This document shows positions 1 to 64,000 of a stretch of 64,000 nucleotides of DNA, piece by piece; the first letter of the stretch is position 1, and every line of letters begins with the position of its first letter. The DNA is taken from assembly GCF_016917355.1 (NCBI RefSeq), contig NZ_CP070304.1:372001-436000 (forward strand), in the 5' to 3' direction. This DNA is from Glaciimonas sp. PAMC28666 (lineage in GTDB: Bacteria; Pseudomonadota; Gammaproteobacteria; Burkholderiales; Burkholderiaceae_D). The notes below the pieces were generated by a model that had not been told where the DNA came from, did not search any database, and saw only the letters and a list, made by a program, of their open reading frames with translations. The position numbers and the translations under genes are program-made.

Positions 1-207
1 AACCTCCAGAGCCATTTTTCCAACCGCTCCAGCCCGCCGCCTCAACATTGCAGGCATCGATAAGACCCGCGGTTCCGAATCACCTTGAATGAGAAAACGA
101 CTCTGCGCCCAAGTGCGCCAGTCACCGTCTGTTTCCAGTCCGGGTGCCCAGGCAGCATGCGCTGCGATTGAGAACTGCACTCCATTGATTGCGCGGTCTG
201 GACTCAT
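1..207 (-). CDS. beta-ketoacyl synthase-like protein, N-terminal fragment (cut by window edge)
   Basis: The first 69 residues of a minus-strand gene that runs off the left edge. The translation contains AAWAPGLE, then WRTWAQ and a SMPAMLRRRAGAVGKMALE stretch. This resembles the N-terminus of the 'beta-ketoacyl synthase chain length factor' family (ketoacyl-synt_2), proteins usually found in aryl-polyene or type II fatty-acid-like clusters, where they partner a true ketosynthase. An in-frame ATG also exists at 225, just after a stop. I chose 207 because a GGGAAA/GGTGAA purine tract precedes it. The active-site region lies outside the window, so catalytic competence cannot be judged. The family call rests on the PxLRRR-type motif and overall pattern from memory. 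Confidence 0.6.
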   Translation of the reverse strand, partial: MSPDRAINGVQFSIAAHAAWAPGLETDGDWRTWAQSRFLIQGDSEPRVLSMPAMLRRRAGAVGKMALEV

Positions 208-443
208 TTCACCATTTCCCAACATCTATCGAGTTGTTTCACAAAAAGCAACTACTTCGAAGAAGTTGAACTGAGGGTTATACCCGTATTTTCCGCGAAA
301 TTATATACCAAAGGAGAACGCTTCCCTTTAAAGTATCCAGGGAGAAATATTTTTAGTTGGTTTAGAAGAGCATCCCTCCCGTGGAATATTAATTACGCAG
401 AGAGAACACCGTAACGACGACGTTTTTAGATATCAAAAGAACT

Positions 444-635
444 TTAGCCCCGTCGCTTCGGATAACCTTCCACAGTGATACGTTCCCAAACAACTGTTTT
501 CTCCTCATCAGTCATAAATACCCAATGCGCGACTTCGTTGACAGTGCGTCCGCATCCCCGGCAGACATCATCAAACGTGGTGGAACAAACGGCAACACAA
601 GGGGTATCGGGACGTTCCCGGCGAGACTCGGACAT
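444..635 (-). CDS. DUF1289 family small protein
   Basis: A 63-residue protein with the DUF1289 pattern: PCVAVCSTTFDDVCRGCGRT followed by a conserved Trp (AHW) and an acidic EEK stretch. Four cysteines are arranged C-x3-C-x7-C-x2-C (about residues 13-27), which suggests a small metal-binding or Fe-S fold. The family's function is not known. ATG at 635 is preceded by AAGG at suitable distance. It stands alone between a ketoacyl-synthase-like gene and a DUF2968 gene on the same strand, so the neighbours do not suggest a role. Confidence 0.85.
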   Translation of the reverse strand: MSESRRERPDTPCVAVCSTTFDDVCRGCGRTVNEVAHWVFMTDEEKTVVWERITVEGYPKRRG

Positions 636-1073
636 GCAGACCTTATTGGTAATAATTTAACATTGATTTGGTTAATGCAGGACGAAAATAGCGGTCTGAA
701 CAAGCGAAATTTGCCTCGCGAATTAATGCAAGCCGCCACGTAAATACTCTGCTAAGGCCCCAATTCTATAACATACAGCGTCACCCAAACCTTCAGCGAA
801 GCCAGTTATTCCACATATCGTCAAATTCCGCATTAAACCGCGTTGAATGGTAAGCGAATGGCATGCGCATTTAGCGCAAGTTAACACTAAAGCAATTCAA
901 CGCCAAGCAAACACTATTAACAGACTACGCTCTTTATATAAACGAAAAAGGTCAGTATATTTTCGCGGTAAGCTGCGCCAATAATACCGACCCTTTTCCT
1001 TTTACGACTACAAAAAACGCTCAACCAAAGAGGTTCATTTGCACTTTAAGAGGACCTACTTTGAGCAAAGCGC
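636..1073. other. 438-bp non-coding stretch
   Basis: No convincing gene. Short ORFs here on both strands either overlap DUF1289 in the wrong frame or match nothing I recognise. The only structure seen is the imperfect hairpin at 945-997, described separately. Confidence 0.6.
945..997 (-). terminator. possible terminator hairpin after the DUF2968 gene
   Basis: AAAAAGGTCAGTAT (945-958) can pair with ATACCGACCCTTTT (984-997) with a few mismatches. On the minus strand the stem ends in a run of T. It lies about 75 bp beyond the stop of the DUF2968 gene. The long loop (about 25 nt) makes this a weak candidate. Confidence 0.35.
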
Positions 1074-1823
1074 TTATTGTTTTTTCTTATCATTTTTATC
1101 ACTAATTATGCTACTTCCGTCAACGATGGTTTGCTGCGTCTCTAAAGCACGAATACGATTTCTCAGCACCATCAGTTGGTTGCGGGCAGACTGTTGCTTG
1201 TTGTTCAATACCTGCGCTTGTTGACGCGCTTGGTCTTGTTGGACTGAGACGGTTTGTTCCTGCTGCCGTTGTACTGCCAGATCATTTTGAAGCGCCAATA
1301 AGCGGGTTTCCTGGGTGGAGATCAATTGCTCAGTGTATTGCTTATCTGCCTCTAACTTAATACGACGAATGTCCACTTCGGCCAATTTTTCCGTTTGCCC
1401 CACAAAGTTCTTATAAGTTTGCTCAGCTTGTACTTCGGAAGAAGTTTTAACCACTCTCCAAAAGTTTTTTTGTTGAAACAATGCGACATAATAAGTTCTC
1501 GAATCCGCTTTAAAAAGCAGGCTGGACCCATAATTACCGTTATAAGTAGTCCTCAATTCGCTAATCGCCTGGCTTTGCATTAGCTGCTGCAATTCGCCAA
1601 TGGTACTGTTTGCAGTATCTATCGCCAGCACGGACGCGGTAGCAGGGGCGCTTGTTGATGGCAAGTTCGCACTAGCGGTTGCGGTGGCGGCCATGCCGGA
1701 AGAACGATTTACTGACTGCGCCATTACATTGGCGGACAACGCGGCGAAAACTATCATCATTCCTACGCTGGTCGCCACACCGTCAGCGTATCGGCACATC
1801 GTATTGCGTGCAATTTCGTTCAT
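1074..1823 (-). CDS. DUF2968 domain-containing exported protein
   Basis: A 249-residue protein. The N-terminus has a hydrophobic segment (about residues 17-35) ending in VMAQ, consistent with a signal peptide. A conserved block about residues 78-130 includes ELRTTYNGNYG and YYVALFQQKNFWRV, which I recognise as the DUF2968 signature found in Burkholderiales. The C-terminal half (about 140-235) is Gln/Glu/Arg rich and almost certainly coiled coil, reminiscent of periplasmic scaffold proteins. It ends in a charged KNDKKKQ tail. The gene lies 190 bp downstream of the sigma-54 regulator of the Tad locus on the same strand. Function unknown; a link to the pilus is only positional. Confidence 0.75.
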   Translation of the reverse strand: MNEIARNTMCRYADGVATSVGMMIVFAALSANVMAQSVNRSSGMAATATASANLPSTSAPATASVLAIDTANSTIGELQQLMQSQAISELRTTYNGNYGSSLLFKADSRTYYVALFQQKNFWRVVKTSSEVQAEQTYKNFVGQTEKLAEVDIRRIKLEADKQYTEQLISTQETRLLALQNDLAVQRQQEQTVSVQQDQARQQAQVLNNKQQSARNQLMVLRNRIRALETQQTIVDGSSIISDKNDKKKQ

Positions 1824-2013
1824 CCCTGTTTCCTTATCTTCATTTTATTAGTCAATGTTTGCATTTCAGCGGCGCTGATTAGCGTGATTTTTTTGCTTTA
1901 AGGCCTTGTACTTTTAATCGTCGACCATTTCCTGGCGTTGATTTTTTTCCTTACGAATTGCTCACCTGGTTATTACATTAATACAATTTAGCTGGACGTT
2001 AATGGCACTCTCA

Positions 2014-3387
2014 TCATTCAATATCACCGATTGCTTCAGCATCTGCAATTTGAAATTTCCGCATTTTTTCCCATAGCACTTTGCGACTGATACCGATCGC
2101 ATGCGCGGTATCCTGACGCCGCCAACCGTTAGCATCCAGCGCTGCCAGAATCCGATTACGTTCCGCCAGTTCGCCTTTTTTTCGTACCATCAAAAGGTCG
2201 GTTGCCGGATTGGTCCGCGCCAACGATCCCAACATCGCAAACACCTTATTAATACGTATTCTGTCCCAGCTTCCTAACTGACGATAAATGATCCCTACTC
2301 GCTCTGCGACGTTCCGCAACTCACGCACATTTCCCGCAAACCTTGAGGTTGCGACCATCTCCAGCAACCAGTCCGGTGACATTGGAATTTCGTCATATGT
2401 CTGCGCCAGAAGCGCACTAAATATAGCGATCTTATCGATGCTTCCGCGCTCTTCCAGGTTTGGTACGCGCAATTCGATCACTGCCAGACGGTAGTACAAA
2501 TCGGCCCGAAACATGTCCTGTTGGACCTGCTCTCGCAAATTCCGATTGGTCGCTGCCACCAACCGAAAATCCAATTTTATTTCAGCTTGCGAACCAAGCC
2601 TTGTAACCGTACTTTGTTCCAGAACGCGCAATAATTTGACCTGTTGATAGAGCGGCAAATCACCAATTTCATCAAGGAACAACGTGCCGCCGTCGGCCTG
2701 TTCAAAATATCCCTTGTGCGCCAATAAAGCACCGGTGAAGGCACCTTTGGCATGACCGAAAAACAGCGATTCGAAAAGGCCATCAGGGATAGCGCCACAA
2801 TTGACAGCGACGAACGGGCCCTGCCGATAACGACCATGACGCTGATGCAGCAACTGCGCAATTCGCTCTTTACCGACGCCGGTCTCCCCCATAATCAGAA
2901 CACTTGACTCACAGTCGGCAAAGGCCTCGGCCTCGGCGACCAGTGCCTGCATGCATTCGGATTGCGCTATCAATGGCTGCAACTTACGATCCGGCTCATT
3001 GCTGGCGTGCATTTCTGCAGCTAGTCGAAACACCAGCATGCGTAATTCGGCGCAAGTAAAATCGCGCATCAAAATATGCGAATATTCGGTCGGATAGACA
3101 CGCGGATTGGCTGTTCGCACGACGTCTGCGACCCAAATCACCGGCATGCAATGCGCCTTTTGCCATGCCTCTGCAGAAAATTCTCCGCGATCAATCACCG
3201 TCACAGACATCACGGCAATTGACGGGCGCAACGATACTAAATCGCGCGTGATGGTCATACCGTCAGAACGAATCACCTGAACATCAAAGCTACCAAGACA
3301 ATGCGCTATACGATCGGCAATATCCGACGTGCCTTCCCACACGTAGATGTCCAGACTTTCTGGTAGTAGCTTATTTTCTATTTTCAT
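2014..3387 (-). CDS. sigma-54-dependent enhancer-binding regulator with degenerate receiver domain
   Basis: A 457-residue transcription activator of the NtrC/VpsR type. Residues about 10-130 look like a response-regulator fold, but the position of the phospho-accepting Asp reads AVMSVTV, so it is probably a pseudo-receiver. The AAA+ domain follows: Walker A GETGVGKE (about 167-174), the sigma-54-contact loop GAFTGA (215-220), Walker B GGTLFLDE (233-240), and RADLYYRL with the arginine finger. A Fis-type helix-turn-helix ends the protein ([15 protein letters not shown]). It is the last gene of the Tad block, 6 bp after the DUF4282 gene. Its most obvious local target is the sigma-54-like promoter at 19373-19389. 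Target assignment is inference. Confidence 0.9.
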
Positions 3388-3393
3388 GTATGT

Positions 3394-3729
3394 TCATCCA
3401 TCGTTATTCTTCATTACTTTTTTCGATGCATTATTTCGAATTACCAGTTGATCCCTGATGTCGCCAAGACGTTGGAAAATACTAAATACCACTATCCATA
3501 ATTCGCTCATCACCCGCCATAACAGCAACGCCAACAAAGTCCCGCCAATGCCAAGCAGCGCGCGACCGATACTGCCACCGGCACCGCCGTTATTGATACT
3601 GCTCAAGGTTCCACCTGCGACAATAACGACGATACCAACGCGATAGATCAACGTGATCAAATACGGTGCGATCAGATGTTCAAAGCCAAGCAAGGCAGAA
3701 AATTTCAGATAATTTTTTTTCGTTGTCAC
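3394..3729 (-). CDS. DUF4282 family membrane protein
   Basis: A 111-residue protein matching the DUF4282 pattern: an N-terminal FEHLIAPYLITLIY block, two transmembrane segments (about 24-45 and 54-75, separated by a Gly-rich NNGGAGGSIG turn), and an ELWIVVFSIFQRLGDIR motif. The role of the family is unknown. It sits between tadG and the sigma-54 regulator in the same orientation with 37-bp and 6-bp gaps, so it is probably co-transcribed with the pilus genes. Confidence 0.75.
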   Translation of the reverse strand: MTTKKNYLKFSALLGFEHLIAPYLITLIYRVGIVVIVAGGTLSSINNGGAGGSIGRALLGIGGTLLALLLWRVMSELWIVVFSIFQRLGDIRDQLVIRNNASKKVMKNNDG

Positions 3730-3766
3730 ATTGATCCAGTCTTTTTAATTACTTCCGATACCGCTC

Positions 3767-5494
3767 TTAATAAACCAGTTGAAGATTTCCGCAACTAACG
3801 GAGGACAATTTCAACGTGCCTTGCCCAATACCGAGTCCCAAAAGCGAGAAAGTGGCATCAAGCAACCCACCAACAGCCGATAAAATCGGATTTAATAATC
3901 CACCTAAGCCGCTCAGAACGATATTCAAAAGCGCACCCAACAAGCCAAGCGGATCGAGAATGTCGAGCCCCACCTGAATGGTGCTAGGTTGAATGATATT
4001 TCCCAATATGCTGCTTAAAGAAGAACCAACGGTGACGCTACTTGGAAACGGCGCACTCAAGGTGACAGCAGTCGACAATTGGTTGGCGGCCCGCGCGTTT
4101 ATACCCAAATTAAGCAATCCGGAAATAACGTCCACGCGATTGGCCTGGATTGATATAACGGGACAAGAATTGGGCGCGCTCGCATCAGTCTGTCCGTTTG
4201 CCAGACAAACTTGCGCCAATATGGGTTGCACAGAAAATGTGGCGCTTTGCGGCGTTTTACATTGCAAACTTGTCAGCGTTGCCTTCCCGGCGGCAATATC
4301 GATATAGAGCGGCAGGTTGACTGCAGGCTTACCGGGGATGATCGTCAATGCCTGAACATTTATCGCAAACCGCACTTGGGCCGAGGTGGCGTATGCTGCC
4401 GGTGGCCCAATTCCGCCAATCGCCATTTGAGGCGGTTGAATCAGCTTAAGCTTGATGCCCACGTTTCCCAAAGCACCCAAGTTCACGTTCGTTCCGAGAT
4501 TAACGAAATTTTGACTATTCGCAACCTGCAAGGTCCCCACATTTAACAAATCCAACACGTTAATCTGTGTATTTAGCGCCGACACGCCGTCAGCGGCGGT
4601 CACATTCAAAATTTTACCGATTGTCAGTAATGATCCTCCTAAAGTCCCGGTCGTCAGCGCAGCAAGATCATTGACCGAGATGCTGGCTACCTGCGCTGGC
4701 GAAAGTGCCTGAACCGACGCGTTGACCAGCTGCGCCAGCGATACCTGGGCGGTTAATACGCTGTTCAGGTTGCCAACGTCGAGGTTGAGATTTTTCAACA
4801 CTTGCAATAAAGAGATTTGCGTACCGACCAGTCCGTTATAAGTGACCGCACTCAAGCAAACATTACTTCCCAACAGCCCATTAACCAGCGGCGCCAACAA
4901 CGCACTGCTGCCGCTGCAGAGTGATAGCAAACCGGTGCCTAAAGAAAAAGCTGCCACCGGGTTCGATTGGGTCGCAACCGCCTGCGCAACGACCAGTTGC
5001 GTTCCGAGACCAAAAAATCCTGTAATTTTTGAAGAAACAAGTACTTCGATAGCATTCACGCTGATGCCGGATTTAGGCGTGCCGAAATTCTTGGAAAGTG
5101 GCGCTTCGTAAGTTAGCACTGTTGACGTAGCTGGCGCAGTTTGCGGGTCCCAACGTCCGCAAGTCACGGCAATGGTGTTAGACGATGCATTTGGGCCAAG
5201 CAGCGAAAAATTATTAGCCTGAGCGTTAACATTAACTGCGGCGCTCGCACTGTTGCAACTGAGGCCCGAACTGTTCAGAGCCTGCACGCCTGCAAGTGAT
5301 GCCAGATCAGCCACTTTTTGCAGATCCCGCTTCTGAAAAAACAAGTAACCAATATCTAGCCCCGACAGCAAAATAACGAAAATAGACAAAAAAATTGCCG
5401 CCATAACAGCAATCCCGCCACGCTGACGCTGCCCGTTGCCAATCACGCCCGTTGGCGTGAAAGAATTACGAACGGAATCGGAAAATAGAACCAT
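3767..5494 (-). CDS. tadG: TadG-like Tad pilus assembly protein
   Basis: A 575-residue protein with a TadE/TadG-type N-terminus: RQRGGIAVMAAIFLSIFVI followed by GYLFFQKRDLQ and ADLASLAGVQAL. This is a single pseudopilin-like membrane helix (about residues 27-50) leading to a large exported domain. The rest is rich in Ala, Leu, Val and Asn with repeated LLNVG/LNLGI-type segments and few cysteines. It lacks an obvious von Willebrand A domain, which some TadG proteins carry. Members of the family anchor or finish the Flp pilus at the envelope. It lies between the DUF3613 gene and the DUF4282 gene in the Tad block. Confidence 0.8.
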   Translation of the reverse strand: MVLFSDSVRNSFTPTGVIGNGQRQRGGIAVMAAIFLSIFVILLSGLDIGYLFFQKRDLQKVADLASLAGVQALNSSGLSCNSASAAVNVNAQANNFSLLGPNASSNTIAVTCGRWDPQTAPATSTVLTYEAPLSKNFGTPKSGISVNAIEVLVSSKITGFFGLGTQLVVAQAVATQSNPVAAFSLGTGLLSLCSGSSALLAPLVNGLLGSNVCLSAVTYNGLVGTQISLLQVLKNLNLDVGNLNSVLTAQVSLAQLVNASVQALSPAQVASISVNDLAALTTGTLGGSLLTIGKILNVTAADGVSALNTQINVLDLLNVGTLQVANSQNFVNLGTNVNLGALGNVGIKLKLIQPPQMAIGGIGPPAAYATSAQVRFAINVQALTIIPGKPAVNLPLYIDIAAGKATLTSLQCKTPQSATFSVQPILAQVCLANGQTDASAPNSCPVISIQANRVDVISGLLNLGINARAANQLSTAVTLSAPFPSSVTVGSSLSSILGNIIQPSTIQVGLDILDPLGLLGALLNIVLSGLGGLLNPILSAVGGLLDATFSLLGLGIGQGTLKLSSVSCGNLQLVY

Positions 5495-5540
5495 GAATTA
5501 GTTGCGGGGCGCGGTTAGGATTATCGGAGATGATTGAAAG

Positions 5541-6035
5541 TCAGTTTGCATTGTTTTTTGATACTTTCGCCTCAAAAAATTCCGGCATCGGATGTGCAAA
5601 ACTATTCAAATAACGGTCCCAACTGGCATCGGAAGTGGCGCCCAGCATGGGTAACAGCGTGCCAGCAACGCGCCCGTCGACCTGTGCCTGCAACAACGAC
5701 CGCGTGACATCACCGACGCGCGTTCTGTAGGGCGCTGATTCCAATGTCGATTCAGATTGTGCTGAAACCGGGGCCGCAGCTGCATTCGGACTCGGCGCGG
5801 CTTGCGACTGTCCCGTTGGCATGGCAGGTGCCAGCCTAAATGGGGCAGCGGTGCCTGCCGCAACTGGCGTGGTGGGGATGAATGGTGCAACTGGTGTCGG
5901 CTGCGCCATCCGACCAGTTACCGGCGTATTAGTCTGGGCCTGTAATAAAGGAGAAAATGCCATGGCAAATAAAAAAAATAGCGCCCCAGTGGGTATAAGG
6001 CCGTGGTTGACACAAAAAAGTTGAGAAGTTTTCAT
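5541..6035 (-). CDS. DUF3613 family exported protein
   Basis: A 164-residue protein. Residues 1-33 form a signal peptide ending near LLQAQ. A Pro/Ala/Thr-rich linker (about 35-95) follows. The C-terminal third carries the DUF3613 pattern: GDVTRSLLQAQVDGR, then PMLGATSDASWDRYLNSF. DUF3613 proteins are commonly encoded inside Tad loci of betaproteobacteria. Here the gene lies between tadD and tadG with gaps of 95 and 46 bp. Probably a periplasmic accessory of the pilus; mechanism unknown. Confidence 0.75.
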   Translation of the reverse strand: MKTSQLFCVNHGLIPTGALFFLFAMAFSPLLQAQTNTPVTGRMAQPTPVAPFIPTTPVAAGTAAPFRLAPAMPTGQSQAAPSPNAAAAPVSAQSESTLESAPYRTRVGDVTRSLLQAQVDGRVAGTLLPMLGATSDASWDRYLNSFAHPMPEFFEAKVSKNNAN

Positions 6036-6130
6036 TTTTTACCTATATGTTCTATAGCCGACCAGTGAATATGAAGAATGAGCGACAGGGACAAGCGATT
6101 AAGCTGGGAAACCAAGGACGCGTTGGAACG

Positions 6131-7045
6131 TCACCCACCGCCTTTAAAGCGATCCAGCATCGTCTGGAATCGATTGGTCGGACCAATAGGAACCGCGTCC
6201 GACGTTGCTGCTGGAACTGGCGTAGGTACCGGTAGCGCTGGGCGCTGAGCACTCGGCGCAACCGTTAACGCTGGCGGACGCGTGAGCTTGATTTGCTCGG
6301 CCAACTTGAGAATTTTGGTGCGGCTCTCGGGCGAAAATTTTGCCCGATCCATGACCGAGCGGGCTTTACTACCTTCTCCGGATACGAGTAAAAGTAGCGC
6401 CAGATTAGCAATGATCTTGCGATCGTCCGGTGCCAGTTCAGCGGCTTGCGCTAACGGAACGCGCGCACCATTTGTGTCACCGCTTCGCAAGTGGGCGTAA
6501 CCCAGATCGCTTAACATAATCGGATTAATCGGTTCGAGTTTTGACGCGGCGAGTAGCAACGGTACAGCGCCGGCATAGTTGCCGTTTTGAGCCGCTAGCA
6601 ATCCCAAACCATGCCATGCAGCGGCGGCTTCAGGGGTATTCAACAATTCACGGTAAGTGGCTTCAGCAGCCTCGCCCTGGCGTGTCTCTCTTAATGCATC
6701 TGCACGCAGGCGCTCCACATCTGGGGCTTTTCCATATTGCTGCTCGTAAGAGTCAATATGTGCCAACGATGCAAAGTACAAACCCTCTTTCTGCATCTGT
6801 CGGATCAAGCCGATATACATCCCTTTGTTATCTGGTTTGGCGGGTTTATTTTCTGCCTCCTGGCGCAACTGTGCCGCTTCATTTTGCTGTGCGTAGAGGC
6901 GCGCAGCCGAATCGGTGGAGCACCCGGATATGCCCATCGCCGCAATAATTAACGGACAGAATAGAAGTCGTATCTGACAACGCCGTCTAACCGAATACGA
7001 ATGTACGTCGGTGGCCAGGTAAAGAGATTGTTGGTAGTTCGTCAT
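6131..7045 (-). CDS. tadD: TadD-like TPR lipoprotein
   Basis: A 304-residue protein with an N-terminal hydrophobic segment and lipobox ISGC (Cys about 42). Tetratricopeptide repeats follow, with typical AAWHGLGLLAAQNGNYAGAV and LSDLGYAHLRSGDTNGA segments across about residues 110-230. The C-terminus is Pro/Ala-rich. TadD lipoproteins act as pilotins/scaffolds for assembly of the Tad secretin and secretion apparatus at the outer membrane. The ATG overlaps the tadC stop by 4 bp (ATGA), so the two are translationally coupled. Confidence 0.85.
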   Translation of the reverse strand: MTNYQQSLYLATDVHSYSVRRRCQIRLLFCPLIIAAMGISGCSTDSAARLYAQQNEAAQLRQEAENKPAKPDNKGMYIGLIRQMQKEGLYFASLAHIDSYEQQYGKAPDVERLRADALRETRQGEAAEATYRELLNTPEAAAAWHGLGLLAAQNGNYAGAVPLLLAASKLEPINPIMLSDLGYAHLRSGDTNGARVPLAQAAELAPDDRKIIANLALLLLVSGEGSKARSVMDRAKFSPESRTKILKLAEQIKLTRPPALTVAPSAQRPALPVPTPVPAATSDAVPIGPTNRFQTMLDRFKGGG

Positions 7046-7998
7046 AGGTTTCCCGACATTTTTGTCAAGGCACGAATCACGGCCAGAAAACCCACGCCTC
7101 CGGTAATTACCAGCAATCCTGGCAGCAGGGTCAGCACCATGACGCCGGTCATTTTGACTGTGACCTTGCCGACCCGCTCTTTCATATCCAACTTACGTTG
7201 CTCACGGATGCGCTCACTAAACAACTTGAGTGGCTCCTGCACGGCACCACCATGATGCTCTACCTGAACAATCAAGCGACCAACAGATTGCAAATCAGCG
7301 TTGTCAAACACCGTTGAAAACCGTCGCATCGATTGCTCGCGGGTGCGACCGGCCCGGTATTGACTGGCTGCAATCGCAATTTCACCGCCCAGAATTTCCA
7401 AGACATTACTGAACTCAGTTTCGACCACATGTAAACTCTGATCAACCGATAATCCGACGCCCTGCAGCAATCTTAGCAAGTCAATTAAGAGCGGCAACTC
7501 TTCCGCCGCTTTACGTCGGCGCTGCTTGGCTACTCTCTGCATTATCCACTTTGGCAACATATAACCAATTGCCAAACCAAAAAACACAATCAGCAACAAG
7601 CGCCACCAGCTGCCGTTCTCAAAAACCAGATAACCTATTAGCGGCAAGCTAATGGCTAACGCGACCCGCGCCGCAAAAAAAAGCGCTTGGCCTTCTTTGT
7701 CGTTGACCCCGCATTGATCCAAAAGATGTCGGTCTTCTTCTGCTACGAGTTGCTGACCAAACGGCGTGTCGACCCACCCCGCCGACAACAGCACAATGCG
7801 TTCTTTCCAAGGCAGTCTTCCCGGCACGGGCTGCGCCTCGCTGGCGGCGTAATTCTGCGAAGCAATTTTCTGATCGATGGTATTCAGATTCTGCTTCAAC
7901 CGCCAGACGCGGCCTATCATCGCTCCCCCAATCAGGAACAGGGCGGTCGCGACCAGCAAAATCGCAAGCAAGATCAATGTGTGTTGTGTAGTGCTCAC
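7042..7998 (-). CDS. tadC: TadC, Tad inner-membrane platform protein
   Basis: A 318-residue type II secretion system F-domain protein. There is an N-terminal membrane anchor (about 6-28). Two helices about 110-150 (LAISLPLIGYLVF, LLLIVFFGLAIGYMLP) follow. The cytoplasmic four-helix F domain (ELPLLIDLLRLLQGVGLS...QLVQVEHHGGAV-like) is next, and then a C-terminal helix pair (VMVLTLLPGLLVITGG). With TadB it forms the inner-membrane platform that couples the TadA motor to Flp pilin assembly. The stop overlaps the tadD start; tadB ends 28 bp upstream. Confidence 0.92.
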   Translation of the reverse strand: MSTTQHTLILLAILLVATALFLIGGAMIGRVWRLKQNLNTIDQKIASQNYAASEAQPVPGRLPWKERIVLLSAGWVDTPFGQQLVAEEDRHLLDQCGVNDKEGQALFFAARVALAISLPLIGYLVFENGSWWRLLLIVFFGLAIGYMLPKWIMQRVAKQRRRKAAEELPLLIDLLRLLQGVGLSVDQSLHVVETEFSNVLEILGGEIAIAASQYRAGRTREQSMRRFSTVFDNADLQSVGRLIVQVEHHGGAVQEPLKLFSERIREQRKLDMKERVGKVTVKMTGVMVLTLLPGLLVITGGVGFLAVIRALTKMSGNL

Positions 7999-8026
7999 CG
8001 TTATTCCCTTTATTTCACTTCCACCA

Positions 8027-8953
8027 TCACATCGATTTGGCTAAACGGTATAACCAAAATCCACCTGTGATTTGCAACAAAAATGCGCCAATCAGCATTT
8101 TTTTTCCAATCGGGTCGTGCCACATGCCAACGAACATGCCGTTATTAAATATCACTAAAAAAATTCCAATTCCGACGGGCATAAGGCCCATGATCCAGGC
8201 TGATAATCGAATTTCGGTTGATAGCGCCGAGAGTTCGTTCTGCGCGTACTCCAGATCGCGCATAAACGCCGCCATACGGTCAAGCACCTGGTCTGATCGT
8301 CCACCAAACCGACCAGCAACCCCGATCACTGTTGCCACCAGATCTAATTCCTTAAAACGAAAAATATGCGCTTCCTTGCGCAATGCATGTTCCAGATCGA
8401 CGCCAGCCAGAACTTGCCAATTTGCGCGTTCCAGGACAATGCGAATTGGCCCATCTGTGCTAACAATCGCCGTTTGAAACGCCGAGCCAATGCTATTCCC
8501 GATGGTGACGAGCCGCACTAACGTATCCAGAAATTCCGGCAATTGCCTGACCATCGTGCGTTGCAATTTTGAGGTCTTGCGCCAAAAATTAAATCGTACC
8601 AACAGCAGGTACAACGCCATCGTTCCAAGTAAAGAAAATACACCGCCGAGCACAGCAGCAAGAGCAGCCAGCCCCAATCCCGGGACAACTATTCGCAGCA
8701 CCAGTTTTTTCGATGAACTTTGTATTCCTGCACGTAGCAAAAAATGCCTTACCGCTTCCGTTTGTAAATACCTTTGCGCGACTTCCGGTGCGTTCGCTAC
8801 GGCTACCTCAGGCTGCCGCCTTCCCTGAATTTGTTGATTCACGAAGGCGGCGCTGATGTCTTGGCGCGAACGTCCCTCTGCTTGTTGCCACAACCAGAGA
8901 GCGGCGCCGGATAATAACAACGCGACGGTGATCAGCCAGAGTGCCATATGCAT
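8027..8953 (-). CDS. tadB: TadB, Tad inner-membrane platform protein
   Basis: A 308-residue T2SSF-domain membrane protein. An N-terminal helix (about 4-23), a central hydrophobic pair (LGLAALAAVLGGVFSLLGTMALYLLLVRF), the F domain (QLPEFLDTLVRLVTIGNSIGSAF ... AFMRDLEYAQNELSAL) and two C-terminal helices (IMGLMPVGIGIFLVIF, LIGAFLLQITGGFWLY) are visible. ATG at 8953; another Met two codons on is an alternative start. It begins 3 bp after the tadA stop. Confidence 0.92.
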   Translation of the reverse strand: MHMALWLITVALLLSGAALWLWQQAEGRSRQDISAAFVNQQIQGRRQPEVAVANAPEVAQRYLQTEAVRHFLLRAGIQSSSKKLVLRIVVPGLGLAALAAVLGGVFSLLGTMALYLLLVRFNFWRKTSKLQRTMVRQLPEFLDTLVRLVTIGNSIGSAFQTAIVSTDGPIRIVLERANWQVLAGVDLEHALRKEAHIFRFKELDLVATVIGVAGRFGGRSDQVLDRMAAFMRDLEYAQNELSALSTEIRLSAWIMGLMPVGIGIFLVIFNNGMFVGMWHDPIGKKMLIGAFLLQITGGFWLYRLAKSM

Positions 8954-8956
8954 GGT

Positions 8957-10303
8957 TTAACGCCTTACCTGAAAGCCATTACCGGATTGATTATTAGGTG
9001 TGCCCTTGCCGCTTTGCTGACTAAGTTGCCGTTGCCGCTGCAGCTTGGGAGAATGCGGAAAAATACCAAGCGATACCCAGCGATCGGCTTCGTCACCCTC
9101 TGGTCCAATATAACTTTCATGGCGATATAGTTCTTGCAAGGTGATCATGTTGTCCCCGACGCCGGTGACCTCCGTCACAGACACTATCCGACGACGGCCG
9201 TTTGAAAGTCGACCTATCTGAACAATAAAATCCAGGGCGCCCGCGATCTGGCGTCGCAAACTGGTTTCACTACCCTGAAAGCCAGCAAACCCGGCGAGCA
9301 TTTCAATCCGATACAGGCATTCACGCGGCGAGTTGGCGTGGATAGTTCCCATTGAACCATCGTGACCGGTGTTCATTGCCTGTAGCATTTCCAGGACTTC
9401 TGCGCCGCGCACCTCACCAACAATAATGCGATCCGGCCGCATCCGCAGACTATTTCTGATCAGGTCGCGAATGCTTACCAAACCGCTGCCTTCGAAGCCG
9501 CCCAGACGCGACTCCAGCCGCACGACGTGGGGATGGTTAAGACATAATTCAGCGGTGTCCTCGACGGTCACCACACGCTCATTTTCGGGAATAAAAAATG
9601 CCAGTGCATTCAGCAAAGAAGTTTTTCCGGAACTGGTGCCACCCGACACCAGAATGTTGCAGCGTGCTTTCACCGCATTTTCGAGCAGGGTATGGATTTC
9701 CTCATTCATAGTGCCGAGGCTGAGCAAATCCGTTGGTTTTAGGGGCTCTTTACGAAATTTCCGTATTGAGACCATTGGGCCGTCCACCGACAACGGCTCA
9801 ATCACCACATTTAATCGACCGCCATCGGGCAAACGGGCATCGACCATCGGATTCGACTCGTCCAACCGACGGCCAAGCGGCGCCAATATACGCCGGACGA
9901 TTCGCAACAAATGGGCGTTATCCGTAAAGCGCAATGTCTCGCGCTGCAAAATACCGTTACGTGAAACAAACACATCGTTAAAGCCATTGATCAAAATATC
10001 CTCGACCGAGGCATCTGCTAAAAGATCCTCAAGCGGTCCAAGGCCTGCCAGTTCTTTGGTCAACGCATCCGATATCTGGCGAACTTCACTTTCGTTAAGT
10101 GGAATTCTCTGCAAACGCACAAATCCGTCGACGTCCAAATTGACGAATTGTTGAATCGCACTGCGCGACCAGCGTCCAAACTCCGCACCTAACTCTTCTA
10201 TTCGCGTTAGCAGGTGATCGTATGCCGCCGTCTTTATGTCTTGAAATTCTTGCGTGCTCGAAAAAGCCTGATCATCGTCCGCGAATTCTATTTGGTTACT
10301 CAC
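8957..10303 (-). CDS. tadA: TadA/CpaF, Tad pilus assembly ATPase
   Basis: A secretion ATPase of the CpaF/VirB11 family, 448 residues from the chosen start. The P-loop is SGGTSSGKTSLLNAL, followed by an Asp-box (VVTVEDTAEL), Walker B RIIVGEVRG and the His-box region TGHDGSMGTIHANS. An N-terminal regulatory region precedes the motor. The start is taken as GTG at 10303 because GGGAGAG lies 6 nt upstream; a GTG at 10318 is in frame but lies inside that ribosome site. The hexameric motor powers Flp pilus extension and perhaps retraction. It lies between tadZ and tadB. Confidence 0.93.
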   Translation of the reverse strand: MSNQIEFADDDQAFSSTQEFQDIKTAAYDHLLTRIEELGAEFGRWSRSAIQQFVNLDVDGFVRLQRIPLNESEVRQISDALTKELAGLGPLEDLLADASVEDILINGFNDVFVSRNGILQRETLRFTDNAHLLRIVRRILAPLGRRLDESNPMVDARLPDGGRLNVVIEPLSVDGPMVSIRKFRKEPLKPTDLLSLGTMNEEIHTLLENAVKARCNILVSGGTSSGKTSLLNALAFFIPENERVVTVEDTAELCLNHPHVVRLESRLGGFEGSGLVSIRDLIRNSLRMRPDRIIVGEVRGAEVLEMLQAMNTGHDGSMGTIHANSPRECLYRIEMLAGFAGFQGSETSLRRQIAGALDFIVQIGRLSNGRRRIVSVTEVTGVGDNMITLQELYRHESYIGPEGDEADRWVSLGIFPHSPKLQRQRQLSQQSGKGTPNNQSGNGFQVRR

Positions 10304-10391
10304 GTCTTTCTCTCCCACCTATTATTTAATACCATCACGTTGATATTTATCATCAAAATCTTTCTTCAAACAGATATTCGAGGTCCATTTA

Positions 10392-11744
10392 TCAAGTCAA
10401 TTGTCGCTGTATAAATTTTGGCAGCCAGCGCCCCAACCCCTGTTTTTCAGGTAGCGCGGCATTATCGGCGGCGGGTGCAATTAACTGATCCACCAAGCCT
10501 TCGATTGCCTTCACATAACTATCTTGAGGCGCTACTTCGTGCAGGAGCTTTCCGCGGTTCGCACTCGATAGCAATTTTCTGGTTCGCTCCGGCAATATTG
10601 CCAGCAAGGGCAAGCCGAAGCGCTCGGCGATCTGCATTGCTCCCATGCCGAAACGTTCATCATATCGACTCACTATCAGTTGTCTTTTGCGATCACCGGG
10701 TAAAGCCTCTCCCAGAACAGTGAGCGTGTCTGCCAGAGACACCAGTGCGCCAACACTTTGATCGGACACCAGCCAGACGTGATCCGAAGCGCCGGCAAGA
10801 TTGGTGACAAATTCCTGGTTTGAGAAACCTCCCAAATCGGCAATGAGCACGTCGAAATAAGTGCGTAACCGATCCAGCAATTCCAACGCATCGTGATGCG
10901 ACACCGTTCGCATATCGCTCAAATTAAAAGGTAGCGAAATGACCGTGACACCGCCGGCGCTGCGTGCCAAAGCAGTATTGACTAGCGTTTCATCGAGACG
11001 ACGGAGATTGCGTACCGCCTCCGCGAAATCAAAATTACCGTGGGTGCTCAGATATAACTTGCCATCGCCTGCGGGCAAACCCAGATCGAGGAGTGCCACC
11101 CGACTGGCCGCGGCAACAGCCTTACCGCCGCTGCGAGACTGAAACCGGCGTTGAAAAAGATCTGCCAGATGGGCCGATAGCGTACTCGAACCGACTCCCG
11201 GCCGCGCACCCAGCAAAGTCACCAATTGTCCTCGTTTGACCTGAACCGGCACTGGCGCTGGCACCGGCGCTGATACTGGAGCATTGGACAATACACGCTG
11301 AACCACTTCACGCGCCTCATCCGATGGCGCGCTAATATCAATGAAGTCGCTGAGTCCGGCCCGCCAGGCAGCAATTGCGCCCTCAGGAAATGCCATCGTT
11401 CCAATCGCCACTAACGGCAAATTTGGTGCGATTATTTTTAATGCACGCGCCAAATCAATGGCCCGGGTGATCGCTCCCATACGGTTCTCCGACCGCAAAG
11501 AAACTGCACCTTCCAACGCCGGTACATGGCCAGAGAAATCCAGCAGCACAAGCAAAGGATTGAGTGCGATCACGCGCGTTAAAAGGACTTCCGGCTCGGA
11601 ACCCTCCTGCCAGAGCGTGCCCCATTTTCCTAACGTATTGCCTAGCCATTCTGCCTGGTCGTTATTTTCCGAACACAGCACAAAACGACTTAATGCCATC
11701 GTCTCATTAAGAACTGGATTGCGTGAGTTCATTTTGGCATCCAA
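10392..11744 (-). CDS. tadZ: TadZ/CpaE, pilus localisation ATPase-like protein
   Basis: A 450-residue protein with a pseudo-receiver-like N-terminal domain (about 15-150) and a MinD/ParA-type domain. The P-loop region reads LGARPGVGSSTLSAHLA: the usual Lys after the glycine is Ser, an atypical Walker A known in TadZ proteins. ADLGGFSN and VSDQSVGALVSLADTL follow the ParA fold. TadZ marks the cell position where Tad machinery assembles. Start: TTG at 11744 sits 5 nt after GGAGGG; an ATG at 11732 is the alternative but is too far from that site. Confidence 0.88.
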   Translation of the reverse strand: MDAKMNSRNPVLNETMALSRFVLCSENNDQAEWLGNTLGKWGTLWQEGSEPEVLLTRVIALNPLLVLLDFSGHVPALEGAVSLRSENRMGAITRAIDLARALKIIAPNLPLVAIGTMAFPEGAIAAWRAGLSDFIDISAPSDEAREVVQRVLSNAPVSAPVPAPVPVQVKRGQLVTLLGARPGVGSSTLSAHLADLFQRRFQSRSGGKAVAAASRVALLDLGLPAGDGKLYLSTHGNFDFAEAVRNLRRLDETLVNTALARSAGGVTVISLPFNLSDMRTVSHHDALELLDRLRTYFDVLIADLGGFSNQEFVTNLAGASDHVWLVSDQSVGALVSLADTLTVLGEALPGDRKRQLIVSRYDERFGMGAMQIAERFGLPLLAILPERTRKLLSSANRGKLLHEVAPQDSYVKAIEGLVDQLIAPAADNAALPEKQGLGRWLPKFIQRQLT

Positions 11745-11755
11745 AAATTCCCTCC

Positions 11756-13063
11756 TTACTTCGAGAATCCGGGTACTTCATCGGCGCCAGCGCTTCCCAA
11801 CAGATAACTGCCCCAGGCTGAGCCGCGGGTATTAACCCGCTCCTGTTCTGCGCCGGGTAACGGTAAAGGAACATTTCTGGCGATCGCTTTAACCAGGTGC
11901 GGCGTGACAATAATTACCAGTTCTTTGTCATCCTGGCTATAGCTCAAATTTCTAAAAAAGCTACCGATAATAGGTATGTCCCCAAGCAACGGAATTTTAT
12001 TCACATTTGATTTAGTCGTCCGGGAAACCAGACCACCAATGATGAAGCTTTCGCCGTCGCCGAGTTCGACCGTCGTGTCCGCGCGGCGGGTTGTGATTGC
12101 GGGAATCGATACACCCGATAGCACTATCGCATTGCTGTAATCAATTTCACTGGCTTCCGGGGCAACCTTCAACGCAATCCGATCTTTCGAAATGATAGTT
12201 GGCGATACCGTCAGCCCGATCCCGAACGGCTTGTACACAATCGTAGTGGTCCCCAAACCGCCAGCCTGCGGAATTGGCAACTCGCCACCGGCCAGGAAAC
12301 TGGCACTTTGGCCGGACAACGCCGTCAGTGAAGGTTCAGCCAGGACCCGCGCCATTCCGTTACCTTCGATCAGACGTAAGTTGCTACTCAGGCTATAACT
12401 GCCACGAGAGAATGTATTGAGTAAGCTAAACGCTGATGAGGTCGCCGACAGCCCACCATTCGAGGCCAGATTACTACCGAGCTGAAAATTGAAATTCCCC
12501 CGCGTCACACCCGCGCCGAAATCAAAGCCGATTTCCTTTAAAACTGTTTTGCTGAATTCGACAATTTTGACGTCAATTTGAACCACACCGCCGCTATCAA
12601 TGGTGGAAAGATCGACGATTTTCCCTTTGCCGACCGCATCGGTGGCTGCCGAAACGCTGCTCGAATGCGCCCGTAGCGAAGACGCTTGTCCGCTGATGAC
12701 AGCGGTGTTGCCACGCACTTTCAGGTCAGGATTCCCACCGCCCGTGAACGCTGCCTGGAGATCGCCTAGTACTTTTACACGCCACACAACGGGAGCAAGG
12801 CCCTTCGACCATACGGTGACGGTTGTGCTCCCAGCTTTTTTTCCGGCCAGAATGACGCTACCGCTTTTCCCCCCGGAACCACGCACCATTAACACGTCGG
12901 CAACCTCTGCGTCAGCAACCGAAATCCGCTCAAGCGTACCTGTGACGAACAAGCTTTGCTGCTCGCGCACTCCCAACGAAATATCGCTAGTCGCCGCCAT
13001 TACGTAAACGGGTGACATTACTGCAGTCAGGGCCAGGGCAAACATTGCGGTGTGTTTTTTCAT
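11756..13063 (-). CDS. cpaC: RcpA/CpaC, Tad pilus outer-membrane secretin
   Basis: A 435-residue secretin. It has a signal peptide (about 1-23, ending VMAA) and then a pilus-secretin N-terminal domain (GVREQQSLFVTGTLERISVAD; AGKKAGSTTVTVWSKG). The C-terminal secretin domain contains RVLAEPSLTALSGQSASFLAGGELPIP and GSFFRNLSYSQDDKELVIIVTPHLV. Secretins form the multimeric outer-membrane channel through which the Flp pilus exits. It lies between cpaB and tadZ, only 11 bp before the tadZ TTG. Confidence 0.93.
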   Translation of the reverse strand: MKKHTAMFALALTAVMSPVYVMAATSDISLGVREQQSLFVTGTLERISVADAEVADVLMVRGSGGKSGSVILAGKKAGSTTVTVWSKGLAPVVWRVKVLGDLQAAFTGGGNPDLKVRGNTAVISGQASSLRAHSSSVSAATDAVGKGKIVDLSTIDSGGVVQIDVKIVEFSKTVLKEIGFDFGAGVTRGNFNFQLGSNLASNGGLSATSSAFSLLNTFSRGSYSLSSNLRLIEGNGMARVLAEPSLTALSGQSASFLAGGELPIPQAGGLGTTTIVYKPFGIGLTVSPTIISKDRIALKVAPEASEIDYSNAIVLSGVSIPAITTRRADTTVELGDGESFIIGGLVSRTTKSNVNKIPLLGDIPIIGSFFRNLSYSQDDKELVIIVTPHLVKAIARNVPLPLPGAEQERVNTRGSAWGSYLLGSAGADEVPGFSK

Positions 13064-13117
13064 AACTCGTATCTACTTTGATTGATCTGGATACCAACAA
13101 TTGCAAAGGTCGCGGAC

Positions 13118-14152
13118 TTAAAAGGCGACTGACTCACGTTGAGCGCCCCGAATTACTTCAACGGTATTTCCGGTATTTTCATTCCGGTGAAATTTAGGAT
13201 CAGGACGGGATGCCACCAATGGTGGTAATGCGGACATCCGACGCGCCGTCGTTGACTTTGCATCGCCAGCCAGGCCACTTAATGCGACGCCAGCAAAGGC
13301 TTGATTTACGGGGTTGTCTAGGTTTCCGATCTGGTCGCGGGTCAACCCAATTTTTCCGCCAATGACGACCGGTACAGCTGGAAACAACGCTACGTCGGGA
13401 GTGGCTTCATCGGTCGGATTGCGTAACGCCAGCATTAATTTTCCGCTCTGGATGGCCAATGACAATTGATTGACATCTTCCAACGGCGTCGCTAATACCG
13501 CAGTCCGTGCGGGCTGTTGCGCGGCCTGAGCTGATTGGGCTGATTGAGCCGACTGTGCGGATGGCTGACTTGATTGCGGCGCGGAACCGTTAGCAGTGCT
13601 GTCTGGCGCGCCATTTCCTGCTGTATCCCCGATCACTGCAGCGCCATAGGACAATACGCGCAACCGGGAAATCAATAAACGTGACTGACTTTTATCCAGT
13701 TCCTGTCCCTGTTTCAGGGTAAAGAACACATCCACATAGTCACCGGGCTGAATGCGATTGCCGGCACCAGCGACTTCATCTACAGGAATCGCAACCGCAC
13801 GCTCCCCTGCTGCCAGCTTCAACGCCAGACCACTTGCAAGAAGAGACCCTGTTACCAAATTGCCTGCACCGATGCTTGTCATTGGAATTTTGCCCAAGAC
13901 AGCAGTCACCTGCCCATAAGCTCCGACCGGATTGATCGGCAATGTCACTAACCGGACATCATCAGGAACGATGGCTTTACCTGCCTCAATATTCCGCACG
14001 GCCACCACTACCGGATACGCTGCTGTGGTACTGGCGACTACACCTGACGCCACCGGCACAAGCGCCGGGCGACTTCCCATCCACCACGCGGTGCAGGCAA
14101 GTATGAGAGCACCCAGTACCAGCATCGCTGCAATAATTTTTGTCAGATTCAT
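13118..14152 (-). CDS. cpaB: CpaB/RcpC, Flp pilus assembly protein
   Basis: A 344-residue protein from ATG at 14152. The N-terminal membrane helix (IIAAMLVLGALILACTAWW) is followed by an SAF domain (about 45-110, VRNIEAGKAIVPDDVRL) and the RcpC/CpaB domain (VAIPVDEVAGAGNRIQPGDYVDVFF). A Ser/Ala/Gln-rich low-complexity linker (about 185-215, repeated SAQ units) interrupts the second domain. A longer reading frame to a TTG at 14242 would overlap the tadE stop, but the sequence before 14152 looks non-coding. The protein is thought to stabilise the secretin complex in the periplasm. Confidence 0.9.
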   Translation of the reverse strand: MNLTKIIAAMLVLGALILACTAWWMGSRPALVPVASGVVASTTAAYPVVVAVRNIEAGKAIVPDDVRLVTLPINPVGAYGQVTAVLGKIPMTSIGAGNLVTGSLLASGLALKLAAGERAVAIPVDEVAGAGNRIQPGDYVDVFFTLKQGQELDKSQSRLLISRLRVLSYGAAVIGDTAGNGAPDSTANGSAPQSSQPSAQSAQSAQSAQAAQQPARTAVLATPLEDVNQLSLAIQSGKLMLALRNPTDEATPDVALFPAVPVVIGGKIGLTRDQIGNLDNPVNQAFAGVALSGLAGDAKSTTARRMSALPPLVASRPDPKFHRNENTGNTVEVIRGAQRESVAF

Positions 14153-14238
14153 AGAGATTGCTCGGTATAAATGAAATTGGCTGGAATGTCGGAATCGGAA
14201 AAGCGAAAGCAGGATGTGCAGTGACCAGCTTGGCTGGC

Positions 14239-14739
14239 TCAATCAATCTGAACCGTCGCCGAACTTCCCAAGGTTGTTGGCACCGCGACGCTCATCAGTG
14301 AGCCCAATAAAAGAGGCACTAATGGCCGGGCACTATAGGGATAAGTCACCGTCACCTTGATGGGATAAGCGGCTCCGGCGGTAACGCACGGAGCCACAGG
14401 CGGCGCTGAACAAGTCGGCGTTATTAACGCGACACAGGCAACATTTGTGGTGCCCAGCCAGCTAACCGACTGCGTCGCGACGGCGCACGCAGTCGTCCCT
14501 CGGGCAGCAGGCGTTGCGGCGTAACGTAAGGCAGCGCGTGCGCCTTCTTCTGCGGCAAGCGTCAGCGATTGTTGTGCAACAAAAATGAGGCAATAAGTAA
14601 TGATTCCGTACAGGAGTATAAAAAAAACTGGAAACACCAATGCAAATTCGATGGCAGCGACACCCTGTTGCTTTTTGAGGGTAACGGTACTCGTAACACC
14701 AGTGCTCGTAAGCGCGTATCCGCTGTAGTCACTTTTCAT
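14239..14739 (-). CDS. tadE: TadE-like minor pseudopilin
   Basis: A 166-residue protein with the TadE motif QQGVAAIEFALVFPVFF: a Gly followed by hydrophobic residues and the conserved Glu at +5, then one membrane helix. A Cys-containing exported domain follows, which includes a Pro/Cys-rich TPTCSAPPVAPC stretch. ATG at 14739 is preceded by GGGAG at good spacing; a TTG at 14760 is less likely. TadE proteins are processed by the TadV peptidase and help assemble the pilus. First gene after a 90-bp gap behind tadV. Confidence 0.87.
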   Translation of the reverse strand: MKSDYSGYALTSTGVTSTVTLKKQQGVAAIEFALVFPVFFILLYGIITYCLIFVAQQSLTLAAEEGARAALRYAATPAARGTTACAVATQSVSWLGTTNVACVALITPTCSAPPVAPCVTAGAAYPIKVTVTYPYSARPLVPLLLGSLMSVAVPTTLGSSATVQID

Positions 14740-14829
14740 CCTCGCTCCCAATATAAGCAAGTTACTCGGTCCAACCTCAATTATTCTTCTGTAACGCCGG
14801 TTTAACGCATCAGCGATTTAATTAACTAA

Positions 14830-15381
14830 TCAATTATCTAAAAATTTTGGGTACATACTTACCAATACAGCCCCGACTGCAAGGTAAGAAACATAGGGGA
14901 TCCCAACGCGTTTGCCCCGCGCCTGTAATATTCGCTGATAGAAAGCCCGGTCCTTAAGTCGCGTCATAATAGTCTCCAGAGCGGGCACCGATCTTGTCCG
15001 AAATACGGTGTAGATCAATGCATAAAGACCTGCCAACAGCGAACCTATTAAAAAAACCGGCAGCAACGCAGCCGGTCCGAGCAATAAACCAATTACCGCA
15101 AAAAACTTCACATCGCCAGCGGCCATAGCCCGGAAACAATATAGCGGCAAGAAAAAGATTAGCGCGATTACAAACCCGATTAACCCTTTGAAAGCAGTGG
15201 TGCCATTTAAACCGTGCCCCAATATTAGAAATAATCCTAATTGTAAAAAAATCGCTAAAATTAATAATTTATTGGGAACACGGCGAATTAACGCATCGTA
15301 AAGAAACAATGCGCTGCACCATGTTAAAAATATCACCAGCATCCAAAGATCGATATTCGGCATTCTGAGCTTCGGTTGCAT
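14830..15381 (-). CDS. tadV: TadV/CpaA prepilin peptidase
   Basis: A 183-residue type IV prepilin peptidase (A24 family) lacking the methyltransferase domain, as usual for TadV. The two catalytic aspartates are visible: one in LYDALIRRVPN (about residue 28) and one in the GxGD-like MAAGDVKFF (about 96). Several membrane helices alternate between them. It processes the Flp prepilin and TadE-type pseudopilins. It lies directly downstream of flp with a 44-bp gap. Confidence 0.9.
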   Translation of the reverse strand: MQPKLRMPNIDLWMLVIFLTWCSALFLYDALIRRVPNKLLILAIFLQLGLFLILGHGLNGTTAFKGLIGFVIALIFFLPLYCFRAMAAGDVKFFAVIGLLLGPAALLPVFLIGSLLAGLYALIYTVFRTRSVPALETIMTRLKDRAFYQRILQARGKRVGIPYVSYLAVGAVLVSMYPKFLDN

Positions 15382-15425
15382 TACTAAAGATACCGCTACG
15401 ACATAAACAAGTGCGGCACCTTTGT

Positions 15426-15605
15426 TTAGGTAATACTTACTAACCCAAGTTTTGTTCCTATTGCATCGAAAATCCCTTTTAAGCTCGTCCCGATGGCTGT
15501 CGCGCCTGCGATAATCGCAATCGCTACTAAACCAGCTATAAGGCCATACTCAATCGCTGTAACGCCATCTTCATCCCGTAGAAACTTCATTAGTTTGGTT
15601 TTCAA
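15426..15605 (-). CDS. flp: Flp/Fap major pilin
   Basis: A 59-codon gene found by reading the minus strand upstream of tadV. The translation contains MKFLRDEDGVTAIEYGLIAG and then a hydrophobic LVAIAIIAGATAIGTSLKG. This is a classic Flp prepilin: a short basic leader ending in Gly14, a mature start VTAIEY with Glu at +5 and Tyr at +6, and a single helix with a short tail. The start is taken as TTG at 15605 because AGGAGA lies 6 nt upstream; ATG at 15590 is the alternative, five codons in. It is the structural subunit of the adhesive Tad pilus and first gene of the locus. Confidence 0.93.
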   Translation of the reverse strand: MKTKLMKFLRDEDGVTAIEYGLIAGLVAIAIIAGATAIGTSLKGIFDAIGTKLGLVSIT

Positions 15606-15990
15606 TTTTCTCTCCTTAAAAAAACATAAAAGACCGCGTGTGTCCCATAAAGCGCAATTTTTTTTAACGAAATATTGAACTAAAAAGCGTTACAAGTGGC
15701 AAGTGGCACACTTATAGAATAACTCAAATAATAGTTTCCTGAGAAAAATTTTCACGAAAGGAACATTCAAACAACAAAAGTTTTTTATTCCTCAATAACC
15801 AAAAAAAATAGATAAATTTTTGCCATTTAATTTAATTTTCAGGAATATTTTTTCGGACATCGGGATATATTATTTCCGTACAGAAATAAATCAATTTTTT
15901 TAAGCACGCGTAATTTGCCGTGCAGAAATAAAGAAAAGTTATTATTAAGCGCCGTCCCGCATTCACCACATTATAGTTGCCGAACGGCAC
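15606..15990. other. 385-bp A+T-rich region upstream of flp
   Basis: No gene. The stretch is very A+T-rich, consistent with a promoter region for the Tad operon. It contains a tandem AAGTGGC repeat (about 15694-15707) and the two operator-like repeats at 15872-15932. I looked for a GG-N10-GC sigma-54 element here on the minus strand and found none. Confidence 0.6.
15872..15932. promoter_or_regulatory. pair of operator-like repeats upstream of flp
   Basis: CCGTACAGAAATAAA (15876-15890) and CCGTGCAGAAATAAA (15918-15932) differ by one base and lie 42 bp apart, about four helical turns. The first copy is part of a near-perfect dyad, TATTTCCGTACAGAAATA. They lie about 270-330 bp upstream of the flp start. 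The arrangement suggests binding of a dimeric regulator, but which one is unknown. Confidence 0.4.
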
Positions 15991-17691
15991 TTATTCCATT
16001 TGATAGGAATACATGGCATTAACCCGTGGCGATCTTGAGTCAGAGCCAAAAGGTTTATCTGCTACCGGTTTTGCCAAAGACAAATCAAAAGAGTAAATAC
16101 GGCCGCCAGCAAACCGTGCGCCGATTGCGATTGATCCCAAGGTATCGTGCGTCAACGGTCCAGAATTGGCATAGACGCGGGAATGATCGATAAGAATATA
16201 GGGTTGAACGGATTTGAGATAAACCATGTCGACTGCGAATAGACGGTTAATTTCAGCGGATACCCCCCATCCTTTATCGCCAGCCAGTTCACCAACTGGA
16301 TAAGCCAATCCGAAGAGTTTACCGCCGAAACCGATCTGCTCCGAGGTTGGAAGAATATTATTACTGTATTGAGCGCTGCCGGCAAATGCGACACCGAAAC
16401 CGCCCGGCAGTTGATTTGATTGCGAAGCCTGCACTGTTATCCTGGTAAAACTTAAATCAACATTGCTGTTCTGACGCGATGCGCCCAGACCATCTATTCC
16501 TTTATATAGGCCGACACCAATTTGCCGAATCTGCGCAAATTTGTCAGTGCTTGGCGAAGCAGTGGTCCATGCACCCTCCGCACTTAATACCCGGACCTGC
16601 GAACTCAACTGGACCGACATTGGCGTGGTTGGCACAGAGCGGGTAAAAGTTTCGCTATTTTCGGCGGCGTAAATACCGCCTGTTGCGGTCAGGTTGTGCG
16701 TGTTGTCCAGAAAGATCGGATAACTCACGGCCGCGCCGACATGGACGGTTTTAGTTTGGTACCGAGGTTGAAACTGGAGGCTATCCAATGACTGACTTTC
16801 TGGCTCGGAACGATAGTCTGACCAATTTACTTTGGCCAGCACGCCATCGGTGCCGATCGGCTGAACATAATTGATGGCATAAAATTTTTCATGTAGTGAA
16901 CCACCCGGTTGCAGTGTGCTTACCGTGATCTGTTCGCCGAGTGGGGTCAAACCATTTTCGGTCGCGGTCAATAAACCTCGGATGCCGGGCTGACGATAAT
17001 CCGCACCGATACCCGCTGTCACAGGCTTTCGCTTGACGGTCAGGATCATATCGGTGCCACCGTCGGTGGTCGTTGGTGGAGGTACATTCGCAACAACCTG
17101 AACGCCCGGTTGCAAGCTAAGAATGCCCGCCACACGTTCAAAGGTATCCTGGCGCAGAGGCCGCCCCTCCTTTAACTGCTCGGCGATCGCTTTCAGACGG
17201 TTTTCTCCATTGCCCGGATTTCCTTCCACTTTTACGTTCTTGACGTAACCCTCGACGATGGTAACGACGACGATATTATTTTCAAAATTTTGTGCAGGAA
17301 TAAAAGCAAACGACAACGGATAGCCCTGCTCCCGGTACATCTGGGTGACTTTGTTAGCGGCCGTCAGCAACTCAGCAACGGTCGTATCATGATTTGCGAA
17401 AGGTGCAAATTGCGCAGCGATCTGATCAAACGGCAAGGTCTTGACGCCCGATATCTGAAAACGCGAAGGCACCAGATGACTGTTCAATAATTTCACTAAT
17501 GCCGGATCAATTGCCTGGGGCTGAACGTTGATGGTCATGGGCGCTCTGGGTGCTGCCTCAGGCAGAGGCAATGTGTCGATGGGGTTGCCTTGTAAAGGGC
17601 TTCGACTATCCGCACTTGCCGACGGTGTATATAACGCAGACAAAAGGCTGACGCCGCCAACTACAACCTGAATGATGTGTGCTAATTTCAT
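15991..17691 (-). CDS. ShlB/FhaC-family (TpsB) outer-membrane transporter
   Basis: A 566-residue protein. It has a signal peptide (about 1-27), POTRA domains about 70-225 (FQISGVKTLPFDQI; VVVTIVEGYVKNVKVEGNP; GRPLRQDTFERVAGIL), and a beta-barrel with alternating hydrophobic strands to the C-terminus. TpsB proteins translocate a large TpsA exoprotein across the outer membrane. No hemagglutinin-like TpsA is encoded nearby; the adjacent upstream gene is a collagen-like lipoprotein. The loop-6 motif, usually VRGY or RGF, reads GGKLFGLAYP here, without the conserved Arg. It may therefore have a divergent substrate or mechanism. Confidence 0.82.
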   Translation of the reverse strand: MKLAHIIQVVVGGVSLLSALYTPSASADSRSPLQGNPIDTLPLPEAAPRAPMTINVQPQAIDPALVKLLNSHLVPSRFQISGVKTLPFDQIAAQFAPFANHDTTVAELLTAANKVTQMYREQGYPLSFAFIPAQNFENNIVVVTIVEGYVKNVKVEGNPGNGENRLKAIAEQLKEGRPLRQDTFERVAGILSLQPGVQVVANVPPPTTTDGGTDMILTVKRKPVTAGIGADYRQPGIRGLLTATENGLTPLGEQITVSTLQPGGSLHEKFYAINYVQPIGTDGVLAKVNWSDYRSEPESQSLDSLQFQPRYQTKTVHVGAAVSYPIFLDNTHNLTATGGIYAAENSETFTRSVPTTPMSVQLSSQVRVLSAEGAWTTASPSTDKFAQIRQIGVGLYKGIDGLGASRQNSNVDLSFTRITVQASQSNQLPGGFGVAFAGSAQYSNNILPTSEQIGFGGKLFGLAYPVGELAGDKGWGVSAEINRLFAVDMVYLKSVQPYILIDHSRVYANSGPLTHDTLGSIAIGARFAGGRIYSFDLSLAKPVADKPFGSDSRSPRVNAMYSYQME

Positions 17692-17823
17692 GCCCAGTCG
17701 CCTTTTTTGGTAATTCTATGAAAATTTTCTTGAAAGCAATGATACTTAAGTTTGGCAACTTTACTCGATCATTTAATGATTGAAAACGACGTGACAATCA
17801 CGAAAATTTGTATTAATCGTTTA

Positions 17824-17851
17824 AGCAAACCTTGGTATGCCAAGGTTTGCT
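17824..17851 (-). terminator. perfect 12-bp stem-loop after the collagen-like gene
   Basis: AGCAAACCTTGG (17824-17835) pairs perfectly with CCAAGGTTTGCT (17840-17851) around a 4-nt loop. It lies 18 bp beyond the stop of the collagen-like gene. The minus-strand continuation is TAAACG rather than a U-run, so it may be a weak terminator or an mRNA 3'-end stabiliser between this gene and the TpsB gene. Confidence 0.55.
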
Positions 17852-17868
17852 CCTTACAAGGTAGACGA

Positions 17869-19320
17869 TTACTTACCTGTCGCCCCGTGCAGCAAAGGAT
17901 TAAGCAGACCGGTCACAGGTGCTAAAGCACCCGTGCCGCTGGTTCCACCCGCACCACCGACCGCACTGGTCAAACCCCCAACGATTGCGGTGACTGGTGC
18001 CAACGCTCCTGAGCCGGCTGTTCCTGTCGCGCCGCTCACGGTACCGGTCAAAATGGCAGCCACGCCAGTGACCGGCGCTAAAGGACCTGTGCCAGCGGTT
18101 CCGGCCGCACCACCTAACGTGCTCGTCAGAACACCGACTACTCCTGATATCGGCGCTAAAGGACTACCCGCGCCGACCGTCCCGGAAGCGCCACTCAATG
18201 TGCCGGTCACACCGCTAAGCAGACCAGTTAATGGTGCCAACGGACTGGTGCCGGCGGCCCCGCCTGCACCGCCGGTCAAACCCGCAAGTACGTTGTTGAG
18301 TGGTTGCAGCAAGCCAGTGGTCTGGTTGCCAAGTAACGGTTGCGTGCTATTCGTAAGGCTGTTGGCACCTACCGCTACGACGGTACTGCCGACTGTAGTA
18401 ACGACGCCGCCCAAATTGCTAGCGATTGGCACGTTAGCGTTAGTTAACTGATTTCCTGCGGACACCACGTTGTCACCAATAACGATGAGCGCGGCATTGA
18501 CGGGTTGGTTGATTCCTGTGGTATTACCTACAGCCTGCGTAAGCGTGTTGACCGTGCTGGTCAATGGCAATATCGCTGTACTGGTTACTAAAGTGATCTG
18601 TTCCACGGGGCCTGTCGTCAACACATTGGTCAATGGCGTATTCGCTTGACTGATAACGCCCCCAACTGTGCTAACCAAGTTACCGACAGGAGTGGAAACC
18701 GGGGCCAAAACCGCAAGCTGCCCACTACCCAGACCGGTCACGACCTGACCAGTACTTTGAACGGTATCACCAACTTTACCGACTACGCCGCCCAGACTGC
18801 CAACTGTCGTGCCAACTGGGTCTGGTGCCGTCCCGATCTGTCCCAGACCATTCGTTACGCCCGCGCCGAGCGTTGTAACAATTCCGCTAGCGTTGGTGAC
18901 CACCCCGGTTAACCCGGTTTGTGCAGCCACCGGCAAAGGCAACTGGCTGGTTAAAGTTGAGCCCACCCCATTTACCGCGGTGCCGACGCTCGAAACCACT
19001 GAACCTGTGTTCGAAATAACATTCGAAGATGACACCCCGCCGGAACCGGTACCGCCTCCTGTGCCGCCACCACCCGAATTACCTCCGCCAGTTCCGCCGC
19101 CCGTGCCGCCTGTACCTCCACCTGTACCTCCACCTGTGCCACCTCCGGTTCCACCATCCGTACCGGCACCGGATCCGCCACCCGAGCCACCTCCGGTACC
19201 TCCCGCACTGCCGTTACCATTGGAAGCACCGCTCCCTAAGGTTCCATGGCCAGCACATCCAGTTAATATTCCGGCCAATAAAAGTGATATCGCGATCAAA
19301 CTTGTTTTTGAGGTAATCAT
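17869..19320 (-). CDS. collagen-like Gly-rich repeat lipoprotein
   Basis: A 483-residue protein beginning with a lipoprotein signal; lipobox LTGC puts the lipidated Cys at 22. Residues about 24-95 are almost pure Gly/Ser/Thr (GGT, GGG and GGS triplets). A middle region (about 95-340) is rich in Val, Thr, Asn and Gly with recurring VGSTV/VNTLT-like segments. The C-terminus holds about four and a half 27-residue repeats. Proteins of this composition are annotated as 'collagen-like triple helix repeat-containing' in Burkholderiales. No function is established; a surface role in adhesion is inference. A sigma-54-like promoter precedes it. Antisense Pro-rich frames are mirrors of the Gly codons. 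Confidence 0.8.
   Translation of the reverse strand: MITSKTSLIAISLLLAGILTGCAGHGTLGSGASNGNGSAGGTGGGSGGGSGAGTDGGTGGGTGGGTGGGTGGTGGGTGGGNSGGGGTGGGTGSGGVSSSNVISNTGSVVSSVGTAVNGVGSTLTSQLPLPVAAQTGLTGVVTNASGIVTTLGAGVTNGLGQIGTAPDPVGTTVGSLGGVVGKVGDTVQSTGQVVTGLGSGQLAVLAPVSTPVGNLVSTVGGVISQANTPLTNVLTTGPVEQITLVTSTAILPLTSTVNTLTQAVGNTTGINQPVNAALIVIGDNVVSAGNQLTNANVPIASNLGGVVTTVGSTVVAVGANSLTNSTQPLLGNQTTGLLQPLNNVLAGLTGGAGGAAGTSPLAPLTGLLSGVTGTLSGASGTVGAGSPLAPISGVVGVLTSTLGGAAGTAGTGPLAPVTGVAAILTGTVSGATGTAGSGALAPVTAIVGGLTSAVGGAGGTSGTGALAPVTGLLNPLLHGATGK
17872..18246 (-). repeat. 27-residue tandem repeats in the collagen-like lipoprotein
   Basis: The C-terminal 125 residues consist of units of 26-27 residues with the core LAPxTGxxxxLTGTxSGAxGT. 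Four are complete and the last is truncated at GLLNPLLHG. The DNA copies are diverged, so this is an old expansion rather than a recent slippage tract. Confidence 0.75.
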
Positions 19321-19372
19321 GGTAAATCCTTCCTGTTTGGCAATTTAACGAACGACGTTATGCAGCATCATT

Positions 19373-19389
19373 AGCAAAGAATATGCCTA
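19373..19389 (-). promoter_or_regulatory. candidate sigma-54 promoter for the collagen-like gene
   Basis: On the minus strand the sequence reads TAGGCATATTCTTTGCT: a GG (-24) and a GC (-12) exactly 10 nt apart, within GGCA and TTGCT elements close to the TGGCAC-N5-TTGCW consensus. The -12 GC lies about 54 bp upstream of the ATG at 19320. The window encodes a GAFTGA-containing activator (2014-3387) that could drive it. Confidence 0.5.
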
Positions 19390-19528
19390 CAGGAAATATT
19401 TTTAGCGCAGCAATTTTTAAATGTTAGTACCACTTAAAAAAAATAAAAATGTCCATAAAAATCAATTAGATAGCGATAATTTTTTCGAGAAAAATGGATT
19501 GTTAATTCATGTTAAATATCTCAATGGC

Positions 19529-19544
19529 ACGTTACATGTAACGT
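19529..19544. promoter_or_regulatory. perfect 16-bp palindrome, possible enhancer site
   Basis: ACGTTACATGTAACGT is its own reverse complement. It lies about 140 bp upstream of the sigma-54-like promoter, the typical distance for a site bound by an enhancer-binding protein. It could equally serve the divergent MFS gene. Confidence 0.45.
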
Positions 19545-20005
19545 AACGAAGGGGAACATTTCTCAGGCGTTCCATTTGATGTTCCAAAAAATGAGCGCTT
19601 GGTTGAAACTGATTAAGACCAATCGCTGCACTTAATGTCGAGCAGGTTACGCCAGAGGTTTAGAACAAATCGGCGGAGGGGCGCAGCGAGGTTGAGTCCG
19701 AAATTCCACCGGGTCAACGTTCGTATGGGGGCAAATCGATCTTCGAATAGCTTAGCAAGGGTAAATAAGATTCATCCCATGGGGGCGCTATCGCAAGAAT
19801 ATCTGCCTGTAAGTTTACGTAAGTTTATAGCAAGATTTGTGTAAGGTTAGGCCCCTAAACTCCGATCGCGCATGATGCGTAAACGACAAGCGTAAAGTCT
19901 GTTTTTTCATATTAAAGCCTTCCCCAAAAATATCCCACAGGCAAAAGCCTGGTGACACAACAAATGGCAGGGGTTGGCCCCCACAACAACAATTCAGGAG
20001 ACAGT

Positions 20006-21682
20006 ATGGCGATCAGCGTTGCGACAGCGAAAGTTCCCTCACGCAGCATCACGGCGGAGGAGAGAAAGGTCATTTTTGCTTCTTCTCTTGGAACGGTATT
20101 CGAGTGGTATGACTTTTATTTATACGGGGCCCTGGCGGCGATCATCGCGAAGCAATTCTTTGCGGGCACCGATACCAATACAGCTTTTATTTTTGCTCTG
20201 TTGGCATTTGCAGCAGGTTTTATCGTGCGTCCGTTTGGCGCGTTGGTGTTCGGCCGGTTGGGCGACATGATCGGCCGTAAGTATACGTTTTTGGTGACGA
20301 TACTGATCATGGGCCTTTCTACCTTTGTGGTCGGTATTTTGCCGAACTACAACTCTATTGGCATTGCCGCACCAATCATTTTAGTAGCTTTGCGTATTTT
20401 GCAAGGCCTCGCCGTCGGCGGGGAATATGGCGGAGCCGCTACTTACGTCGCGGAACATGCGCCCGACGACAAGCGTGGTGCCTTCACGGCGTGGATTCAA
20501 ACAACAGCAACCCTTGGTTTATTTCTGTCGCTAATAGTCATTTTGGGAACGCGTACTGTGATGGGAGAAGAAGCATTCGCTGACTGGGGCTGGCGGATTC
20601 CCTTTCTGTTGTCTATTGTTTTACTGGGTGTCTCGGTTTGGATTCGCCTGTCGATGAGTGAATCACCTGCTTTTGCCAAGATGAAAGCCGAAGGAAAAGT
20701 ATCCAAAGCCCCTCTAACTGAGGCGTTCGGCCAGTGGAAAAACATGAAATTGGTCATACTTGCTTTATTCGGTTTGACCGCCGGGCAGGCTGTTGTCTGG
20801 TACACAGGGCAATTCTATTCACTCTTCTTTTTAACCCAAACCTTAAAGGTCGATGGCCCGACAGCTAACATCCTGATAGCCCTATCGTTATTGCTAGCTA
20901 CGCCCTTCTTCCTGATTTTCGGTTCGTTGTCGGACAAAATTGGCCGTAAGCCAATCATTATGGCTGGTTGCCTCATCGCCGCAGTGACATATTTTCCAAT
21001 CTTTTCCGCCCTCACTCACTACGCGAATCCAGCACTCGAAGCGGCTCTTCAGAGTGCACCTGTGATTGTCACCGCAGATCCAGCCACCTGCCAGTTCCAG
21101 TTCAATCCGACTGGCACAAAAAAGTTCACCTCCTCCTGCGACATCGCCAAGGCCAAGCTCTCGGCCATGTCGGTTAACTATGAAAATGTCGCCGGTGCAC
21201 CTGGCTCCGTAGCCACCGTCAAGATCGGTGACAAAACACTGACATCATACGATGCCAGCGGTTTATCAAAAGACGATGCTTCACTCAAAGACAAGGCCTT
21301 CTCCGCTGCGCTGTCCAGCAATGTCAAGGGCGCCGGATATCCTGCCAAGGCCGATCCAGCGCAAATCAACAAGCCGATGGTGCTGCTGTTGCTGTTCATT
21401 CTGGTGGTCTACTGCACTATGGTGTATGGTCCAATTGCGGCAATGCTGGTGGAAATGTTTCCAACCCGGATCCGGTATACCTCCATGTCGCTTCCGTATC
21501 ACATCGGAAATGGCTGGTTCGGTGGTTTGCTCCCGACAACCGCGTTTGCGCTGGTGGCGTTCAAAGGTGATATTTACTACGGACTGTGGTATCCGATCGT
21601 AATCGCCATTGGGACTTTTTTAATCGGTATGTTATTTGTAAAAGAAACTGTTCATAATGATATCTACGCAGATGAGCGCTAA
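20006..21682 (+). CDS. MFS permease of the metabolite:H+ symporter (MHS) family
   Basis: A 558-residue membrane protein. The N-terminus has the MHS signature SLGTVFEWYDFYLYGALAA, then GRLGDMIGRKYTF and LQGLAVGGEYGGAATYVAEHAP. A second RKP-type loop (SLSDKIGRKPIIMAG) starts the second half. Between the eighth or so helix and the next lies an unusual polar insert of about 100 residues (about 358-460) with two Cys. It is followed by YGPIAAMLVEMFPTRIRYTSMSLPYHIGNGWFGG. ATG at 20006 with AGGAG 6 nt upstream is chosen over the longer frame at 19952. MHS members import organic acids or betaine; the substrate here is probably a carboxylate, given the next gene. Confidence 0.88.
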   Translation: MAISVATAKVPSRSITAEERKVIFASSLGTVFEWYDFYLYGALAAIIAKQFFAGTDTNTAFIFALLAFAAGFIVRPFGALVFGRLGDMIGRKYTFLVTILIMGLSTFVVGILPNYNSIGIAAPIILVALRILQGLAVGGEYGGAATYVAEHAPDDKRGAFTAWIQTTATLGLFLSLIVILGTRTVMGEEAFADWGWRIPFLLSIVLLGVSVWIRLSMSESPAFAKMKAEGKVSKAPLTEAFGQWKNMKLVILALFGLTAGQAVVWYTGQFYSLFFLTQTLKVDGPTANILIALSLLLATPFFLIFGSLSDKIGRKPIIMAGCLIAAVTYFPIFSALTHYANPALEAALQSAPVIVTADPATCQFQFNPTGTKKFTSSCDIAKAKLSAMSVNYENVAGAPGSVATVKIGDKTLTSYDASGLSKDDASLKDKAFSAALSSNVKGAGYPAKADPAQINKPMVLLLLFILVVYCTMVYGPIAAMLVEMFPTRIRYTSMSLPYHIGNGWFGGLLPTTAFALVAFKGDIYYGLWYPIVIAIGTFLIGMLFVKETVHNDIYADER

Positions 21683-21890
21683 TCTGAGTATTGCGCGAGA
21701 AAGGTGTGGATCGGTTTTGGCGGTTTGATATCGGAGCCAGCCAGCTGCAGGGTGCCATTTTATCGGCACCTTGCTATCAGATTTTTGTAAGTGGAGAAGG
21801 CACCAGCGAAAGCAGATCCTTGGTTGAAAATAACCAGCGACTCAGCCTCCCAGGTAATTTTCCAAAAAAATAAAATAAAAGGAGATAGGC

Positions 21891-23186
21891 ATGTCATTCA
21901 ATAAAAAATATCAGGAAAAATGTCTGAGCGCTGAAGACGCCGTTGGTCTGGTAAACAATGGCGATACCATCGTCGTGCCGACCGCCTCCGCAGAACCACC
22001 CAAGCTGCTGACTGCACTCTCCGAACAACGCCGCGATTTTCATGATGTGCGCGTATCCCAGATTCTTCCGTTGCGAAAATTCGGTTATTTCGACCCTGAA
22101 ACGACACAGCATGTGCGACACGTTGCCTACTTTTTCGGTCCCGCCTCACGGGCGGCCGGCCAGGCTGGCTGGGCAGATTACGTACCCGCCTATTTTGCCG
22201 AATTACCCATACTGCTTCGGCAAGGACTTTCACCGGTTGACGTTGTGTTCAGCACAGCTTCACCGATGGACGAGCAGGGATATTTCTCGCTCGGATTAGC
22301 AGCAGACTATACGATGGCTGCCATTGAACGCGCGCGCGTGGTGGTTTTGGAAGTCAATCCAAACGTACCGTTTTCGTACGGCAACTGCCGCGTTCACATT
22401 TCGCGGGTCACTGCCATCGTGGAAAGCGATGAGCCAATTCCTGAGGTAAGTCTGCCCAAAATTGGGCCGATACAGGAAGCGATTGGCAAGTACGTCGCCG
22501 ATATGATCGATGACGGCGCTACGCTGCAAATTGGCTACGGCGGTATTCCCGACGCAGTGGTGATGCAATTAACCCACAAACGCGATCTCGGCATCCATAC
22601 CGAAATGATGGGCGACGGCCTGATGTCACTAGTTGAATCGGGTGCCATCACCAATAAGCGCAAAAACGTTCATCCAGGGAAGATGCTTGCTACATTTGCG
22701 CTAGGGTCTAAAAAACTCTACGAATTCATGCATCGCAATCCAGCGCTTGAGATGCATCCATCAGACTTTACAAACGACCCGTATCTGGCCGGGCAAAATG
22801 ACAATCTTGTGACGATTAATGCGACGATGCAAGTGGATCTGATCGGTCAGTGCGGCTCAGAAACGTTAGGTTTTTGTCCTGTGTCCGGTACTGGCGGACA
22901 AACCGATTTCGTGCGCGCCGCCAATCGTTCAAACGGCGGGAAATCCTTTATCGTCCTGCCATCGACCGCGAAAGACAACAGCATTTCGCGCATTGTTCCC
23001 ACCCTGACTGCAGGCACGCATGTGAGTACGAGCAAGAACGATGTAAATTATGTGGTGAGCGAATACGGGGTTGCGCAATTGCGGGGGAAATCTGCAAGGC
23101 AGCGCGCGGAAGAACTCATTGGCATTGCACATCCTGATTTTCGGGGGGAGTTGCGCGAAGCAGCGAGAAAGATGAACCTGCTTTAA
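21891..23186 (+). CDS. acetyl-CoA hydrolase/transferase family protein
   Basis: A 431-residue class I CoA-transferase, related to 4-hydroxybutyrate and acetate/propionate CoA-transferases. The motif GIHTEMMGDGL carries the likely catalytic Glu (about 241). Glycine-rich IGYGGIPDAV and GTGGQTDFVRAA motifs typical of the family are present. AAGGAGATAGGC precedes the ATG. It follows the MFS permease gene by 208 bp on the same strand. An uptake-then-CoA-activation pair for a short carboxylic acid is a reasonable reading, but the acid is not shown by sequence. Confidence 0.87.
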   Translation: MSFNKKYQEKCLSAEDAVGLVNNGDTIVVPTASAEPPKLLTALSEQRRDFHDVRVSQILPLRKFGYFDPETTQHVRHVAYFFGPASRAAGQAGWADYVPAYFAELPILLRQGLSPVDVVFSTASPMDEQGYFSLGLAADYTMAAIERARVVVLEVNPNVPFSYGNCRVHISRVTAIVESDEPIPEVSLPKIGPIQEAIGKYVADMIDDGATLQIGYGGIPDAVVMQLTHKRDLGIHTEMMGDGLMSLVESGAITNKRKNVHPGKMLATFALGSKKLYEFMHRNPALEMHPSDFTNDPYLAGQNDNLVTINATMQVDLIGQCGSETLGFCPVSGTGGQTDFVRAANRSNGGKSFIVLPSTAKDNSISRIVPTLTAGTHVSTSKNDVNYVVSEYGVAQLRGKSARQRAEELIGIAHPDFRGELREAARKMNLL

Positions 23187-23371
23187 AAATTTGCGGTCGA
23201 TCGCTTGATATTAGGGTGACCTGCATCGGGCGGCCAACAGCGTTCGAAAAACAGTGTTACGCCAAGGGGTGTTTTTGCGACGACTACCTCGCCAATGCAC
23301 CGTCCAGCCTGACCGTTAATCACGTAAGCGTCAAAAGCTTTTTTGTGTCCTTGTCTCTGTTATTCGGCCTA

Positions 23372-23398
23372 ATAAAACGGGTACGCTCTGCGTACCCG
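23372..23398 (-). terminator. rho-independent terminator after the Liv-type binding protein gene
   Basis: CGGGTACG (23378-23385) and CGTACCCG (23391-23398) form an 8-bp stem with a 5-nt loop. On the minus strand it is followed by TTTTATT. It lies just past the stop at 23408. The plus-strand side lacks a T-run, so it mainly serves the minus strand. Confidence 0.75.
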
Positions 23399-23407
23399 AA
23401 CATTGCA

Positions 23408-24595
23408 TCAGACGCCAGGGTCCTTAAATTTCTCTACCTTGTCGAACTCGATGTTGTACATTTCCCCGTTGCGCATTTCCGCCTTACGGATATACACGTT
23501 TTGGACGATATCGCGCGTGACCGGATCGATAGTGACCGGTCCTCTGGCGCTGGTCCAGACCAGACCCTTCATCGCTTCGATCAGCTTTTCGCCATCGCTG
23601 TTTCCATCGGTTTTTTTCAAGGCTTCATACAAAAGGTGCATGCCGTCATAAGCGCCGACTGAATGGAAATTCGGGCGCATGCCTTTGTTGGCTTTGCTGA
23701 AAGCATCGACATACGCCTTGTTTTCCTGTGATGTATGCGCAGCCGAATAATGATGGCTGCTGATCACGCCATTTGCTGCTAAACCGATACTTGGCAGCAA
23801 ATCGTCATCCAGCACGTCACCGGTGCAAATTAAGCGAATGCCGGCTGCCGCCAATCCGCGCTCGGTAAATTGCTTCATCACCGCAGCGCCTTCGCCGGAA
23901 GGCACGAACACAAAAAGGGCCTCCGGTTTCGCATCTTTCACACGTTGCAGAAAAGGTGCGTAGTCTGGATTGCGCAATGGCACGCGCAATGATTCCAGTA
24001 TCTTGCCGCCGCCCTCGGTAAAGCGTTTAACGAAGACTTTTTCGGCGTCAATCCCCGGGCCGTAGTCACTGACGAAGGTGACAGCGCTTTTAATTTTGTT
24101 TTTTGCGGCCCAGTCAGCTAGCGGCGCGGTAACCTGCGCCAGCGTGAAGCCAGTGCGCACGATGAAAGGTGAGCGTTGCGGAATGACGGAAGTCGCCGCC
24201 GCCATCACGATCATCGGCGTCTTCGACTGTGTCGCAATCGGTGCCGCGGCAAACGCCAAGGGAGTCAGCCCGAAGCCCGCCAGGACTTGCACGTGATCGC
24301 GCGATACAAGTTCCTGTGCCAGCCGTTTGGTGACGTCGGGTGCAACGCCGCCATCATCCTTCAAGATAATTTCCACTTTGCGCCCGGCTACCGTATCGCC
24401 ATTGATTTGTTGATACAGTTTTACGGCGGCTTCGATTTGTCGGCCGGTCGAAGCAAATGGACCAGACATAGGGATGATCAAACCGACTTTTACCGGCTCG
24501 GCCGCAAATACCGGCAGCGGCAACAATCCGCTGCCCAGGAGTGCTGCGCCGCCCAACAGCAAGTGGCGCCGATGCGTGTTCACGTCATTTGTCAT
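23408..24595 (-). CDS. ABC transporter substrate-binding protein, Liv/aromatic-acid type
   Basis: A 395-residue periplasmic binding protein (Peripla_BP_6). Twin arginines occur in THRRHLLLGGAALL, suggesting Tat or Sec export, with cleavage near VFAAE. The mature start VKVGLIIPMSGPFASTGRQIE is typical of Liv-type proteins, followed by VEIILKDDGGVAPDVTKRLAQELV and GFGLTPLAFA. It is the third gene after vanA-vanB on the same strand. The matching permease/ATPase genes (livHMGF) lie on the other side of marR. It probably captures an aromatic acid for the adjacent oxygenase. Confidence 0.88.
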   Translation of the reverse strand: MTNDVNTHRRHLLLGGAALLGSGLLPLPVFAAEPVKVGLIIPMSGPFASTGRQIEAAVKLYQQINGDTVAGRKVEIILKDDGGVAPDVTKRLAQELVSRDHVQVLAGFGLTPLAFAAAPIATQSKTPMIVMAAATSVIPQRSPFIVRTGFTLAQVTAPLADWAAKNKIKSAVTFVSDYGPGIDAEKVFVKRFTEGGGKILESLRVPLRNPDYAPFLQRVKDAKPEALFVFVPSGEGAAVMKQFTERGLAAAGIRLICTGDVLDDDLLPSIGLAANGVISSHHYSAAHTSQENKAYVDAFSKANKGMRPNFHSVGAYDGMHLLYEALKKTDGNSDGEKLIEAMKGLVWTSARGPVTIDPVTRDIVQNVYIRKAEMRNGEMYNIEFDKVEKFKDPGV

Positions 24596-24643
24596 GGTTG
24601 TCTCTTTTCTAGTTTTAAGGACTGTGGAAAAAATTATTCTGAG

Positions 24644-25618
24644 CTAGATGTCCAGGACCAGCAGCGGACTTTTCGAGCGCGAACAACAAGGGGTAAACTG
24701 GTCGTTGCGCCCATGTTCTTCATCGGTGAAGTATAGGTCGCGGTGGTCTGGCGTGCCTTGCAGCACGCGCGTGATGCAGGTGCCGCAGACGCCCTGCTCG
24801 CATGACACCGGGATATCGATACCGTGTTCCGCCAGCAAGCGCGTGACCGTCTGATCGGGCGGAACCATGTAAACCTTGCCGGTGCTGGCAATCTTGATCT
24901 CAAAAAGCGCATCGCTGGAGGTATCTTGCGTGCCCTCTGCAGGCGCGTCAAAATATTCGAAATGCACCTGTTCAATGGCCCAGCCCAGGCTTTTGGCATT
25001 GCTCAACACATGCTCGATGAAGCCACCTGGACCGCATACATACAGATGGGTGTCCGGATCCGGGGTCGCAATCAGGGTTGCCAAATCGAGCTTTTGTTCC
25101 GGCGCGCCGCTATCGAAGTGGAACTGCACCTTAGGCGAAAACGACGATGCGGCGATGCGCGCATGGAAGGCAGTACGCTCCACTGCGCGGGTGCAATAAT
25201 GCATCTCGAAATCAGCATCGATCTGCGCCAGCCGTTCGGCCATGCAAAGGATCGGCGTAACGCCGATGCCGCCGGCGAACAACAGTGTGCGTTTAGCCTG
25301 CGTCAGCACAAAATGATTCCTCGGCACGCTAATCTGCAGCGTAGCGCCGACCTTGACCTGATCATGGATGGCGACGGAGCCGCCGCGCGAATTGGGATCG
25401 CGCAGCACTCCAATCAAATAACGGTGCTGCTCGGACGGATCGTTGCAAAGGGAATATTGGCGTATCAGACCCTCGCCAATATGCACATCGATGTGAGCGC
25501 CGGCGCTAAACGCCGGTAACGGCTGACCGTCCAGCGAAGCCAATTCGAAACTGACGATGTCGATGGCCTCCTCGACTTTGTTGACGACCGTGACCGAAAG
25601 CTGAGAAAGTTGATCCAT
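24644..25618 (-). CDS. vanB: VanB-like flavin/2Fe-2S oxygenase reductase
   Basis: A 324-residue reductase of the phthalate dioxygenase reductase family. In order: an FMN-binding barrel (RQYSLCNDP, about 53-61), an NAD domain (LLFAGGIGVTPILCMAERL; YVCGPGGFIEHVL), and a C-terminal plant-type ferredoxin with CEQGVCGTC and a fourth Cys in FTPCCSR. It passes electrons from NAD(P)H to the Rieske oxygenase encoded 14 bp upstream. Vanillate is the classical substrate, but related reductases serve other aromatic demethylases, so the substrate is not certain. Confidence 0.88.
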   Translation of the reverse strand: MDQLSQLSVTVVNKVEEAIDIVSFELASLDGQPLPAFSAGAHIDVHIGEGLIRQYSLCNDPSEQHRYLIGVLRDPNSRGGSVAIHDQVKVGATLQISVPRNHFVLTQAKRTLLFAGGIGVTPILCMAERLAQIDADFEMHYCTRAVERTAFHARIAASSFSPKVQFHFDSGAPEQKLDLATLIATPDPDTHLYVCGPGGFIEHVLSNAKSLGWAIEQVHFEYFDAPAEGTQDTSSDALFEIKIASTGKVYMVPPDQTVTRLLAEHGIDIPVSCEQGVCGTCITRVLQGTPDHRDLYFTDEEHGRNDQFTPCCSRSKSPLLVLDI

Positions 25619-25632
25619 TGCGCACCAATTGG

Positions 25633-26697
25633 TTAATTTTCTGTTTCAGTTGGGGTCGCAACGGACGCCGGTTGCTGCTCTTGCGCCATCATCCGGTCCA
25701 GCATACGACGCGACTGCACGCCGCCGGCGTCGATGTTAAGCATCAGCAACTTACGCTCAGGATGGGCCAGCAAATTCTTTTGCTGACGCTCCAGCATTTC
25801 CCTGTCTTCGCTGAAAATTTTGCCCTGCCCTTCACGAATAGAAGCGGTCAGCGCCGCGTCCTGCGGCTTGAAATTGCGCGCCATGCCCCAGAAGTACCAG
25901 TGCGACGTTTCGGTTTCTGGCGTAATAAAATCCACCACGATGCTAGCCACCTTATGTTGCGGCTCAGCGTCGTAGCCGCCGTTACCGGCATGTGCCACGC
26001 CGACTTCGATCATCACGTGGCTAGGAGGAGTGAAACGGCAGATTTGCCAGCGATCAACCGGCACATCATCGGCCAGATGGTTGGCACGCAGCGCGGCGGA
26101 CCAGAACGGCGGTGCCATGATGTTTTCAATATGGCGACTGGTGATTACCATGTCGCCTTCGACTTTGGTGTTCACCGGGCTTTCGTCGATTTCCTTTTGT
26201 CCGATGCTGGACGCATGAATATACGTTTCATGCGTCAGGTCCATCAGGTTGTCGATCATCAGGCGGTATTCGCAATTGATATGATACAAACCGCCGCCGT
26301 AGGCCCATTCCGGGTTGTCGGCCCATTCGAGATGGTGAATCAAATCAGGATCGGCTAATTGTTTGTCGCCGGTCCAGACCCAGATGAAGCCGTAGCGCTC
26401 CACCACCGGAAAGCTCCTGATGCAGGGGAAGCCGCGTACGCGCTGTCCGGGCATGGCAACCACCTTGCCGTCGCAGCCCATCTCCAGGCCGTGATAGCCA
26501 CACACCAACTGGCCATCGCGCACAAAGCCAAGCGAAAGTGGTGCGCCCCGGTGTGGACAAAAATCTTCCACCGCAGCGACCTTGCCCTCAGCGGCGCGAT
26601 AAAAAACAATCTTTTCGCCACAAATCTGTCGACCCAACGGCTTCTCGGCAATCTCATCGGAGCTGCCAGCCACATACCAGGTGTTTTTTGGGAACAT
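25633..26697 (-). CDS. vanA: VanA-like Rieske aromatic oxygenase, alpha subunit
   Basis: A 354-residue oxygenase with N-terminus MFPKNTWYVAGSSDEIAEKP as in VanA. The Rieske cluster motif is CPHRGAP ... LVCGYHG (C-x-H and C-x2-H, about 47-68). The mononuclear iron site follows in NLMDLTHETYIH. A strong AGGAGGAGAG precedes the ATG. These enzymes O-demethylate methoxy-aromatic acids such as vanillate, or hydroxylate related acids. Transcribed first in a vanA-vanB-binding protein unit and divergent from a MarR regulator. Confidence 0.88.
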   Translation of the reverse strand: MFPKNTWYVAGSSDEIAEKPLGRQICGEKIVFYRAAEGKVAAVEDFCPHRGAPLSLGFVRDGQLVCGYHGLEMGCDGKVVAMPGQRVRGFPCIRSFPVVERYGFIWVWTGDKQLADPDLIHHLEWADNPEWAYGGGLYHINCEYRLMIDNLMDLTHETYIHASSIGQKEIDESPVNTKVEGDMVITSRHIENIMAPPFWSAALRANHLADDVPVDRWQICRFTPPSHVMIEVGVAHAGNGGYDAEPQHKVASIVVDFITPETETSHWYFWGMARNFKPQDAALTASIREGQGKIFSEDREMLERQQKNLLAHPERKLLMLNIDAGGVQSRRMLDRMMAQEQQPASVATPTETEN

Positions 26698-27031
26698 TAA
26701 ACTCTCCTCCTAAGGAATGGCGAAATGAATAGCGAATACTTGATTGCAATTTGGCGGGTCATTTTCGGTTCAGCAATATTAGATATCTATGGCCGCTGCG
26801 CTCTGTGATCTCTGACCAAAAAGGCTACCTTCATTTGATCTGTTTTTTAGTGCTGCCAGGGAAATATATTAAGTACACTGAATATATTATTGAGTATACT
26901 GAATATCTAACGCAAGTAAACTGAAATTCCACACTTTTCATTGTGCAGTGCGACACATAACCAACAATGGTGTCGCGTAGTCCGGTAAGCTATGTGACCA
27001 ATTCACAGCACCCGCTTTACACGAGATAAAC
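26698..27031. other. 334-bp vanA/marR divergent promoter region
   Basis: No gene. Contains the three-copy operator-like array at 26872-26927, described separately. The flanking sequence is A+T-rich around the repeats. Confidence 0.6.
26872..26927. promoter_or_regulatory. three operator-like repeats between vanA and marR
   Basis: AGTACACTGAATAT (26872), AGTATACTGAATAT (26893) and AGTAAACTGAAAT (26915) lie in direct repeat with spacings of 21 and 22 bp, two helical turns. The AGTATACT core is itself palindromic. This is the arrangement expected for cooperative binding of a regulator, probably the neighbouring MarR protein. Confidence 0.6.
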
Positions 27032-27526
27032 ATGGTCCGACCCTCTCCACAGAAAACACCGCCACAGCACGCCGACGACTTGTCAGAGCATCCCGGCCAT
27101 TTACTGCGACGGGCCCAGCAAATATCGGTTTCCATCTTTTATGATGAGCTGGGCATCGATGTAACGCCGATTCAATATGCGGTGTTGCGTACCCTGGCCG
27201 ACCATCCCGGCATCGACCAGGTCTCGTTGGCTGGCCTGGTCGCCATCGACACCTCGACTGGCGCGACCGTATGCGTCCGGTTGGAAGAAAAAGGCTGGCT
27301 GGTGCGCAAGATTGCGGCGCATGACCGCCGTCAACGCGCACTGACGCTGACCGCCGCGGGTGAAGCGCTCTTGCTCGACCTGATCCCAGCATTCCAACGC
27401 ATCAGGAAGCGCTTGCTGGCGCCGCTATCGGGAGACGAGCAACTGCAGTTCATGCACTTGCTGGACAAGTTGGTAAGGTTAAATAATGATCAAAGCCGTG
27501 CGCCGCTTGCCAGTCGTTCGGAATAA
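27032..27526 (+). CDS. MarR-family transcriptional regulator
   Basis: A 164-residue winged-helix protein. The recognition helix region is SLAGLVAIDTSTGATVCVRLEEKGWL and the wing is AAHDRRQRALTLTAAGE. Helices for dimerisation flank these. It is divergent from vanA and convergent with livF, so it sits at the centre of the aromatic-acid module. It most likely represses vanAB and perhaps livHMGF until an aromatic ligand binds. Confidence 0.88.
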   Translation: MVRPSPQKTPPQHADDLSEHPGHLLRRAQQISVSIFYDELGIDVTPIQYAVLRTLADHPGIDQVSLAGLVAIDTSTGATVCVRLEEKGWLVRKIAAHDRRQRALTLTAAGEALLLDLIPAFQRIRKRLLAPLSGDEQLQFMHLLDKLVRLNNDQSRAPLASRSE

Positions 27527-27551
27527 ATCCGCTGACAAAACAGCGCTAGTG

Positions 27552-27597
27552 GCGCAATAATGGTCGATCCGAAAAGACCTCTCAACCGTTATTGCGC
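27552..27597. terminator. hairpin between convergent marR and livF
   Basis: GCGCAATAATGG (27552-27563) pairs with CCGTTATTGCGC (27586-27597) at 11 of 12 positions around a 22-nt loop. The position between two convergent genes suggests a shared transcription end, although T-runs are absent. Confidence 0.4.
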
Positions 27598-27611
27598 GCG
27601 CATGCTCATGC

Positions 27612-28313
27612 TCATGCAACCGCCACCAGCCTATTCAGGGTATCCGCATCAGCTAGCAAACTTGCGCTATCGGAATCGTGCACAATCCTGCCGCGATCCA
27701 GCACGATAGCGCGCTGAGTCAACGACAGCGCCAAACGGGCATGCTGTTCGACCACGATTACCGACATGCCCTTGTCGCTCACCAGGCTGCGGATTACACC
27801 CATCAATTCCTGCACGATAATCGGCGCCAATCCCTCCATCGGCTCATCCAGCAACAGCAAGCGTGGATTCACCATCAGGGCGCGAGCGATGGCGAGCATC
27901 TGTTGTTCGCCGCCCGAGAGCTGATTACCCATGTTGGCGCGGCGCTCATGCAGGCGCGGGAATATGGCATACATTTTTTGCAGCGTCCATTCACCCGGAC
28001 GCGCCACCACGGTCAGATGCTCCTCGACTGTTAGCGATGGGAACATATGGCGTTCCTGCGGCACCCAACCGAGGCCGGCATGCGCCCTCTTATAGGTCGG
28101 CACCTGCGCGATATCGCCCTTGCGCCAGCAAATCGCTCCGCCATGCAATCGGGTCAGCCCCATCAAAGTGACCAGCAGGCTAGTCTTGCCGACCCCGTTG
28201 CGTCCCAGTAATGCGAGACTGTCACCTTCCTGCATCACAAACGAAATGTTTTCCAAAACCACCGACTCGCCATAGCCAGCGGTCACGTTCTTCAGTGCGA
28301 GCAACTCAGCCAT
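27612..28313 (-). CDS. livF: LivF-type ABC transporter ATP-binding protein
   Basis: A 233-residue ATPase from ATG at 28313. Walker A is GRNGVGKTSL, the signature LSGGEQQMLAIARAL, and Walker B RLLLLDEPMEGLAP. The longer frame to 28361 is rejected because MAELLALKNVTAGYGE is the family start. It overlaps the livG stop by 8 bp. Energises import by the livHM permease, with the binding protein encoded at 23408-24595 as probable partner. Confidence 0.9.
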   Translation of the reverse strand: MAELLALKNVTAGYGESVVLENISFVMQEGDSLALLGRNGVGKTSLLVTLMGLTRLHGGAICWRKGDIAQVPTYKRAHAGLGWVPQERHMFPSLTVEEHLTVVARPGEWTLQKMYAIFPRLHERRANMGNQLSGGEQQMLAIARALMVNPRLLLLDEPMEGLAPIIVQELMGVIRSLVSDKGMSVIVVEQHARLALSLTQRAIVLDRGRIVHDSDSASLLADADTLNRLVAVA

Positions 28314-29064
28314 GTTCCGCTTCCCCCAAATACACTTCCTTGACGCGTTTGTCGGCTGCAATTTCTGCCGGTGTTCCTTCGGTCAGGACCTGGCCGCCGA
28401 CCAACACTGTAATCCGCTCGGCAAAACGAAATACCAATCCCATATCGTGTTCGATAAAGACGATGGTCACGTCGCGTGGCAACTGCGCAATCACTTCAAA
28501 CAGCTCTGTACTCTCGGAGGAAGGAATGCCGGCAGCCGGCTCATCGAGCAGCAATATCTTGGGTTGGGTTGCCAACGCCAGCGCAATTTCGACCAGTCGT
28601 TGCTTGCCATAGGCCAGACTGCGCGTGATGCTGTTGGCTTCACGCGTCAACTTCAGACTTACCAGCAAGGCCATTGCCTCGTCGATTGCAGCATGTTGTT
28701 GGGCCACCGTCTGATACCACCGATAACGCAAGCCACGCCGCTCGCAAATCGCTAAAATGATCGATTCCAGCACGGTCAATCCGGCAAACAACGTATTGAT
28801 CTGGAAGGTCCGAGTCATGCCCCGCTTGACACGCGCATGCTGAGAAAGTCCAGTAATGTCTTCCTCTCCGAAAAAAACCTTGCCGCCCGTCGGCGCAAAA
28901 CTGCCGGTCAGCAAGTTGATGAAAGTGGTCTTGCCGGCACCGTTAGGACCAATCAGCGCATGCCGTGCGCCTGGTGCGAAGGTGAGGCTTACATCACTAT
29001 TGGCCTTGAAAGCACCCCATTGTTTGCATAAGCCTTCGGTTCTGAGTGTGGTGTTGGTATTCAC
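28306..29064 (-). CDS. livG: LivG-type ABC transporter ATP-binding protein
   Basis: A 252-residue ATPase: Walker A GPNGAGKTTF, the LivG-type signature LAYGKQRLVEIALAL, and Walker B KILLLDEPAAGI. It starts at GTG (29064), overlapping the livM stop by 4 bp (GTGA). Works with LivF on the same permease. Confidence 0.9.
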   Translation of the reverse strand: MNTNTTLRTEGLCKQWGAFKANSDVSLTFAPGARHALIGPNGAGKTTFINLLTGSFAPTGGKVFFGEEDITGLSQHARVKRGMTRTFQINTLFAGLTVLESIILAICERRGLRYRWYQTVAQQHAAIDEAMALLVSLKLTREANSITRSLAYGKQRLVEIALALATQPKILLLDEPAAGIPSSESTELFEVIAQLPRDVTIVFIEHDMGLVFRFAERITVLVGGQVLTEGTPAEIAADKRVKEVYLGEAEHG

Positions 29065-30092
29065 TTCTGTTCTCCCGGCGTCCGCTGCGTCAGGCGCTGA
29101 TACAGCTTATCCATGCCGCCCAATATGCCGCCCCGGGCGAACAGCACGATTACAACCAACAGCAAGCCGATCCAGAATTGCCAATAGGCCGGGTTCAACC
29201 CTGCGATATAGTCCTGCGCCAACATAAATACCGCAGCGCCGAGCAATGCGCCATACAGCCGACCGGTACCGCCCAGCACCAGAATGATCAGCAACTCCGC
29301 CGAGCGCGGAAAACCCAAAGTATCAAGTCCGACAAACTGCGTCGTTTGCGCCAGCAACGCACCAGCGATACCGGCTAGCGCGGCACTGATCGTGTAGATC
29401 ACTGTCAGGCGCTGGTTAACGTTGACGCCGATCGCTGGCATGCGCTTACCTTCTTCGCGAATCCCGATCAGGCTCAAGCCAAATGGAGAATTTACCAGAC
29501 GGCGTAAAACCAAGAACAGGACAAACAGGACGATCAGGCTATAGATGTAGGCCGTCCTGCCCATAAGATCGAATTCAAATTTCCCCAATAGCTTGCCCAT
29601 TACCACCGACAAGCCGTCGACGCCGCCGGTAATGAAGGCCGCCTTATTCGCGGCCTCGTACAGCATCAGGCCGATACCCAGCGTGACCATCAGACGCGTC
29701 AGGTCCTGCCCGCGCACCACCAGAAAACTTGTCAGGAATCCGAACAGTCCCGCCACCACCGCCGCCACCAGCAACCCGGAGACCGGCTCGCCCCAGCCAT
29801 ATGTGGCCAAAAGTCCCGCGGTGTAAGCGCCGAGTCCAAAGAAGGCGGCATGGCCGAGCGACACCATACCGGCATAGCCGAGAATGAGATCAAGTGATAG
29901 CGCGAATAAACCGACGATCATGATCTGGCTAATCAGCACCAGATACCCCGGGAACAGGAAAAAAGCGGCCACCGGCATCAACCAGAACACGATTTCAAGA
30001 GGCTGCCATCGATCGTGCGGTAGGTTCGGTAAGCGCGCCAGTGGTCGCGTCGGCAGAATAGTCGATAAATTTGCAATCATCGGGGGTTTCAT
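29061..30092 (-). CDS. livM: LivM-type branched-chain/aromatic-acid permease
   Basis: A 343-residue membrane protein. It has about ten hydrophobic helices and the LivM motif LDLILGYAGMVSLGHAAFFGLGAYTAG (about 64-90), then GIREEGKRMPAIGVNV (EAA-like loop). The ATG at 30092 overlaps the livH stop (ATGA). It pairs with LivH. Confidence 0.9.
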   Translation of the reverse strand: MKPPMIANLSTILPTRPLARLPNLPHDRWQPLEIVFWLMPVAAFFLFPGYLVLISQIMIVGLFALSLDLILGYAGMVSLGHAAFFGLGAYTAGLLATYGWGEPVSGLLVAAVVAGLFGFLTSFLVVRGQDLTRLMVTLGIGLMLYEAANKAAFITGGVDGLSVVMGKLLGKFEFDLMGRTAYIYSLIVLFVLFLVLRRLVNSPFGLSLIGIREEGKRMPAIGVNVNQRLTVIYTISAALAGIAGALLAQTTQFVGLDTLGFPRSAELLIILVLGGTGRLYGALLGAAVFMLAQDYIAGLNPAYWQFWIGLLLVVIVLFARGGILGGMDKLYQRLTQRTPGEQK

Positions 30093-30955
30093 GCGCGCCT
30101 CCTGATCAATCCTACGGGAAACAGAATCAGCAACACGACCATCAATCCATAGATGACGAAAGCGCCAATGTCGGGTACGTAATATTTGCCAGCCACATCG
30201 AAAACACCCAGAATAAGCGCTGCCAAAAGCGGCCCCTTGATGGTTCCAGCGCCGCCAACAACGACGACCAACAGGAAGTACACCATATATTTAATCGGGA
30301 AGGTAGGATCGAGTCCAAGCACATCAATACCAAGGCCGCCGCCCAAGCCAGCCAGACCGGAGCCCAGCGCAAAAGTCAGACTGAACACGCGACTGACGTT
30401 GATCCCGAGACCGGCCGCAGCTTGCTGATTATCGACCGAGGCGCGGATCTGGGCACCGAAACGGGTGCGCTCAAGCAAGATACCTAACGCTAGCGTGATG
30501 AGTACCACCACTCCAATCAGGAACAGCCGATACGCACCCACGTCAAGGCCCAGGAAACGGACCTGTCCGCGCAGCCAATCGGGCAAATTGACCGGCTGCT
30601 GGGAGGGGCCCCAAAGGTACGTGGCACCAGCGACTGCCATGAAGGTCAGCCCGATGGAAAAAAGGACTTGGTCCAGATGACTAGCCTTGTATAGCCGCCG
30701 ATACAGCAACCGCTCCAGGATCAGCCCTGCAACGGCGCTGACAACAAATGCCAGCGGCAGCGACAACAGGAACGGCACTCCCATTCGGGACATCAACATA
30801 ACGCAGACGTAACCGCCCAGCATCGCGAAAGCACCGTGCGCCAGATTGACAAAGTTCATCAACCCCATCGTTACCGACAGGCCGACGCTGATTAAAAACA
30901 ACAAACTGCCGTAAGCAATGCCATCAAACAGCACGCCAATAAAATTGCTGATCAT
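30089..30955 (-). CDS. livH: LivH-type branched-chain/aromatic-acid permease
   Basis: A 288-residue membrane protein with MNFVNLAHGAFAMLGGYV (about 32-49), typical of LivH, and RASVDNQQAAAGLGINV as the loop contacting the ATPase. First gene of a livHMGF operon with overlapping starts and stops. A perfect GC-rich hairpin lies 1 bp before its start codon, and no Shine-Dalgarno sequence is visible. Confidence 0.9.
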   Translation of the reverse strand: MISNFIGVLFDGIAYGSLLFLISVGLSVTMGLMNFVNLAHGAFAMLGGYVCVMLMSRMGVPFLLSLPLAFVVSAVAGLILERLLYRRLYKASHLDQVLFSIGLTFMAVAGATYLWGPSQQPVNLPDWLRGQVRFLGLDVGAYRLFLIGVVVLITLALGILLERTRFGAQIRASVDNQQAAAGLGINVSRVFSLTFALGSGLAGLGGGLGIDVLGLDPTFPIKYMVYFLLVVVVGGAGTIKGPLLAALILGVFDVAGKYYVPDIGAFVIYGLMVVLLILFPVGLIRRRA

Positions 30956-31410
30956 GCCGACCGCCTGCGGTCGGACAGAAGCCGAGTTCGAACTAATTCG
31001 GTAAGTGAAATTTGCATGATGCGACTGGTCCCCTGATTTTTTCTTATGGGGTCTATAGTTGCATATAAATCAGGTAAACCGTACCACCAATTGCTAAATT
31101 ATCAAGCTCGTACGAGGTTGCCGTCGATGGGCGTTAACGGCTCACAATGTTGCCCGGGGGAATAAATACTGCCCAGGTGTGGATTTTCGTTTAATAAGTA
31201 TGGATACAAGCCGCCCCAACACGCGACGATTGATGAGATAAATGTTGGCATGGACATTCCGATGGTCTTCGGCAGGTCGCATACCGCAACATAAATCAAT
31301 GAGAGGGGCCATCGGGACAGCCGGTCGCGGCGAGCAAGCATTTAACTGATTAAATATAAAACGACCGTCGTTCAGAAATTTCCAGAATCAATGGTCGGCT
31401 GGCCTCGTAC
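30956..31410. other. 455-bp region between livH and the nag genes
   Basis: Contains the hairpin at 30957-30974. A 79-codon minus-strand frame (31102-31341) has no recognisable domain and I do not call it a gene. Presumably holds the livH promoter and the end of the sialic-acid operon, but no clear terminator was seen. Confidence 0.55.
30957..30974. repeat. perfect GC-rich stem-loop abutting the livH start
   Basis: CCGACCGC (30957-30964) and GCGGTCGG (30967-30974) form an 8-bp stem with a 2-nt loop. Read from livH it ends 1 nt before the ATG, exactly where the ribosome site should be. Confidence 0.6.
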
Positions 31411-32433
31411 TTAGTGTGTTTTAGTCACCTTAGAGAGGTGACGCGGCACATCCGGGTCGAAACCCCGCAGTCGCGCCACCGCTTCCACCATCGGATAGAA
31501 GCTTTGAATAGCCAGAATCGGATCTAGCGCAGGCAGGTCTGCAATAAACAACGTCAAATCACGTTCCGCTACATCAGGCGGAGCCGCCAGCAAGACACGC
31601 GCTCCACGTGCACGCATTTCCCGCGCTGTGGCGATTAAGCCTTCCTGCGCTGGGCCACGCGTGGCGAATATCAAAATCGGATAGCCCTCCTCCACGAGCG
31701 CCATCGGACCATGTTCGACCTCCGCGCTCGAAAACGCTTCCGCCTGAATTGCACAGGTTTCCTTAAATTTCAGTGCCGCTTCCATCGCTATCGAATGACT
31801 CCAACCGCGCCCCAAAACCATAATCCGGTCAGCATTGCCCAAAATGCTAAAGGCTGCACTCCAGTCTTGCACGGATGCGAGCGCGAGTTGCTCAGGTAAC
31901 TTTACCAGCGCTGCGAGCATCGGTTGGTCATTAGCCCAATGCGCCACTAATGCAGCGCTGGCAGTCAGGCTGGCAATAAAGCTCTTGGTGGCAGCGACAC
32001 TTTTTTCTGGCCCGGCGACTAGCGGAAGGACCCATTCACTGGCCTCCGCTAACGGAGAAACCGGATCGTTCACCATGGCAACCGTCGTTGCGCCGCCATC
32101 ACGCAGATAACGCATCGGTCCGATCAAATCAGGACTTTGCCCCGATTGCGAGACGGCGACCGCCAGCACCTCGGCAGCCTCGATGGGCGAGCGATACAGG
32201 GTAATCAGGGACATCGGCAATGAAGTCACCAGTTTTCCTAACTGCGCCATCACCAGATAGGCGAAATAAGCCGAGGCGTGGTCAGAACTACCGCGCGCGA
32301 TGGTGACTACCGACCGCGGAGGTTGCGCGCGTAGTTTCGCTCCAAGCTCAGCGTAGATCGCTGTGTTCTGGGTAAACTGGGCGGCGACCGCCTGGGCGGC
32401 TGCACGTGCCTCTTTAAGCATGAGTGATGTCAA
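31411..32433 (-). CDS. nagB: SIS-domain glucosamine-6-phosphate deaminase (NagB-II type)
   Basis: A 340-residue protein with two sugar-isomerase (SIS) domains: VTIARGSSDHASAYFAYLVM and SQSGQSPDLIGPMRYL in the first, MVLGRGWSHSIAMEAALKFKET in the second. It resembles the isomerase half of GlmS, without the glutaminase. In amino-sugar clusters such proteins deaminate glucosamine-6-P to fructose-6-P. TTG at 32433 is preferred because AGGAGAG lies just upstream; an ATG at 32421 is too far from it. It overlaps nagA and is the last gene of the cluster. Confidence 0.85.
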   Translation of the reverse strand: MTSLMLKEARAAAQAVAAQFTQNTAIYAELGAKLRAQPPRSVVTIARGSSDHASAYFAYLVMAQLGKLVTSLPMSLITLYRSPIEAAEVLAVAVSQSGQSPDLIGPMRYLRDGGATTVAMVNDPVSPLAEASEWVLPLVAGPEKSVAATKSFIASLTASAALVAHWANDQPMLAALVKLPEQLALASVQDWSAAFSILGNADRIMVLGRGWSHSIAMEAALKFKETCAIQAEAFSSAEVEHGPMALVEEGYPILIFATRGPAQEGLIATAREMRARGARVLLAAPPDVAERDLTLFIADLPALDPILAIQSFYPMVEAVARLRGFDPDVPRHLSKVTKTH

Positions 32434-33526
32434 TTAACTCTCCTTCTATATAGACTGATTTAAGTTGTAAATGGCGATCTAATACCACCAGATCTGCCCA
32501 GCAATTCTGTGCCAGTCGCCCCCGGTCCGTGATACCGAGAAAACGTGCCGGATTGGCCGACAAGCGATTCGATGCATCATGAATCGTCAGGCCAATAGCA
32601 ACCAGATTACGCAACGCCTGATCCATCGTCAGCGTGCTGCCAGCCAGCGTTCCATCTGCCAGTCTGACGCCACCCAGGCACTTGGTAATAGTCTGGCCGC
32701 CTAACAGATAATTGCCGTCTGGCATACCGGCTGCGGCGGTTGAATCGGTCACGCAGTACAGGTGCGGAATACAGCGTAAAGCGGTCCGGATTGCACCAGG
32801 ATGTACATGCAACAGATCGGGAATAATCTCTGCAAAATCGGCGTGCGCCAATGCGGCACCGACCATGCCAGGTTCGCGGTGATGAAGACCGGTCATCGCA
32901 TTAAACAGATGCGCAAAGCTGCCAGCACCACGTTTCAATGCCTCCACACCATCTTCATAACTACCCAGCGTGTGTCCAAGCTGGACCTGGATATCGTTTG
33001 CTACTAAAGTTTCAATTAATGCAGCGTGACCGCTTACTTCAGGGGCAATCGTTACCAGTTTCACCGGTACGATATCGTTGTAGCGCGACACTTCTTCGGC
33101 GACACCACAGCGCGCAAAATCCGGTTGTGCGCCGAGTTTGCCTGCGTTGATATACGGGCCTTCCAGATGAATCCCCAGCATCCGTGCGCCACCTGCGGTG
33201 CGTTGTTGACGCATGGGTGCCAGATCGTTTAGCGCCCGCTCGATTTCAATGCCTGGGGCTGTCATCGTGGTTGCCAGGAATGCGGTCGTTCCATGGCGTG
33301 CATGCAAACGCGCTACCACTGCGCCGGCGCCATTGGCCTCCATGATATCGACACCGCCGCCGCCATGGACATGCAGGTCTATAAATCCCGGAAGAATGTA
33401 AACATCATTGTTGTCAGCCGGATTAACCGGTGCGCCGTTGATACCGCCAATCCGATCACCAAAGGTGATCTCACCATGTATCCAACCATCCGGCGTCAGA
33501 AGGTTACCGCCAAGTTGTAGGTTCAT
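32414..33526 (-). CDS. nagA: N-acetylglucosamine-6-phosphate deacetylase
   Basis: A 370-residue amidohydrolase. Metal and catalytic motifs: DLHVHGGGGVDIME (HxH, about 49-62), HLEGPYINAGKLGA, VQLGHTLGSYEDGVEA, FAHLFNAMTGLHHREPG and VTDSTAAAGMPDG with the catalytic Asp. It removes acetate from GlcNAc-6-P to give glucosamine-6-P, the substrate for the overlapping downstream deaminase. Confidence 0.93.
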   Translation of the reverse strand: MNLQLGGNLLTPDGWIHGEITFGDRIGGINGAPVNPADNNDVYILPGFIDLHVHGGGGVDIMEANGAGAVVARLHARHGTTAFLATTMTAPGIEIERALNDLAPMRQQRTAGGARMLGIHLEGPYINAGKLGAQPDFARCGVAEEVSRYNDIVPVKLVTIAPEVSGHAALIETLVANDIQVQLGHTLGSYEDGVEALKRGAGSFAHLFNAMTGLHHREPGMVGAALAHADFAEIIPDLLHVHPGAIRTALRCIPHLYCVTDSTAAAGMPDGNYLLGGQTITKCLGGVRLADGTLAGSTLTMDQALRNLVAIGLTIHDASNRLSANPARFLGITDRGRLAQNCWADLVVLDRHLQLKSVYIEGELIDITHA

Positions 33527-33562
33527 TTTTTCTCTTAATTGAATAGTTTAGAGACGACACGA

Positions 33563-34465
33563 TCACACTTGAGACCATTGCATGATTCCAGCCAGACCCG
33601 CATCTGCACCAAGCAGCGCCGCAGTGACCGGCACCTGCGCCAACCTGGAACCTTGCGCCAGCGCCTGACGTATGCGTTCGAGCATGCCGTCAGCCAGCCC
33701 GACGCTGCCACCGATCACGACTTCGTCGATATCCAGTATCATCTGAAAATTACTGATTGCCTCCGCCACCGCCATCGCCGCATTGTCAATAATTGCCTCC
33801 GCCTCGGAGTTTGTTCGGGCCATGGCGAACAACTCCTTGCTGTCGATGCGACGGCCAAACACAGCGCTTGCCTGGCGTGCAAGTGCGGTACCGGATGCCA
33901 CTTTTTCGAGACAGTCGCATCGACCGCAGCCGCACTGTACATCGCCGTCAACAGGTCCACGGGATAGCGTTGTATGTCCTATATGGCCAGCAAGTCCCTG
34001 CCGTCCGATACGCAGTTGCTGATCCAAGACCAGCCCACCACCAACCCCCGTCGATAGTGTGATAAACAGCAGACTCTCTGGAGCAATCGAGACTGTAGAG
34101 CTTTTACGGACCAAGTACTCTCCCCAAGCCGCCGCTTGCCCATCGTTCATTAACACTACCGGGCAGGCAAAGCGTGTATTCAGATGAAGCTCCAATGGAA
34201 AGCCATCCCAAAATTCGATGATGTGCTGATTCACTGAATACACCTTGCCACCATCGATATAGCCTGTTGCCGCGACCGCAACCCGCTCCGGTGCAGGCCA
34301 ACCCAACACCAATTGGTTGATGGCGTCCATAAAACCGGTCGGTTCGGTCGCCATCGGTTGCTGGCGACGTTCGATGATCTGCCCCTTATTTACCCAGGCA
34401 GCGGCAATTTTGGTACCGCCTATATCAATCGCCAAAAGCGTATCAATTGGCTTGTTGATTGACAT
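33563..34465 (-). CDS. nanK: ROK-family N-acetylmannosamine kinase
   Basis: A 300-residue ROK kinase: phosphate-binding AIDIGGTKIAAAW, FITLSTGVGGGLVLD, then HIGHTTL and the zinc motif CGCGRCDCLE. The start is ATG at 34465, a few bases after the nanE stop; the longer frame to 34513 lies inside nanE. Directly following nanE, it most likely phosphorylates ManNAc to ManNAc-6-P. A glucokinase-like role cannot be excluded from sequence alone. Confidence 0.85.
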   Translation of the reverse strand: MSINKPIDTLLAIDIGGTKIAAAWVNKGQIIERRQQPMATEPTGFMDAINQLVLGWPAPERVAVAATGYIDGGKVYSVNQHIIEFWDGFPLELHLNTRFACPVVLMNDGQAAAWGEYLVRKSSTVSIAPESLLFITLSTGVGGGLVLDQQLRIGRQGLAGHIGHTTLSRGPVDGDVQCGCGRCDCLEKVASGTALARQASAVFGRRIDSKELFAMARTNSEAEAIIDNAAMAVAEAISNFQMILDIDEVVIGGSVGLADGMLERIRQALAQGSRLAQVPVTAALLGADAGLAGIMQWSQV

Positions 34466-34470
34466 CTTGA

Positions 34471-35154
34471 TTACCCCTTGAGCACGGTTTGCTGCATCGC
34501 TGCGATAAACCATTCCGTGATATGTTCGATACGGGTAATAGCAGAACCAACGGTGACCGAAAACGCCCCATGACTAAGCGCATCCGCAGCTTCCGCGGCG
34601 GTGCGTATCCGGCCCTCTGCCACCACCCGTGCACCGGCAGTTGACAAACGCCGCACCAGCACCAGATTCGGCACGTCTGCAGGCTGATCGGCGGTTTCAT
34701 CGGTATAACCAGAAAGTGTGGTTCCTATCAGATCACAACCCAGCGCCAGCGCCGCCAGACCATCTGTTTCTGTCGAGCAATCAGCCATAGCCAAACGCCC
34801 CGCTTGATGAACGGCCGTTAAAAGGTTCTCAACACTCTCTGGACGGATGCGCCGAGTAGCATCGAAAGCGATGATCGCCGCACCGGCCTGAATCAAATCT
34901 TCAACGTCTTCCAGATAAGGCGTTATACGCACCGGGCTATCGGCCAAATCGCGCTTCACAATGCCAATGACCGGCACATTGACGGAAGCCACCACGGCAC
35001 GTACATTGTCAGCGCCTTCGATGCGCAGACCACCGGCTCCGGCAGCGACTGCCGCGCAGGCCATAGCAACGATGATGTCTTGCCTGTCCATTGGACCGCC
35101 CGGCACAGGCTGGCAGGAGACGACGAGCTTATTTCTGATTTGTTCGATATTCAT
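34471..35154 (-). CDS. nanE: N-acetylmannosamine-6-phosphate 2-epimerase
   Basis: A 227-residue TIM-barrel protein with NanE motifs: [13 protein letters not shown] at the N-terminus, [53 protein letters not shown] and [17 protein letters not shown]. It converts ManNAc-6-P to GlcNAc-6-P. ATG at 35154 is taken over the upstream frame at 35214. Its presence is the strongest single marker that the cluster handles sialic acid. Confidence 0.92.
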
Positions 35155-35223
35155 ATGAAAATAAACACTTAAATAACTTGTAAGACCATGAACGACGGCC
35201 GGTATGACTACCAATACCTAACG

Positions 35224-36264
35224 TCAGGGAGTGGGGAGCACCTCAACAGCAGCCTGTGTTTCATACAGCAAGCATGCGACATTGTGCTGCGGGCCTAATT
35301 GATACAATTTAGGGATCTTTTCGCGACATTTCTGAAAAGCTTGCGGACAACGCGTATGGAACACGCAGCCGCTGGGCGGATTTAGCGGACTGGGGATTTC
35401 CCCCTGCAATGGCTCGTCGTCAGAAAAGACCAGATCCGGATCGGCAATGGGCGAGCTTTTCCAAAGCGCCTGGGTATAGGGATGCTTTCCGCCCTGAACA
35501 ATGGCTTCACGCGGTGCATATTCCATCAAGCGCCCCAGGTAAAGCACCAACACGCGATTGCAAACGGCTTGTACCATCGGTAAATCGTGCGAGATAAAAA
35601 TGATCGAGAGATTAAATTCCTTTTGCAGATCGAGCAGCAGATTGATGATTTGCGCTTTAACCGAGGCATCCAGCGCTGCTACAGCTTCATCGGCAATAAT
35701 GACCTTTGGCTTGAGCGCCAATGCGCGCGCGATCACGACGCGTTGCTTTTGGCCACCGGACAACTCATGCGGGTAGCGATGCAGCACACTTGCCGGCAAA
35801 CCGACGATATCCAGCAAACGTAAAATTTCCTGAGCTTGCTCTAGCTTGCTGCCGCGCTGATGCAGGACAAATGGTTCGCGTAAGCTCTGCTCTATCGTCA
35901 AGCGACTGTTCAGGCTGGCATTTGGGTCCTGAAACACCATCTGTACGTCACAGCATAATTGCTTGAGTTCAGCTCCCCGATAATCCTGAAGCAATTTTCC
36001 TTGATATCTGATCGCCCCGGTGGTCGGCTTCAGAAGCCGCATACCCAACTTTCCCAATGTTGATTTACCACTACCGGATTCGCCAACAATACCCAAAATT
36101 TCACCCGGCTTGAGAGTGAAAGAAACTTCTTGCACGGCATGCAACGAACGTACTTTTCCAAACATGCCGGTTTTGGTAGAAAACTGAATACCAACATTTT
36201 CAAAGGAGAGAATACTGTCGGTGATTTGGGGGTTGTTCGCGTTCAGGCTAACATTTACATTCAT
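35224..36264 (-). CDS. peptide-type ABC importer ATPase (OppF-like)
   Basis: A 346-residue ATPase with Walker A GESGSGKSTLGKL, signature LSGGQKQRVVIARAL and Walker B VIIADEAVAALD. The C-terminal oligopeptide/dipeptide domain includes a Cys-rich GCVFHTRCPQAFQKC. ATG at 36264 overlaps the stop of the OppD-like gene (ATGA). One of two ATPases of the importer encoded here. Confidence 0.9.
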   Translation of the reverse strand: MNVNVSLNANNPQITDSILSFENVGIQFSTKTGMFGKVRSLHAVQEVSFTLKPGEILGIVGESGSGKSTLGKLGMRLLKPTTGAIRYQGKLLQDYRGAELKQLCCDVQMVFQDPNASLNSRLTIEQSLREPFVLHQRGSKLEQAQEILRLLDIVGLPASVLHRYPHELSGGQKQRVVIARALALKPKVIIADEAVAALDASVKAQIINLLLDLQKEFNLSIIFISHDLPMVQAVCNRVLVLYLGRLMEYAPREAIVQGGKHPYTQALWKSSPIADPDLVFSDDEPLQGEIPSPLNPPSGCVFHTRCPQAFQKCREKIPKLYQLGPQHNVACLLYETQAAVEVLPTP

Positions 36265-37253
36265 GGCTGATCCCCAAAATGGCAACGGACCAGATGACCG
36301 TCAAGATCCATTAAAGGTGGATTAGTCGCCTTGCAAAGGTCAGTTGCCTGATTACATCGATTCGCAAACCGACAACCAACCGGCTCTCCAAATACAGGTT
36401 CCACCTGTCCGGGAATGCCGTAAAGACGTCCTTCCACATTGGGATTCGGGATCGATGCGAGCAGGCCTTTGGTATAAGGATGTCGTGGACGCTTAAACAA
36501 CGTTCGAGTCGTGGTTTGCTCGACTAACTGGCCCGCATACATCACTGCCACACGGTCAGCAATTTGCGCAACGACGCCCATATCATGGGTAATAAAAAGA
36601 ACACCCATTCCTACTTCGCGCTGCAACTTGCGTATCAAACGTAAAATCTGAGCCTGGATGGTGACATCCAGCGCCGTGGTTGGCTCATCTGCAATCAACA
36701 CCGCGGGCTTGCAAGCAAGCGCAATCGAAATCATCACCCGCTGCCGCATGCCACCAGAGATTTGATGTGGATACTGTCTGGCGCGTGTCTCCGGATCGGA
36801 GATGCCGACCAGGGTCAACAACGATAACGCACGATCACGCGCTTCTTCTTTTGAGCTATGCCCGTGTGTCACCATGACTTCGGCGATTTGGTCCCCGATC
36901 CGATGTAGAGGGTTTAGCGAGGTCATCGGTTCCTGAAAAATCATTGCCACTCGATTTCCCCGAACCCGTTGCATGTCACCCGCGGAAAGAGACAACAGAT
37001 CGACCGGATTATCCTGTTGATCTTTAAGCCATACCTGGCCAGCAATTCCGACCTGTCCACTCAATAAACGCATGAGCGAAAATGACGTCACCGATTTACC
37101 GCAACCGGATTCACCGACAATCGCCAGCGTTTCTCCGCGTCGTAATTGAAAATTTAAATCGTTGACGGCATTAACTAAGCCAGCCGGCGTCCGGAAGGTC
37201 GTCGTTAGCCCTTTTACATCGAGGATTACATTAGAACCAAGCATATTCTTCAC
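36261..37253 (-). CDS. peptide-type ABC importer ATPase (OppD-like)
   Basis: A 330-residue ATPase: Walker [13 protein letters not shown], signature [15 protein letters not shown], Walker [15 protein letters not shown]. The C-terminal [14 protein letters not shown] motif is typical of OppD/DppD. It pairs with the OppF-like ATPase to drive the two permeases encoded further upstream. Confidence 0.9.
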
Positions 37254-37357
37254 CTATTTCTTATGCCACTCGTCATGCTAGTCAGCTAGCACCACGTCGC
37301 CAAAAATTTTTCAAAATGCTTGGCTCCGCAGTGAATGGTGAACCACGCTATCGTGCG

Positions 37358-38287
37358 TTATAGCAGTCCGGCGGTGACTAATATAGCGCGTATTTTTTCA
37401 ATCGCTGCATCAGGCAATACGCGATTCGGACGACTCATATGACGGTTTTCGATCAGGCCCATCAAATGCAACGCTGTCTTAAATCCTCCCACGCCCGATG
37501 CGTTTGGACTGGTATACGGCACGCCGTGGAAGACAATAGCGAACAGGGCAATCAGACGATGTTGTTCGGCGCGCGCAGTTTCCCAATCCCCGGCTTTCGC
37601 GGCGTTATACAGACGCACGTAACCGGCCGGATCAACATTACCCAGCCCGGGCACATTACCGTGTGCGCCGCCCAGAAGAGCATAATCAACTAGCGTTTCG
37701 GAACCGGTCAGAATGGCAAAATCCGGCTGATCGGCAAAGTCGCGCATCAGCATACGCATATTGCCATCATCGCCACTACTGTCTTTTACCGCGCATATAA
37801 TCTTGCGCTCATATAGTTCACGAATGGTTTCCCGCGCCAGTTTGAGTTGCACACAGACCGGAATATCGTAGGCAATGATAGGAAGATCCACTGCGTCTTT
37901 GATGTAAGAAAAATGATCGACCGTTTCAGCTTGACTGGTACGGGTATAAAACTGTGCTGTCACAACGAGACCATCGACGCCCAGTTCTTTCGCCTGGCGC
38001 GCGTACTCAATCGTGCGATCGGTCGTTGGATCAATGACCCCGGCGACCAGAGGCACACGACCTCCGGCCTCCGCTACTGCAACTTCCATGACATCGGCGC
38101 GTTGTTGCGCATTCAAAAAAATCACTTCACTGGTCGAACCCAGCAAAAACAGGCCATGCACGCCACCATCCAGCAAATGACGAATAACGCGCCGCAAGCT
38201 AGGTTTATCGACCTTATAATCATGGGTCAGGGGCGTAACAACCGGGGGGATAATTCCGTGCAATTTCAACGTAGACATTGTGTTCAT
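37358..38287 (-). CDS. nanA: N-acetylneuraminate lyase / DHDPS-family aldolase
   Basis: A 309-residue class I aldolase. Catalytic Lys lies in IICAVKDSSGD (about 168) and the catalytic Tyr in LPIIAYDIPV (about 140). The substrate-binding motif reads GSTSEVIFL rather than the usual GSTGE. Family members include sialate lyase (Neu5Ac to ManNAc plus pyruvate), dihydrodipicolinate synthase and keto-acid aldolases. Placement among nanE, nanK and nanM makes sialate lyase the best reading. The gene lies between the permease and ATPase genes, overlapping the OppC-like stop by 4 bp. Confidence 0.75.
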   Translation of the reverse strand: MNTMSTLKLHGIIPPVVTPLTHDYKVDKPSLRRVIRHLLDGGVHGLFLLGSTSEVIFLNAQQRADVMEVAVAEAGGRVPLVAGVIDPTTDRTIEYARQAKELGVDGLVVTAQFYTRTSQAETVDHFSYIKDAVDLPIIAYDIPVCVQLKLARETIRELYERKIICAVKDSSGDDGNMRMLMRDFADQPDFAILTGSETLVDYALLGGAHGNVPGLGNVDPAGYVRLYNAAKAGDWETARAEQHRLIALFAIVFHGVPYTSPNASGVGGFKTALHLMGLIENRHMSRPNRVLPDAAIEKIRAILVTAGLL

Positions 38288-39141
38288 TCCTTCATAGTTT
38301 TAGGGTCAAAAGCCTGGCGTAACCCGTCGCCAATAAAATTTGCAGAAAGAGCGGTAATGACAATAAGCGCACCTGATGGCAACCAGATCCAGGGGTATTG
38401 CTGAAGAATGGATGCTTCGCGTGCGATGCTGAGTAAACTCCCCCAGCTTGCATCGGGCAATTGCACACCAAGACCCAAGAAGCTCAATCCGGCCTCGGCC
38501 ATAATGGCGCTAACAAATCCAAGAGATGAAAACACCACCAGTACATCTGTGGTGTTCGGTAAACAGTGTTTGAATAAGATATAACCGTGTCCTGCCCCCA
38601 GCGTTTTGGCGGCAGCAACAAACTCCATCTCACGCACACTCAATATGCGTGCTCGCACCAGACGGCACACCAGCGGCCAGGAAAGCAGGCCGATAATCAT
38701 GATGGTTTTACCAGTACCTGACCCAATCACGGCAGACAACGTCATCAATACGATAATGGTTGGAAATGTCATGACGATATCGACAAAGCGCATAATCAGA
38801 TTGTCCAGCCAGCCGCCGAAATAACCGGCAACTCCTCCCAGAACCGTGCCGATGACGACCGCGAGAACAACACTACACGCACCAACTAACATTGAAATCT
38901 GCCCTGCGGCCATAGTGCGTGCCAGCATGTCTCTGCCAGTCTGGTCCGTGCCAAGCCAATGCAGGTGCGAAGGCGCTTGCAGCGAGGAACTCAAATCAAT
39001 CGCGTTCGGATTAAATTGAAATAACCAGTGTGAAAAAAGGCAGATAACGGTTATCAGTAGAAACACGCACACACCCAGCATGGCAATCCTATTGGCACGA
39101 AACTTCTGCCATTTGCTCGCTCTCAGATTGTTACCACTCAT
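38284..39141 (-). CDS. peptide-type ABC importer permease (OppC/DppC-like)
   Basis: A 285-residue permease with about six helices. N-terminal SKWQKFRANRIAMLGVCVFLLI is typical of OppC, then HWLGTDQTGRDMLARTMAAGQ and the EAA loop EFVAAAKTLGAGHGYILFKHCLPN. Its start is 77 bp from the stop of the OppB-like gene. Confidence 0.92.
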   Translation of the reverse strand: MSGNNLRASKWQKFRANRIAMLGVCVFLLITVICLFSHWLFQFNPNAIDLSSSLQAPSHLHWLGTDQTGRDMLARTMAAGQISMLVGACSVVLAVVIGTVLGGVAGYFGGWLDNLIMRFVDIVMTFPTIIVLMTLSAVIGSGTGKTIMIIGLLSWPLVCRLVRARILSVREMEFVAAAKTLGAGHGYILFKHCLPNTTDVLVVFSSLGFVSAIMAEAGLSFLGLGVQLPDASWGSLLSIAREASILQQYPWIWLPSGALIVITALSANFIGDGLRQAFDPKTMKE

Positions 39142-39218
39142 GTCGTCACTCTTGATTTAATAAAAAATTTATGGGCCGTAAAAAAAAATGGCGCTTCCAA
39201 CGCACGGACAATGAGCAT

Positions 39219-40172
39219 TTATTTGAGCGTTATCCGAGGGTCTATCCATGAATAGATAATGTCGGTAATAATGTTGATGGCTAATATTGCTAGCGCCATG
39301 AATAATGCGATGCCCATAATCAACGGATAGTCGCGGCTTTCAATGCCGTCCAGAAACAGCATCCCCATACCGGGCCAGGAAAACACGACCTCTACAAAGA
39401 CTGCACCGCCAATCAGTGCACCAAAATTCGCAGCAATCACCGTAACAATTGGAATGAGCGTGTTCGGCAGTGCATGTCGCACCATCACTTGATACGGCGA
39501 TAATCCTTTTGCAGTCGCAGTGCGCACATAATCTTGCGTCATTACCTCTAGTAAGCCCGATCTGGTATAGCGCATCAGGATCGCAACGAATTGCACCGCG
39601 AGTACGATCGATGGCAACACCAGATGATGCAGAATGTCGATCCAGCTACCGTCGCCGGGAATGGAATATCCTCCCGCAGGAAACCATCCCAATTTCAGTG
39701 AAAAAATATACATCCCCGCAATCCCAACCAGAAAGGCCGGACAACTAATCGCCAGATAGGCGAGCACAGACAGAATATAATCAGTCTTTTTATTGTAATG
39801 TCGCGCCGAAACGATACCAGCCAATATGCCAAGCAACGAACCCAGGGTTAGTCCGGAAAACGTCAGCATGAACGTTGCCGGGATACGGCTCGCGATCGCT
39901 TCCGTTACTTTTTGTCCGTCTTTATACCGATACCCTAAATCGCCCTGGGCGACTTTTTTAATCCAGACAAAAAACCGTACAGGCATGGGAGCATCAAGTC
40001 CCAAATCGTGTCGCAAGATGTCTTTTTGTTCGCTCGTTAGTGATTGCGTGGGAGGCACAAAAGCGTCCACAGGGTCTCCGGGGGCCATGTTAATCATCAC
40101 AAAAATTGCGATTAATATGGCAAATAGTGTCGGAACATTCACCAGAATCCGACCAAACAAATATTTCAGCAT
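39219..40172 (-). CDS. peptide-type ABC importer permease (OppB/DppB-like)
   Basis: A 317-residue permease: MLKYLFGRILVNVPTLFAIL at the N-terminus, MAPGDPVDAF, and the EAA loop DYVRTATAKGLSPYQVMVRHALPN. With the OppC-like protein it forms the transmembrane channel of the importer. Confidence 0.92.
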   Translation of the reverse strand: MLKYLFGRILVNVPTLFAILIAIFVMINMAPGDPVDAFVPPTQSLTSEQKDILRHDLGLDAPMPVRFFVWIKKVAQGDLGYRYKDGQKVTEAIASRIPATFMLTFSGLTLGSLLGILAGIVSARHYNKKTDYILSVLAYLAISCPAFLVGIAGMYIFSLKLGWFPAGGYSIPGDGSWIDILHHLVLPSIVLAVQFVAILMRYTRSGLLEVMTQDYVRTATAKGLSPYQVMVRHALPNTLIPIVTVIAANFGALIGGAVFVEVVFSWPGMGMLFLDGIESRDYPLIMGIALFMALAILAINIITDIIYSWIDPRITLK

Positions 40173-40244
40173 GTGTTATCCCGACGCTCGCCTAAGGGTG
40201 CGTAATTTATTTCAGGTTAATGACGACAAATTAAGGATTAAAGA

Positions 40245-41804
40245 TTAATGCAGAGACCAATTTTCCGGAAAGTCCTGATATCGTCCGCCGCTCGGTGCTG
40301 GCGTCCAGATGACATTTTTGGCATTCTTGGCGACACCACCGAAACGGTTGGTCATCCATAACGGAATCCACGGCAATTTTGCATTGGTTAGCCGACAGAC
40401 GTTTTTATAAATTTTCGTACGCTTGACATCGTCTGCTTCTATTTGACCAGCCTTAAACAAGCGATCTAATTCCGGCAGATTTACCCGCATTCGGTTCGCA
40501 CCTTTTGGTGGCGCGTCGGTTGATGCCATCAATGGCGCCAGTACGCTGGGATCCGGGCCATTTCCACCGCCGGCAAATACCATACTGAATTTACCTGACT
40601 CAACCATTTGCGAAAATGTTGCCACGTCAACGAACCGCGGTCGGATGTTAATCCCTATATCGCCTAACATTGCCTGTAAAGAAGACACGACATCTTTGGA
40701 TACTTGATCGCCATAATAAGTTAGCAACTCAATCGGTAAATCATGATTCAGTTTATGCCACCCGGCATCTGTCAGAAGTTGCTTTGCCACCGTCACATTC
40801 ATCGCATATGGATTGATATCGGCTGGTACAAATTTGGGTAGCGATAACACGCAATTACTTAGCGTTGCTTCGTTACCGTAGATATATTTGATGATGGCGT
40901 TACGATCAATGGCCAGCAAAATGGCCTGACGAACTCGCACATCTTTGAAGCGTGGATCGTTATTATTAACCCCAATGTAATTCAGCACATTCGATGGGCC
41001 GGCAATCACATTGAATACACTATTGTTCCGACTCTGTTTAACTTGATCCAGCGTCAAATAAGTGTGCTGGATTTCTCCAGCTTGTAAAGCAATTGATGCC
41101 GAACTTCCATCTTTGAAATAGCGATTGATTAGCTTATTGAGCTTTGGACGACCGCGATAAAAGTTTTTGTTTGCGTCTAGCTCAACGTATTGATCGGGTA
41201 AATACGCATGCCATTTAAAAGGGCCTGTGCCAATCGGCTGCTTCCACCAATCAGAATTGCGCAGCTCTTTAACCGACATTTTTCCAAGCAAATGTTCAGG
41301 AACAATCATGATGCTGGTAAATGCATCCGGCAAAGAAGCATCCAGCGTATCTAGCGTTAACACCACGGTGCTATCGTCCGGCGTTTGAATGTCGGTGACA
41401 TGATTCAACCGCGCAGAAAAGCTACTTGCCATGTCAGGGTTTTTGATTAAATCAAACGTGAATTTAACGTCTTTTGCCGTAAACGGAGCACCATCGTGCC
41501 ACTTCACTCCTTTACGTAATTTGATTATCATGCTTTTTCCATCGGCAGAAAAAGCCCAGCTCTGCGCTAAGTCACCATTGATTTTTTCAAGCGCGGCATC
41601 GTATAACGTTAGCGTACTAAAATATTTATTGTAAAAACTAAATCCGGCGCTGGCAGTTAAAGGATTGAATTTTTGGGCATTACCACTGGGGCCCACATCA
41701 AAAGCGCCAACAAATATCTTCTCTGCTGCTATCCCCGTACCGCTGCCAGCTAGCAGCATTAGTGCAGTCAACAACATCAGAAGTTTTTTATTGAGTTTCA
41801 ACAT
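40245..41804 (-). CDS. extracellular solute-binding protein family 5
   Basis: A 519-residue binding protein with a signal peptide (about 1-26, ending GIAAE). Family 5 features: FNPLTASAGFSFYNKYFSTL, LRKGVKWHDGAPFTAKDVKFTFDLI, PIGTGPFKWHAY and RFKDVRVRQAILLAIDRNAI. Family 5 proteins usually bind peptides, but SatA of Haemophilus ducreyi, a sialic-acid binder, belongs to the same class. Context here suggests a sialic-acid or sialoside ligand; this is inference. Confidence 0.88.
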   Translation of the reverse strand: MLKLNKKLLMLLTALMLLAGSGTGIAAEKIFVGAFDVGPSGNAQKFNPLTASAGFSFYNKYFSTLTLYDAALEKINGDLAQSWAFSADGKSMIIKLRKGVKWHDGAPFTAKDVKFTFDLIKNPDMASSFSARLNHVTDIQTPDDSTVVLTLDTLDASLPDAFTSIMIVPEHLLGKMSVKELRNSDWWKQPIGTGPFKWHAYLPDQYVELDANKNFYRGRPKLNKLINRYFKDGSSASIALQAGEIQHTYLTLDQVKQSRNNSVFNVIAGPSNVLNYIGVNNNDPRFKDVRVRQAILLAIDRNAIIKYIYGNEATLSNCVLSLPKFVPADINPYAMNVTVAKQLLTDAGWHKLNHDLPIELLTYYGDQVSKDVVSSLQAMLGDIGINIRPRFVDVATFSQMVESGKFSMVFAGGGNGPDPSVLAPLMASTDAPPKGANRMRVNLPELDRLFKAGQIEADDVKRTKIYKNVCRLTNAKLPWIPLWMTNRFGGVAKNAKNVIWTPAPSGGRYQDFPENWSLH

Positions 41805-41861
41805 GCATACCCCGGAATATCGGTCAGATTGTTTTCTAAAAAAGTAAAAAAATTCTATAAA

Positions 41862-42581
41862 CTATTCGTCCATCTTTACTTCAGCTTCCAGCTCAACACT
41901 AAGGTCTTCCGGATAGCTATCAACAATCGATTGGAAATGCTCGCGATGCGCGGATAACACGCCAAAAACATCTTTCTTTTCAAGCATATTGACAACGCGC
42001 AAATGATCTTTGGCGGTTGCTTCCAGCGCCCAATGGTCCACGGAGCGAGCGGATTGATTCATCTCATTAAAGACTTTCCAAAATAAATCAATCAATGACA
42101 GAAGAAAATCGTTCTTTAAGCAGCTATACATTTCGGCATGAAAGTCGCGATCCTCTTGCTCAAATGTCTGCTTATCCAATGCTTTGCTCAACATGCGTTC
42201 ACCTAATGCCCTCAAGCGCTGAATACTCTCGGGGCTGATACGCTCGACTACTGCGGGTATCGCGCCCAGCTCAAGGTATTTGCGAACGTGCAAAAGCTTT
42301 TTAACATTCTCGTCGCCCTCATTCATTGAGTACGGCAAATTTTCCACAATTGAATCAAAGGAAAATTCTTTAACAAAAATCCCTTCTCCGTGCCGTGACT
42401 CTACGATACCAAGCGACTCCAGTGATTTAACCGCCTCCCGTAGTGAAGGACGACTGACTCCCAGATTTTTGGCAAGCTGCGCCTCAGGGGGCAAACAATC
42501 ACCGAATTTCAAATTATTAATTTTGATGAATTTCTTGATTTCAATTTGCACTTGGCGATATGCCGGAACTTTAGTTGTCAC
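41862..42581 (-). CDS. FadR-family GntR regulator of the sialic-acid cluster
   Basis: A 239-residue regulator. The N-terminal GntR winged helix includes FGDCLPPEAQLAKNLGVSRPSLREAVKSL and a GIVESRHGEGIFV wing. A helical FCD ligand-binding domain follows (FEQEDRDFHAEMYSC; DHLRVVNML). GTG at 42581 is chosen because GGAGAG lies 6 nt upstream. The longer frame to 42755 runs through the end of nanM. E. coli NanR belongs to the same family. The two palindromes at 43807 and 44286 are its probable sites. Confidence 0.88.
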   Translation of the reverse strand: MTTKVPAYRQVQIEIKKFIKINNLKFGDCLPPEAQLAKNLGVSRPSLREAVKSLESLGIVESRHGEGIFVKEFSFDSIVENLPYSMNEGDENVKKLLHVRKYLELGAIPAVVERISPESIQRLRALGERMLSKALDKQTFEQEDRDFHAEMYSCLKNDFLLSLIDLFWKVFNEMNQSARSVDHWALEATAKDHLRVVNMLEKKDVFGVLSAHREHFQSIVDSYPEDLSVELEAEVKMDE

Positions 42582-43734
42582 TTGAATCTCTCCGAAAAAA
42601 GTCTGGAACGGTGGACGGTGCCGCTTCGTCAGGATGCGCCAGGAACAAAGTGTCCAGACAAGGGACCCCATCCTGCGTATCACCGCCGACAAACAACAGC
42701 CCCGCTGCAACTTGAAATGACAGCCCATGTGCGCGTGCAACGGGCAATCTGCCAACCATTATCCAGACATCATCCCGAAAAACATATATTTCATTACGCC
42801 AGGTTTTTAACAAACCCGAATGAGCGTAAAACTTTCCCGCATCGTAACGGCGCCGTGCGCCCGGAAAATTGGTGCCGCCTGCCAACATTGGATATCCACC
42901 CCAGCAGCCAGAAAATGCAGCGGCAACACCTTCTTGCGGCGCAATCTCACTTATGAGCGGTAAATGCGCCTCATCAAGCCATTTCACACGACCATCGGCA
43001 AATATCGCACGTTTCACAGAATCCGATCTCAATCCAGGCTTGACTTCGCCACTCAACAAATAAATGTTTCCCTGATGCTGAATCACACTACTGCCGCAAT
43101 TCGGCGAATGGTCCACTGCGCCGAGGTTTTTCCACGCCAGAGTTAGCACGTTAAGTTGCCAGACGCTCCCGTTCCATGCATAGTCCTGCACCGGCCTTGC
43201 CATAAACACCTCTAACGCCTGCGACTGTTGCGAAGGAGCAAGCGCCGTATACCTTGCAAAAAATGCATTAAATTGCGTGGCGTTATAACCGCCAAAGAAC
43301 AAAATATGCCTATCGTCTACACACATTGCAGACGCTCCCAACAAACCGATAGGTAAATGTGTCGACAGGCAGGTCCAGCTATCCGATAACGGGTTGTAGC
43401 AATGGACAACATCAAATTGCGCCAAACTAGCCGATGCATTAGTGCGCCCGGCACCGCCAAACACATAAATCTTTCCATCCACGACTGCAGACACTGCCCC
43501 ACACGGCACGGCTGCCGGGAAGTCTGCCAGACGCTGCCATGATTTCGGCATCAGCTGCGTATCCAGTCCAAACCACGCATTGCCAACTGTGCCCAAACCG
43601 GCATAAAGCACAGTCCCTACCTGCGCGCCTACAGCCTCCCTCAAAATCATTGGAAAGGACGGCCACACAACGTTTTCATTCAGATCCTGATCACACACTA
43701 TTTTTATGCCCATCGTTAAGACGCTCTTTGACAT
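42571..43734 (-). CDS. nanM: kelch-repeat N-acetylneuraminate epimerase
   Basis: A 387-residue six-blade kelch protein with NanM hallmarks: VLYAGLGTVGNAWFGLD, KIYVFGGAG, HILFFGGYNATQFNAFF and PMLAGGTNFPGARRRYDAGKFY. NanM speeds alpha/beta mutarotation of sialic acid released by sialidases. In E. coli it is periplasmic, but here no signal peptide is visible from MSKSVLTMGIKIV or from the alternative ATG at 43713. Its end overlaps the regulator start by 11 bp. First gene of the minus-strand cluster. Confidence 0.87.
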   Translation of the reverse strand: MSKSVLTMGIKIVCDQDLNENVVWPSFPMILREAVGAQVGTVLYAGLGTVGNAWFGLDTQLMPKSWQRLADFPAAVPCGAVSAVVDGKIYVFGGAGRTNASASLAQFDVVHCYNPLSDSWTCLSTHLPIGLLGASAMCVDDRHILFFGGYNATQFNAFFARYTALAPSQQSQALEVFMARPVQDYAWNGSVWQLNVLTLAWKNLGAVDHSPNCGSSVIQHQGNIYLLSGEVKPGLRSDSVKRAIFADGRVKWLDEAHLPLISEIAPQEGVAAAFSGCWGGYPMLAGGTNFPGARRRYDAGKFYAHSGLLKTWRNEIYVFRDDVWIMVGRLPVARAHGLSFQVAAGLLFVGGDTQDGVPCLDTLFLAHPDEAAPSTVPDFFRRDSSDN

Positions 43735-43806
43735 TACGCCCAAGTTTGTTAGGGGCGCTGATCTTGAATCGGTCCGCCTAGATCGAAGTATTGCACCTCG
43801 GTGGTA

Positions 43807-43821
43807 AGATGTCAAACATCT
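43807..43821. promoter_or_regulatory. operator-like palindrome upstream of nanM
   Basis: AGATGTCAAACATCT has perfect 6-bp arms around a 3-nt spacer. It lies about 75 bp before the nanM start. Nearly the same sequence occurs at 44286-44300 on the porin side. Candidate site for the FadR-type regulator encoded downstream. Confidence 0.6.
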
Positions 43822-44285
43822 AAATTAGCTTAATCCACTGAATCTAATGCCACTGACCTGGCTAAAACAACTGCCGGAAAAAGGCGTTATTATCCCAAAG
43901 TCATATTAAGTCATTGATTAATATAAATAAAATTTCTCCGGCTCATGCCGCATAGGCTAAAAAAATGACATCTGAATCATAATGACCCCAAAAAATTTAC
44001 TGAAAAAAAATGCATCCTATGCGGGAAAAATCGATATTCCCATCACTTCCCAACCCCGCCTACCCATTCCAGACAAATAATCTCTCATTTTTCCGTAAAG
44101 TGATCTTACTTCTAATTTAAATTCACAAATAAAAATTAAAAACATCAAAATATCGATTTAGTAAAAAAAGTCTATTTTTGTCTAGATATCTTCAAAAAAA
44201 TTAAAAAAACCATCTAAAACAACACAGATACTTAAAAAACGCTTGCATGAGCTTTTTTTCGAATGTTAATATTCAACCGGAAGTT

Positions 44286-44300
44286 AGATGTCAGATATCT
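44286..44300. promoter_or_regulatory. second operator-like palindrome, porin side
   Basis: AGATGTCAGATATCT matches the 43807 site in 13 of 15 positions; its arms pair at 5 of 6. It lies about 275 bp upstream of the porin start and 479 bp from the first copy, so looping or control of two promoters is possible. Confidence 0.55.
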
Positions 44301-44574
44301 ACCAGTATATTCCTAAGAAAAACTACTGACTCGTCATAAGCGGTACGGGGTTTAAGAAAATTCTTACTCAATGCTTTTGTCTGAGAGTTATTTTCGGAAT
44401 CGGTGCTGCGATGGGCCCTTGGGTCTCGCGCATCCTCTTGTGTTCCGAAACCAGGCAATCGCAGAGTTAGACACAAACGGCTGAAATCAAAGACGATGAC
44501 CTAATTTGAAATAGGTCAATGATTGAAAAGAGTTTCGGCATTTCCCCTCTCCATAATCTTACAATTCATACGAC

Positions 44575-45678
44575 ATGAAAATAAATAAAATTGTAGTCCT
44601 GGCGACACTTGCTGCAGCGACGGGACTCGCTACAGCACAATCCACCGTCACGTTCTCCGGACGCGTTGACGGAGGATTTGCGTATCTGAATCAGGTGCAA
44701 ACATCTACTGGTGGAACGGCATCGCGGTTTGGGACGCAAAATGGCGACTGGGGCGTCGGGATGATAAATGTCACTGGCGCAGACAACCTGGGGGGAGGAA
44801 ACAAGGCCATTTTCGTTATCTCTGACGCGGTCAAAATCATGACGGGAATGGGGGGTGCTTCTTTTCGAAAATCGTTTGTGGGCCTTTCAAGCAACGACCT
44901 CGGGACGATAAAACTTGGCCGCGATCTTTTCATCAGCAATGGCGTCACTATGATCGACCCTTTTGTGCAGGAATTGTTTGGCTCCGCTTCACTTGTGCGC
45001 GGCCGCAACTGGCAGCAAACGAATAGCAACATCACCTACCTGAGCCCATCCTATAGTGGCTTTGACGTCGCCGTCCAAAATTCGCTTCCCGGCCAGACGG
45101 CTAATTTTAATGCAGGCACTCCGGGCGGATTCGGTAGAACCGATGGCATCCAGTTAACCTATCAATCGGCGCTGTTCGACGTTCGTGCTATTTATGACGA
45201 AATGCGGGATAGCAACGGTCAGTTCAGTAATGTATTTACGTCCTCTAAAGAGTTAGTAATCGGGGGCAATCTGCGCATTCAAAAATTTATAATTCAAGGT
45301 GCCGTAACCCGAATGGTAGCGCCAGATACGCCGACTGGGCTTGCTAAGACGGCAAATCATTACTGGCTTGGATTTAATTACGGCATGACGCCAGCGCTGT
45401 TATTGACAGCGGGGGTCTATCGTATCGATGTCGGCCGGGGCAATGCAAATGCGACACATGACGGCCAAGGTCACGCCACGATGTTTGAATTGGGCGGCAC
45501 ATACAACCTGTCCAAACGCACCTTTCTGTACGCAAACGTTGGTTACGTGAAAAATGGTTCAAATGCCACCTTCTCGTTAGAACCGAATAACCCGGGTCTG
45601 AACAATAACAATCTGGACAATCCCCTCCCCGGCCACGCGCAAGCCGGCTCTTACGTCGGTATTAATCAATCGTTCTAA
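44575..45678 (+). CDS. general outer-membrane porin (OmpC-like trimeric type)
   Basis: A 367-residue porin. A signal peptide (1-21, ending ATAQ) precedes the first strand STVTFSGRVDGGFAYL, then GGNKAIFVISDAVKI and FRKSFVGLSSNDLGTIKLGRD, a classic beta-proteobacterial porin pattern. NITYLSPSYSGFDVAVQNS is strand 6-7. The C-terminal residue is Phe (INQSF), as needed for barrel assembly. No obvious Shine-Dalgarno lies before the ATG. Divergent from nanM, it may provide outer-membrane entry for the cluster's sugar substrate, like NanC in E. coli although of another family. Confidence 0.9.
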   Translation: MKINKIVVLATLAAATGLATAQSTVTFSGRVDGGFAYLNQVQTSTGGTASRFGTQNGDWGVGMINVTGADNLGGGNKAIFVISDAVKIMTGMGGASFRKSFVGLSSNDLGTIKLGRDLFISNGVTMIDPFVQELFGSASLVRGRNWQQTNSNITYLSPSYSGFDVAVQNSLPGQTANFNAGTPGGFGRTDGIQLTYQSALFDVRAIYDEMRDSNGQFSNVFTSSKELVIGGNLRIQKFIIQGAVTRMVAPDTPTGLAKTANHYWLGFNYGMTPALLLTAGVYRIDVGRGNANATHDGQGHATMFELGGTYNLSKRTFLYANVGYVKNGSNATFSLEPNNPGLNNNNLDNPLPGHAQAGSYVGINQSF

Positions 45679-45749
45679 CAAAAAGGAGGCGAAGTAAAAG
45701 AAAAGACCACCGCACGTAAACCTAAGTGCTTGGTTAAAATTGGAAATAT

Positions 45750-45824
45750 TGGTGGAAAGTGCAAGTTTCGAACTTGCGACCCTCGCAGTGTGAGTGCGAT
45801 GCTCTACCCCTGAGCTAACCTTCC
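45750..45824 (-). tRNA. tRNA-Val (CAC)
   Basis: The minus strand folds into a standard cloverleaf. The acceptor is GGAAGGT / ACTTTCC with one G-T pair, the D-arm GCTC-AGGGGTA-GAGC, and the anticodon arm TCGCA-CTCACAC-TGCGA with anticodon CAC. The variable loop is GGGTC and the T-arm GCAAG-TTCGAAA-CTTGC. The CCA end is encoded (45750-45752). Reads GUG codons. Confidence 0.93.
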
Positions 45825-45951
45825 TTTTGAGAATCGATCTGTCGATGCCGTTAAATACACGTCAAAATGGCTTTTGACCAGCGCCGAAGAACCAAATTAT
45901 CGCACAAGTTATAGCGCGACGACAAGCGCCGCCTTGCGCTGAAAACCTGCA

Positions 45952-48216
45952 TTATTGGCGCTTGGCCTCTAATACGCCCTTAACTTCGCGTATGATCGTT
46001 AAGGCTTTTTGCAGTTGCGCAGTGGAGGCAATCTCGGCGGTAAAAGCCATTCTCGCGTGGGCTTTAGCACTTTGGGTACTGACACCGATGACATTAATTT
46101 TCTCGCGCAGAAAAATTTCCGAAATATCACGGAGCAGACCTTGCCGGTCACTAGCGAGGATAAAAATATCAACTGGATATACCGTTTCAACGGTGGGCGC
46201 ACCCCAGGTCGTTTGAATGACACGTTCCGGGGCTTTGGTGCGCATTTCTGCAAAATTTTTGCAAGTTTCCCGATGAATCGAGACGCCTTTACCGCGTGTG
46301 ACAAAGCCGATGATCGGGTCTGGGGGAGCTGGTTTGCAACACTTGGCCAATTGTGTCATTAACCCGTCGGTACCAACCACCAAGACGCCAGTTTTCCCAC
46401 CGTGCTCGACGCTAGAAGCGCGACTCTTACGGGTAATTGCCGCCTCTTCCTGATGTATGTCACTGGCCGCGGGTTTGGCGATCTCCTCTTCACGCAGCCC
46501 TTGCTCGACGTGACGTAGACTAAACTCGTCCTTACCCAGCGCAAGCAGTAATTCCTCAAGCTTGGGAAAGCCCAGCTTGCGCGCCAGCTCTTCCAGATTA
46601 ACCGCGGTCTTCCCTTCGCGTTGCAATGTTTTATCAAGCAACGCTCGTCCGGTGGAGAGCGTTTCTTGCTGTTCAATGGCGTTGAACCACGCCCGGACCT
46701 TGGAGCGGGTGCGGGTGCTGGTTGCATAACCGGGGGTCAACCAATCGCGCGACGGACCGGCCGTTCCTGCACCACTTTTAGCGGTAATGATTTCAACCGT
46801 CTGGCCGTTTTTGAGCACTGTGTTCAATGGCACCATTACGCCATCAACGCGAGCACCACGGCAATGGTGCCCAACGTCGGTATGCAAATGATAAGCGAAG
46901 TCGATTGGGGTGGCACCGTTTGGCAATTCAATGACCCGTGCCTGCGGCGTGAGGATATAAATATGCTCGTCGAGCGTGGCGGACTTTAATTTTTCCAGCC
47001 ATTCACGGCGACTGTCTTCATGCTCGACGACGGCATCCGCGACTTCGCTTTTCCAGGCCAGTAATTGCCGCAGCCAGGCAATTTTCTCATCATATTTTTG
47101 CGCTGAAAAATTCGAGCCACCGGCCTCCTTATAACGCCAATGCGCAGCGACGCCATATTCAGCAAAGTGATGCATATCATTGGTGCGAATCTGCACCTCC
47201 AATGCGCGCTCATCCTCAGCCATTACAACGGTGTGCAGCGATTGATAACCATTTTGCTTCGGGCGTGAAATATAGTCGTCGAACTCTTTCGAAATCGGTA
47301 CCCAAATATTGTGAACGATGCCCAATACCGTGTAGCAGGTCTTGACATCCTCGACAATAACGCGAAACGCTCGGACATCGTATAGCTCAGAAAAATCGAG
47401 CTCCTTGCCGCGCATTTTGTTCCAGATACTAAAAATATGCTTAGGTCTACCGGAGACTTCCGCTTTAATCCCGGCGGCGGCCAACTCATTCCGCAACCGC
47501 GTAATGGCGACCTCCACAAAACCTTCCCGCTCAATGCGTCGCTCTTCCAGCATCTTGGCGATGCGCTTGTATGTCGCCGGATCGATGAAACGAAACGACA
47601 GGTCTTCGAGCTCCCACTTTAATTGCCAGATACCGAGTCGATTAGCCAGCGGAGCGTACAAATCCAGCGTTTCACGCGCATATTGACTAGTCAGCTCAGT
47701 TTCCAATTTTTGCTCGGCAAAAAACCGCAGCCCGACTAACCGTGAAGCCAATCGCACCAACACCACGCGCATGTCACTCGCCATCGCTAACAGCATTTTG
47801 CGCAACGTCTCCACTTGGGTAGCTGCCTGCTGCGCCGCGTTTTTCCCCCGCATGACTTCTTGAGGTAACGCAAAGGTGAAACCATGGAGTCGCATCAACT
47901 GTCGAATTCCAACTACCAATTCCGTAATTTCTTTGCCAAACCGCGGTTCAATCATCGCCAGATTAGCAGGATCAAATAACGGCAGCTCAAATAGCAGCCC
48001 AGCGATGCGCGTCTCAACATCAGTGTTGAGCAAAGCCAATACCTTAGCGACACTTTGCGAAAATTCGAGCGCAGTTTGACCGGTCGCAACCATCTTGCCC
48101 TCATACCATGGCTCCACAAACGCCAACGCGTCGAGGACGCGAGCGCTATCTTCGGCACTTAATCCGGTACAAAGCTGCACTTGGGCGGCATTCTGAGTTG
48201 AGGCAATCGCGACCAT
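45952..48216 (-). CDS. relA: RelA, (p)ppGpp synthetase I
   Basis: A 754-residue RelA/SpoT protein. The N-terminal hydrolase region lacks the His-Asp motif (reads AGLLFELPLFD where SpoT has HD-x-ED), so hydrolysis is probably lost. The synthetase domain carries RPKHIFSIWNKMRGK and EFDDY (311-315), the acidic form found in synthetase-only RelA. TGS (HIYILTPQARVIELPNGATPIDFAYHLHTDVG), a zinc-finger-like segment (LAKCCKPAPPDPIIGFVTRGKGVSIHRETC) and a C-terminal ACT domain follow. Makes the alarmone pppGpp on starved ribosomes. Confidence 0.93.
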   Translation of the reverse strand: MVAIASTQNAAQVQLCTGLSAEDSARVLDALAFVEPWYEGKMVATGQTALEFSQSVAKVLALLNTDVETRIAGLLFELPLFDPANLAMIEPRFGKEITELVVGIRQLMRLHGFTFALPQEVMRGKNAAQQAATQVETLRKMLLAMASDMRVVLVRLASRLVGLRFFAEQKLETELTSQYARETLDLYAPLANRLGIWQLKWELEDLSFRFIDPATYKRIAKMLEERRIEREGFVEVAITRLRNELAAAGIKAEVSGRPKHIFSIWNKMRGKELDFSELYDVRAFRVIVEDVKTCYTVLGIVHNIWVPISKEFDDYISRPKQNGYQSLHTVVMAEDERALEVQIRTNDMHHFAEYGVAAHWRYKEAGGSNFSAQKYDEKIAWLRQLLAWKSEVADAVVEHEDSRREWLEKLKSATLDEHIYILTPQARVIELPNGATPIDFAYHLHTDVGHHCRGARVDGVMVPLNTVLKNGQTVEIITAKSGAGTAGPSRDWLTPGYATSTRTRSKVRAWFNAIEQQETLSTGRALLDKTLQREGKTAVNLEELARKLGFPKLEELLLALGKDEFSLRHVEQGLREEEIAKPAASDIHQEEAAITRKSRASSVEHGGKTGVLVVGTDGLMTQLAKCCKPAPPDPIIGFVTRGKGVSIHRETCKNFAEMRTKAPERVIQTTWGAPTVETVYPVDIFILASDRQGLLRDISEIFLREKINVIGVSTQSAKAHARMAFTAEIASTAQLQKALTIIREVKGVLEAKRQ

Positions 48217-48228
48217 TACTTTTACTTT

Positions 48229-48579
48229 TTACTTTTGTGCTGCAACGATAACAATTTCGACCAATATTTCGGGTCGGGCCAATTTGGCTTCCACGGTGGC
48301 ACGCGGCGGGGAATTACCTGTCGCTACCCACTCATCCCATGCCGTATTCATACCGGAGAAATCCTTGATGTCAGCCAGATAAATCTGACACGAAAGAATG
48401 TGCTCCTTATCGCTACCAGCCTCGGCCAGCAAACGATCAATGTGACCCAGCGTTTCGCGAGTTTGTGCTTCTATATTTTGACTAACGTCTTCTGCCAATT
48501 GACCGGCAAGATAAATAGTCCCGTTATGGATAGCCACTTCTGACAATCTTTTTCCTACATGTAAACGCGTGACACTCAT
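48229..48579 (-). CDS. RidA-family protein
   Basis: A 116-residue Rid/YjgF protein: VGKRLSEVAIHNGTIYLAGQLAED, a TRETLGHIDRLLAEAG helix, and the end PRATVEAKLARPEILVEIVIVAA, which contains the conserved Arg that binds the carboxylate in active RidA enzymes. RidA hydrolyses reactive enamine/imine intermediates. It starts 37 bp after the alpha/beta hydrolase and ends 12 bp before relA on the same strand. Confidence 0.9.
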   Translation of the reverse strand: MSVTRLHVGKRLSEVAIHNGTIYLAGQLAEDVSQNIEAQTRETLGHIDRLLAEAGSDKEHILSCQIYLADIKDFSGMNTAWDEWVATGNSPPRATVEAKLARPEILVEIVIVAAQK

Positions 48580-48615
48580 GGATTCTCCTTGACGCTAAAA
48601 ATTGGTTTGTTTTAT

Positions 48616-49509
48616 TTATTGACCGAACAAAAAATCGCTGACGACCGTAATTTGATCGGAGTGCAACAATGTTGGTGCATGTCCCACACCGTCGAATTCA
48701 ACCAGCTTCGCCTTCGGGCCACGTTGCGTCATCGACACCGCTACATCACGCGAGAGCAGATCGGATTGTCCGCCGCGAACCAATAATGTTGGACATTGAA
48801 TGGCATCATACGCCGCCCACAACATCACTTCGGCGCTCTTGAAATTTTCTACGGTCGACGTCGCAAACGGGACGGCCAGGCCCAGATCGTAATGGCGCAC
48901 CCATTCTCCGCCCGCATTTTGGCGTAACACGTCGGCAGCTAATTTGTGCCACTCTACGTCTGTATGCTCTCCGAAGGGAAGAGAAATTGACTTAATATAA
49001 GCCGCACCAGCCTCGAAGGTGGGGAATCGCATATCGGCCCCGATATACGCTGCGATGCGTGTCAGCGCGCCAGGGTTGAGATTGGGGCCAACGTCATTTA
49101 GAACCAGCTTGCGGATCGGATTATCGGGCAAAGATGCCAGACCTAAACCGATCAGGCCGCCCATCGAGGTTCCTACAAGATCGACGGAAGAGGCATTTAG
49201 GCGCGCTAACAGCGTCACAATATCACTGACATATTGCGGCACAACATAAAATTGGGGATCACGCAAGCGGCCAGAGCGGCCACGACCAACAACATCTGGG
49301 CATATGACGCGATAGGTGTCGCACATTGAGCGTGCTAATTGATCAAAGTCATCAGATACGCGTGTCACACCATGAATACACAGCAATATATTGGGGTTAT
49401 GCGAATCACCCCATTCTTGATACGCCATCGTATGCAAACCTGCAGGGGAAAGGCATTGGACGGTCTTGTGCGAAGCTGAAGTCATAACGGCATCCGGTTG
49501 GGCATACAA
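48616..49509 (-). CDS. alpha/beta-fold hydrolase
   Basis: A 297-residue hydrolase. Oxyanion region ILLCIHGVTRVSDDFDQLA, nucleophile elbow VDLVGTSMGGLIGLGLA (Ser about 117), probable acid Asp in VRGGQSDLLSRDV and catalytic His in GVGHAPTLLHSDQ. Substrate unknown. Start unsettled: TTG at 49509 has AGAGGGG 7 nt upstream, while ATG at 49485 has a weaker site. Confidence 0.88.
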   Translation of the reverse strand: MYAQPDAVMTSASHKTVQCLSPAGLHTMAYQEWGDSHNPNILLCIHGVTRVSDDFDQLARSMCDTYRVICPDVVGRGRSGRLRDPQFYVVPQYVSDIVTLLARLNASSVDLVGTSMGGLIGLGLASLPDNPIRKLVLNDVGPNLNPGALTRIAAYIGADMRFPTFEAGAAYIKSISLPFGEHTDVEWHKLAADVLRQNAGGEWVRHYDLGLAVPFATSTVENFKSAEVMLWAAYDAIQCPTLLVRGGQSDLLSRDVAVSMTQRGPKAKLVEFDGVGHAPTLLHSDQITVVSDFLFGQ

Positions 49510-49692
49510 GTAAAAGCCCCTCTATTCTACCGTTGCTTGCACTAAAAAACCTGCGCTAAAGCGTAATCATGATTGCCTGAACAGATAAAGAGTGTCGAAG
49601 CTATCAATCGCGATGCTCGCCTGTGCATGACCTTTCTCTTGTTTGTTTGGGTTTTAATCCTTATTTCTTCTATGCTATCCAAAAAAAATGGG

Positions 49693-49726
49693 CAAAAAAA
49701 AGCACCGACAAACTTCTGTCGGTGCT
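49693..49726 (-). terminator. rho-independent terminator after the CoA-transferase genes
   Basis: AGCACCGACA (49701-49710) and TGTCGGTGCT (49717-49726) form a perfect 10-bp stem with a 6-nt loop. On the minus strand a run of eight T follows. It lies about 20 bp beyond the stop at 49746. Confidence 0.9.
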
Positions 49727-49745
49727 GAATTGTCGTTGAATCGAC

Positions 49746-50405
49746 TTAATGCAAGCTACTGAAATCCAGCGGTGCGCCAGTTTTTTCTATTAACTCTTCT
49801 CTTGTCACACCGGTCGCCAGCTCAACCACTTTTAAGCCTTGTGGCGTCACATCGAGCACGGCTAAATCCGTAATAATGCGATTTACTACTGCAATGCCGG
49901 TCAACGGCAAATTACATTCTTCGAGTATTTTGTGGGAAGTCGATCCATCCTTCGCCTTGGCCACGTGCTCCATGAGGACCACGACGCGCTTGACGCCTGC
50001 GACCAGATCCATCGCGCCGCCCATTCCTTTGACCATTTTTCCGGGAATCATCCAGTTAGCCAGATCACCGTTTTTAGACACCTGCATGGCGCCAAGTACA
50101 GCAAGGTTCACTTTGCCGCCGCGAATCATGGCAAATGAATCTGCCGAACTGAAGAACGATGAGCCAGGTAAAGAGGTCACGGTCTGCTTGCCTGCGTTGA
50201 TCAAGTCCGGATCGACCTTGTCATCGCTAGGGAAAGGCCCAATACCCAACAGACCATTTTCTGACTGAAGCCAGACTTCCATATTCTTCGGCACGTAATT
50301 GGCAACCAAGGTCGGCAATCCGATGCCCAGATTAACGTAAAAACCGTCCTGCAATTCTTGCCCCGCACGCGCGGCCATTTCATCACGAGTCCATGCCATA
50401 TTCAT
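49746..50405 (-). CDS. scoB: 3-oxoacid CoA-transferase subunit B
   Basis: A 219-residue subunit. The catalytic Glu sits in [14 protein letters not shown] (about 50), preceded by [39 protein letters not shown] and [18 protein letters not shown] are typical of the beta subunit. With subunit A it exchanges CoA between succinyl-CoA (or acetyl-CoA) and acetoacetate-type 3-oxoacids, feeding ketone bodies or aromatic ring-cleavage products into central metabolism. Confidence 0.93.
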
Positions 50406-50485
50406 TCTCCGATCTTATAGTGTTTTTCTTACTCGAACTCAGCGTCACTGCAGCTTAGCAGGCACTAAAAACGAGACGTCAAGGC

Positions 50486-51181
50486 TTATTTGCTGACGGT
50501 GCGTTGTTCTATTCGCTTTTCCGGCGAGGCATTGACCACGATCCGATGCACAAAGATGCCAGGAGTGTGTACTTCGTCTGGATCAATTTCACCAACTTCG
50601 ACCAAATGCTCGACCTCTACTACGGTTATTTTTCCGGCCATTGCGATGTTTGGATTGAAATTGCGAGCCGTTTTGTTATACACCAGATTGCCGCTTTTAT
50701 CTGCCTTGTAAGCCTTAACGAGAGATATATCAGCAACGAGCGAACGCTCCATGATGTATTTCTCACCGTCAAATTCCCGCACTTCCTTGCCTTCGGCGAT
50801 CAGCGTACCAACACCGGTTTTGGTGAAGAAAGCAGGAATTCCAGATCCGCCGGCACGCAGTTTTTCTGCCAACGTTCCTTGTGGGGTGAACTCCAACTCA
50901 AGCTCCCCTGCCAAATATTGCCGTTCAAACTCTTTGTTCTCACCGACATAAGAGGCGATCATTTTCTTGATTTGACGGGTCGTCAACAATTGGCCCAAGC
51001 CAAAACCGTCTACGCCCGCGTTATTCGAAATTGCGGTCAAATTTTGGACTCCCGAATCTCGCAGAGCGGCAATGAGGGCCTCAGGGATACCACACAAACC
51101 AAAACCGCCTACGGCGACAGTTTGACCGTCACTGACGATACCTGCCAACGCGCTAATCGCGTCAGGATAAACTTTGTTCAT
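50486..51181 (-). CDS. scoA: 3-oxoacid CoA-transferase subunit A
   Basis: A 231-residue subunit: VAVGGFGLCGIPEALIAALRDSG, the family's CoA-binding glycine loop, then SNNAGVDGFGLGQLL, RAGGSGIPAFFTKTGVGTLIAEGKE and NPNIAMAGKITVVEVEHLVE. Subunit B starts 80 bp downstream. GGAGATAGCGGT precedes the ATG. Succinyl-CoA:acetoacetate versus 3-oxoadipate specificity cannot be told from sequence. Confidence 0.93.
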   Translation of the reverse strand: MNKVYPDAISALAGIVSDGQTVAVGGFGLCGIPEALIAALRDSGVQNLTAISNNAGVDGFGLGQLLTTRQIKKMIASYVGENKEFERQYLAGELELEFTPQGTLAEKLRAGGSGIPAFFTKTGVGTLIAEGKEVREFDGEKYIMERSLVADISLVKAYKADKSGNLVYNKTARNFNPNIAMAGKITVVEVEHLVEVGEIDPDEVHTPGIFVHRIVVNASPEKRIEQRTVSK

Positions 51182-51427
51182 ACCGCTATCTCCTTTTGAG
51201 TTAACTCAGACTATTTTTGCTTTTTATTCGCCTGATAGCATATGATGATCCGTCCGTTCCGACAATACCGTAAAACTACGCAAGGCCAATTACCCATAGG
51301 CACTATACGATATTAGGTTCATTACATAAATATGGTATCGGCGCTTGCAACTTACCACATAAAGCGCGCGCCCCCACTCACGACAACATCGGCATGAAGC
51401 AGCGCCGATTGCACTTATATACTGCCA

Positions 51428-51994
51428 ATGAATGACTTCCCAGAAATCGATTATCAAGTCATTTTCGAGCACGCGCCAATTGGCATGTGCGTTTCCAAAA
51501 ATCGTGTAATGCAGGTTTGCAATGCTGCATTGACCAGCATGTTTGGCTATGCGCGCGAGCAACTAAACGGTCAATCTTTTCAGATTCTTTATCCTACACC
51601 GGATGAATTTGAACGCACCGGCGCGCGTATCGTACCGATCATGAGCGCAAAAGGGACCTATTCGGATGAACGCATCATGCGTCGCGCAGATGGCGAGCTT
51701 TTTTGGTGCCACGTCATCGGTCACACGTTGGTGCCAGAAAACACCCATGCCGCCGGAATCTGGACTTTTGAGGATTTAAGCAGCAAGCGTAAGGCGTCCG
51801 CTGAGCTATCGCCACGCGAGCGCGAAATTGCTGCATTATTGGTGGAAGGGAAAACCAGCAAATTAATTGGCAAACAAATCGGGCTCAGCCCGCGTACCGT
51901 CGAAATGCATCGTGCCAATCTGATGAAGAAGTTTGCCGCAGCGACCTCGAGCGAGTTGGTCCACCGGTTACTCGGGATGGTGCACGATCATTAA
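51428..51994 (+). CDS. PAS domain / LuxR-type HTH regulator
   Basis: A 188-residue regulator. PAS domain about 8-122 (DYQVIFEHAPIGMCVSKNRV; NAALTSMFGYAREQLNGQSF; RRADGELFWCHVIG), then a LuxR helix-turn-helix about 128-185 (LSPREREIAALLVEGKTSK; IGLSPRTVEMHRANLMKKF). No receiver domain. It is divergent from the CoA-transferase genes across 246 bp, so it may regulate them; ligand unknown. Confidence 0.88.
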   Translation: MNDFPEIDYQVIFEHAPIGMCVSKNRVMQVCNAALTSMFGYAREQLNGQSFQILYPTPDEFERTGARIVPIMSAKGTYSDERIMRRADGELFWCHVIGHTLVPENTHAAGIWTFEDLSSKRKASAELSPREREIAALLVEGKTSKLIGKQIGLSPRTVEMHRANLMKKFAAATSSELVHRLLGMVHDH

Positions 51995-52011
51995 TTTAGC
52001 GACCAGCTGAT

Positions 52012-52413
52012 TTAAGTCAACAATAAGCGTATTGCGTCTGGCAAAGGTACTGATTTTTCTAATTTAAAATCAATCCACACTAACTTGCCGGATCCCTCTG
52101 CAACGATCACTTCGGCGGTATCGACCCGTCGAATCTCATACGTCGTCTGAAAACTGGACCGACCGACCGCACCCAGATAGCAGCAAACCTCAATATCGCC
52201 CGGGTACTTGAGCTGACGCAAAAAACTACATTCGGCGTTGATTAAAACGGGACCTTGCGTACCTTCAAAAGGTCGCCCTAATGTTTCCAGCCACTCGATG
52301 CGTGCTTGCTCCATATATCTGAAATAAACCGTATTATTCACGTGCCCGATCGCGTCCATATCTCCCCAGCGAATGGCAATTCGACTGCGATGCACTAATT
52401 TTCTGCTATCCAT
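52012..52413 (-). CDS. acyl-CoA thioesterase, 4HBT family
   Basis: A 133-residue hotdog-fold protein from ATG at 52413. Catalytic-type motif IRWGDMDAIGHVNNTVYFRYMEQARIEWL with the conserved Asp, then TTYEIRRVDTAEVIVAEGSGKLVWIDF. The longer frame to 52515 adds a stretch with no family similarity. It probably hydrolyses acyl-CoAs; the chain length is unknown. Convergent with the PAS-LuxR gene. Confidence 0.88.
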   Translation of the reverse strand: MDSRKLVHRSRIAIRWGDMDAIGHVNNTVYFRYMEQARIEWLETLGRPFEGTQGPVLINAECSFLRQLKYPGDIEVCCYLGAVGRSSFQTTYEIRRVDTAEVIVAEGSGKLVWIDFKLEKSVPLPDAIRLLLT

Positions 52414-52615
52414 TACATTCTTTCGATGAAAAAACTTGGGCCCATCCGGCACAAGCGGAACAGAATCAAAAACTGACAACTGATGCAGGGACGCAACATC
52501 CCGCACGCAGAACATGAATCTACACGCTGCACGAATAAGGCAAGTCTAGTATTCTGCCGCAATATCCCTGACAATTAGCACAAACGTTCGAAAATTAAAT
52601 AGAGGTGAAGAGACA

Positions 52616-54298
52616 ATGACCGAAAACCAGACGCAAAGCAGTCTTGAACAATACGGCCCACGGGAGGCGATGGAGTACGACGTCGTCATCGTCGGCGGTG
52701 GTCCTGCTGGATTGGCCGCTGCGATTAGAGTGAAGCAGTTAGCCAACGAAAACGGAAAAGAAGTTTCGGTTTGCGTACTCGAAAAAGGCAGCGAAATCGG
52801 TGCCCACATTTTGTCCGGTGCCGTCATGGACCCACAGGCTCTGACGGAATTAATTCCCAATTGGAAAGAACTGGGCGCTCCCCTTAACACTGAAGTCAGT
52901 GAAGATAGGTTCCTCTTTTTGACAGCCACCAAAGCGTTCAAGACGCCAAACTGGATGCTGCCATCTTGTTTTCAGAATCACGGAAATTACGTGATTTCGC
53001 TCGCTAATGTCGTCCGCTGGATGGGACAACAGGCGGAAACGTTGGGTGTAGACATATTTCCAGGCTTCCCGGCCGCAGAAGTGCTTTACAACGATGACAA
53101 CTCGGTAAAGGGCGTCGCTACAGGCAATATGGGTATCGGCCGCGACGGCAAACCGACCGATGCGTTCCAGCTGGGGATGGAGCTTCACGCCAAATACACG
53201 TTATTCGCTGAAGGTGCGCGCGGCAGTCTGGGCAAACAAATCATTGCCAAATACGATTTGAATAAAGGCAAAGATCCGCAAACTTACGGCTTGGGAATAA
53301 AAGAACTTTGGGAAATTGATCCAAAGTTGCACCAACCAGGCCTGGTCGTTCATACCGCAGGCTGGCCGCTGGATACCAAAACCTATGGCGGTTCTTTTCT
53401 ATATCACCTCGAAAATAATCAAGTGGCAGTCGGCTATGTCGTGGGCCTGTCGTATGAAAATCCGTACATGTCACCTTATGAAGAGTTTCAACGCTATAAA
53501 ACCCATCCTGAAATCAGCAAATTTTTTGTCGGCGGTAAACGCCTGTCGTATGGCGCACGCGCGATCACAGCTGGCGGTTTGCAATCGCTGCCGAAGTTGA
53601 CATTTAACGGGGGCGCCCTCATCGGCTGCGAAGCTGGCTTCCTCAACGCCAGCCGCATCAAAGGCAGCCACGCAGCGATCAAGACCGGCATGCTGGCCGC
53701 CGACGCAGCCTTCGCAGCTTTAGTTGCCGACCGTCAACATGATGAATTGGTCGATTACGCCATTGCATTCGAAAAATCCTGGTTACATGCGGAGTTGCAC
53801 AAGGCACGAAACTTCAAGCCCTGGATGAGTAAAGGTTTGTATTTCGGTAGCGTAATGGTCGGTATCGACCAGATCGTGTTCGGTGGTAAGGCCCCCTGGA
53901 CCTTACATCACACTCACGCCGATCATGAGTGTTTAAAACCGGCGGCAAACTATGCACCGATTAAGTACCCGAAACCGGATGGCAAGCTCACATTCGATCG
54001 ACTGTCGTCGGTCTTCATTTCAAATACTAACCATGCAGAAGAGCAACCAGCACATTTGACGTTAAAAGACCCATCAGTGCCTGTCAATGTGAATTTGGCC
54101 CTGTACGCAGGACCGGAAGCACGCTATTGCCCGGCGGGCGTGTATGAATTTGTGACCAACCCGGATAAAACCGAACGATTACAAATCAATGCGCAGAACT
54201 GTGTCCATTGCAAAACCTGCGACATTAAAGATCCTACACAAAATATCGTTTGGGTGACGCCCGAGGGTGGAGGCGGACCGAATTACGCCAATATGTAG
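52616..54298 (+). CDS. electron transfer flavoprotein-ubiquinone oxidoreductase
   Basis: A 560-residue ETF-QO. FAD-binding VVIVGGGPAGLAAAIRVKQL at the N-terminus, then LEKGSEIGAHILSGAVMDP and a membrane-associated ubiquinone domain. The C-terminal 4Fe-4S motif has Cys in YCPAGVYEF and NCVHCKTCDIKDPTQNI. AGAGGTGAAGAGACA precedes the ATG. It passes electrons from ETF (fatty- and amino-acid dehydrogenases) to ubiquinone. Monocistronic here. Confidence 0.95.
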   Translation: MTENQTQSSLEQYGPREAMEYDVVIVGGGPAGLAAAIRVKQLANENGKEVSVCVLEKGSEIGAHILSGAVMDPQALTELIPNWKELGAPLNTEVSEDRFLFLTATKAFKTPNWMLPSCFQNHGNYVISLANVVRWMGQQAETLGVDIFPGFPAAEVLYNDDNSVKGVATGNMGIGRDGKPTDAFQLGMELHAKYTLFAEGARGSLGKQIIAKYDLNKGKDPQTYGLGIKELWEIDPKLHQPGLVVHTAGWPLDTKTYGGSFLYHLENNQVAVGYVVGLSYENPYMSPYEEFQRYKTHPEISKFFVGGKRLSYGARAITAGGLQSLPKLTFNGGALIGCEAGFLNASRIKGSHAAIKTGMLAADAAFAALVADRQHDELVDYAIAFEKSWLHAELHKARNFKPWMSKGLYFGSVMVGIDQIVFGGKAPWTLHHTHADHECLKPAANYAPIKYPKPDGKLTFDRLSSVFISNTNHAEEQPAHLTLKDPSVPVNVNLALYAGPEARYCPAGVYEFVTNPDKTERLQINAQNCVHCKTCDIKDPTQNIVWVTPEGGGGPNYANM

Positions 54299-55240
54299 CT
54301 GTAGCGTTAAATACAGCTTGAAATGATGCCTTCGAGAATCTGCGAACGTAAGGCACCCAACAAGACGGAAAAATAAATTTGCAGCGATTGAATCATGTCG
54401 TTCATTTTGCTGCAAATTGCGTCAAACTCTCCTGACTCATTTCTTCGCTCGGGTAAAGCCCGCCTGCGCCTCCTCGGTTTGAATAAACGCTAACCAGTTT
54501 CACTCCGAACCGTCGAGCCCGCCCGCGCATTCGCCCTTTCCGCACCTAAATAAATCTGTTATCGCAAACGCTCAACGGACAGCGCACTCACCCATGGCGC
54601 TTCCCCGGTAACTTATGGTGTTAAAAATATACTTAATATTTGTCAAAATGTCAGTAAATGTCGATATTCGTAGAAATACCGACGTCTTTTGTTGTCATAA
54701 TCAGATGTAGTTTTTATATCTATAAAGCTAAATGCCTGCATCAGCAGTGAGTAGAAAATCTACATAAAGCGTCTGTGCTTTATAAAAAGGTTTTCTAAGT
54801 CATTACTCGAGAACGTGGTCCAATTTTTCCCGATATCTTTTTATTAATATTATTCGGTCAATTGAACTTACTGCTGTCACATTGGTAGTTTTATGGGGCG
54901 CGACCCTGAAAATGCGATAAATACACAAACGAAATTGGTCGATTTAGAGAAGTTGGCGTTCGGGCTTCCATTCGACAAGGCTAACCAGATTTAGCCCAAT
55001 TTTTAAGTCTTTATCCGTTTCAAAAACTGCCATACGAAACGATCGTAAATATAGAACCCTCCGCGAATAAATTCGCTGAGACAGGTAATAAAGATCGCAG
55101 AGCCTCCAGACGTGGGAAGCGAGCGAAATTCAAAAATACGTTTTATTTAGATATCAATAATTCAGTAATTACCCAGTTCTATTAAATGACGGCCGCGAAA
55201 TTTCACCAAATAATGTTTTAAAAATAACTCGAGGACTTAC
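54299..55240. other. 942-bp A+T-rich region upstream of the ice-binding protein gene
   Basis: No gene, RNA or clear repeat recognised on either strand. The long spacer and low G+C contrast with neighbouring genes and may indicate that the ice-binding gene was inserted here, or that a long leader carries cold-responsive control. GAGGAC precedes the ATG at 55241. Confidence 0.55.
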
Positions 55241-56473
55241 ATGAACACATTGAAACTAGCGCTGCCATTGCTGATAACACTTGCTTACGCTCCTGCACAA
55301 GCGGCAATCGGTGCGACCTCGCCATTGTTAGGCTCAAGCTTAAATGGTTTATCGGTTTTTTCCGATACTTACGCCACTACCGGCGCTAATTCGATAGTCT
55401 ACGGCAGCGTTCTATCCGGCGGCGTCTCAACCACCGGCGCGGGTTCGTCTGTCTTCGGAAACCTGACATCAGTCGGTGCGGCGACTACAGGCGGAGCAGG
55501 TTCAAAAGTATCCGGTTATATTCAGTCTGGCGGTGTTTTGACCACTGGCGATAGCTCGCAAATTGGAAGCTTCATTCTGTCCAGTGGTGCGGCTACTATC
55601 GGCGCGAATTCGGTTGTTGTCGGTAACATGACATCGGGTGGCGCCGCAACGACTGGAGACTCTTCTAAGGTTGGTGGTTACCTGCTATCTGGCGGTGCAG
55701 CTAGTGTCGGGGCGAATTCGATCGTATCAGGAACAGTGGGAGCGGTCGGTGCTATATCCGTATCTGCCAGCGGTAGCACGGGCACGACAAGTACCTTGGC
55801 AACAGCGCCTCAGGGAACGTCACAGCTAACCTCCTCAATCAGCGCATCGACAGTTTCGGCAGCGGCACAAGTTGCAGCTGCTCAAACCGCCTTGAATAAT
55901 TTGGGCCTTGGTACATACCTGGCTCCGGCATCATCGGTGATGACCTCAAACACAACGCTTCTGGCAGGCGTCTACAGTGCGTCAAATTTGACGACAACCG
56001 CCAGCACGACTCTCACTCTGGATGGACAAGGTAAGGCCAACCAGTCATGGGTGTTTAATGTCTCTGGCTATCTGACAACTGGTGCCTCTACAAATGTTGT
56101 ATTGATAAACGCTGGCGTCGGAGACAGCGTTATCTGGAATACCGGGACTTATACAAGTCTGGGCGCCAATTCTACTTTAATCGGTACTGTTCTCTCCAAC
56201 ACTTACATTAGCGTTGGCGCGAATACAAACGTGGCTAGCGTTGGTGTTTCTTGCGGTGGAGTCTTCTCGGCGACATCGTACGTCTCAACTGGCGACGGCG
56301 CAAAGATTGGTTCGACCGGTTGTACCGGTAGCGCCTACAATATCGGAAGTGATGGCACAGCGGTACAAATTGTCGCTGTTACCTCCGCAGTTCCAGAGCC
56401 AGGAACATACGGCATGATGCTGCTTGGTCTTGGTTTCATCGGCTTTACAGCACGCCGTAAAAAGCAAGGTTAA
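55241..56473 (+). CDS. ice-binding-like (DUF3494) protein with repeat solenoid and PEP-CTERM anchor
   Basis: A 410-residue protein. Signal peptide 1-22 (ends AQAA). Residues 46-172 hold seven consecutive 18-residue units (one is 19) of the type TTGANSxVxGxxxSGGAA. The DUF3494 ice-binding fold follows at about 190-360: AAAQTALNNLG, LLAGVYSASNLTTTASTTLTLDG, WVFNVSGYLTTGASTNVVLINAG, SVIWNTGTYTSLGANSTLIGTVL. The last 27 residues are a PEP-CTERM signal (VPEPGTYGMMLLGLGF then ARRKK). Such proteins bind ice or inhibit its recrystallisation. Anchoring suggests surface attachment or exosortase-dependent release. Ice binding is inferred from family. Confidence 0.88.
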   Translation: MNTLKLALPLLITLAYAPAQAAIGATSPLLGSSLNGLSVFSDTYATTGANSIVYGSVLSGGVSTTGAGSSVFGNLTSVGAATTGGAGSKVSGYIQSGGVLTTGDSSQIGSFILSSGAATIGANSVVVGNMTSGGAATTGDSSKVGGYLLSGGAASVGANSIVSGTVGAVGAISVSASGSTGTTSTLATAPQGTSQLTSSISASTVSAAAQVAAAQTALNNLGLGTYLAPASSVMTSNTTLLAGVYSASNLTTTASTTLTLDGQGKANQSWVFNVSGYLTTGASTNVVLINAGVGDSVIWNTGTYTSLGANSTLIGTVLSNTYISVGANTNVASVGVSCGGVFSATSYVSTGDGAKIGSTGCTGSAYNIGSDGTAVQIVAVTSAVPEPGTYGMMLLGLGFIGFTARRKKQG

Positions 56474-56500
56474 AAACCTGCAGAAACGGTCTGGTCAAAA

Positions 56501-56527
56501 AAAAAGCGCCTTCCTGGCGCTTTTTTT
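56501..56527. terminator. bidirectional rho-independent terminator
   Basis: AGCGCC (56505-56510) and GGCGCT (56516-56521) form a stem with a TTCCT loop, extended by flanking A-run and T-run. Serves both the ice-binding gene (plus) and the NUDIX gene (minus). Confidence 0.88.
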
Positions 56528-56564
56528 ATGGGATTCGCTCTCCCAAAATTATCGATGCCTGTTC

Positions 56565-57119
56565 TTATTTTATCCACTGCCCTGCCACGATCTTCTCGAG
56601 CCAAAAAGCCCCAATTATCGTTTTAACGTCGGTTATTTTGCCCTCGCGGACCCACTGCAACACCTCGTCCAGAGGCGCCCTGAACACATCTAGAAATTCA
56701 CCCTCGTCCAGGCGGCGTTCGCCGGCGGTCAGGCCACGGGCCAGAAAAATTTCTAAATGTTCGTCGGCGTACGCAATCGCATTGTGGATCGTGCAGACAT
56801 ATTGCCAATCAGTAGCGGTGTAACCGGTTTCCTCCTGAAGCTCACGCTTTGCACATGCCAGGTAGTCTTCGTTGGCGTCGATTTTACCCGCAGGAAACTC
56901 AATGAAAACACGGCTCAGCGGATAGCGAAACTGACGTTCCAGCAAAACGGTTCCGTCTTCAAATAAAGGTAACACAACCACCGCTCCAGGATGTTTTATG
57001 TACTCCCGTACAGTCGGCTTACCATCAGGCAAGGCAACGATATCGCGTTGCACTTTGAGAAAGCTACCATCGTAAGCTAAAGCGCTTTCAATCTGGATTT
57101 CTTTTAGATGTTGATCCAT
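56565..57119 (-). CDS. NUDIX hydrolase, ADP-ribose pyrophosphatase type
   Basis: A 184-residue protein. NUDIX box GKIDANEDYLACAKRELQEETGY (G-x5-E-x7-REL-xEE-xGY) at about 86-108. ERQFRYPLSRVFIEFPAGK before it is typical of ADP-sugar pyrophosphatases. ATG at 57119 with GGAG 7 nt upstream is preferred to the longer frame at 57149. It cleaves ADP-ribose or similar nucleoside diphosphates. Confidence 0.88.
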   Translation of the reverse strand: MDQHLKEIQIESALAYDGSFLKVQRDIVALPDGKPTVREYIKHPGAVVVLPLFEDGTVLLERQFRYPLSRVFIEFPAGKIDANEDYLACAKRELQEETGYTATDWQYVCTIHNAIAYADEHLEIFLARGLTAGERRLDEGEFLDVFRAPLDEVLQWVREGKITDVKTIIGAFWLEKIVAGQWIK

Positions 57120-57505
57120 GCGAGTGCTCCGGAGGAAAGAGAAAAGCATGCAGATGATGCTGGAAAGGGAAACGAATGTGAGATCACGGCATGGACAATT
57201 ATGGGTACTGACGAATAGCCTGTTCGACCAGAATTTTTGAGCGCGATGATCGGTGATGACGGCTCACTCTGGCCAAACTTTCTTGAGCCGGCTACCGCAG
57301 CAATCACTTACTTGATGCGAGTTCCGGTGCCAAAGTGTTGGTGTGAGAAGCGCTCAGTCATTTGCTGTCATTACCTCTGTATTGAACTCCGAATAATATA
57401 GGCCCAAATGCAAACCAAATCGGAAAGCGTACAGTTCGACGTGAAGGGTGGCCTCGTCAAAAGTCAGCACTTCCAACAATTTCGTGTCATTTAATGTCTG
57501 ATTCG
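57120..57505. other. 386-bp gap between the NUDIX and DUF2818 genes
   Basis: No gene recognised. A minus-strand frame at 57104-57307 overlaps the NUDIX start and has no known domain. Confidence 0.55.
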
Positions 57506-57531
57506 TTACTTGCGTTTTTTACGCAAGTAAC
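57505..57531. repeat. 11-bp perfect hairpin over the DUF2818 stop codon
   Basis: GTTACTTGCGT (57505-57515) and ACGCAAGTAAC (57521-57531) pair around TTTTT. The stem encodes the last residues and stop of the DUF2818 protein. No U-run follows, so it may protect the 3' end of the nuo transcript rather than terminate it. Confidence 0.5.
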
Positions 57532-57814
57532 GGTGTACATAACCCGGAAACGCGAACACCAAAAACAAACATCCGGTTACTGCGTAAAATTCCCAGTCCT
57601 GAGAAAACGTATTGCCAATGCGAGACTCCAGCAAGTAGGCAATGCCGCCAACAACGAAATACCACACAAACAATTCTATCAGGCGCGCCCAGGCTGGCTT
57701 TGGAACACCGGCCTTGAACGGGATGATCGCCATCAGGCGTTCGTTGACAAACGGCAGATTAGCGGCGAGCAACGCTAACAGAATGACAACCCAGCTGGAC
57801 GCAGATACATTCAC
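57506..57814 (-). CDS. DUF2818 family membrane protein
   Basis: A 102-residue protein with about three helices (VVILLALLAANLPFV; ARLIELFVWYFVVGGIAYLLE; EFYAVTGCLFLVFAFPGYVHRYL) and a basic tail. DUF2818 genes follow nuoN in many betaproteobacteria, as here with a 4-bp gap. A role linked to complex I is likely but unproven. Confidence 0.85.
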   Translation of the reverse strand: MNVSASSWVVILLALLAANLPFVNERLMAIIPFKAGVPKPAWARLIELFVWYFVVGGIAYLLESRIGNTFSQDWEFYAVTGCLFLVFAFPGYVHRYLRKKRK

Positions 57815-57818
57815 GCTA

Positions 57819-59330
57819 CTACGACGTCAGTCGGCCGACGAAACTGGCCAGGGAACGAACGATTGCAGCTTGACTTATATCCATCAAGAATCCTGGCCAA
57901 ATTCCAAGTGCTAATACGGCAAGTCCGTTCAAACTCAATAACACGCGCACATCGCCGTGAGCCTCAATCTTTGACGTATCTTGCGCATCATCGAAATACA
58001 TTACTTTGATTACACGCAAATAGTAATAAGCGCCAATCAGTGAGAACAGCACTGCTACGATTGAGAGCCAGACTTGCCCTGTACCTAACACAGCGCGCAA
58101 GATCGACAGCTTACCGAAGAAACCCAGCAGTGGCGGCACACCTGCGAGCGACAGCATCAATAACAGCATGATGGCCGCAAACCACGGACTGCGTTGATTG
58201 AGACCTTTAAAGTCGTCGATATTTTCTGCTTCGAATCCTGAACGCGCCATGAGCATAATCACACCAAAGGTACCCAGCGTGGTCAATACATAGGTGATCG
58301 CGTAAAACAATGCGGCACTGTAAGCACTGGTAGCAGAGTACATATTGCCATCAACCACCCCCGACAATAAGCCGAGTAACAGGAAACCCATATGTGAAAT
58401 AGTCGAATACGCCAACATACGCTTGATATTCGTCTGCGCAATCGCGGTGATGTTACCAATCGCCATCGACAATATCGCCAGAACCATCAGCATTTGCTGC
58501 CAGTCAACTGCAAGTAATAATAAACCTTCGACCAACAAGCGGAAACAAATGGCAAAAGCGGCCAATTTCGGTGCGCCTCCCAGCAACAAGGTTACCGCCG
58601 TTGGCGCGCCCTGATAGACATCCGGGACCCACATATGAAACGGGACAGCACCCAGCTTGAATGCAAGACCAGCAACCAGAAACACCACACCAAATACCAA
58701 TGTATTGTGCTGTGTCTCCGTTCCACCGCTGGCAATAGCGCGGGTAACTTCAATTAAATCCAACGAACCGGTCGCGCCGTACAACATCGACATACCGTAT
58801 AAAAGAAATCCAGAAGCCATTGCCCCCAGCACGAAGTATTTCATCGCCGCTTCAGTGGCGTTAGCGTTGTCACGGCGTAGTGCAACCAGCGCATACAACG
58901 ATAACGACATCAGTTCCAGACCCAGGTAAATGATCAGAAAGTTATTGCCCGAGATCATCACCATTTGTCCCAGCAACGCGAACAAAGCCAACGGATAAAA
59001 TTCACCTCCGAGATGATTGTTGACCATCTCGCGGTCGCCAATGTATCGACGCGAATAGACTAACGTGGCAAATACCGCAATGTAAGAACAAAGCTTGAGC
59101 AGATGCGCTAACGGATCACTCACAAACATATTGTGGAAGGTGTAAGCCGTCGCACCTGCGTTGAAATCAGCCAGTGTCATCCCAAAGCAGACCACCAATA
59201 CCAACAGCGTCAAATAATAAGTGATGTGACGTTTGGCATCCGAGATAAACATATCTATCAGCAAGATTGCGGAGGTCGCAATCAGCAGAAATATTTCCGG
59301 ATAAACAGGGATCAGATTTATATTATTCAT
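57819..59330 (-). CDS. nuoN: NADH-quinone oxidoreductase subunit N
   Basis: A 503-residue antiporter-like membrane subunit of complex I. About 14 helices; [44 protein letters not shown] holds the conserved Glu and Lys, and [24 protein letters not shown] the second conserved Lys. One of three proton-pumping subunits. Length and motifs match the family. Confidence 0.96.
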
Positions 59331-59409
59331 TTATTTGCCGCTTATTTTTTTCACTGTTACTAATCGCGCATCAACCGCGTTTTTATTTCTGCTTAGGGAC
59401 ATGCTGCGA

Positions 59410-60900
59410 TCAGTTCAGCTTGGTGATGGCAACATGCTTTAACAAGTCCGCTACCGATACTTGCATGGCATCTGCAAATGGGGCTGGATATAAACCCATC
59501 GCAATCACAGCGATTGCCAACAAGCCGAGCATAAAGAACTCGCGTTTATTAAGATCGCTCATTTCGCTTACGTGTGGATTGGTAATGACGCCAAATATTA
59601 CGCGCTTGACCAACCACAATGAATACGCAGCGCCGAGAATTAGCGCAGTTGCCGCTAACAGACCGATCCAGAAATTAGCTTTGACTGCGCCCAGGATCAC
59701 CATGAATTCACCGACAAATCCAGAAGTACCAGGCAACCCGCTGTTGGCTAATGAGAACAAAACAAACAACGCAGCAAACCGTGGCATAACATTTACCAAA
59801 CCGCCGTATTGCGATATTTCACGTGTATGTAATCGGTCATACATTACACCGATACATAAGAACATTGCCCCTGACACGAAGCCATGGGAAATCATCTGGA
59901 CGATGCCGCCCTGGACCGCCATATCGTTGAACAGAAAAAATCCGAGGGTCACAAAACCCATGTGCGCGATCGATGAATACGCGACCAGTTTTTTCATGTC
60001 GTTTTGAACCAACGCCACCAGTCCGATGTAAATCACCGCAATCAAGGACAGCGTGATCATAAAACCAGACAGGTAGTGACTCGCATCCGGTGCAATAGGC
60101 AACGAGAAACGCAAGAAGCCGTAGCCGCCCAGTTTCAACATGATGGCCGCAAGTACCACAGAACCACCGGTCGGCGCTTCAACGTGCGCGTCGGGCAACC
60201 AGGTGTGTACCGGCCACATTGGGACTTTGACTGCGAATGCCATCAGGAAAGCCAGGAAAACGTAAATTTGTGCTGGCATCGATAACGGGACCTCATGCCA
60301 GGTCAGAATATCAAAGCTTCCGCCAGATACGAAGTACAAATACAGCAACGCAATCAGCATCAACAACGATCCAAAGAACGTGTAAAGGAAAAACTTGATC
60401 GCAGCGTAGACACGATTAGCACCACCCCATATACCGATGATGATAAACATCGGCACCAGTGTTGCCTCGAAGAATACGTAGAACAGCATGCCGTCAAGCG
60501 CACAAAACACGCCGATCATTACGCCTGACAATATCAGGAAGGCGCCCATATATTGCGCAACGCGCTTTTGTATTACTTCCCAGGCCGAAATGATCACCAT
60601 CACGTTGATGAACGCGGTTAGCGGGATAAACCACAACGACAGGCCATCAATCCCTACAAAATAATTGATGTTAAACCGGGTAATCCATGGAGTCTTCTCG
60701 ACAAACTGCATGCCATGGAAGCTGTTATCAAAATTTGCTATCAATGGCACGGTAACTGCCAGACTGACCAGGGCGCCGAAAAGCGAAAGCCATCGCACCA
60801 TTTTAGGATTATCGTCGCGACCAATTGCCAGGACGAGCACACCAAACGCGATCGGACACCAGATCGCGAGGCTTAGAAGAGGGAAAGTTGACTGAATCAT
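59410..60900 (-). CDS. nuoM: NADH-quinone oxidoreductase subunit M
   Basis: A 496-residue complex I subunit. FEATLVPMFIIIGIWGG carries the key Glu, KFFLYTFFGSLLMLIA the Lys, and LVQNDMKKLVAYSSIAHMGFVTLG the distal Lys/His region. About 14 helices. 79 bp upstream of nuoN. Confidence 0.96.
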   Translation of the reverse strand: MIQSTFPLLSLAIWCPIAFGVLVLAIGRDDNPKMVRWLSLFGALVSLAVTVPLIANFDNSFHGMQFVEKTPWITRFNINYFVGIDGLSLWFIPLTAFINVMVIISAWEVIQKRVAQYMGAFLILSGVMIGVFCALDGMLFYVFFEATLVPMFIIIGIWGGANRVYAAIKFFLYTFFGSLLMLIALLYLYFVSGGSFDILTWHEVPLSMPAQIYVFLAFLMAFAVKVPMWPVHTWLPDAHVEAPTGGSVVLAAIMLKLGGYGFLRFSLPIAPDASHYLSGFMITLSLIAVIYIGLVALVQNDMKKLVAYSSIAHMGFVTLGFFLFNDMAVQGGIVQMISHGFVSGAMFLCIGVMYDRLHTREISQYGGLVNVMPRFAALFVLFSLANSGLPGTSGFVGEFMVILGAVKANFWIGLLAATALILGAAYSLWLVKRVIFGVITNPHVSEMSDLNKREFFMLGLLAIAVIAMGLYPAPFADAMQVSVADLLKHVAITKLN

Positions 60901-60927
60901 GGTTATTATTTACTTTACTTCGCCAAC

Positions 60928-62985
60928 TTATTTGGCAAACGGAGAAGGCATGAACCAAACCAGGAAGCCCAGCACACCAATAATCATCACAAACGCATAG
61001 TGATAGATATAACCGGACTGCCAGAGGCGGGTAATTTTCGAGAACCAGTTGACGGCCTTGGCGCTACCATTCACTACCAGGCCATCAATGATACTGCGGT
61101 CGCCAACGTTCCAGAGACCACGGCCAATTAAACGTGCGCCGCCAGCGAAGACAACATCGTTAAATTTATCAAGGTAGTACTTGTTCTCTAACAGCAAGAA
61201 AATCGGATGCAACTTTTGCTTGAGTGCGGCAGGAACACGCGGATTGACCATATAGAAGTAGTAGGCAACCACCACTCCCGCAATCGCCAGCCACAAAGGC
61301 GCTGAAGTCAGGCTATTGGCGACCATACTCAGAGGGCCATGAAAATCGTTACGCAACTCTTCCATCGCATGATGTGCCTGATCGACGACGATCACGCCAT
61401 TGAAAAATTTACCGTACAACATCGGCTCGATAGTGAAGAATCCAATGATCGCCGAAGGAATCGCCAGCAATATCAACGGAACGGTGACGACCCAAGGTGA
61501 TTCATGCGGTTTTTGCCCTGGTGCCAGGCCGTGATGCGCATGATCGTCTGTTTCGGCCTCTTCGTCATGATGCGCGTCGTGATGGTCGTCATGATGATGT
61601 GCCTTGCCAAATCGTTCTTCCCCATGAAACACCATAAAGTACATACGGAAAGAATAAAATGCGGTCACGAATACACTCGCCAGCACAGCGAATTTGGCAA
61701 ATCCGGAGCCATACAGGTGAGTCGCTTCTACCGCATCGATGATGCTATCTTTGGAATAAAAACCAGAGAAAAATGGCGTTCCTATCAATGCCAACGAACC
61801 GATTAACGAGGTGATCCAGGTAATCGGCATGTATTTACGCAAGCCACCCATGTTGCGCATGTCCTGGTCATGATGCATACCGATGATGACAGAACCTGCA
61901 CCCAGGAATAGCAAAGCCTTGAAAAATGCGTGTGTCATCAAATGAAACACGGCGACCGAATAAGCTGACGCGCCCAAGGCAACCGTCATATAACCAAGCT
62001 GCGATAGCGTTGAGTACGCCACCACGCGTTTGATGTCGGTCTGGATCATTCCCAGGAAACCCATAAACAGCGCTGTGATCGAGCCAATAATCAAAATAAA
62101 TGACAGTGCAGTATCCGACAACTCAAATAATGGCGACATCCGCGTCACCATGAATATACCTGCCGTCACCATGGTCGCCGCGTGAATCAGTGCCGAGATC
62201 GGGGTTGGACCTTCCATCGAATCTGGCAACCACACATGCAGCGGGAACTGCGCAGATTTTCCCATTGCGCCGATAAATAAACAGATACATGCGACGGTCA
62301 GCAACATCCAGTTACTACCGGGAAGCGTCAATTGGGCCAGGGCCCCTTTTTGCGCGAACACCTCGGTGTAGTTCATCGAACCGGAATATGCCAGCAACAG
62401 GCCAATACCCAGAATGAAGCCAAAATCCCCAACCCGATTAACCAAAAACGCCTTCATGTTGGCTACGATTGCAGTAGGTCTTGTGTACCAGAAGCCAATC
62501 AGCAAATACGACACTAGTCCGACAGCTTCCCATCCAAAAAATAGCTGGAGGAAGTTGTTGCTCATGACCAGCATCAGCATTGAAAACGTGAAAAGGGAGA
62601 TATAAGAAAAGAAACGGTTGTAGCCGTCGTCGTCCTTCATATATCCGATGGTGTATATATGCACCATGAGCGACACAAAAGTCACGACACACATCATCAT
62701 CGCGGTAAGACTATCGACCAGGAACCCTACTTCCAGCTTGATTCCGCCAACGGTCATCCAGGTATAAAGAGTGCCATTAAACGTGGCGCCATCTATCACT
62801 GCAAACAAAGTCTGAATCGAAATGATGAACGCGATCAACACACCGAGGATCGTAACGGTGTGCGAAGTCTTGCGTCCTATCAAATTGCCAAAAAAACGCG
62901 TACCGAACAAGCCTGCAATCGCAGCACCAACAAGGGGTGCCAACGGTACGGCCAGAAGTAATTGTGGGTTAAGTTGCCCCGCCAT
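60928..62985 (-). CDS. nuoL: NADH-quinone oxidoreductase subunit L
   Basis: A 685-residue complex I subunit. FFGWEAVGLVSYLLIGFWYTRPTAIVANMKAFLVNRVGDFGF and IQTDIKRVVAYSTLSQLGYMTVALG are diagnostic. The long C-terminal part includes the lateral helix that braces the antiporter subunits. A His/Asp-rich cytoplasmic-type loop (about 470-500, HHHDDHHDAHHDEEAETDDH) is present, as in related betaproteobacteria. Confidence 0.96.
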   Translation of the reverse strand: MAGQLNPQLLLAVPLAPLVGAAIAGLFGTRFFGNLIGRKTSHTVTILGVLIAFIISIQTLFAVIDGATFNGTLYTWMTVGGIKLEVGFLVDSLTAMMMCVVTFVSLMVHIYTIGYMKDDDGYNRFFSYISLFTFSMLMLVMSNNFLQLFFGWEAVGLVSYLLIGFWYTRPTAIVANMKAFLVNRVGDFGFILGIGLLLAYSGSMNYTEVFAQKGALAQLTLPGSNWMLLTVACICLFIGAMGKSAQFPLHVWLPDSMEGPTPISALIHAATMVTAGIFMVTRMSPLFELSDTALSFILIIGSITALFMGFLGMIQTDIKRVVAYSTLSQLGYMTVALGASAYSVAVFHLMTHAFFKALLFLGAGSVIIGMHHDQDMRNMGGLRKYMPITWITSLIGSLALIGTPFFSGFYSKDSIIDAVEATHLYGSGFAKFAVLASVFVTAFYSFRMYFMVFHGEERFGKAHHHDDHHDAHHDEEAETDDHAHHGLAPGQKPHESPWVVTVPLILLAIPSAIIGFFTIEPMLYGKFFNGVIVVDQAHHAMEELRNDFHGPLSMVANSLTSAPLWLAIAGVVVAYYFYMVNPRVPAALKQKLHPIFLLLENKYYLDKFNDVVFAGGARLIGRGLWNVGDRSIIDGLVVNGSAKAVNWFSKITRLWQSGYIYHYAFVMIIGVLGFLVWFMPSPFAK

Positions 62986-63211
62986 GATGAACCTTATCTT
63001 TATTCGTTGTTCGCTTTGGTCGCACTATGCACGCCACACCATCTGGCTAGCTGTACGCTGTCACTTGTTTACTTATGAACGGCTACTTTTAATTGAACAG
63101 TGCTTCAACAGGCTTTCCGTTCGAAGCAATTGTTCATTTGCTTTATTGTTCAACGACATTGTTCGAGAATTCCGATCAATATCATCATTCAAGCCGCTCT
63201 GGTCTCCTGGG
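62986..63211. other. 226-bp gap within the nuo operon (nuoK-nuoL)
   Basis: An unusually wide spacer for this operon. It contains ATTGTTC three times (63129, 63145, 63158). No gene seen. Confidence 0.55.
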
Positions 63212-63520
63212 TTAACCCTTCAGGCTATCGAGGTCTTCTACGTTGATGGTGTCCAGATTGCGGAACAACACTACCAGAATCGCAAGCCCAATCGCCGCTT
63301 CAGCAGCTGCAACGGTCATAATGAAGAAGACAAAAATCTGCCCAGCCGCATCGCCCAGATAATACGAAAAGGCGATGAAGTTAATATTTACGGACAGCAA
63401 CATCAATTCAATTGCCATCAGCAATACGATAATGTTTTTTCGATTCAAAAAAATACCGACGATCGCGATGGCAAAAAGAATCGCCCCGAGTATCAAATAA
63501 TGTGACAGTGATAAAGTCAT
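63212..63520 (-). CDS. nuoK: NADH-quinone oxidoreductase subunit K
   Basis: A 102-residue subunit with three helices. [22 protein letters not shown] contains the conserved Glu of the K subunit, and [26 protein letters not shown] the second Glu. It starts 12 bp after the nuoJ stop. Confidence 0.96.
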
Positions 63521-63532
63521 GCTGCGTTCCTC

Positions 63533-64000
63533 TTATTTTTTCTCTGGCGACGGCGTCGTAGGTACGTCGAACGGCCGTTGCTCGGACTTCATCTTGACCA
63601 GGCGAATCCGATCACTGCTGCGTGCTTTGACTGCCTCGTGCGGTGCCATGCTCTTGGTATCTTTGCGGCGACGTAAGGTCAGCGCAACCGCCGCGACGAT
63701 CGCTACCAACAGGACCACTGCTGCAATTTCGAACGCGTACACGTATTGGGTATAAATCAGCAGGCCAAGGGCTTTGGTATTTCCGATGTTTGAGGAAATG
63801 GCCGGTACCTCGCTCTCAGGGGCCCAGAAGCCGCGCAGCAATACTGCGGCCATTTCCAGAACAATAATCACGCCCACAGTAGCCGCTAATGGAAAATAAC
63901 CCCAGAACCCTTCTCGTAGCTTGTCTAGATTAATATCCAGCATCATGACGACAAACAGAAACAGAACCATTACTGCGCCAACGTAGACGAGCACCAGCAC
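63533..64000 (-). CDS. nuoJ: NADH-quinone oxidoreductase subunit J, C-terminal part (cut by window edge)
   Basis: The last 155 residues of NuoJ; the true start lies beyond the right edge. LVLVYVGAVMVLFLFVVMMLDIN is the conserved third helix. Two more helices follow (AATVGVIIVLEMAAVLL; YAFEIAAVVLLVAIVAAVALTLR) and a polar tail. The first codons shown are an internal Met/Val run, not a start. Confidence 0.92.
   Translation of the reverse strand: MLVLVYVGAVMVLFLFVVMMLDINLDKLREGFWGYFPLAATVGVIIVLEMAAVLLRGFWAPESEVPAISSNIGNTKALGLLIYTQYVYAFEIAAVVLLVAIVAAVALTLRRRKDTKSMAPHEAVKARSSDRIRLVKMKSEQRPFDVPTTPSPEKK

Follow-up and report, generated by a model that had tools for sequence, protein, structure and literature searches.

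How might a Glaciimonas strain import and consume sialic acid with a gene cluster whose importer belongs to the peptide class of ABC transporters? The cluster lies in a window of 64,000 nucleotides (positions 372,001–436,000 of contig NZ_CP070304.1, Glaciimonas sp. PAMC28666), the whole stretch of DNA analysed, to which all coordinates below refer. It comprises twelve minus-strand genes (31411–43713), encoding NanM, a GntR/FCD regulator, a family-5 binding protein, two permeases, two ATPases, a lyase, NanE, NanK, NagA and NagB-II, together with one divergent porin gene. Our profile searches confirmed all the genes named in the first-pass annotation, with the gene order and strand it had described, including the complete nanA/E/K/nagA/nagB set.

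The catabolic genes and the lyase

Two of the catabolic enzymes scored above the cut-offs of their models: NanE, the ManNAc-6-P 2-epimerase (34471–35154; PRK01130, 291, cut-off 189), and NagA, the GlcNAc-6-P deacetylase (32414–33526; TIGR00221, 250, cut-off 226). The ROK-family ManNAc kinase NanK (33563–34513, the longest form of the frame) remained just below (PRK05082, 269, cut-off 283), and the SIS-type GlcN-6-P deaminase NagB-II (31411–32433) well below (NF046059, 288, cut-off 430). The listed ORFs of nanM, gntR and nanE begin too early; the likely starts are at 43713, 42581 and 35154, respectively.

The gene for the lyase (37358–38287), a putative N-acetylneuraminate lyase of the subgroup of the C. 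glutamicum enzyme, sits, as previously noted, between oppC, which it overlaps by 4 bases, and oppD. Its product matches Pfam DHDPS (188 bits), and its top NCBIfam match is dapA (160, below the cut-off of 206), followed by NanA models at 132 (below 281) and 125 (below 382). It is 28% identical to the canonical NanA of E. coli, but 47% identical to the characterised Neu5Ac lyase of Corynebacterium glutamicum (CgNAL), which has been reported to both cleave and make Neu5Ac (PMC5380162). In the alignment the window lyase keeps the catalytic Lys and Tyr as well as the G-S-E-T sugar site of CgNAL, and has GSTSE where NALs have GXXGE, a Gly to Ser replacement shared by 9 of the 10 aligned lyases of the window type. 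Based on the kinship to CgNAL, the assignment of the locus to sialate catabolism is well supported. The catabolic steps are identical to those of the E. coli nanATEK-nanQ(yhcH) system with its NanM, which is of the same family as the window protein; unlike the window cluster, however, E. coli uses the MFS importer NanT and a canonical NanA. The lyase subgroup is shared with actinobacterial nan clusters, where a FadR-type regulator is likewise usual (PMC8754123), whereas the window importer is of another type, and NanM, which adjoins the window cluster, was found in 0 of the 33 actinobacterial loci read, a set that does not include the cluster and binding protein of C. glutamicum itself.

The module formed by importer and lyase is also present in Deinococcus and Rhizobiales, often adjoining nanE and nanK. 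In 5 of 22 other window-type clusters, all of them rhizobial, nanE is absent from the stretch read, and a NanE search in three such genomes yielded no more than a single weak hit (23 bits). These rhizobial copies lacking nanE led us to drop the idea that the module is a constant marker of sialate. The rhizobial versions without a nearby nanE carry a second DHDPS-family gene, and Gfo/Idh/MocA oxidoreductases lie beside the module in 5 of 23 window-type loci; together with the GSTSE sequence and with the non-canonical sugar site and additional DHDPS activity of CgNAL (PMC5380162), these findings could mean that the module is specific for another 2-keto-3-deoxy sugar acid (e.g. KDN, or an anhydro- or otherwise modified sialate), the product of which would be processed by the nan genes. 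We consider this improbable, given that the partners of the module in Oxalobacteraceae are NanE, NanK, NagA and NagB, that several relatives possess a sialidase or a sialate esterase, and that the G-S-E-T site is retained. Moreover, other loci share this absence: of the 33 actinobacterial loci whose lyase belongs to this subgroup, 10 likewise have no nanE in the stretch read, in one case genome-wide (the genome of L018).

The importer and its relationship to SatABCD

The binding protein (40245–41804) has a hydrophobic N-terminal export signal, identified by inspection, and its only Pfam match is SBP_bac_5 (282 bits). This sets it apart from the 2,7-anhydro-Neu5Ac importer ST7/SAT2, which is defined by an SBP_bac_1 binding protein (PMC8754123). 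The permeases, OppB-type (39219–40172) and OppC-type (Opp4C-like, 38284–39141, separate from the ATPase), contain BPD_transp_1 with BPD_transp_1_N or OppC_N, while OppD (36261–37253) and OppF (35224–36264, with a start that we picked among the start codons of the frame) are two separate ATPases, as the first-pass annotation had it, each with ABC_tran and oligo_HPY. In that annotation, SatD of Haemophilus ducreyi is described as one fused ATPase. An SBP_bac_5 protein and peptide-class permeases and ATPases linked to nan genes conform to the general description of ST3, the type to which a survey assigns SBP_bac_5 sialate importers (PMC8754123).

The earlier label "Sat-like" thus holds for the peptide class and the SBP_bac_5 family, but not for the grouping of the proteins. 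Among solved structures the closest relatives of the binding protein are Lmo0135 (162 bits) and AppA (157), against only 81 bits for SatA of H. ducreyi; conversely, in phmmer searches SatA-type proteins from actinobacterial clusters reached 266–574 bits with SatA and no more than 71 with the window protein. In trees of the binding protein, OppB and OppC, the window type and the SatA type are separated, each with a support of 100, the SatA-type side of the permease trees consisting of actinobacterial loci only, exclusive of H. ducreyi SatB/C. In addition, ATPase motifs are in the same frame as OppC in 30 of 31 actinobacterial SatA-type ORFs, but in 0 of 22 window-type ones. The careful binding-protein tree and its AU test comprised 31 chosen rows and the joined tree 23; from the large binding-protein tree two L162 fragments and a short L161 fragment were dropped, and L131 and L144 gave no passing ORF.

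It could be argued that the importer is nevertheless a diverged SatABCD (ST3), with the deep split produced by fast evolution rather than by separate recruitment: the Pfam families are identical, the ST3 label would cover it, the same lyase subgroup accompanies both importer types, and a joint clade survives the AU test (p 0.081 for the binding-protein tree, p 0.078 for the joined tree). In view of the bit scores, the three concordant trees and the difference in OppC–ATPase arrangement we regard this as rather unlikely, and a common origin with SatA is disfavoured (AU p 0.08). SatA binds Neu5Ac and Neu5Gc with nanomolar affinity via a His-Ser pair and an Arg (PMC10017367). An AlphaFold2 model of the window binding protein, based on five sequences, was too poor for site mapping (mean pLDDT 45, pTM 0.34) and was set aside.

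The window-type clade is placed weakly (87/92) beside AppA and Lmo0135, in partial agreement with the outcome that the first-pass annotation had named as contrary to its proposal, namely clustering with proven peptide binders. Hence one might suppose that a peptide or muropeptide transporter merely resides in a sialate operon and that sialate enters otherwise. This we find very improbable: the lyase gene follows oppC in all 22 other window-type clusters read (in the unannotated L162 and L164 only presence, not order, was read), the plasmid genera with the binding protein (96 records) and those with the lyase (100 records) are nearly identical, and the cluster contains no other sialate importer gene. 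Gene context, the lyase and the recurrence in three bacterial groups still favour sialate as the predicted substrate. In the four Deinococcus plasmids read, the binding protein, permeases and lyase are accompanied by nanM, nanE and nanK, and in one by a sialidase. These clusters share with the window a binding protein of the same type (52–53% identity), the lyase (62–63%), GntR, NanE, NanK and NagB-II (in D. psychrotolerans a tblastn match only). They differ in that nanM is divergent and encodes an export segment in 3 of 4, and in that the ATPase genes follow nanK in two, while none is listed beside the cluster in the other two, for which the gene table is incomplete.

If the separate family-5 lineage is real, it would constitute a fourth ABC family for sialate import, in addition to the three counted in a review (PMC10017367), and an SBP_bac_5 gene next to nan genes should not be equated with SatABCD.

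A NanM without export segment

The nanM gene (42571–43713) has a listed ORF that reaches 43815; we moved the start to the ATG at 43713, because the nanM frame of the sister genome G096 opens only at the equivalent position. The N-acetylneuraminate mutarotase it encodes scores 338 bits with TIGR03547 (cut-off 256), 318 bits with Pfam NANM and 336 with NF010730 (below 416), and retains the Glu and Arg of the motif GE.KPG.R, which we take to be the catalytic residues. In 7 of the 8 Oxalobacteraceae clusters compared, the in-operon NanM lacks an export segment, as judged by hydropathy rather than by SignalP (ahead of the domain, no hydrophobic 10-mer free of charges reaches even 0.9 on the Kyte-Doolittle scale); G259 is ambiguous, with an upstream TTG start and a 10-mer of 1.57. 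The in-operon NanMs form a clade of their own (support 100/99), and a Pfam search for the cytosolic anomerase NanQ/YhcH (PF04074), which E. coli possesses, gave a match in 0 of the 8 cluster genomes.

NanA has been described to prefer the open form of Neu5Ac, and E. coli NanM, which bears an export signal, to be unable to help it in vivo owing to its location in the periplasm (PMC8141875). Given its separate clade, the lack of an export segment and the lack of YhcH matches, the in-operon NanM probably opens the sialate ring for the lyase in the cytoplasm, as a predicted "openase". The alternative, a NanM that is either exported along some other path or devoid of activity, with no part to play in the cytosol, draws on the periplasmic location in E. 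coli, on the export segments of the second NanM copies (six, in 6 of 8 genomes, with 10-mers of 2.15–2.57) and of 3 of 4 Deinococcus NanMs, and on the doubtful start in G259; set against the clade, the preserved motif and the two absences, it appears unlikely to us, albeit worth serious consideration. On the cytosolic reading, the enzyme that opens the ring seems to have been relocated to the cytoplasm, so that evolution would have satisfied the need of the lyase with a different protein, and the recent proposal that the lyase requires a substrate-opening enzyme becomes testable in nature.

We consider it likely that the locus serves the uptake and consumption of free sialate by an importer outside the SatA lineage and a cytosolic NanM, under GntR/FCD control and spread with the aid of IS6 elements. 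The porin would let free sialic acid, most likely Neu5Ac, across the outer membrane; the family-5 protein would pass it to the OppBCDF-type importer; NanM would open the ring and the lyase, preferring the open form, would yield pyruvate and ManNAc, which NanK, NanE, NagA and NagB-II could convert to fructose-6-P, acetate and ammonia. Against this explanation speak the peptide-class nature of the nearest solved relatives of the binding protein, the lyase scores below the NanA cut-offs with dapA as the top NCBIfam match, the scores of NanK and NagB-II below theirs, the GSTSE sequence of the lyase, the rhizobial clusters lacking nanE, the ambiguous NanM of G259, and the survival of the joint clade in the AU test. 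More tentatively, and as a possibility rather than an expectation, we suggest a new class of sialate ABC importers, derived from App/Opp independently of SatABCD, common to Deinococcus, Rhizobiales and Oxalobacteraceae, and paired in the last with an export-less NanM that replaces YhcH/NanQ as cytosolic "openase".

Regulation, distribution and mobility

The regulator (41862–42581, likely GTG start preceded by GGAGAG) contains GntR and FCD domains. Its best NCBIfam match is NanR, at 89 bits against a cut-off of 260, which places it outside the E. coli-type NanR, and the box in the window differs from the GGTATA repeat of that regulator (PMC8012715). A putative operator, the exact palindrome AGATGTCAAACATCT, precedes nanM at 43807–43821, and a second one with one mismatch lies between nanM and the porin gene at 44286–44300. 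All 8 clusters have a putative operator next to nanM, as recognised by a pattern chosen after the window sites had been seen. Through AGATGTnnnACATCT boxes the GntR/FCD protein may control nanM–nagB and the porin (44575–45678, plus strand), which is not of the NanC/KdgM family, Porin_4 being its only Pfam match at E <= 0.001.

Seven further Oxalobacteraceae genomes show the gene order nanM-gntR-SBP-oppB-oppC-nanA-oppD-oppF-nanE-nanK as well, more than chance would produce and in agreement with the host family originally suggested; in Collimonas antrihumi the cluster is divided over two contig ends. According to Pfam searches, 5 of the 8 cluster genomes encode a sialidase (PF13088) and 4 a SASA esterase. 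The same searches found neither of these, nor the secreted NanM of the relatives, in the window genome, by which gene content its bacterium is a predicted sialate scavenger. Proximity to cold-adaptation genes, also claimed at first, was not borne out: a scan of the window in all six frames for G[FYW]GFI, a motif of cold-shock proteins and the only one covered, found no occurrence. Sialate use, described at first as better known in host-associated bacteria, has already been published for free-living ones (PMC10570557, PMC8754123).

Two genomes of the same genus lack the cluster. When 399 Burkholderiales genomes were searched with the lyase (E <= 1e-50), the window genome alone matched, probably because the sample held few positive genomes; the family-wide search with the binding protein is more informative on distribution. 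In G096 IS6 copies bracket the cluster, and the similarity to the window stops at 31408 and 45688. The gene set is probably mobile as a unit with the help of IS6 elements, and these flanks and the patchy distribution suggest a route by which free-living bacteria gain sialate use. This bracketing, the NanM clade without export segment and the operator conserved beside nanM are new here. The window itself contains, at 31200–31291, a degraded relic of an IS6-family element; the two IS copies on either side of the G096 cluster match it with 85% and 79% identity.

Layout of the cluster and its putative operators

Glaciimonas sp. PAMC28666, isolated from Antarctic soil (PMC10618363), has a genome of 5,230,360 bases in a single contig; the word "sialic" does not occur in the main text of that paper. 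All genes listed in the first-pass annotation are present, in one shared direction and with a divergent porin. On the minus strand, in order of transcription, lie nanM (42571-43713), a GntR/FCD regulator gene, gntR (41862-42581), the family-5 substrate-binding protein (SBP) gene (40245-41804), OppB-type (39219-40172) and OppC-type (38284-39141) permease genes, a DHDPS/NAL-family lyase gene (37358-38287), OppD-type (36261-37253) and OppF-type (35224-36264) ATPase genes, nanE (34471-35154), nanK (33563-34513), nagA (32414-33526) and, last, an SIS-type nagB-II (31411-32433); the Porin_4 gene (44575-45678) is on the plus strand. The lyase gene indeed sits between permease and ATPase genes, after oppC and before oppD, and the two ATPases are separate proteins, as had been described. 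The intergenic distances range from -43 to 104 bases with several overlaps (nanK taken at its longest form), so that a single operon is plausible; the starts of nanM, gntR and nanE in the ORF list are too early. Immediately downstream of the cluster are Urt/Liv-type branched-chain ABC transporter genes (27612-30955), and Tad/Flp-type pilus genes (TadA-like ATPase, T2SS-F domain, secretin, RcpC/CpaB) occupy 8027-14242 on the minus strand.

The exact palindrome AGATGTCAAACATCT at 43807 is a putative operator, with a second, one-mismatch copy at 44286. At up to three mismatches the pattern shows no excess in the window (20 found versus 19.9 by chance), and it was picked from the window sites themselves, the relatives being the independent check. 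With at most one mismatch it adjoins the 5' end of the nanM open frame in all seven other Oxalobacteraceae clusters; the relatives hold 8 matches in 133,370 bases versus about 0.3 expected (our estimate, uniform bases), the eighth lying nearer the porin in G. soli. In D. ficus such a match falls between nanM and gntR, and none was found in eleven other loci scanned (three Deinococcus, eight rhizobial).

The importer compared with SatA

Among solved chains, the window SBP scores 162 bits to Lmo0135, 157 to AppA and 81 to Haemophilus ducreyi SatA (5yyb/5z99/5za4). We compared the window with 22 hand-chosen clusters of its own importer type (7 from Oxalobacteraceae, 3 from f91, a Pseudomonadota family, and 12 of 96 plasmid records) and with 33 actinobacterial loci, namely 29 of the 30 neighbourhoods positive in a lyase search of 396 genomes, the thirtieth (L018), L019, and loci from Arthrobacter (L161) and Nonomuraea (L165). 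SatA-type SBPs occur in 31 of the 33 (none seen in L131 and L144); by phmmer they score 266-574 bits against SatA and no more than 71 against the window SBP, versus 59-104 and 332-1096 bits, respectively, for the window-type SBPs, a range from which a second fragment of locus L162 (129 to the window SBP, 34 to SatA) was set aside. In trees of SBP (65 rows), OppB (58) and OppC (58) the two types fall on opposite sides, each with support 100. The OppC ORF contains Walker A and LSGG motifs in 30 of 31 SatA-type loci and thus looks like a permease-ATPase fusion, as the Arthrobacter gene is annotated, whereas none of 22 window-type OppC ORFs has them. These comparisons, which cover H. ducreyi SatA and the 31 actinobacterial SBPs, indicate that the window importer does not group with SatA. 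The description "Sat-like" holds for a sialate-linked family-5 SBP with peptide-class permeases, but close kinship with SatA is not supported.

Clustering of the SBP with proven peptide binders, named in the first-pass annotation as evidence against sialate import, is borne out in part: in a careful tree of 31 chosen rows the window clade adjoins AppA/Lmo0135 (support 87/92), but a joint clade of both sialate importer types is not rejected, either for SBP (AU p 0.081) or for SBP, OppB and OppC together (23 rows, AU p 0.078).

The lyase, NanM and the substrate

The window lyase shares 47% identity with the N-acetylneuraminate lyase of Corynebacterium glutamicum (CgNAL; 302 residues compared) and 28% with NanA of E. 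coli; the G-S-E-T sugar site of CgNAL and its catalytic residues, Lys and Tyr, are kept. For CgNAL, Neu5Ac lyase activity has been characterised; the enzyme is phylogenetically nearer to DHDPS and has DHDPS activity too (PMC5380162). Sialidase (PF13088) was found in five of the eight genomes with the cluster, SASA acetylesterase in four and a second NanM with an export segment in six; none of these matched in our searches of the window genome and its sister genome G096. In the Deinococcus plasmids read, the window-type SBP, permeases and lyase occur together with nanM, nanE, nanK and nagB-II; a sialidase is present in one. The lyase kinship, the relatives' accessory genes and the Deinococcus gene sets would all count for sialate as the substrate. 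Against it would count the GSTSE of the window lyase in place of the GXXGE of NALs (Gly-to-Ser in 9 of 10 aligned window-type lyases), its scores under the NanA model cut-offs, and the rhizobial clusters without nanE.

The fetched stretch includes nanE in 17 of the 22 window-type clusters (in Collimonas on the second contig) and was found to lack it in five, all rhizobial (L084, L085, L086, L097, L100). A second DHDPS-family gene ends the operon in the first four (Pfam test for L097 only) and is divergent in L100, which suggests that in some rhizobia the importer-lyase module may serve another keto acid. The absence of nanE is not peculiar to the window-type module: 10 of the 33 actinobacterial loci were also without it in the stretch read, and in L018 it is missing from the whole genome. 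For NanE, the three f91 genomes yielded a single weak match (23 bits, 28.6 with neighbours) and otherwise none. Gfo/Idh/MocA-type oxidoreductases lie beside the module in five loci (L094, L096, L098, L163, L164); since such enzymes act on anhydro- or dehydro-sialates in other systems, these clusters may use those forms as well. In Shinella (L099) and Rhizobium anhuiense (L160) nanE and an annotated sugar ABC importer are transcribed away from the module, so that two sialate importers may be adjacent there. A NanE-ROK kinase fusion protein is encoded in Microvirga ossetica (L098 1990-3603) and R. anhuiense (L160 9992-11509).

In E. coli, NanM is periplasmic and the lyase prefers open-chain Neu5Ac; NanM accelerates the lyase in vitro, a role filled by cytosolic YhcH (PMC8141875). 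In contrast, YhcH (PF04074) matched in none of the eight cluster genomes (the E. coli positive control did), and seven of the eight in-operon NanMs lack an uncharged hydrophobic 10-mer before the NanM domain from every possible start codon (Kyte-Doolittle scale), or, in the window from the earliest TTG only, have one of 0.85. The NanM of genome G259 has one of 1.57, solely from an upstream TTG. Values are higher in the six second copies (2.15-2.57) and in three of four Deinococcus NanMs (1.9-2.6); the fourth, that of D. deserti, shows no such 10-mer. With N-termini trimmed, the eight in-operon NanMs form one clade (100/99), distinct both from the Deinococcus NanMs and from the second copies, which group together only weakly (55/31); locus L053 is a long branch in this tree. 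The GE.KPG.R motif is kept in 18 of 18 NanMs. From the missing export segment, the separate clade, the retained motif and the lack of YhcH matches, we propose that the in-operon NanM became a cytosolic protein that would open sialate for the lyase, a proposal for which we claim no priority.

Distribution and probable mobility

Of 294 sampled Oxalobacteraceae genomes, 8, the window's among them, contain the SBP (E <= 1e-100); they belong to 5 of 44 genera and include 3 of the 5 Glaciimonas genomes listed. A survey of neighbourhoods, suggested in the first-pass annotation, shows that the order nanM-gntR-SBP-oppB-oppC-nanA-oppD-oppF-nanE-nanK recurs in seven genomes besides the window's, being conserved in Glaciimonas (3 genomes), Janthinobacterium (2), G252, G259 and Collimonas antrihumi, where it is split across two contig ends. 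NanE (PF04131, E <= 0.001) matches in 215 of 288 Oxalobacteraceae genomes, 19 over the cut-off, and exceeds 230 bits in just 9, all others scoring at most 29. Two of the nine (G045, contig 26, L057; G124, contig 215, L056) are without the window SBP and have no window-type importer or lyase near nanE, which we read as another sialate or ManNAc route. Of 398 sampled Pseudomonadota, 4 have the SBP (E <= 1e-60): the genome of the window and three of f91. In 72,556 plasmid records, 96 contain the SBP (E <= 1e-80) and 100 the lyase (E <= 1e-60), both in Rhizobium (80), Deinococcus (4), Neorhizobium (4), Microvirga (2), Phyllobacterium (2), Sinorhizobium (2), Pelagibacterium (1) and Shinella (1); at these limits the lyase stands without the SBP in Arthrobacter (2), Embleya (1) and one more.

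In 2009 the Gram-negative Nan cluster was reported only from Gammaproteobacteria and Fusobacteria (PMC2693436), and free-living carriers and horizontal transfer of sialate genes have since become known (PMC10570557, PMC8754123). No paper joining sialic acid, nanA and Oxalobacteraceae was found in a search that missed most subscription journals, and "sialic acid" does not occur among the matches listed in a further literature search. The pathway itself is known; new here are the different importer group and the proposed relocation of NanM.

In G096 two inverted IS6-family copies (Pfam DDE_Tnp_IS240; L051 2392-3214 and 17456-18278), 95.9% identical over 824 alignment columns, lie one at either end of the cluster. 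Similarity to the window, the IS aside, stops at 31408 and 45688, which are the ends of the cluster, in a comparison that reached about 2.4 kb and 0.7 kb past the IS copies. An IS6 relic of 92 bases remains in the window at 31200-31291. Together with the patchy distribution, the IS6 flanks and the limits of similarity support the view that the cluster was transferred as a unit. The IS pair of G096 brackets the whole cluster in the manner of a composite transposon. A tRNA-Val (cac) gene at 45750-45824, a possible integration landmark, starts 71 bases past the porin end of the cluster.
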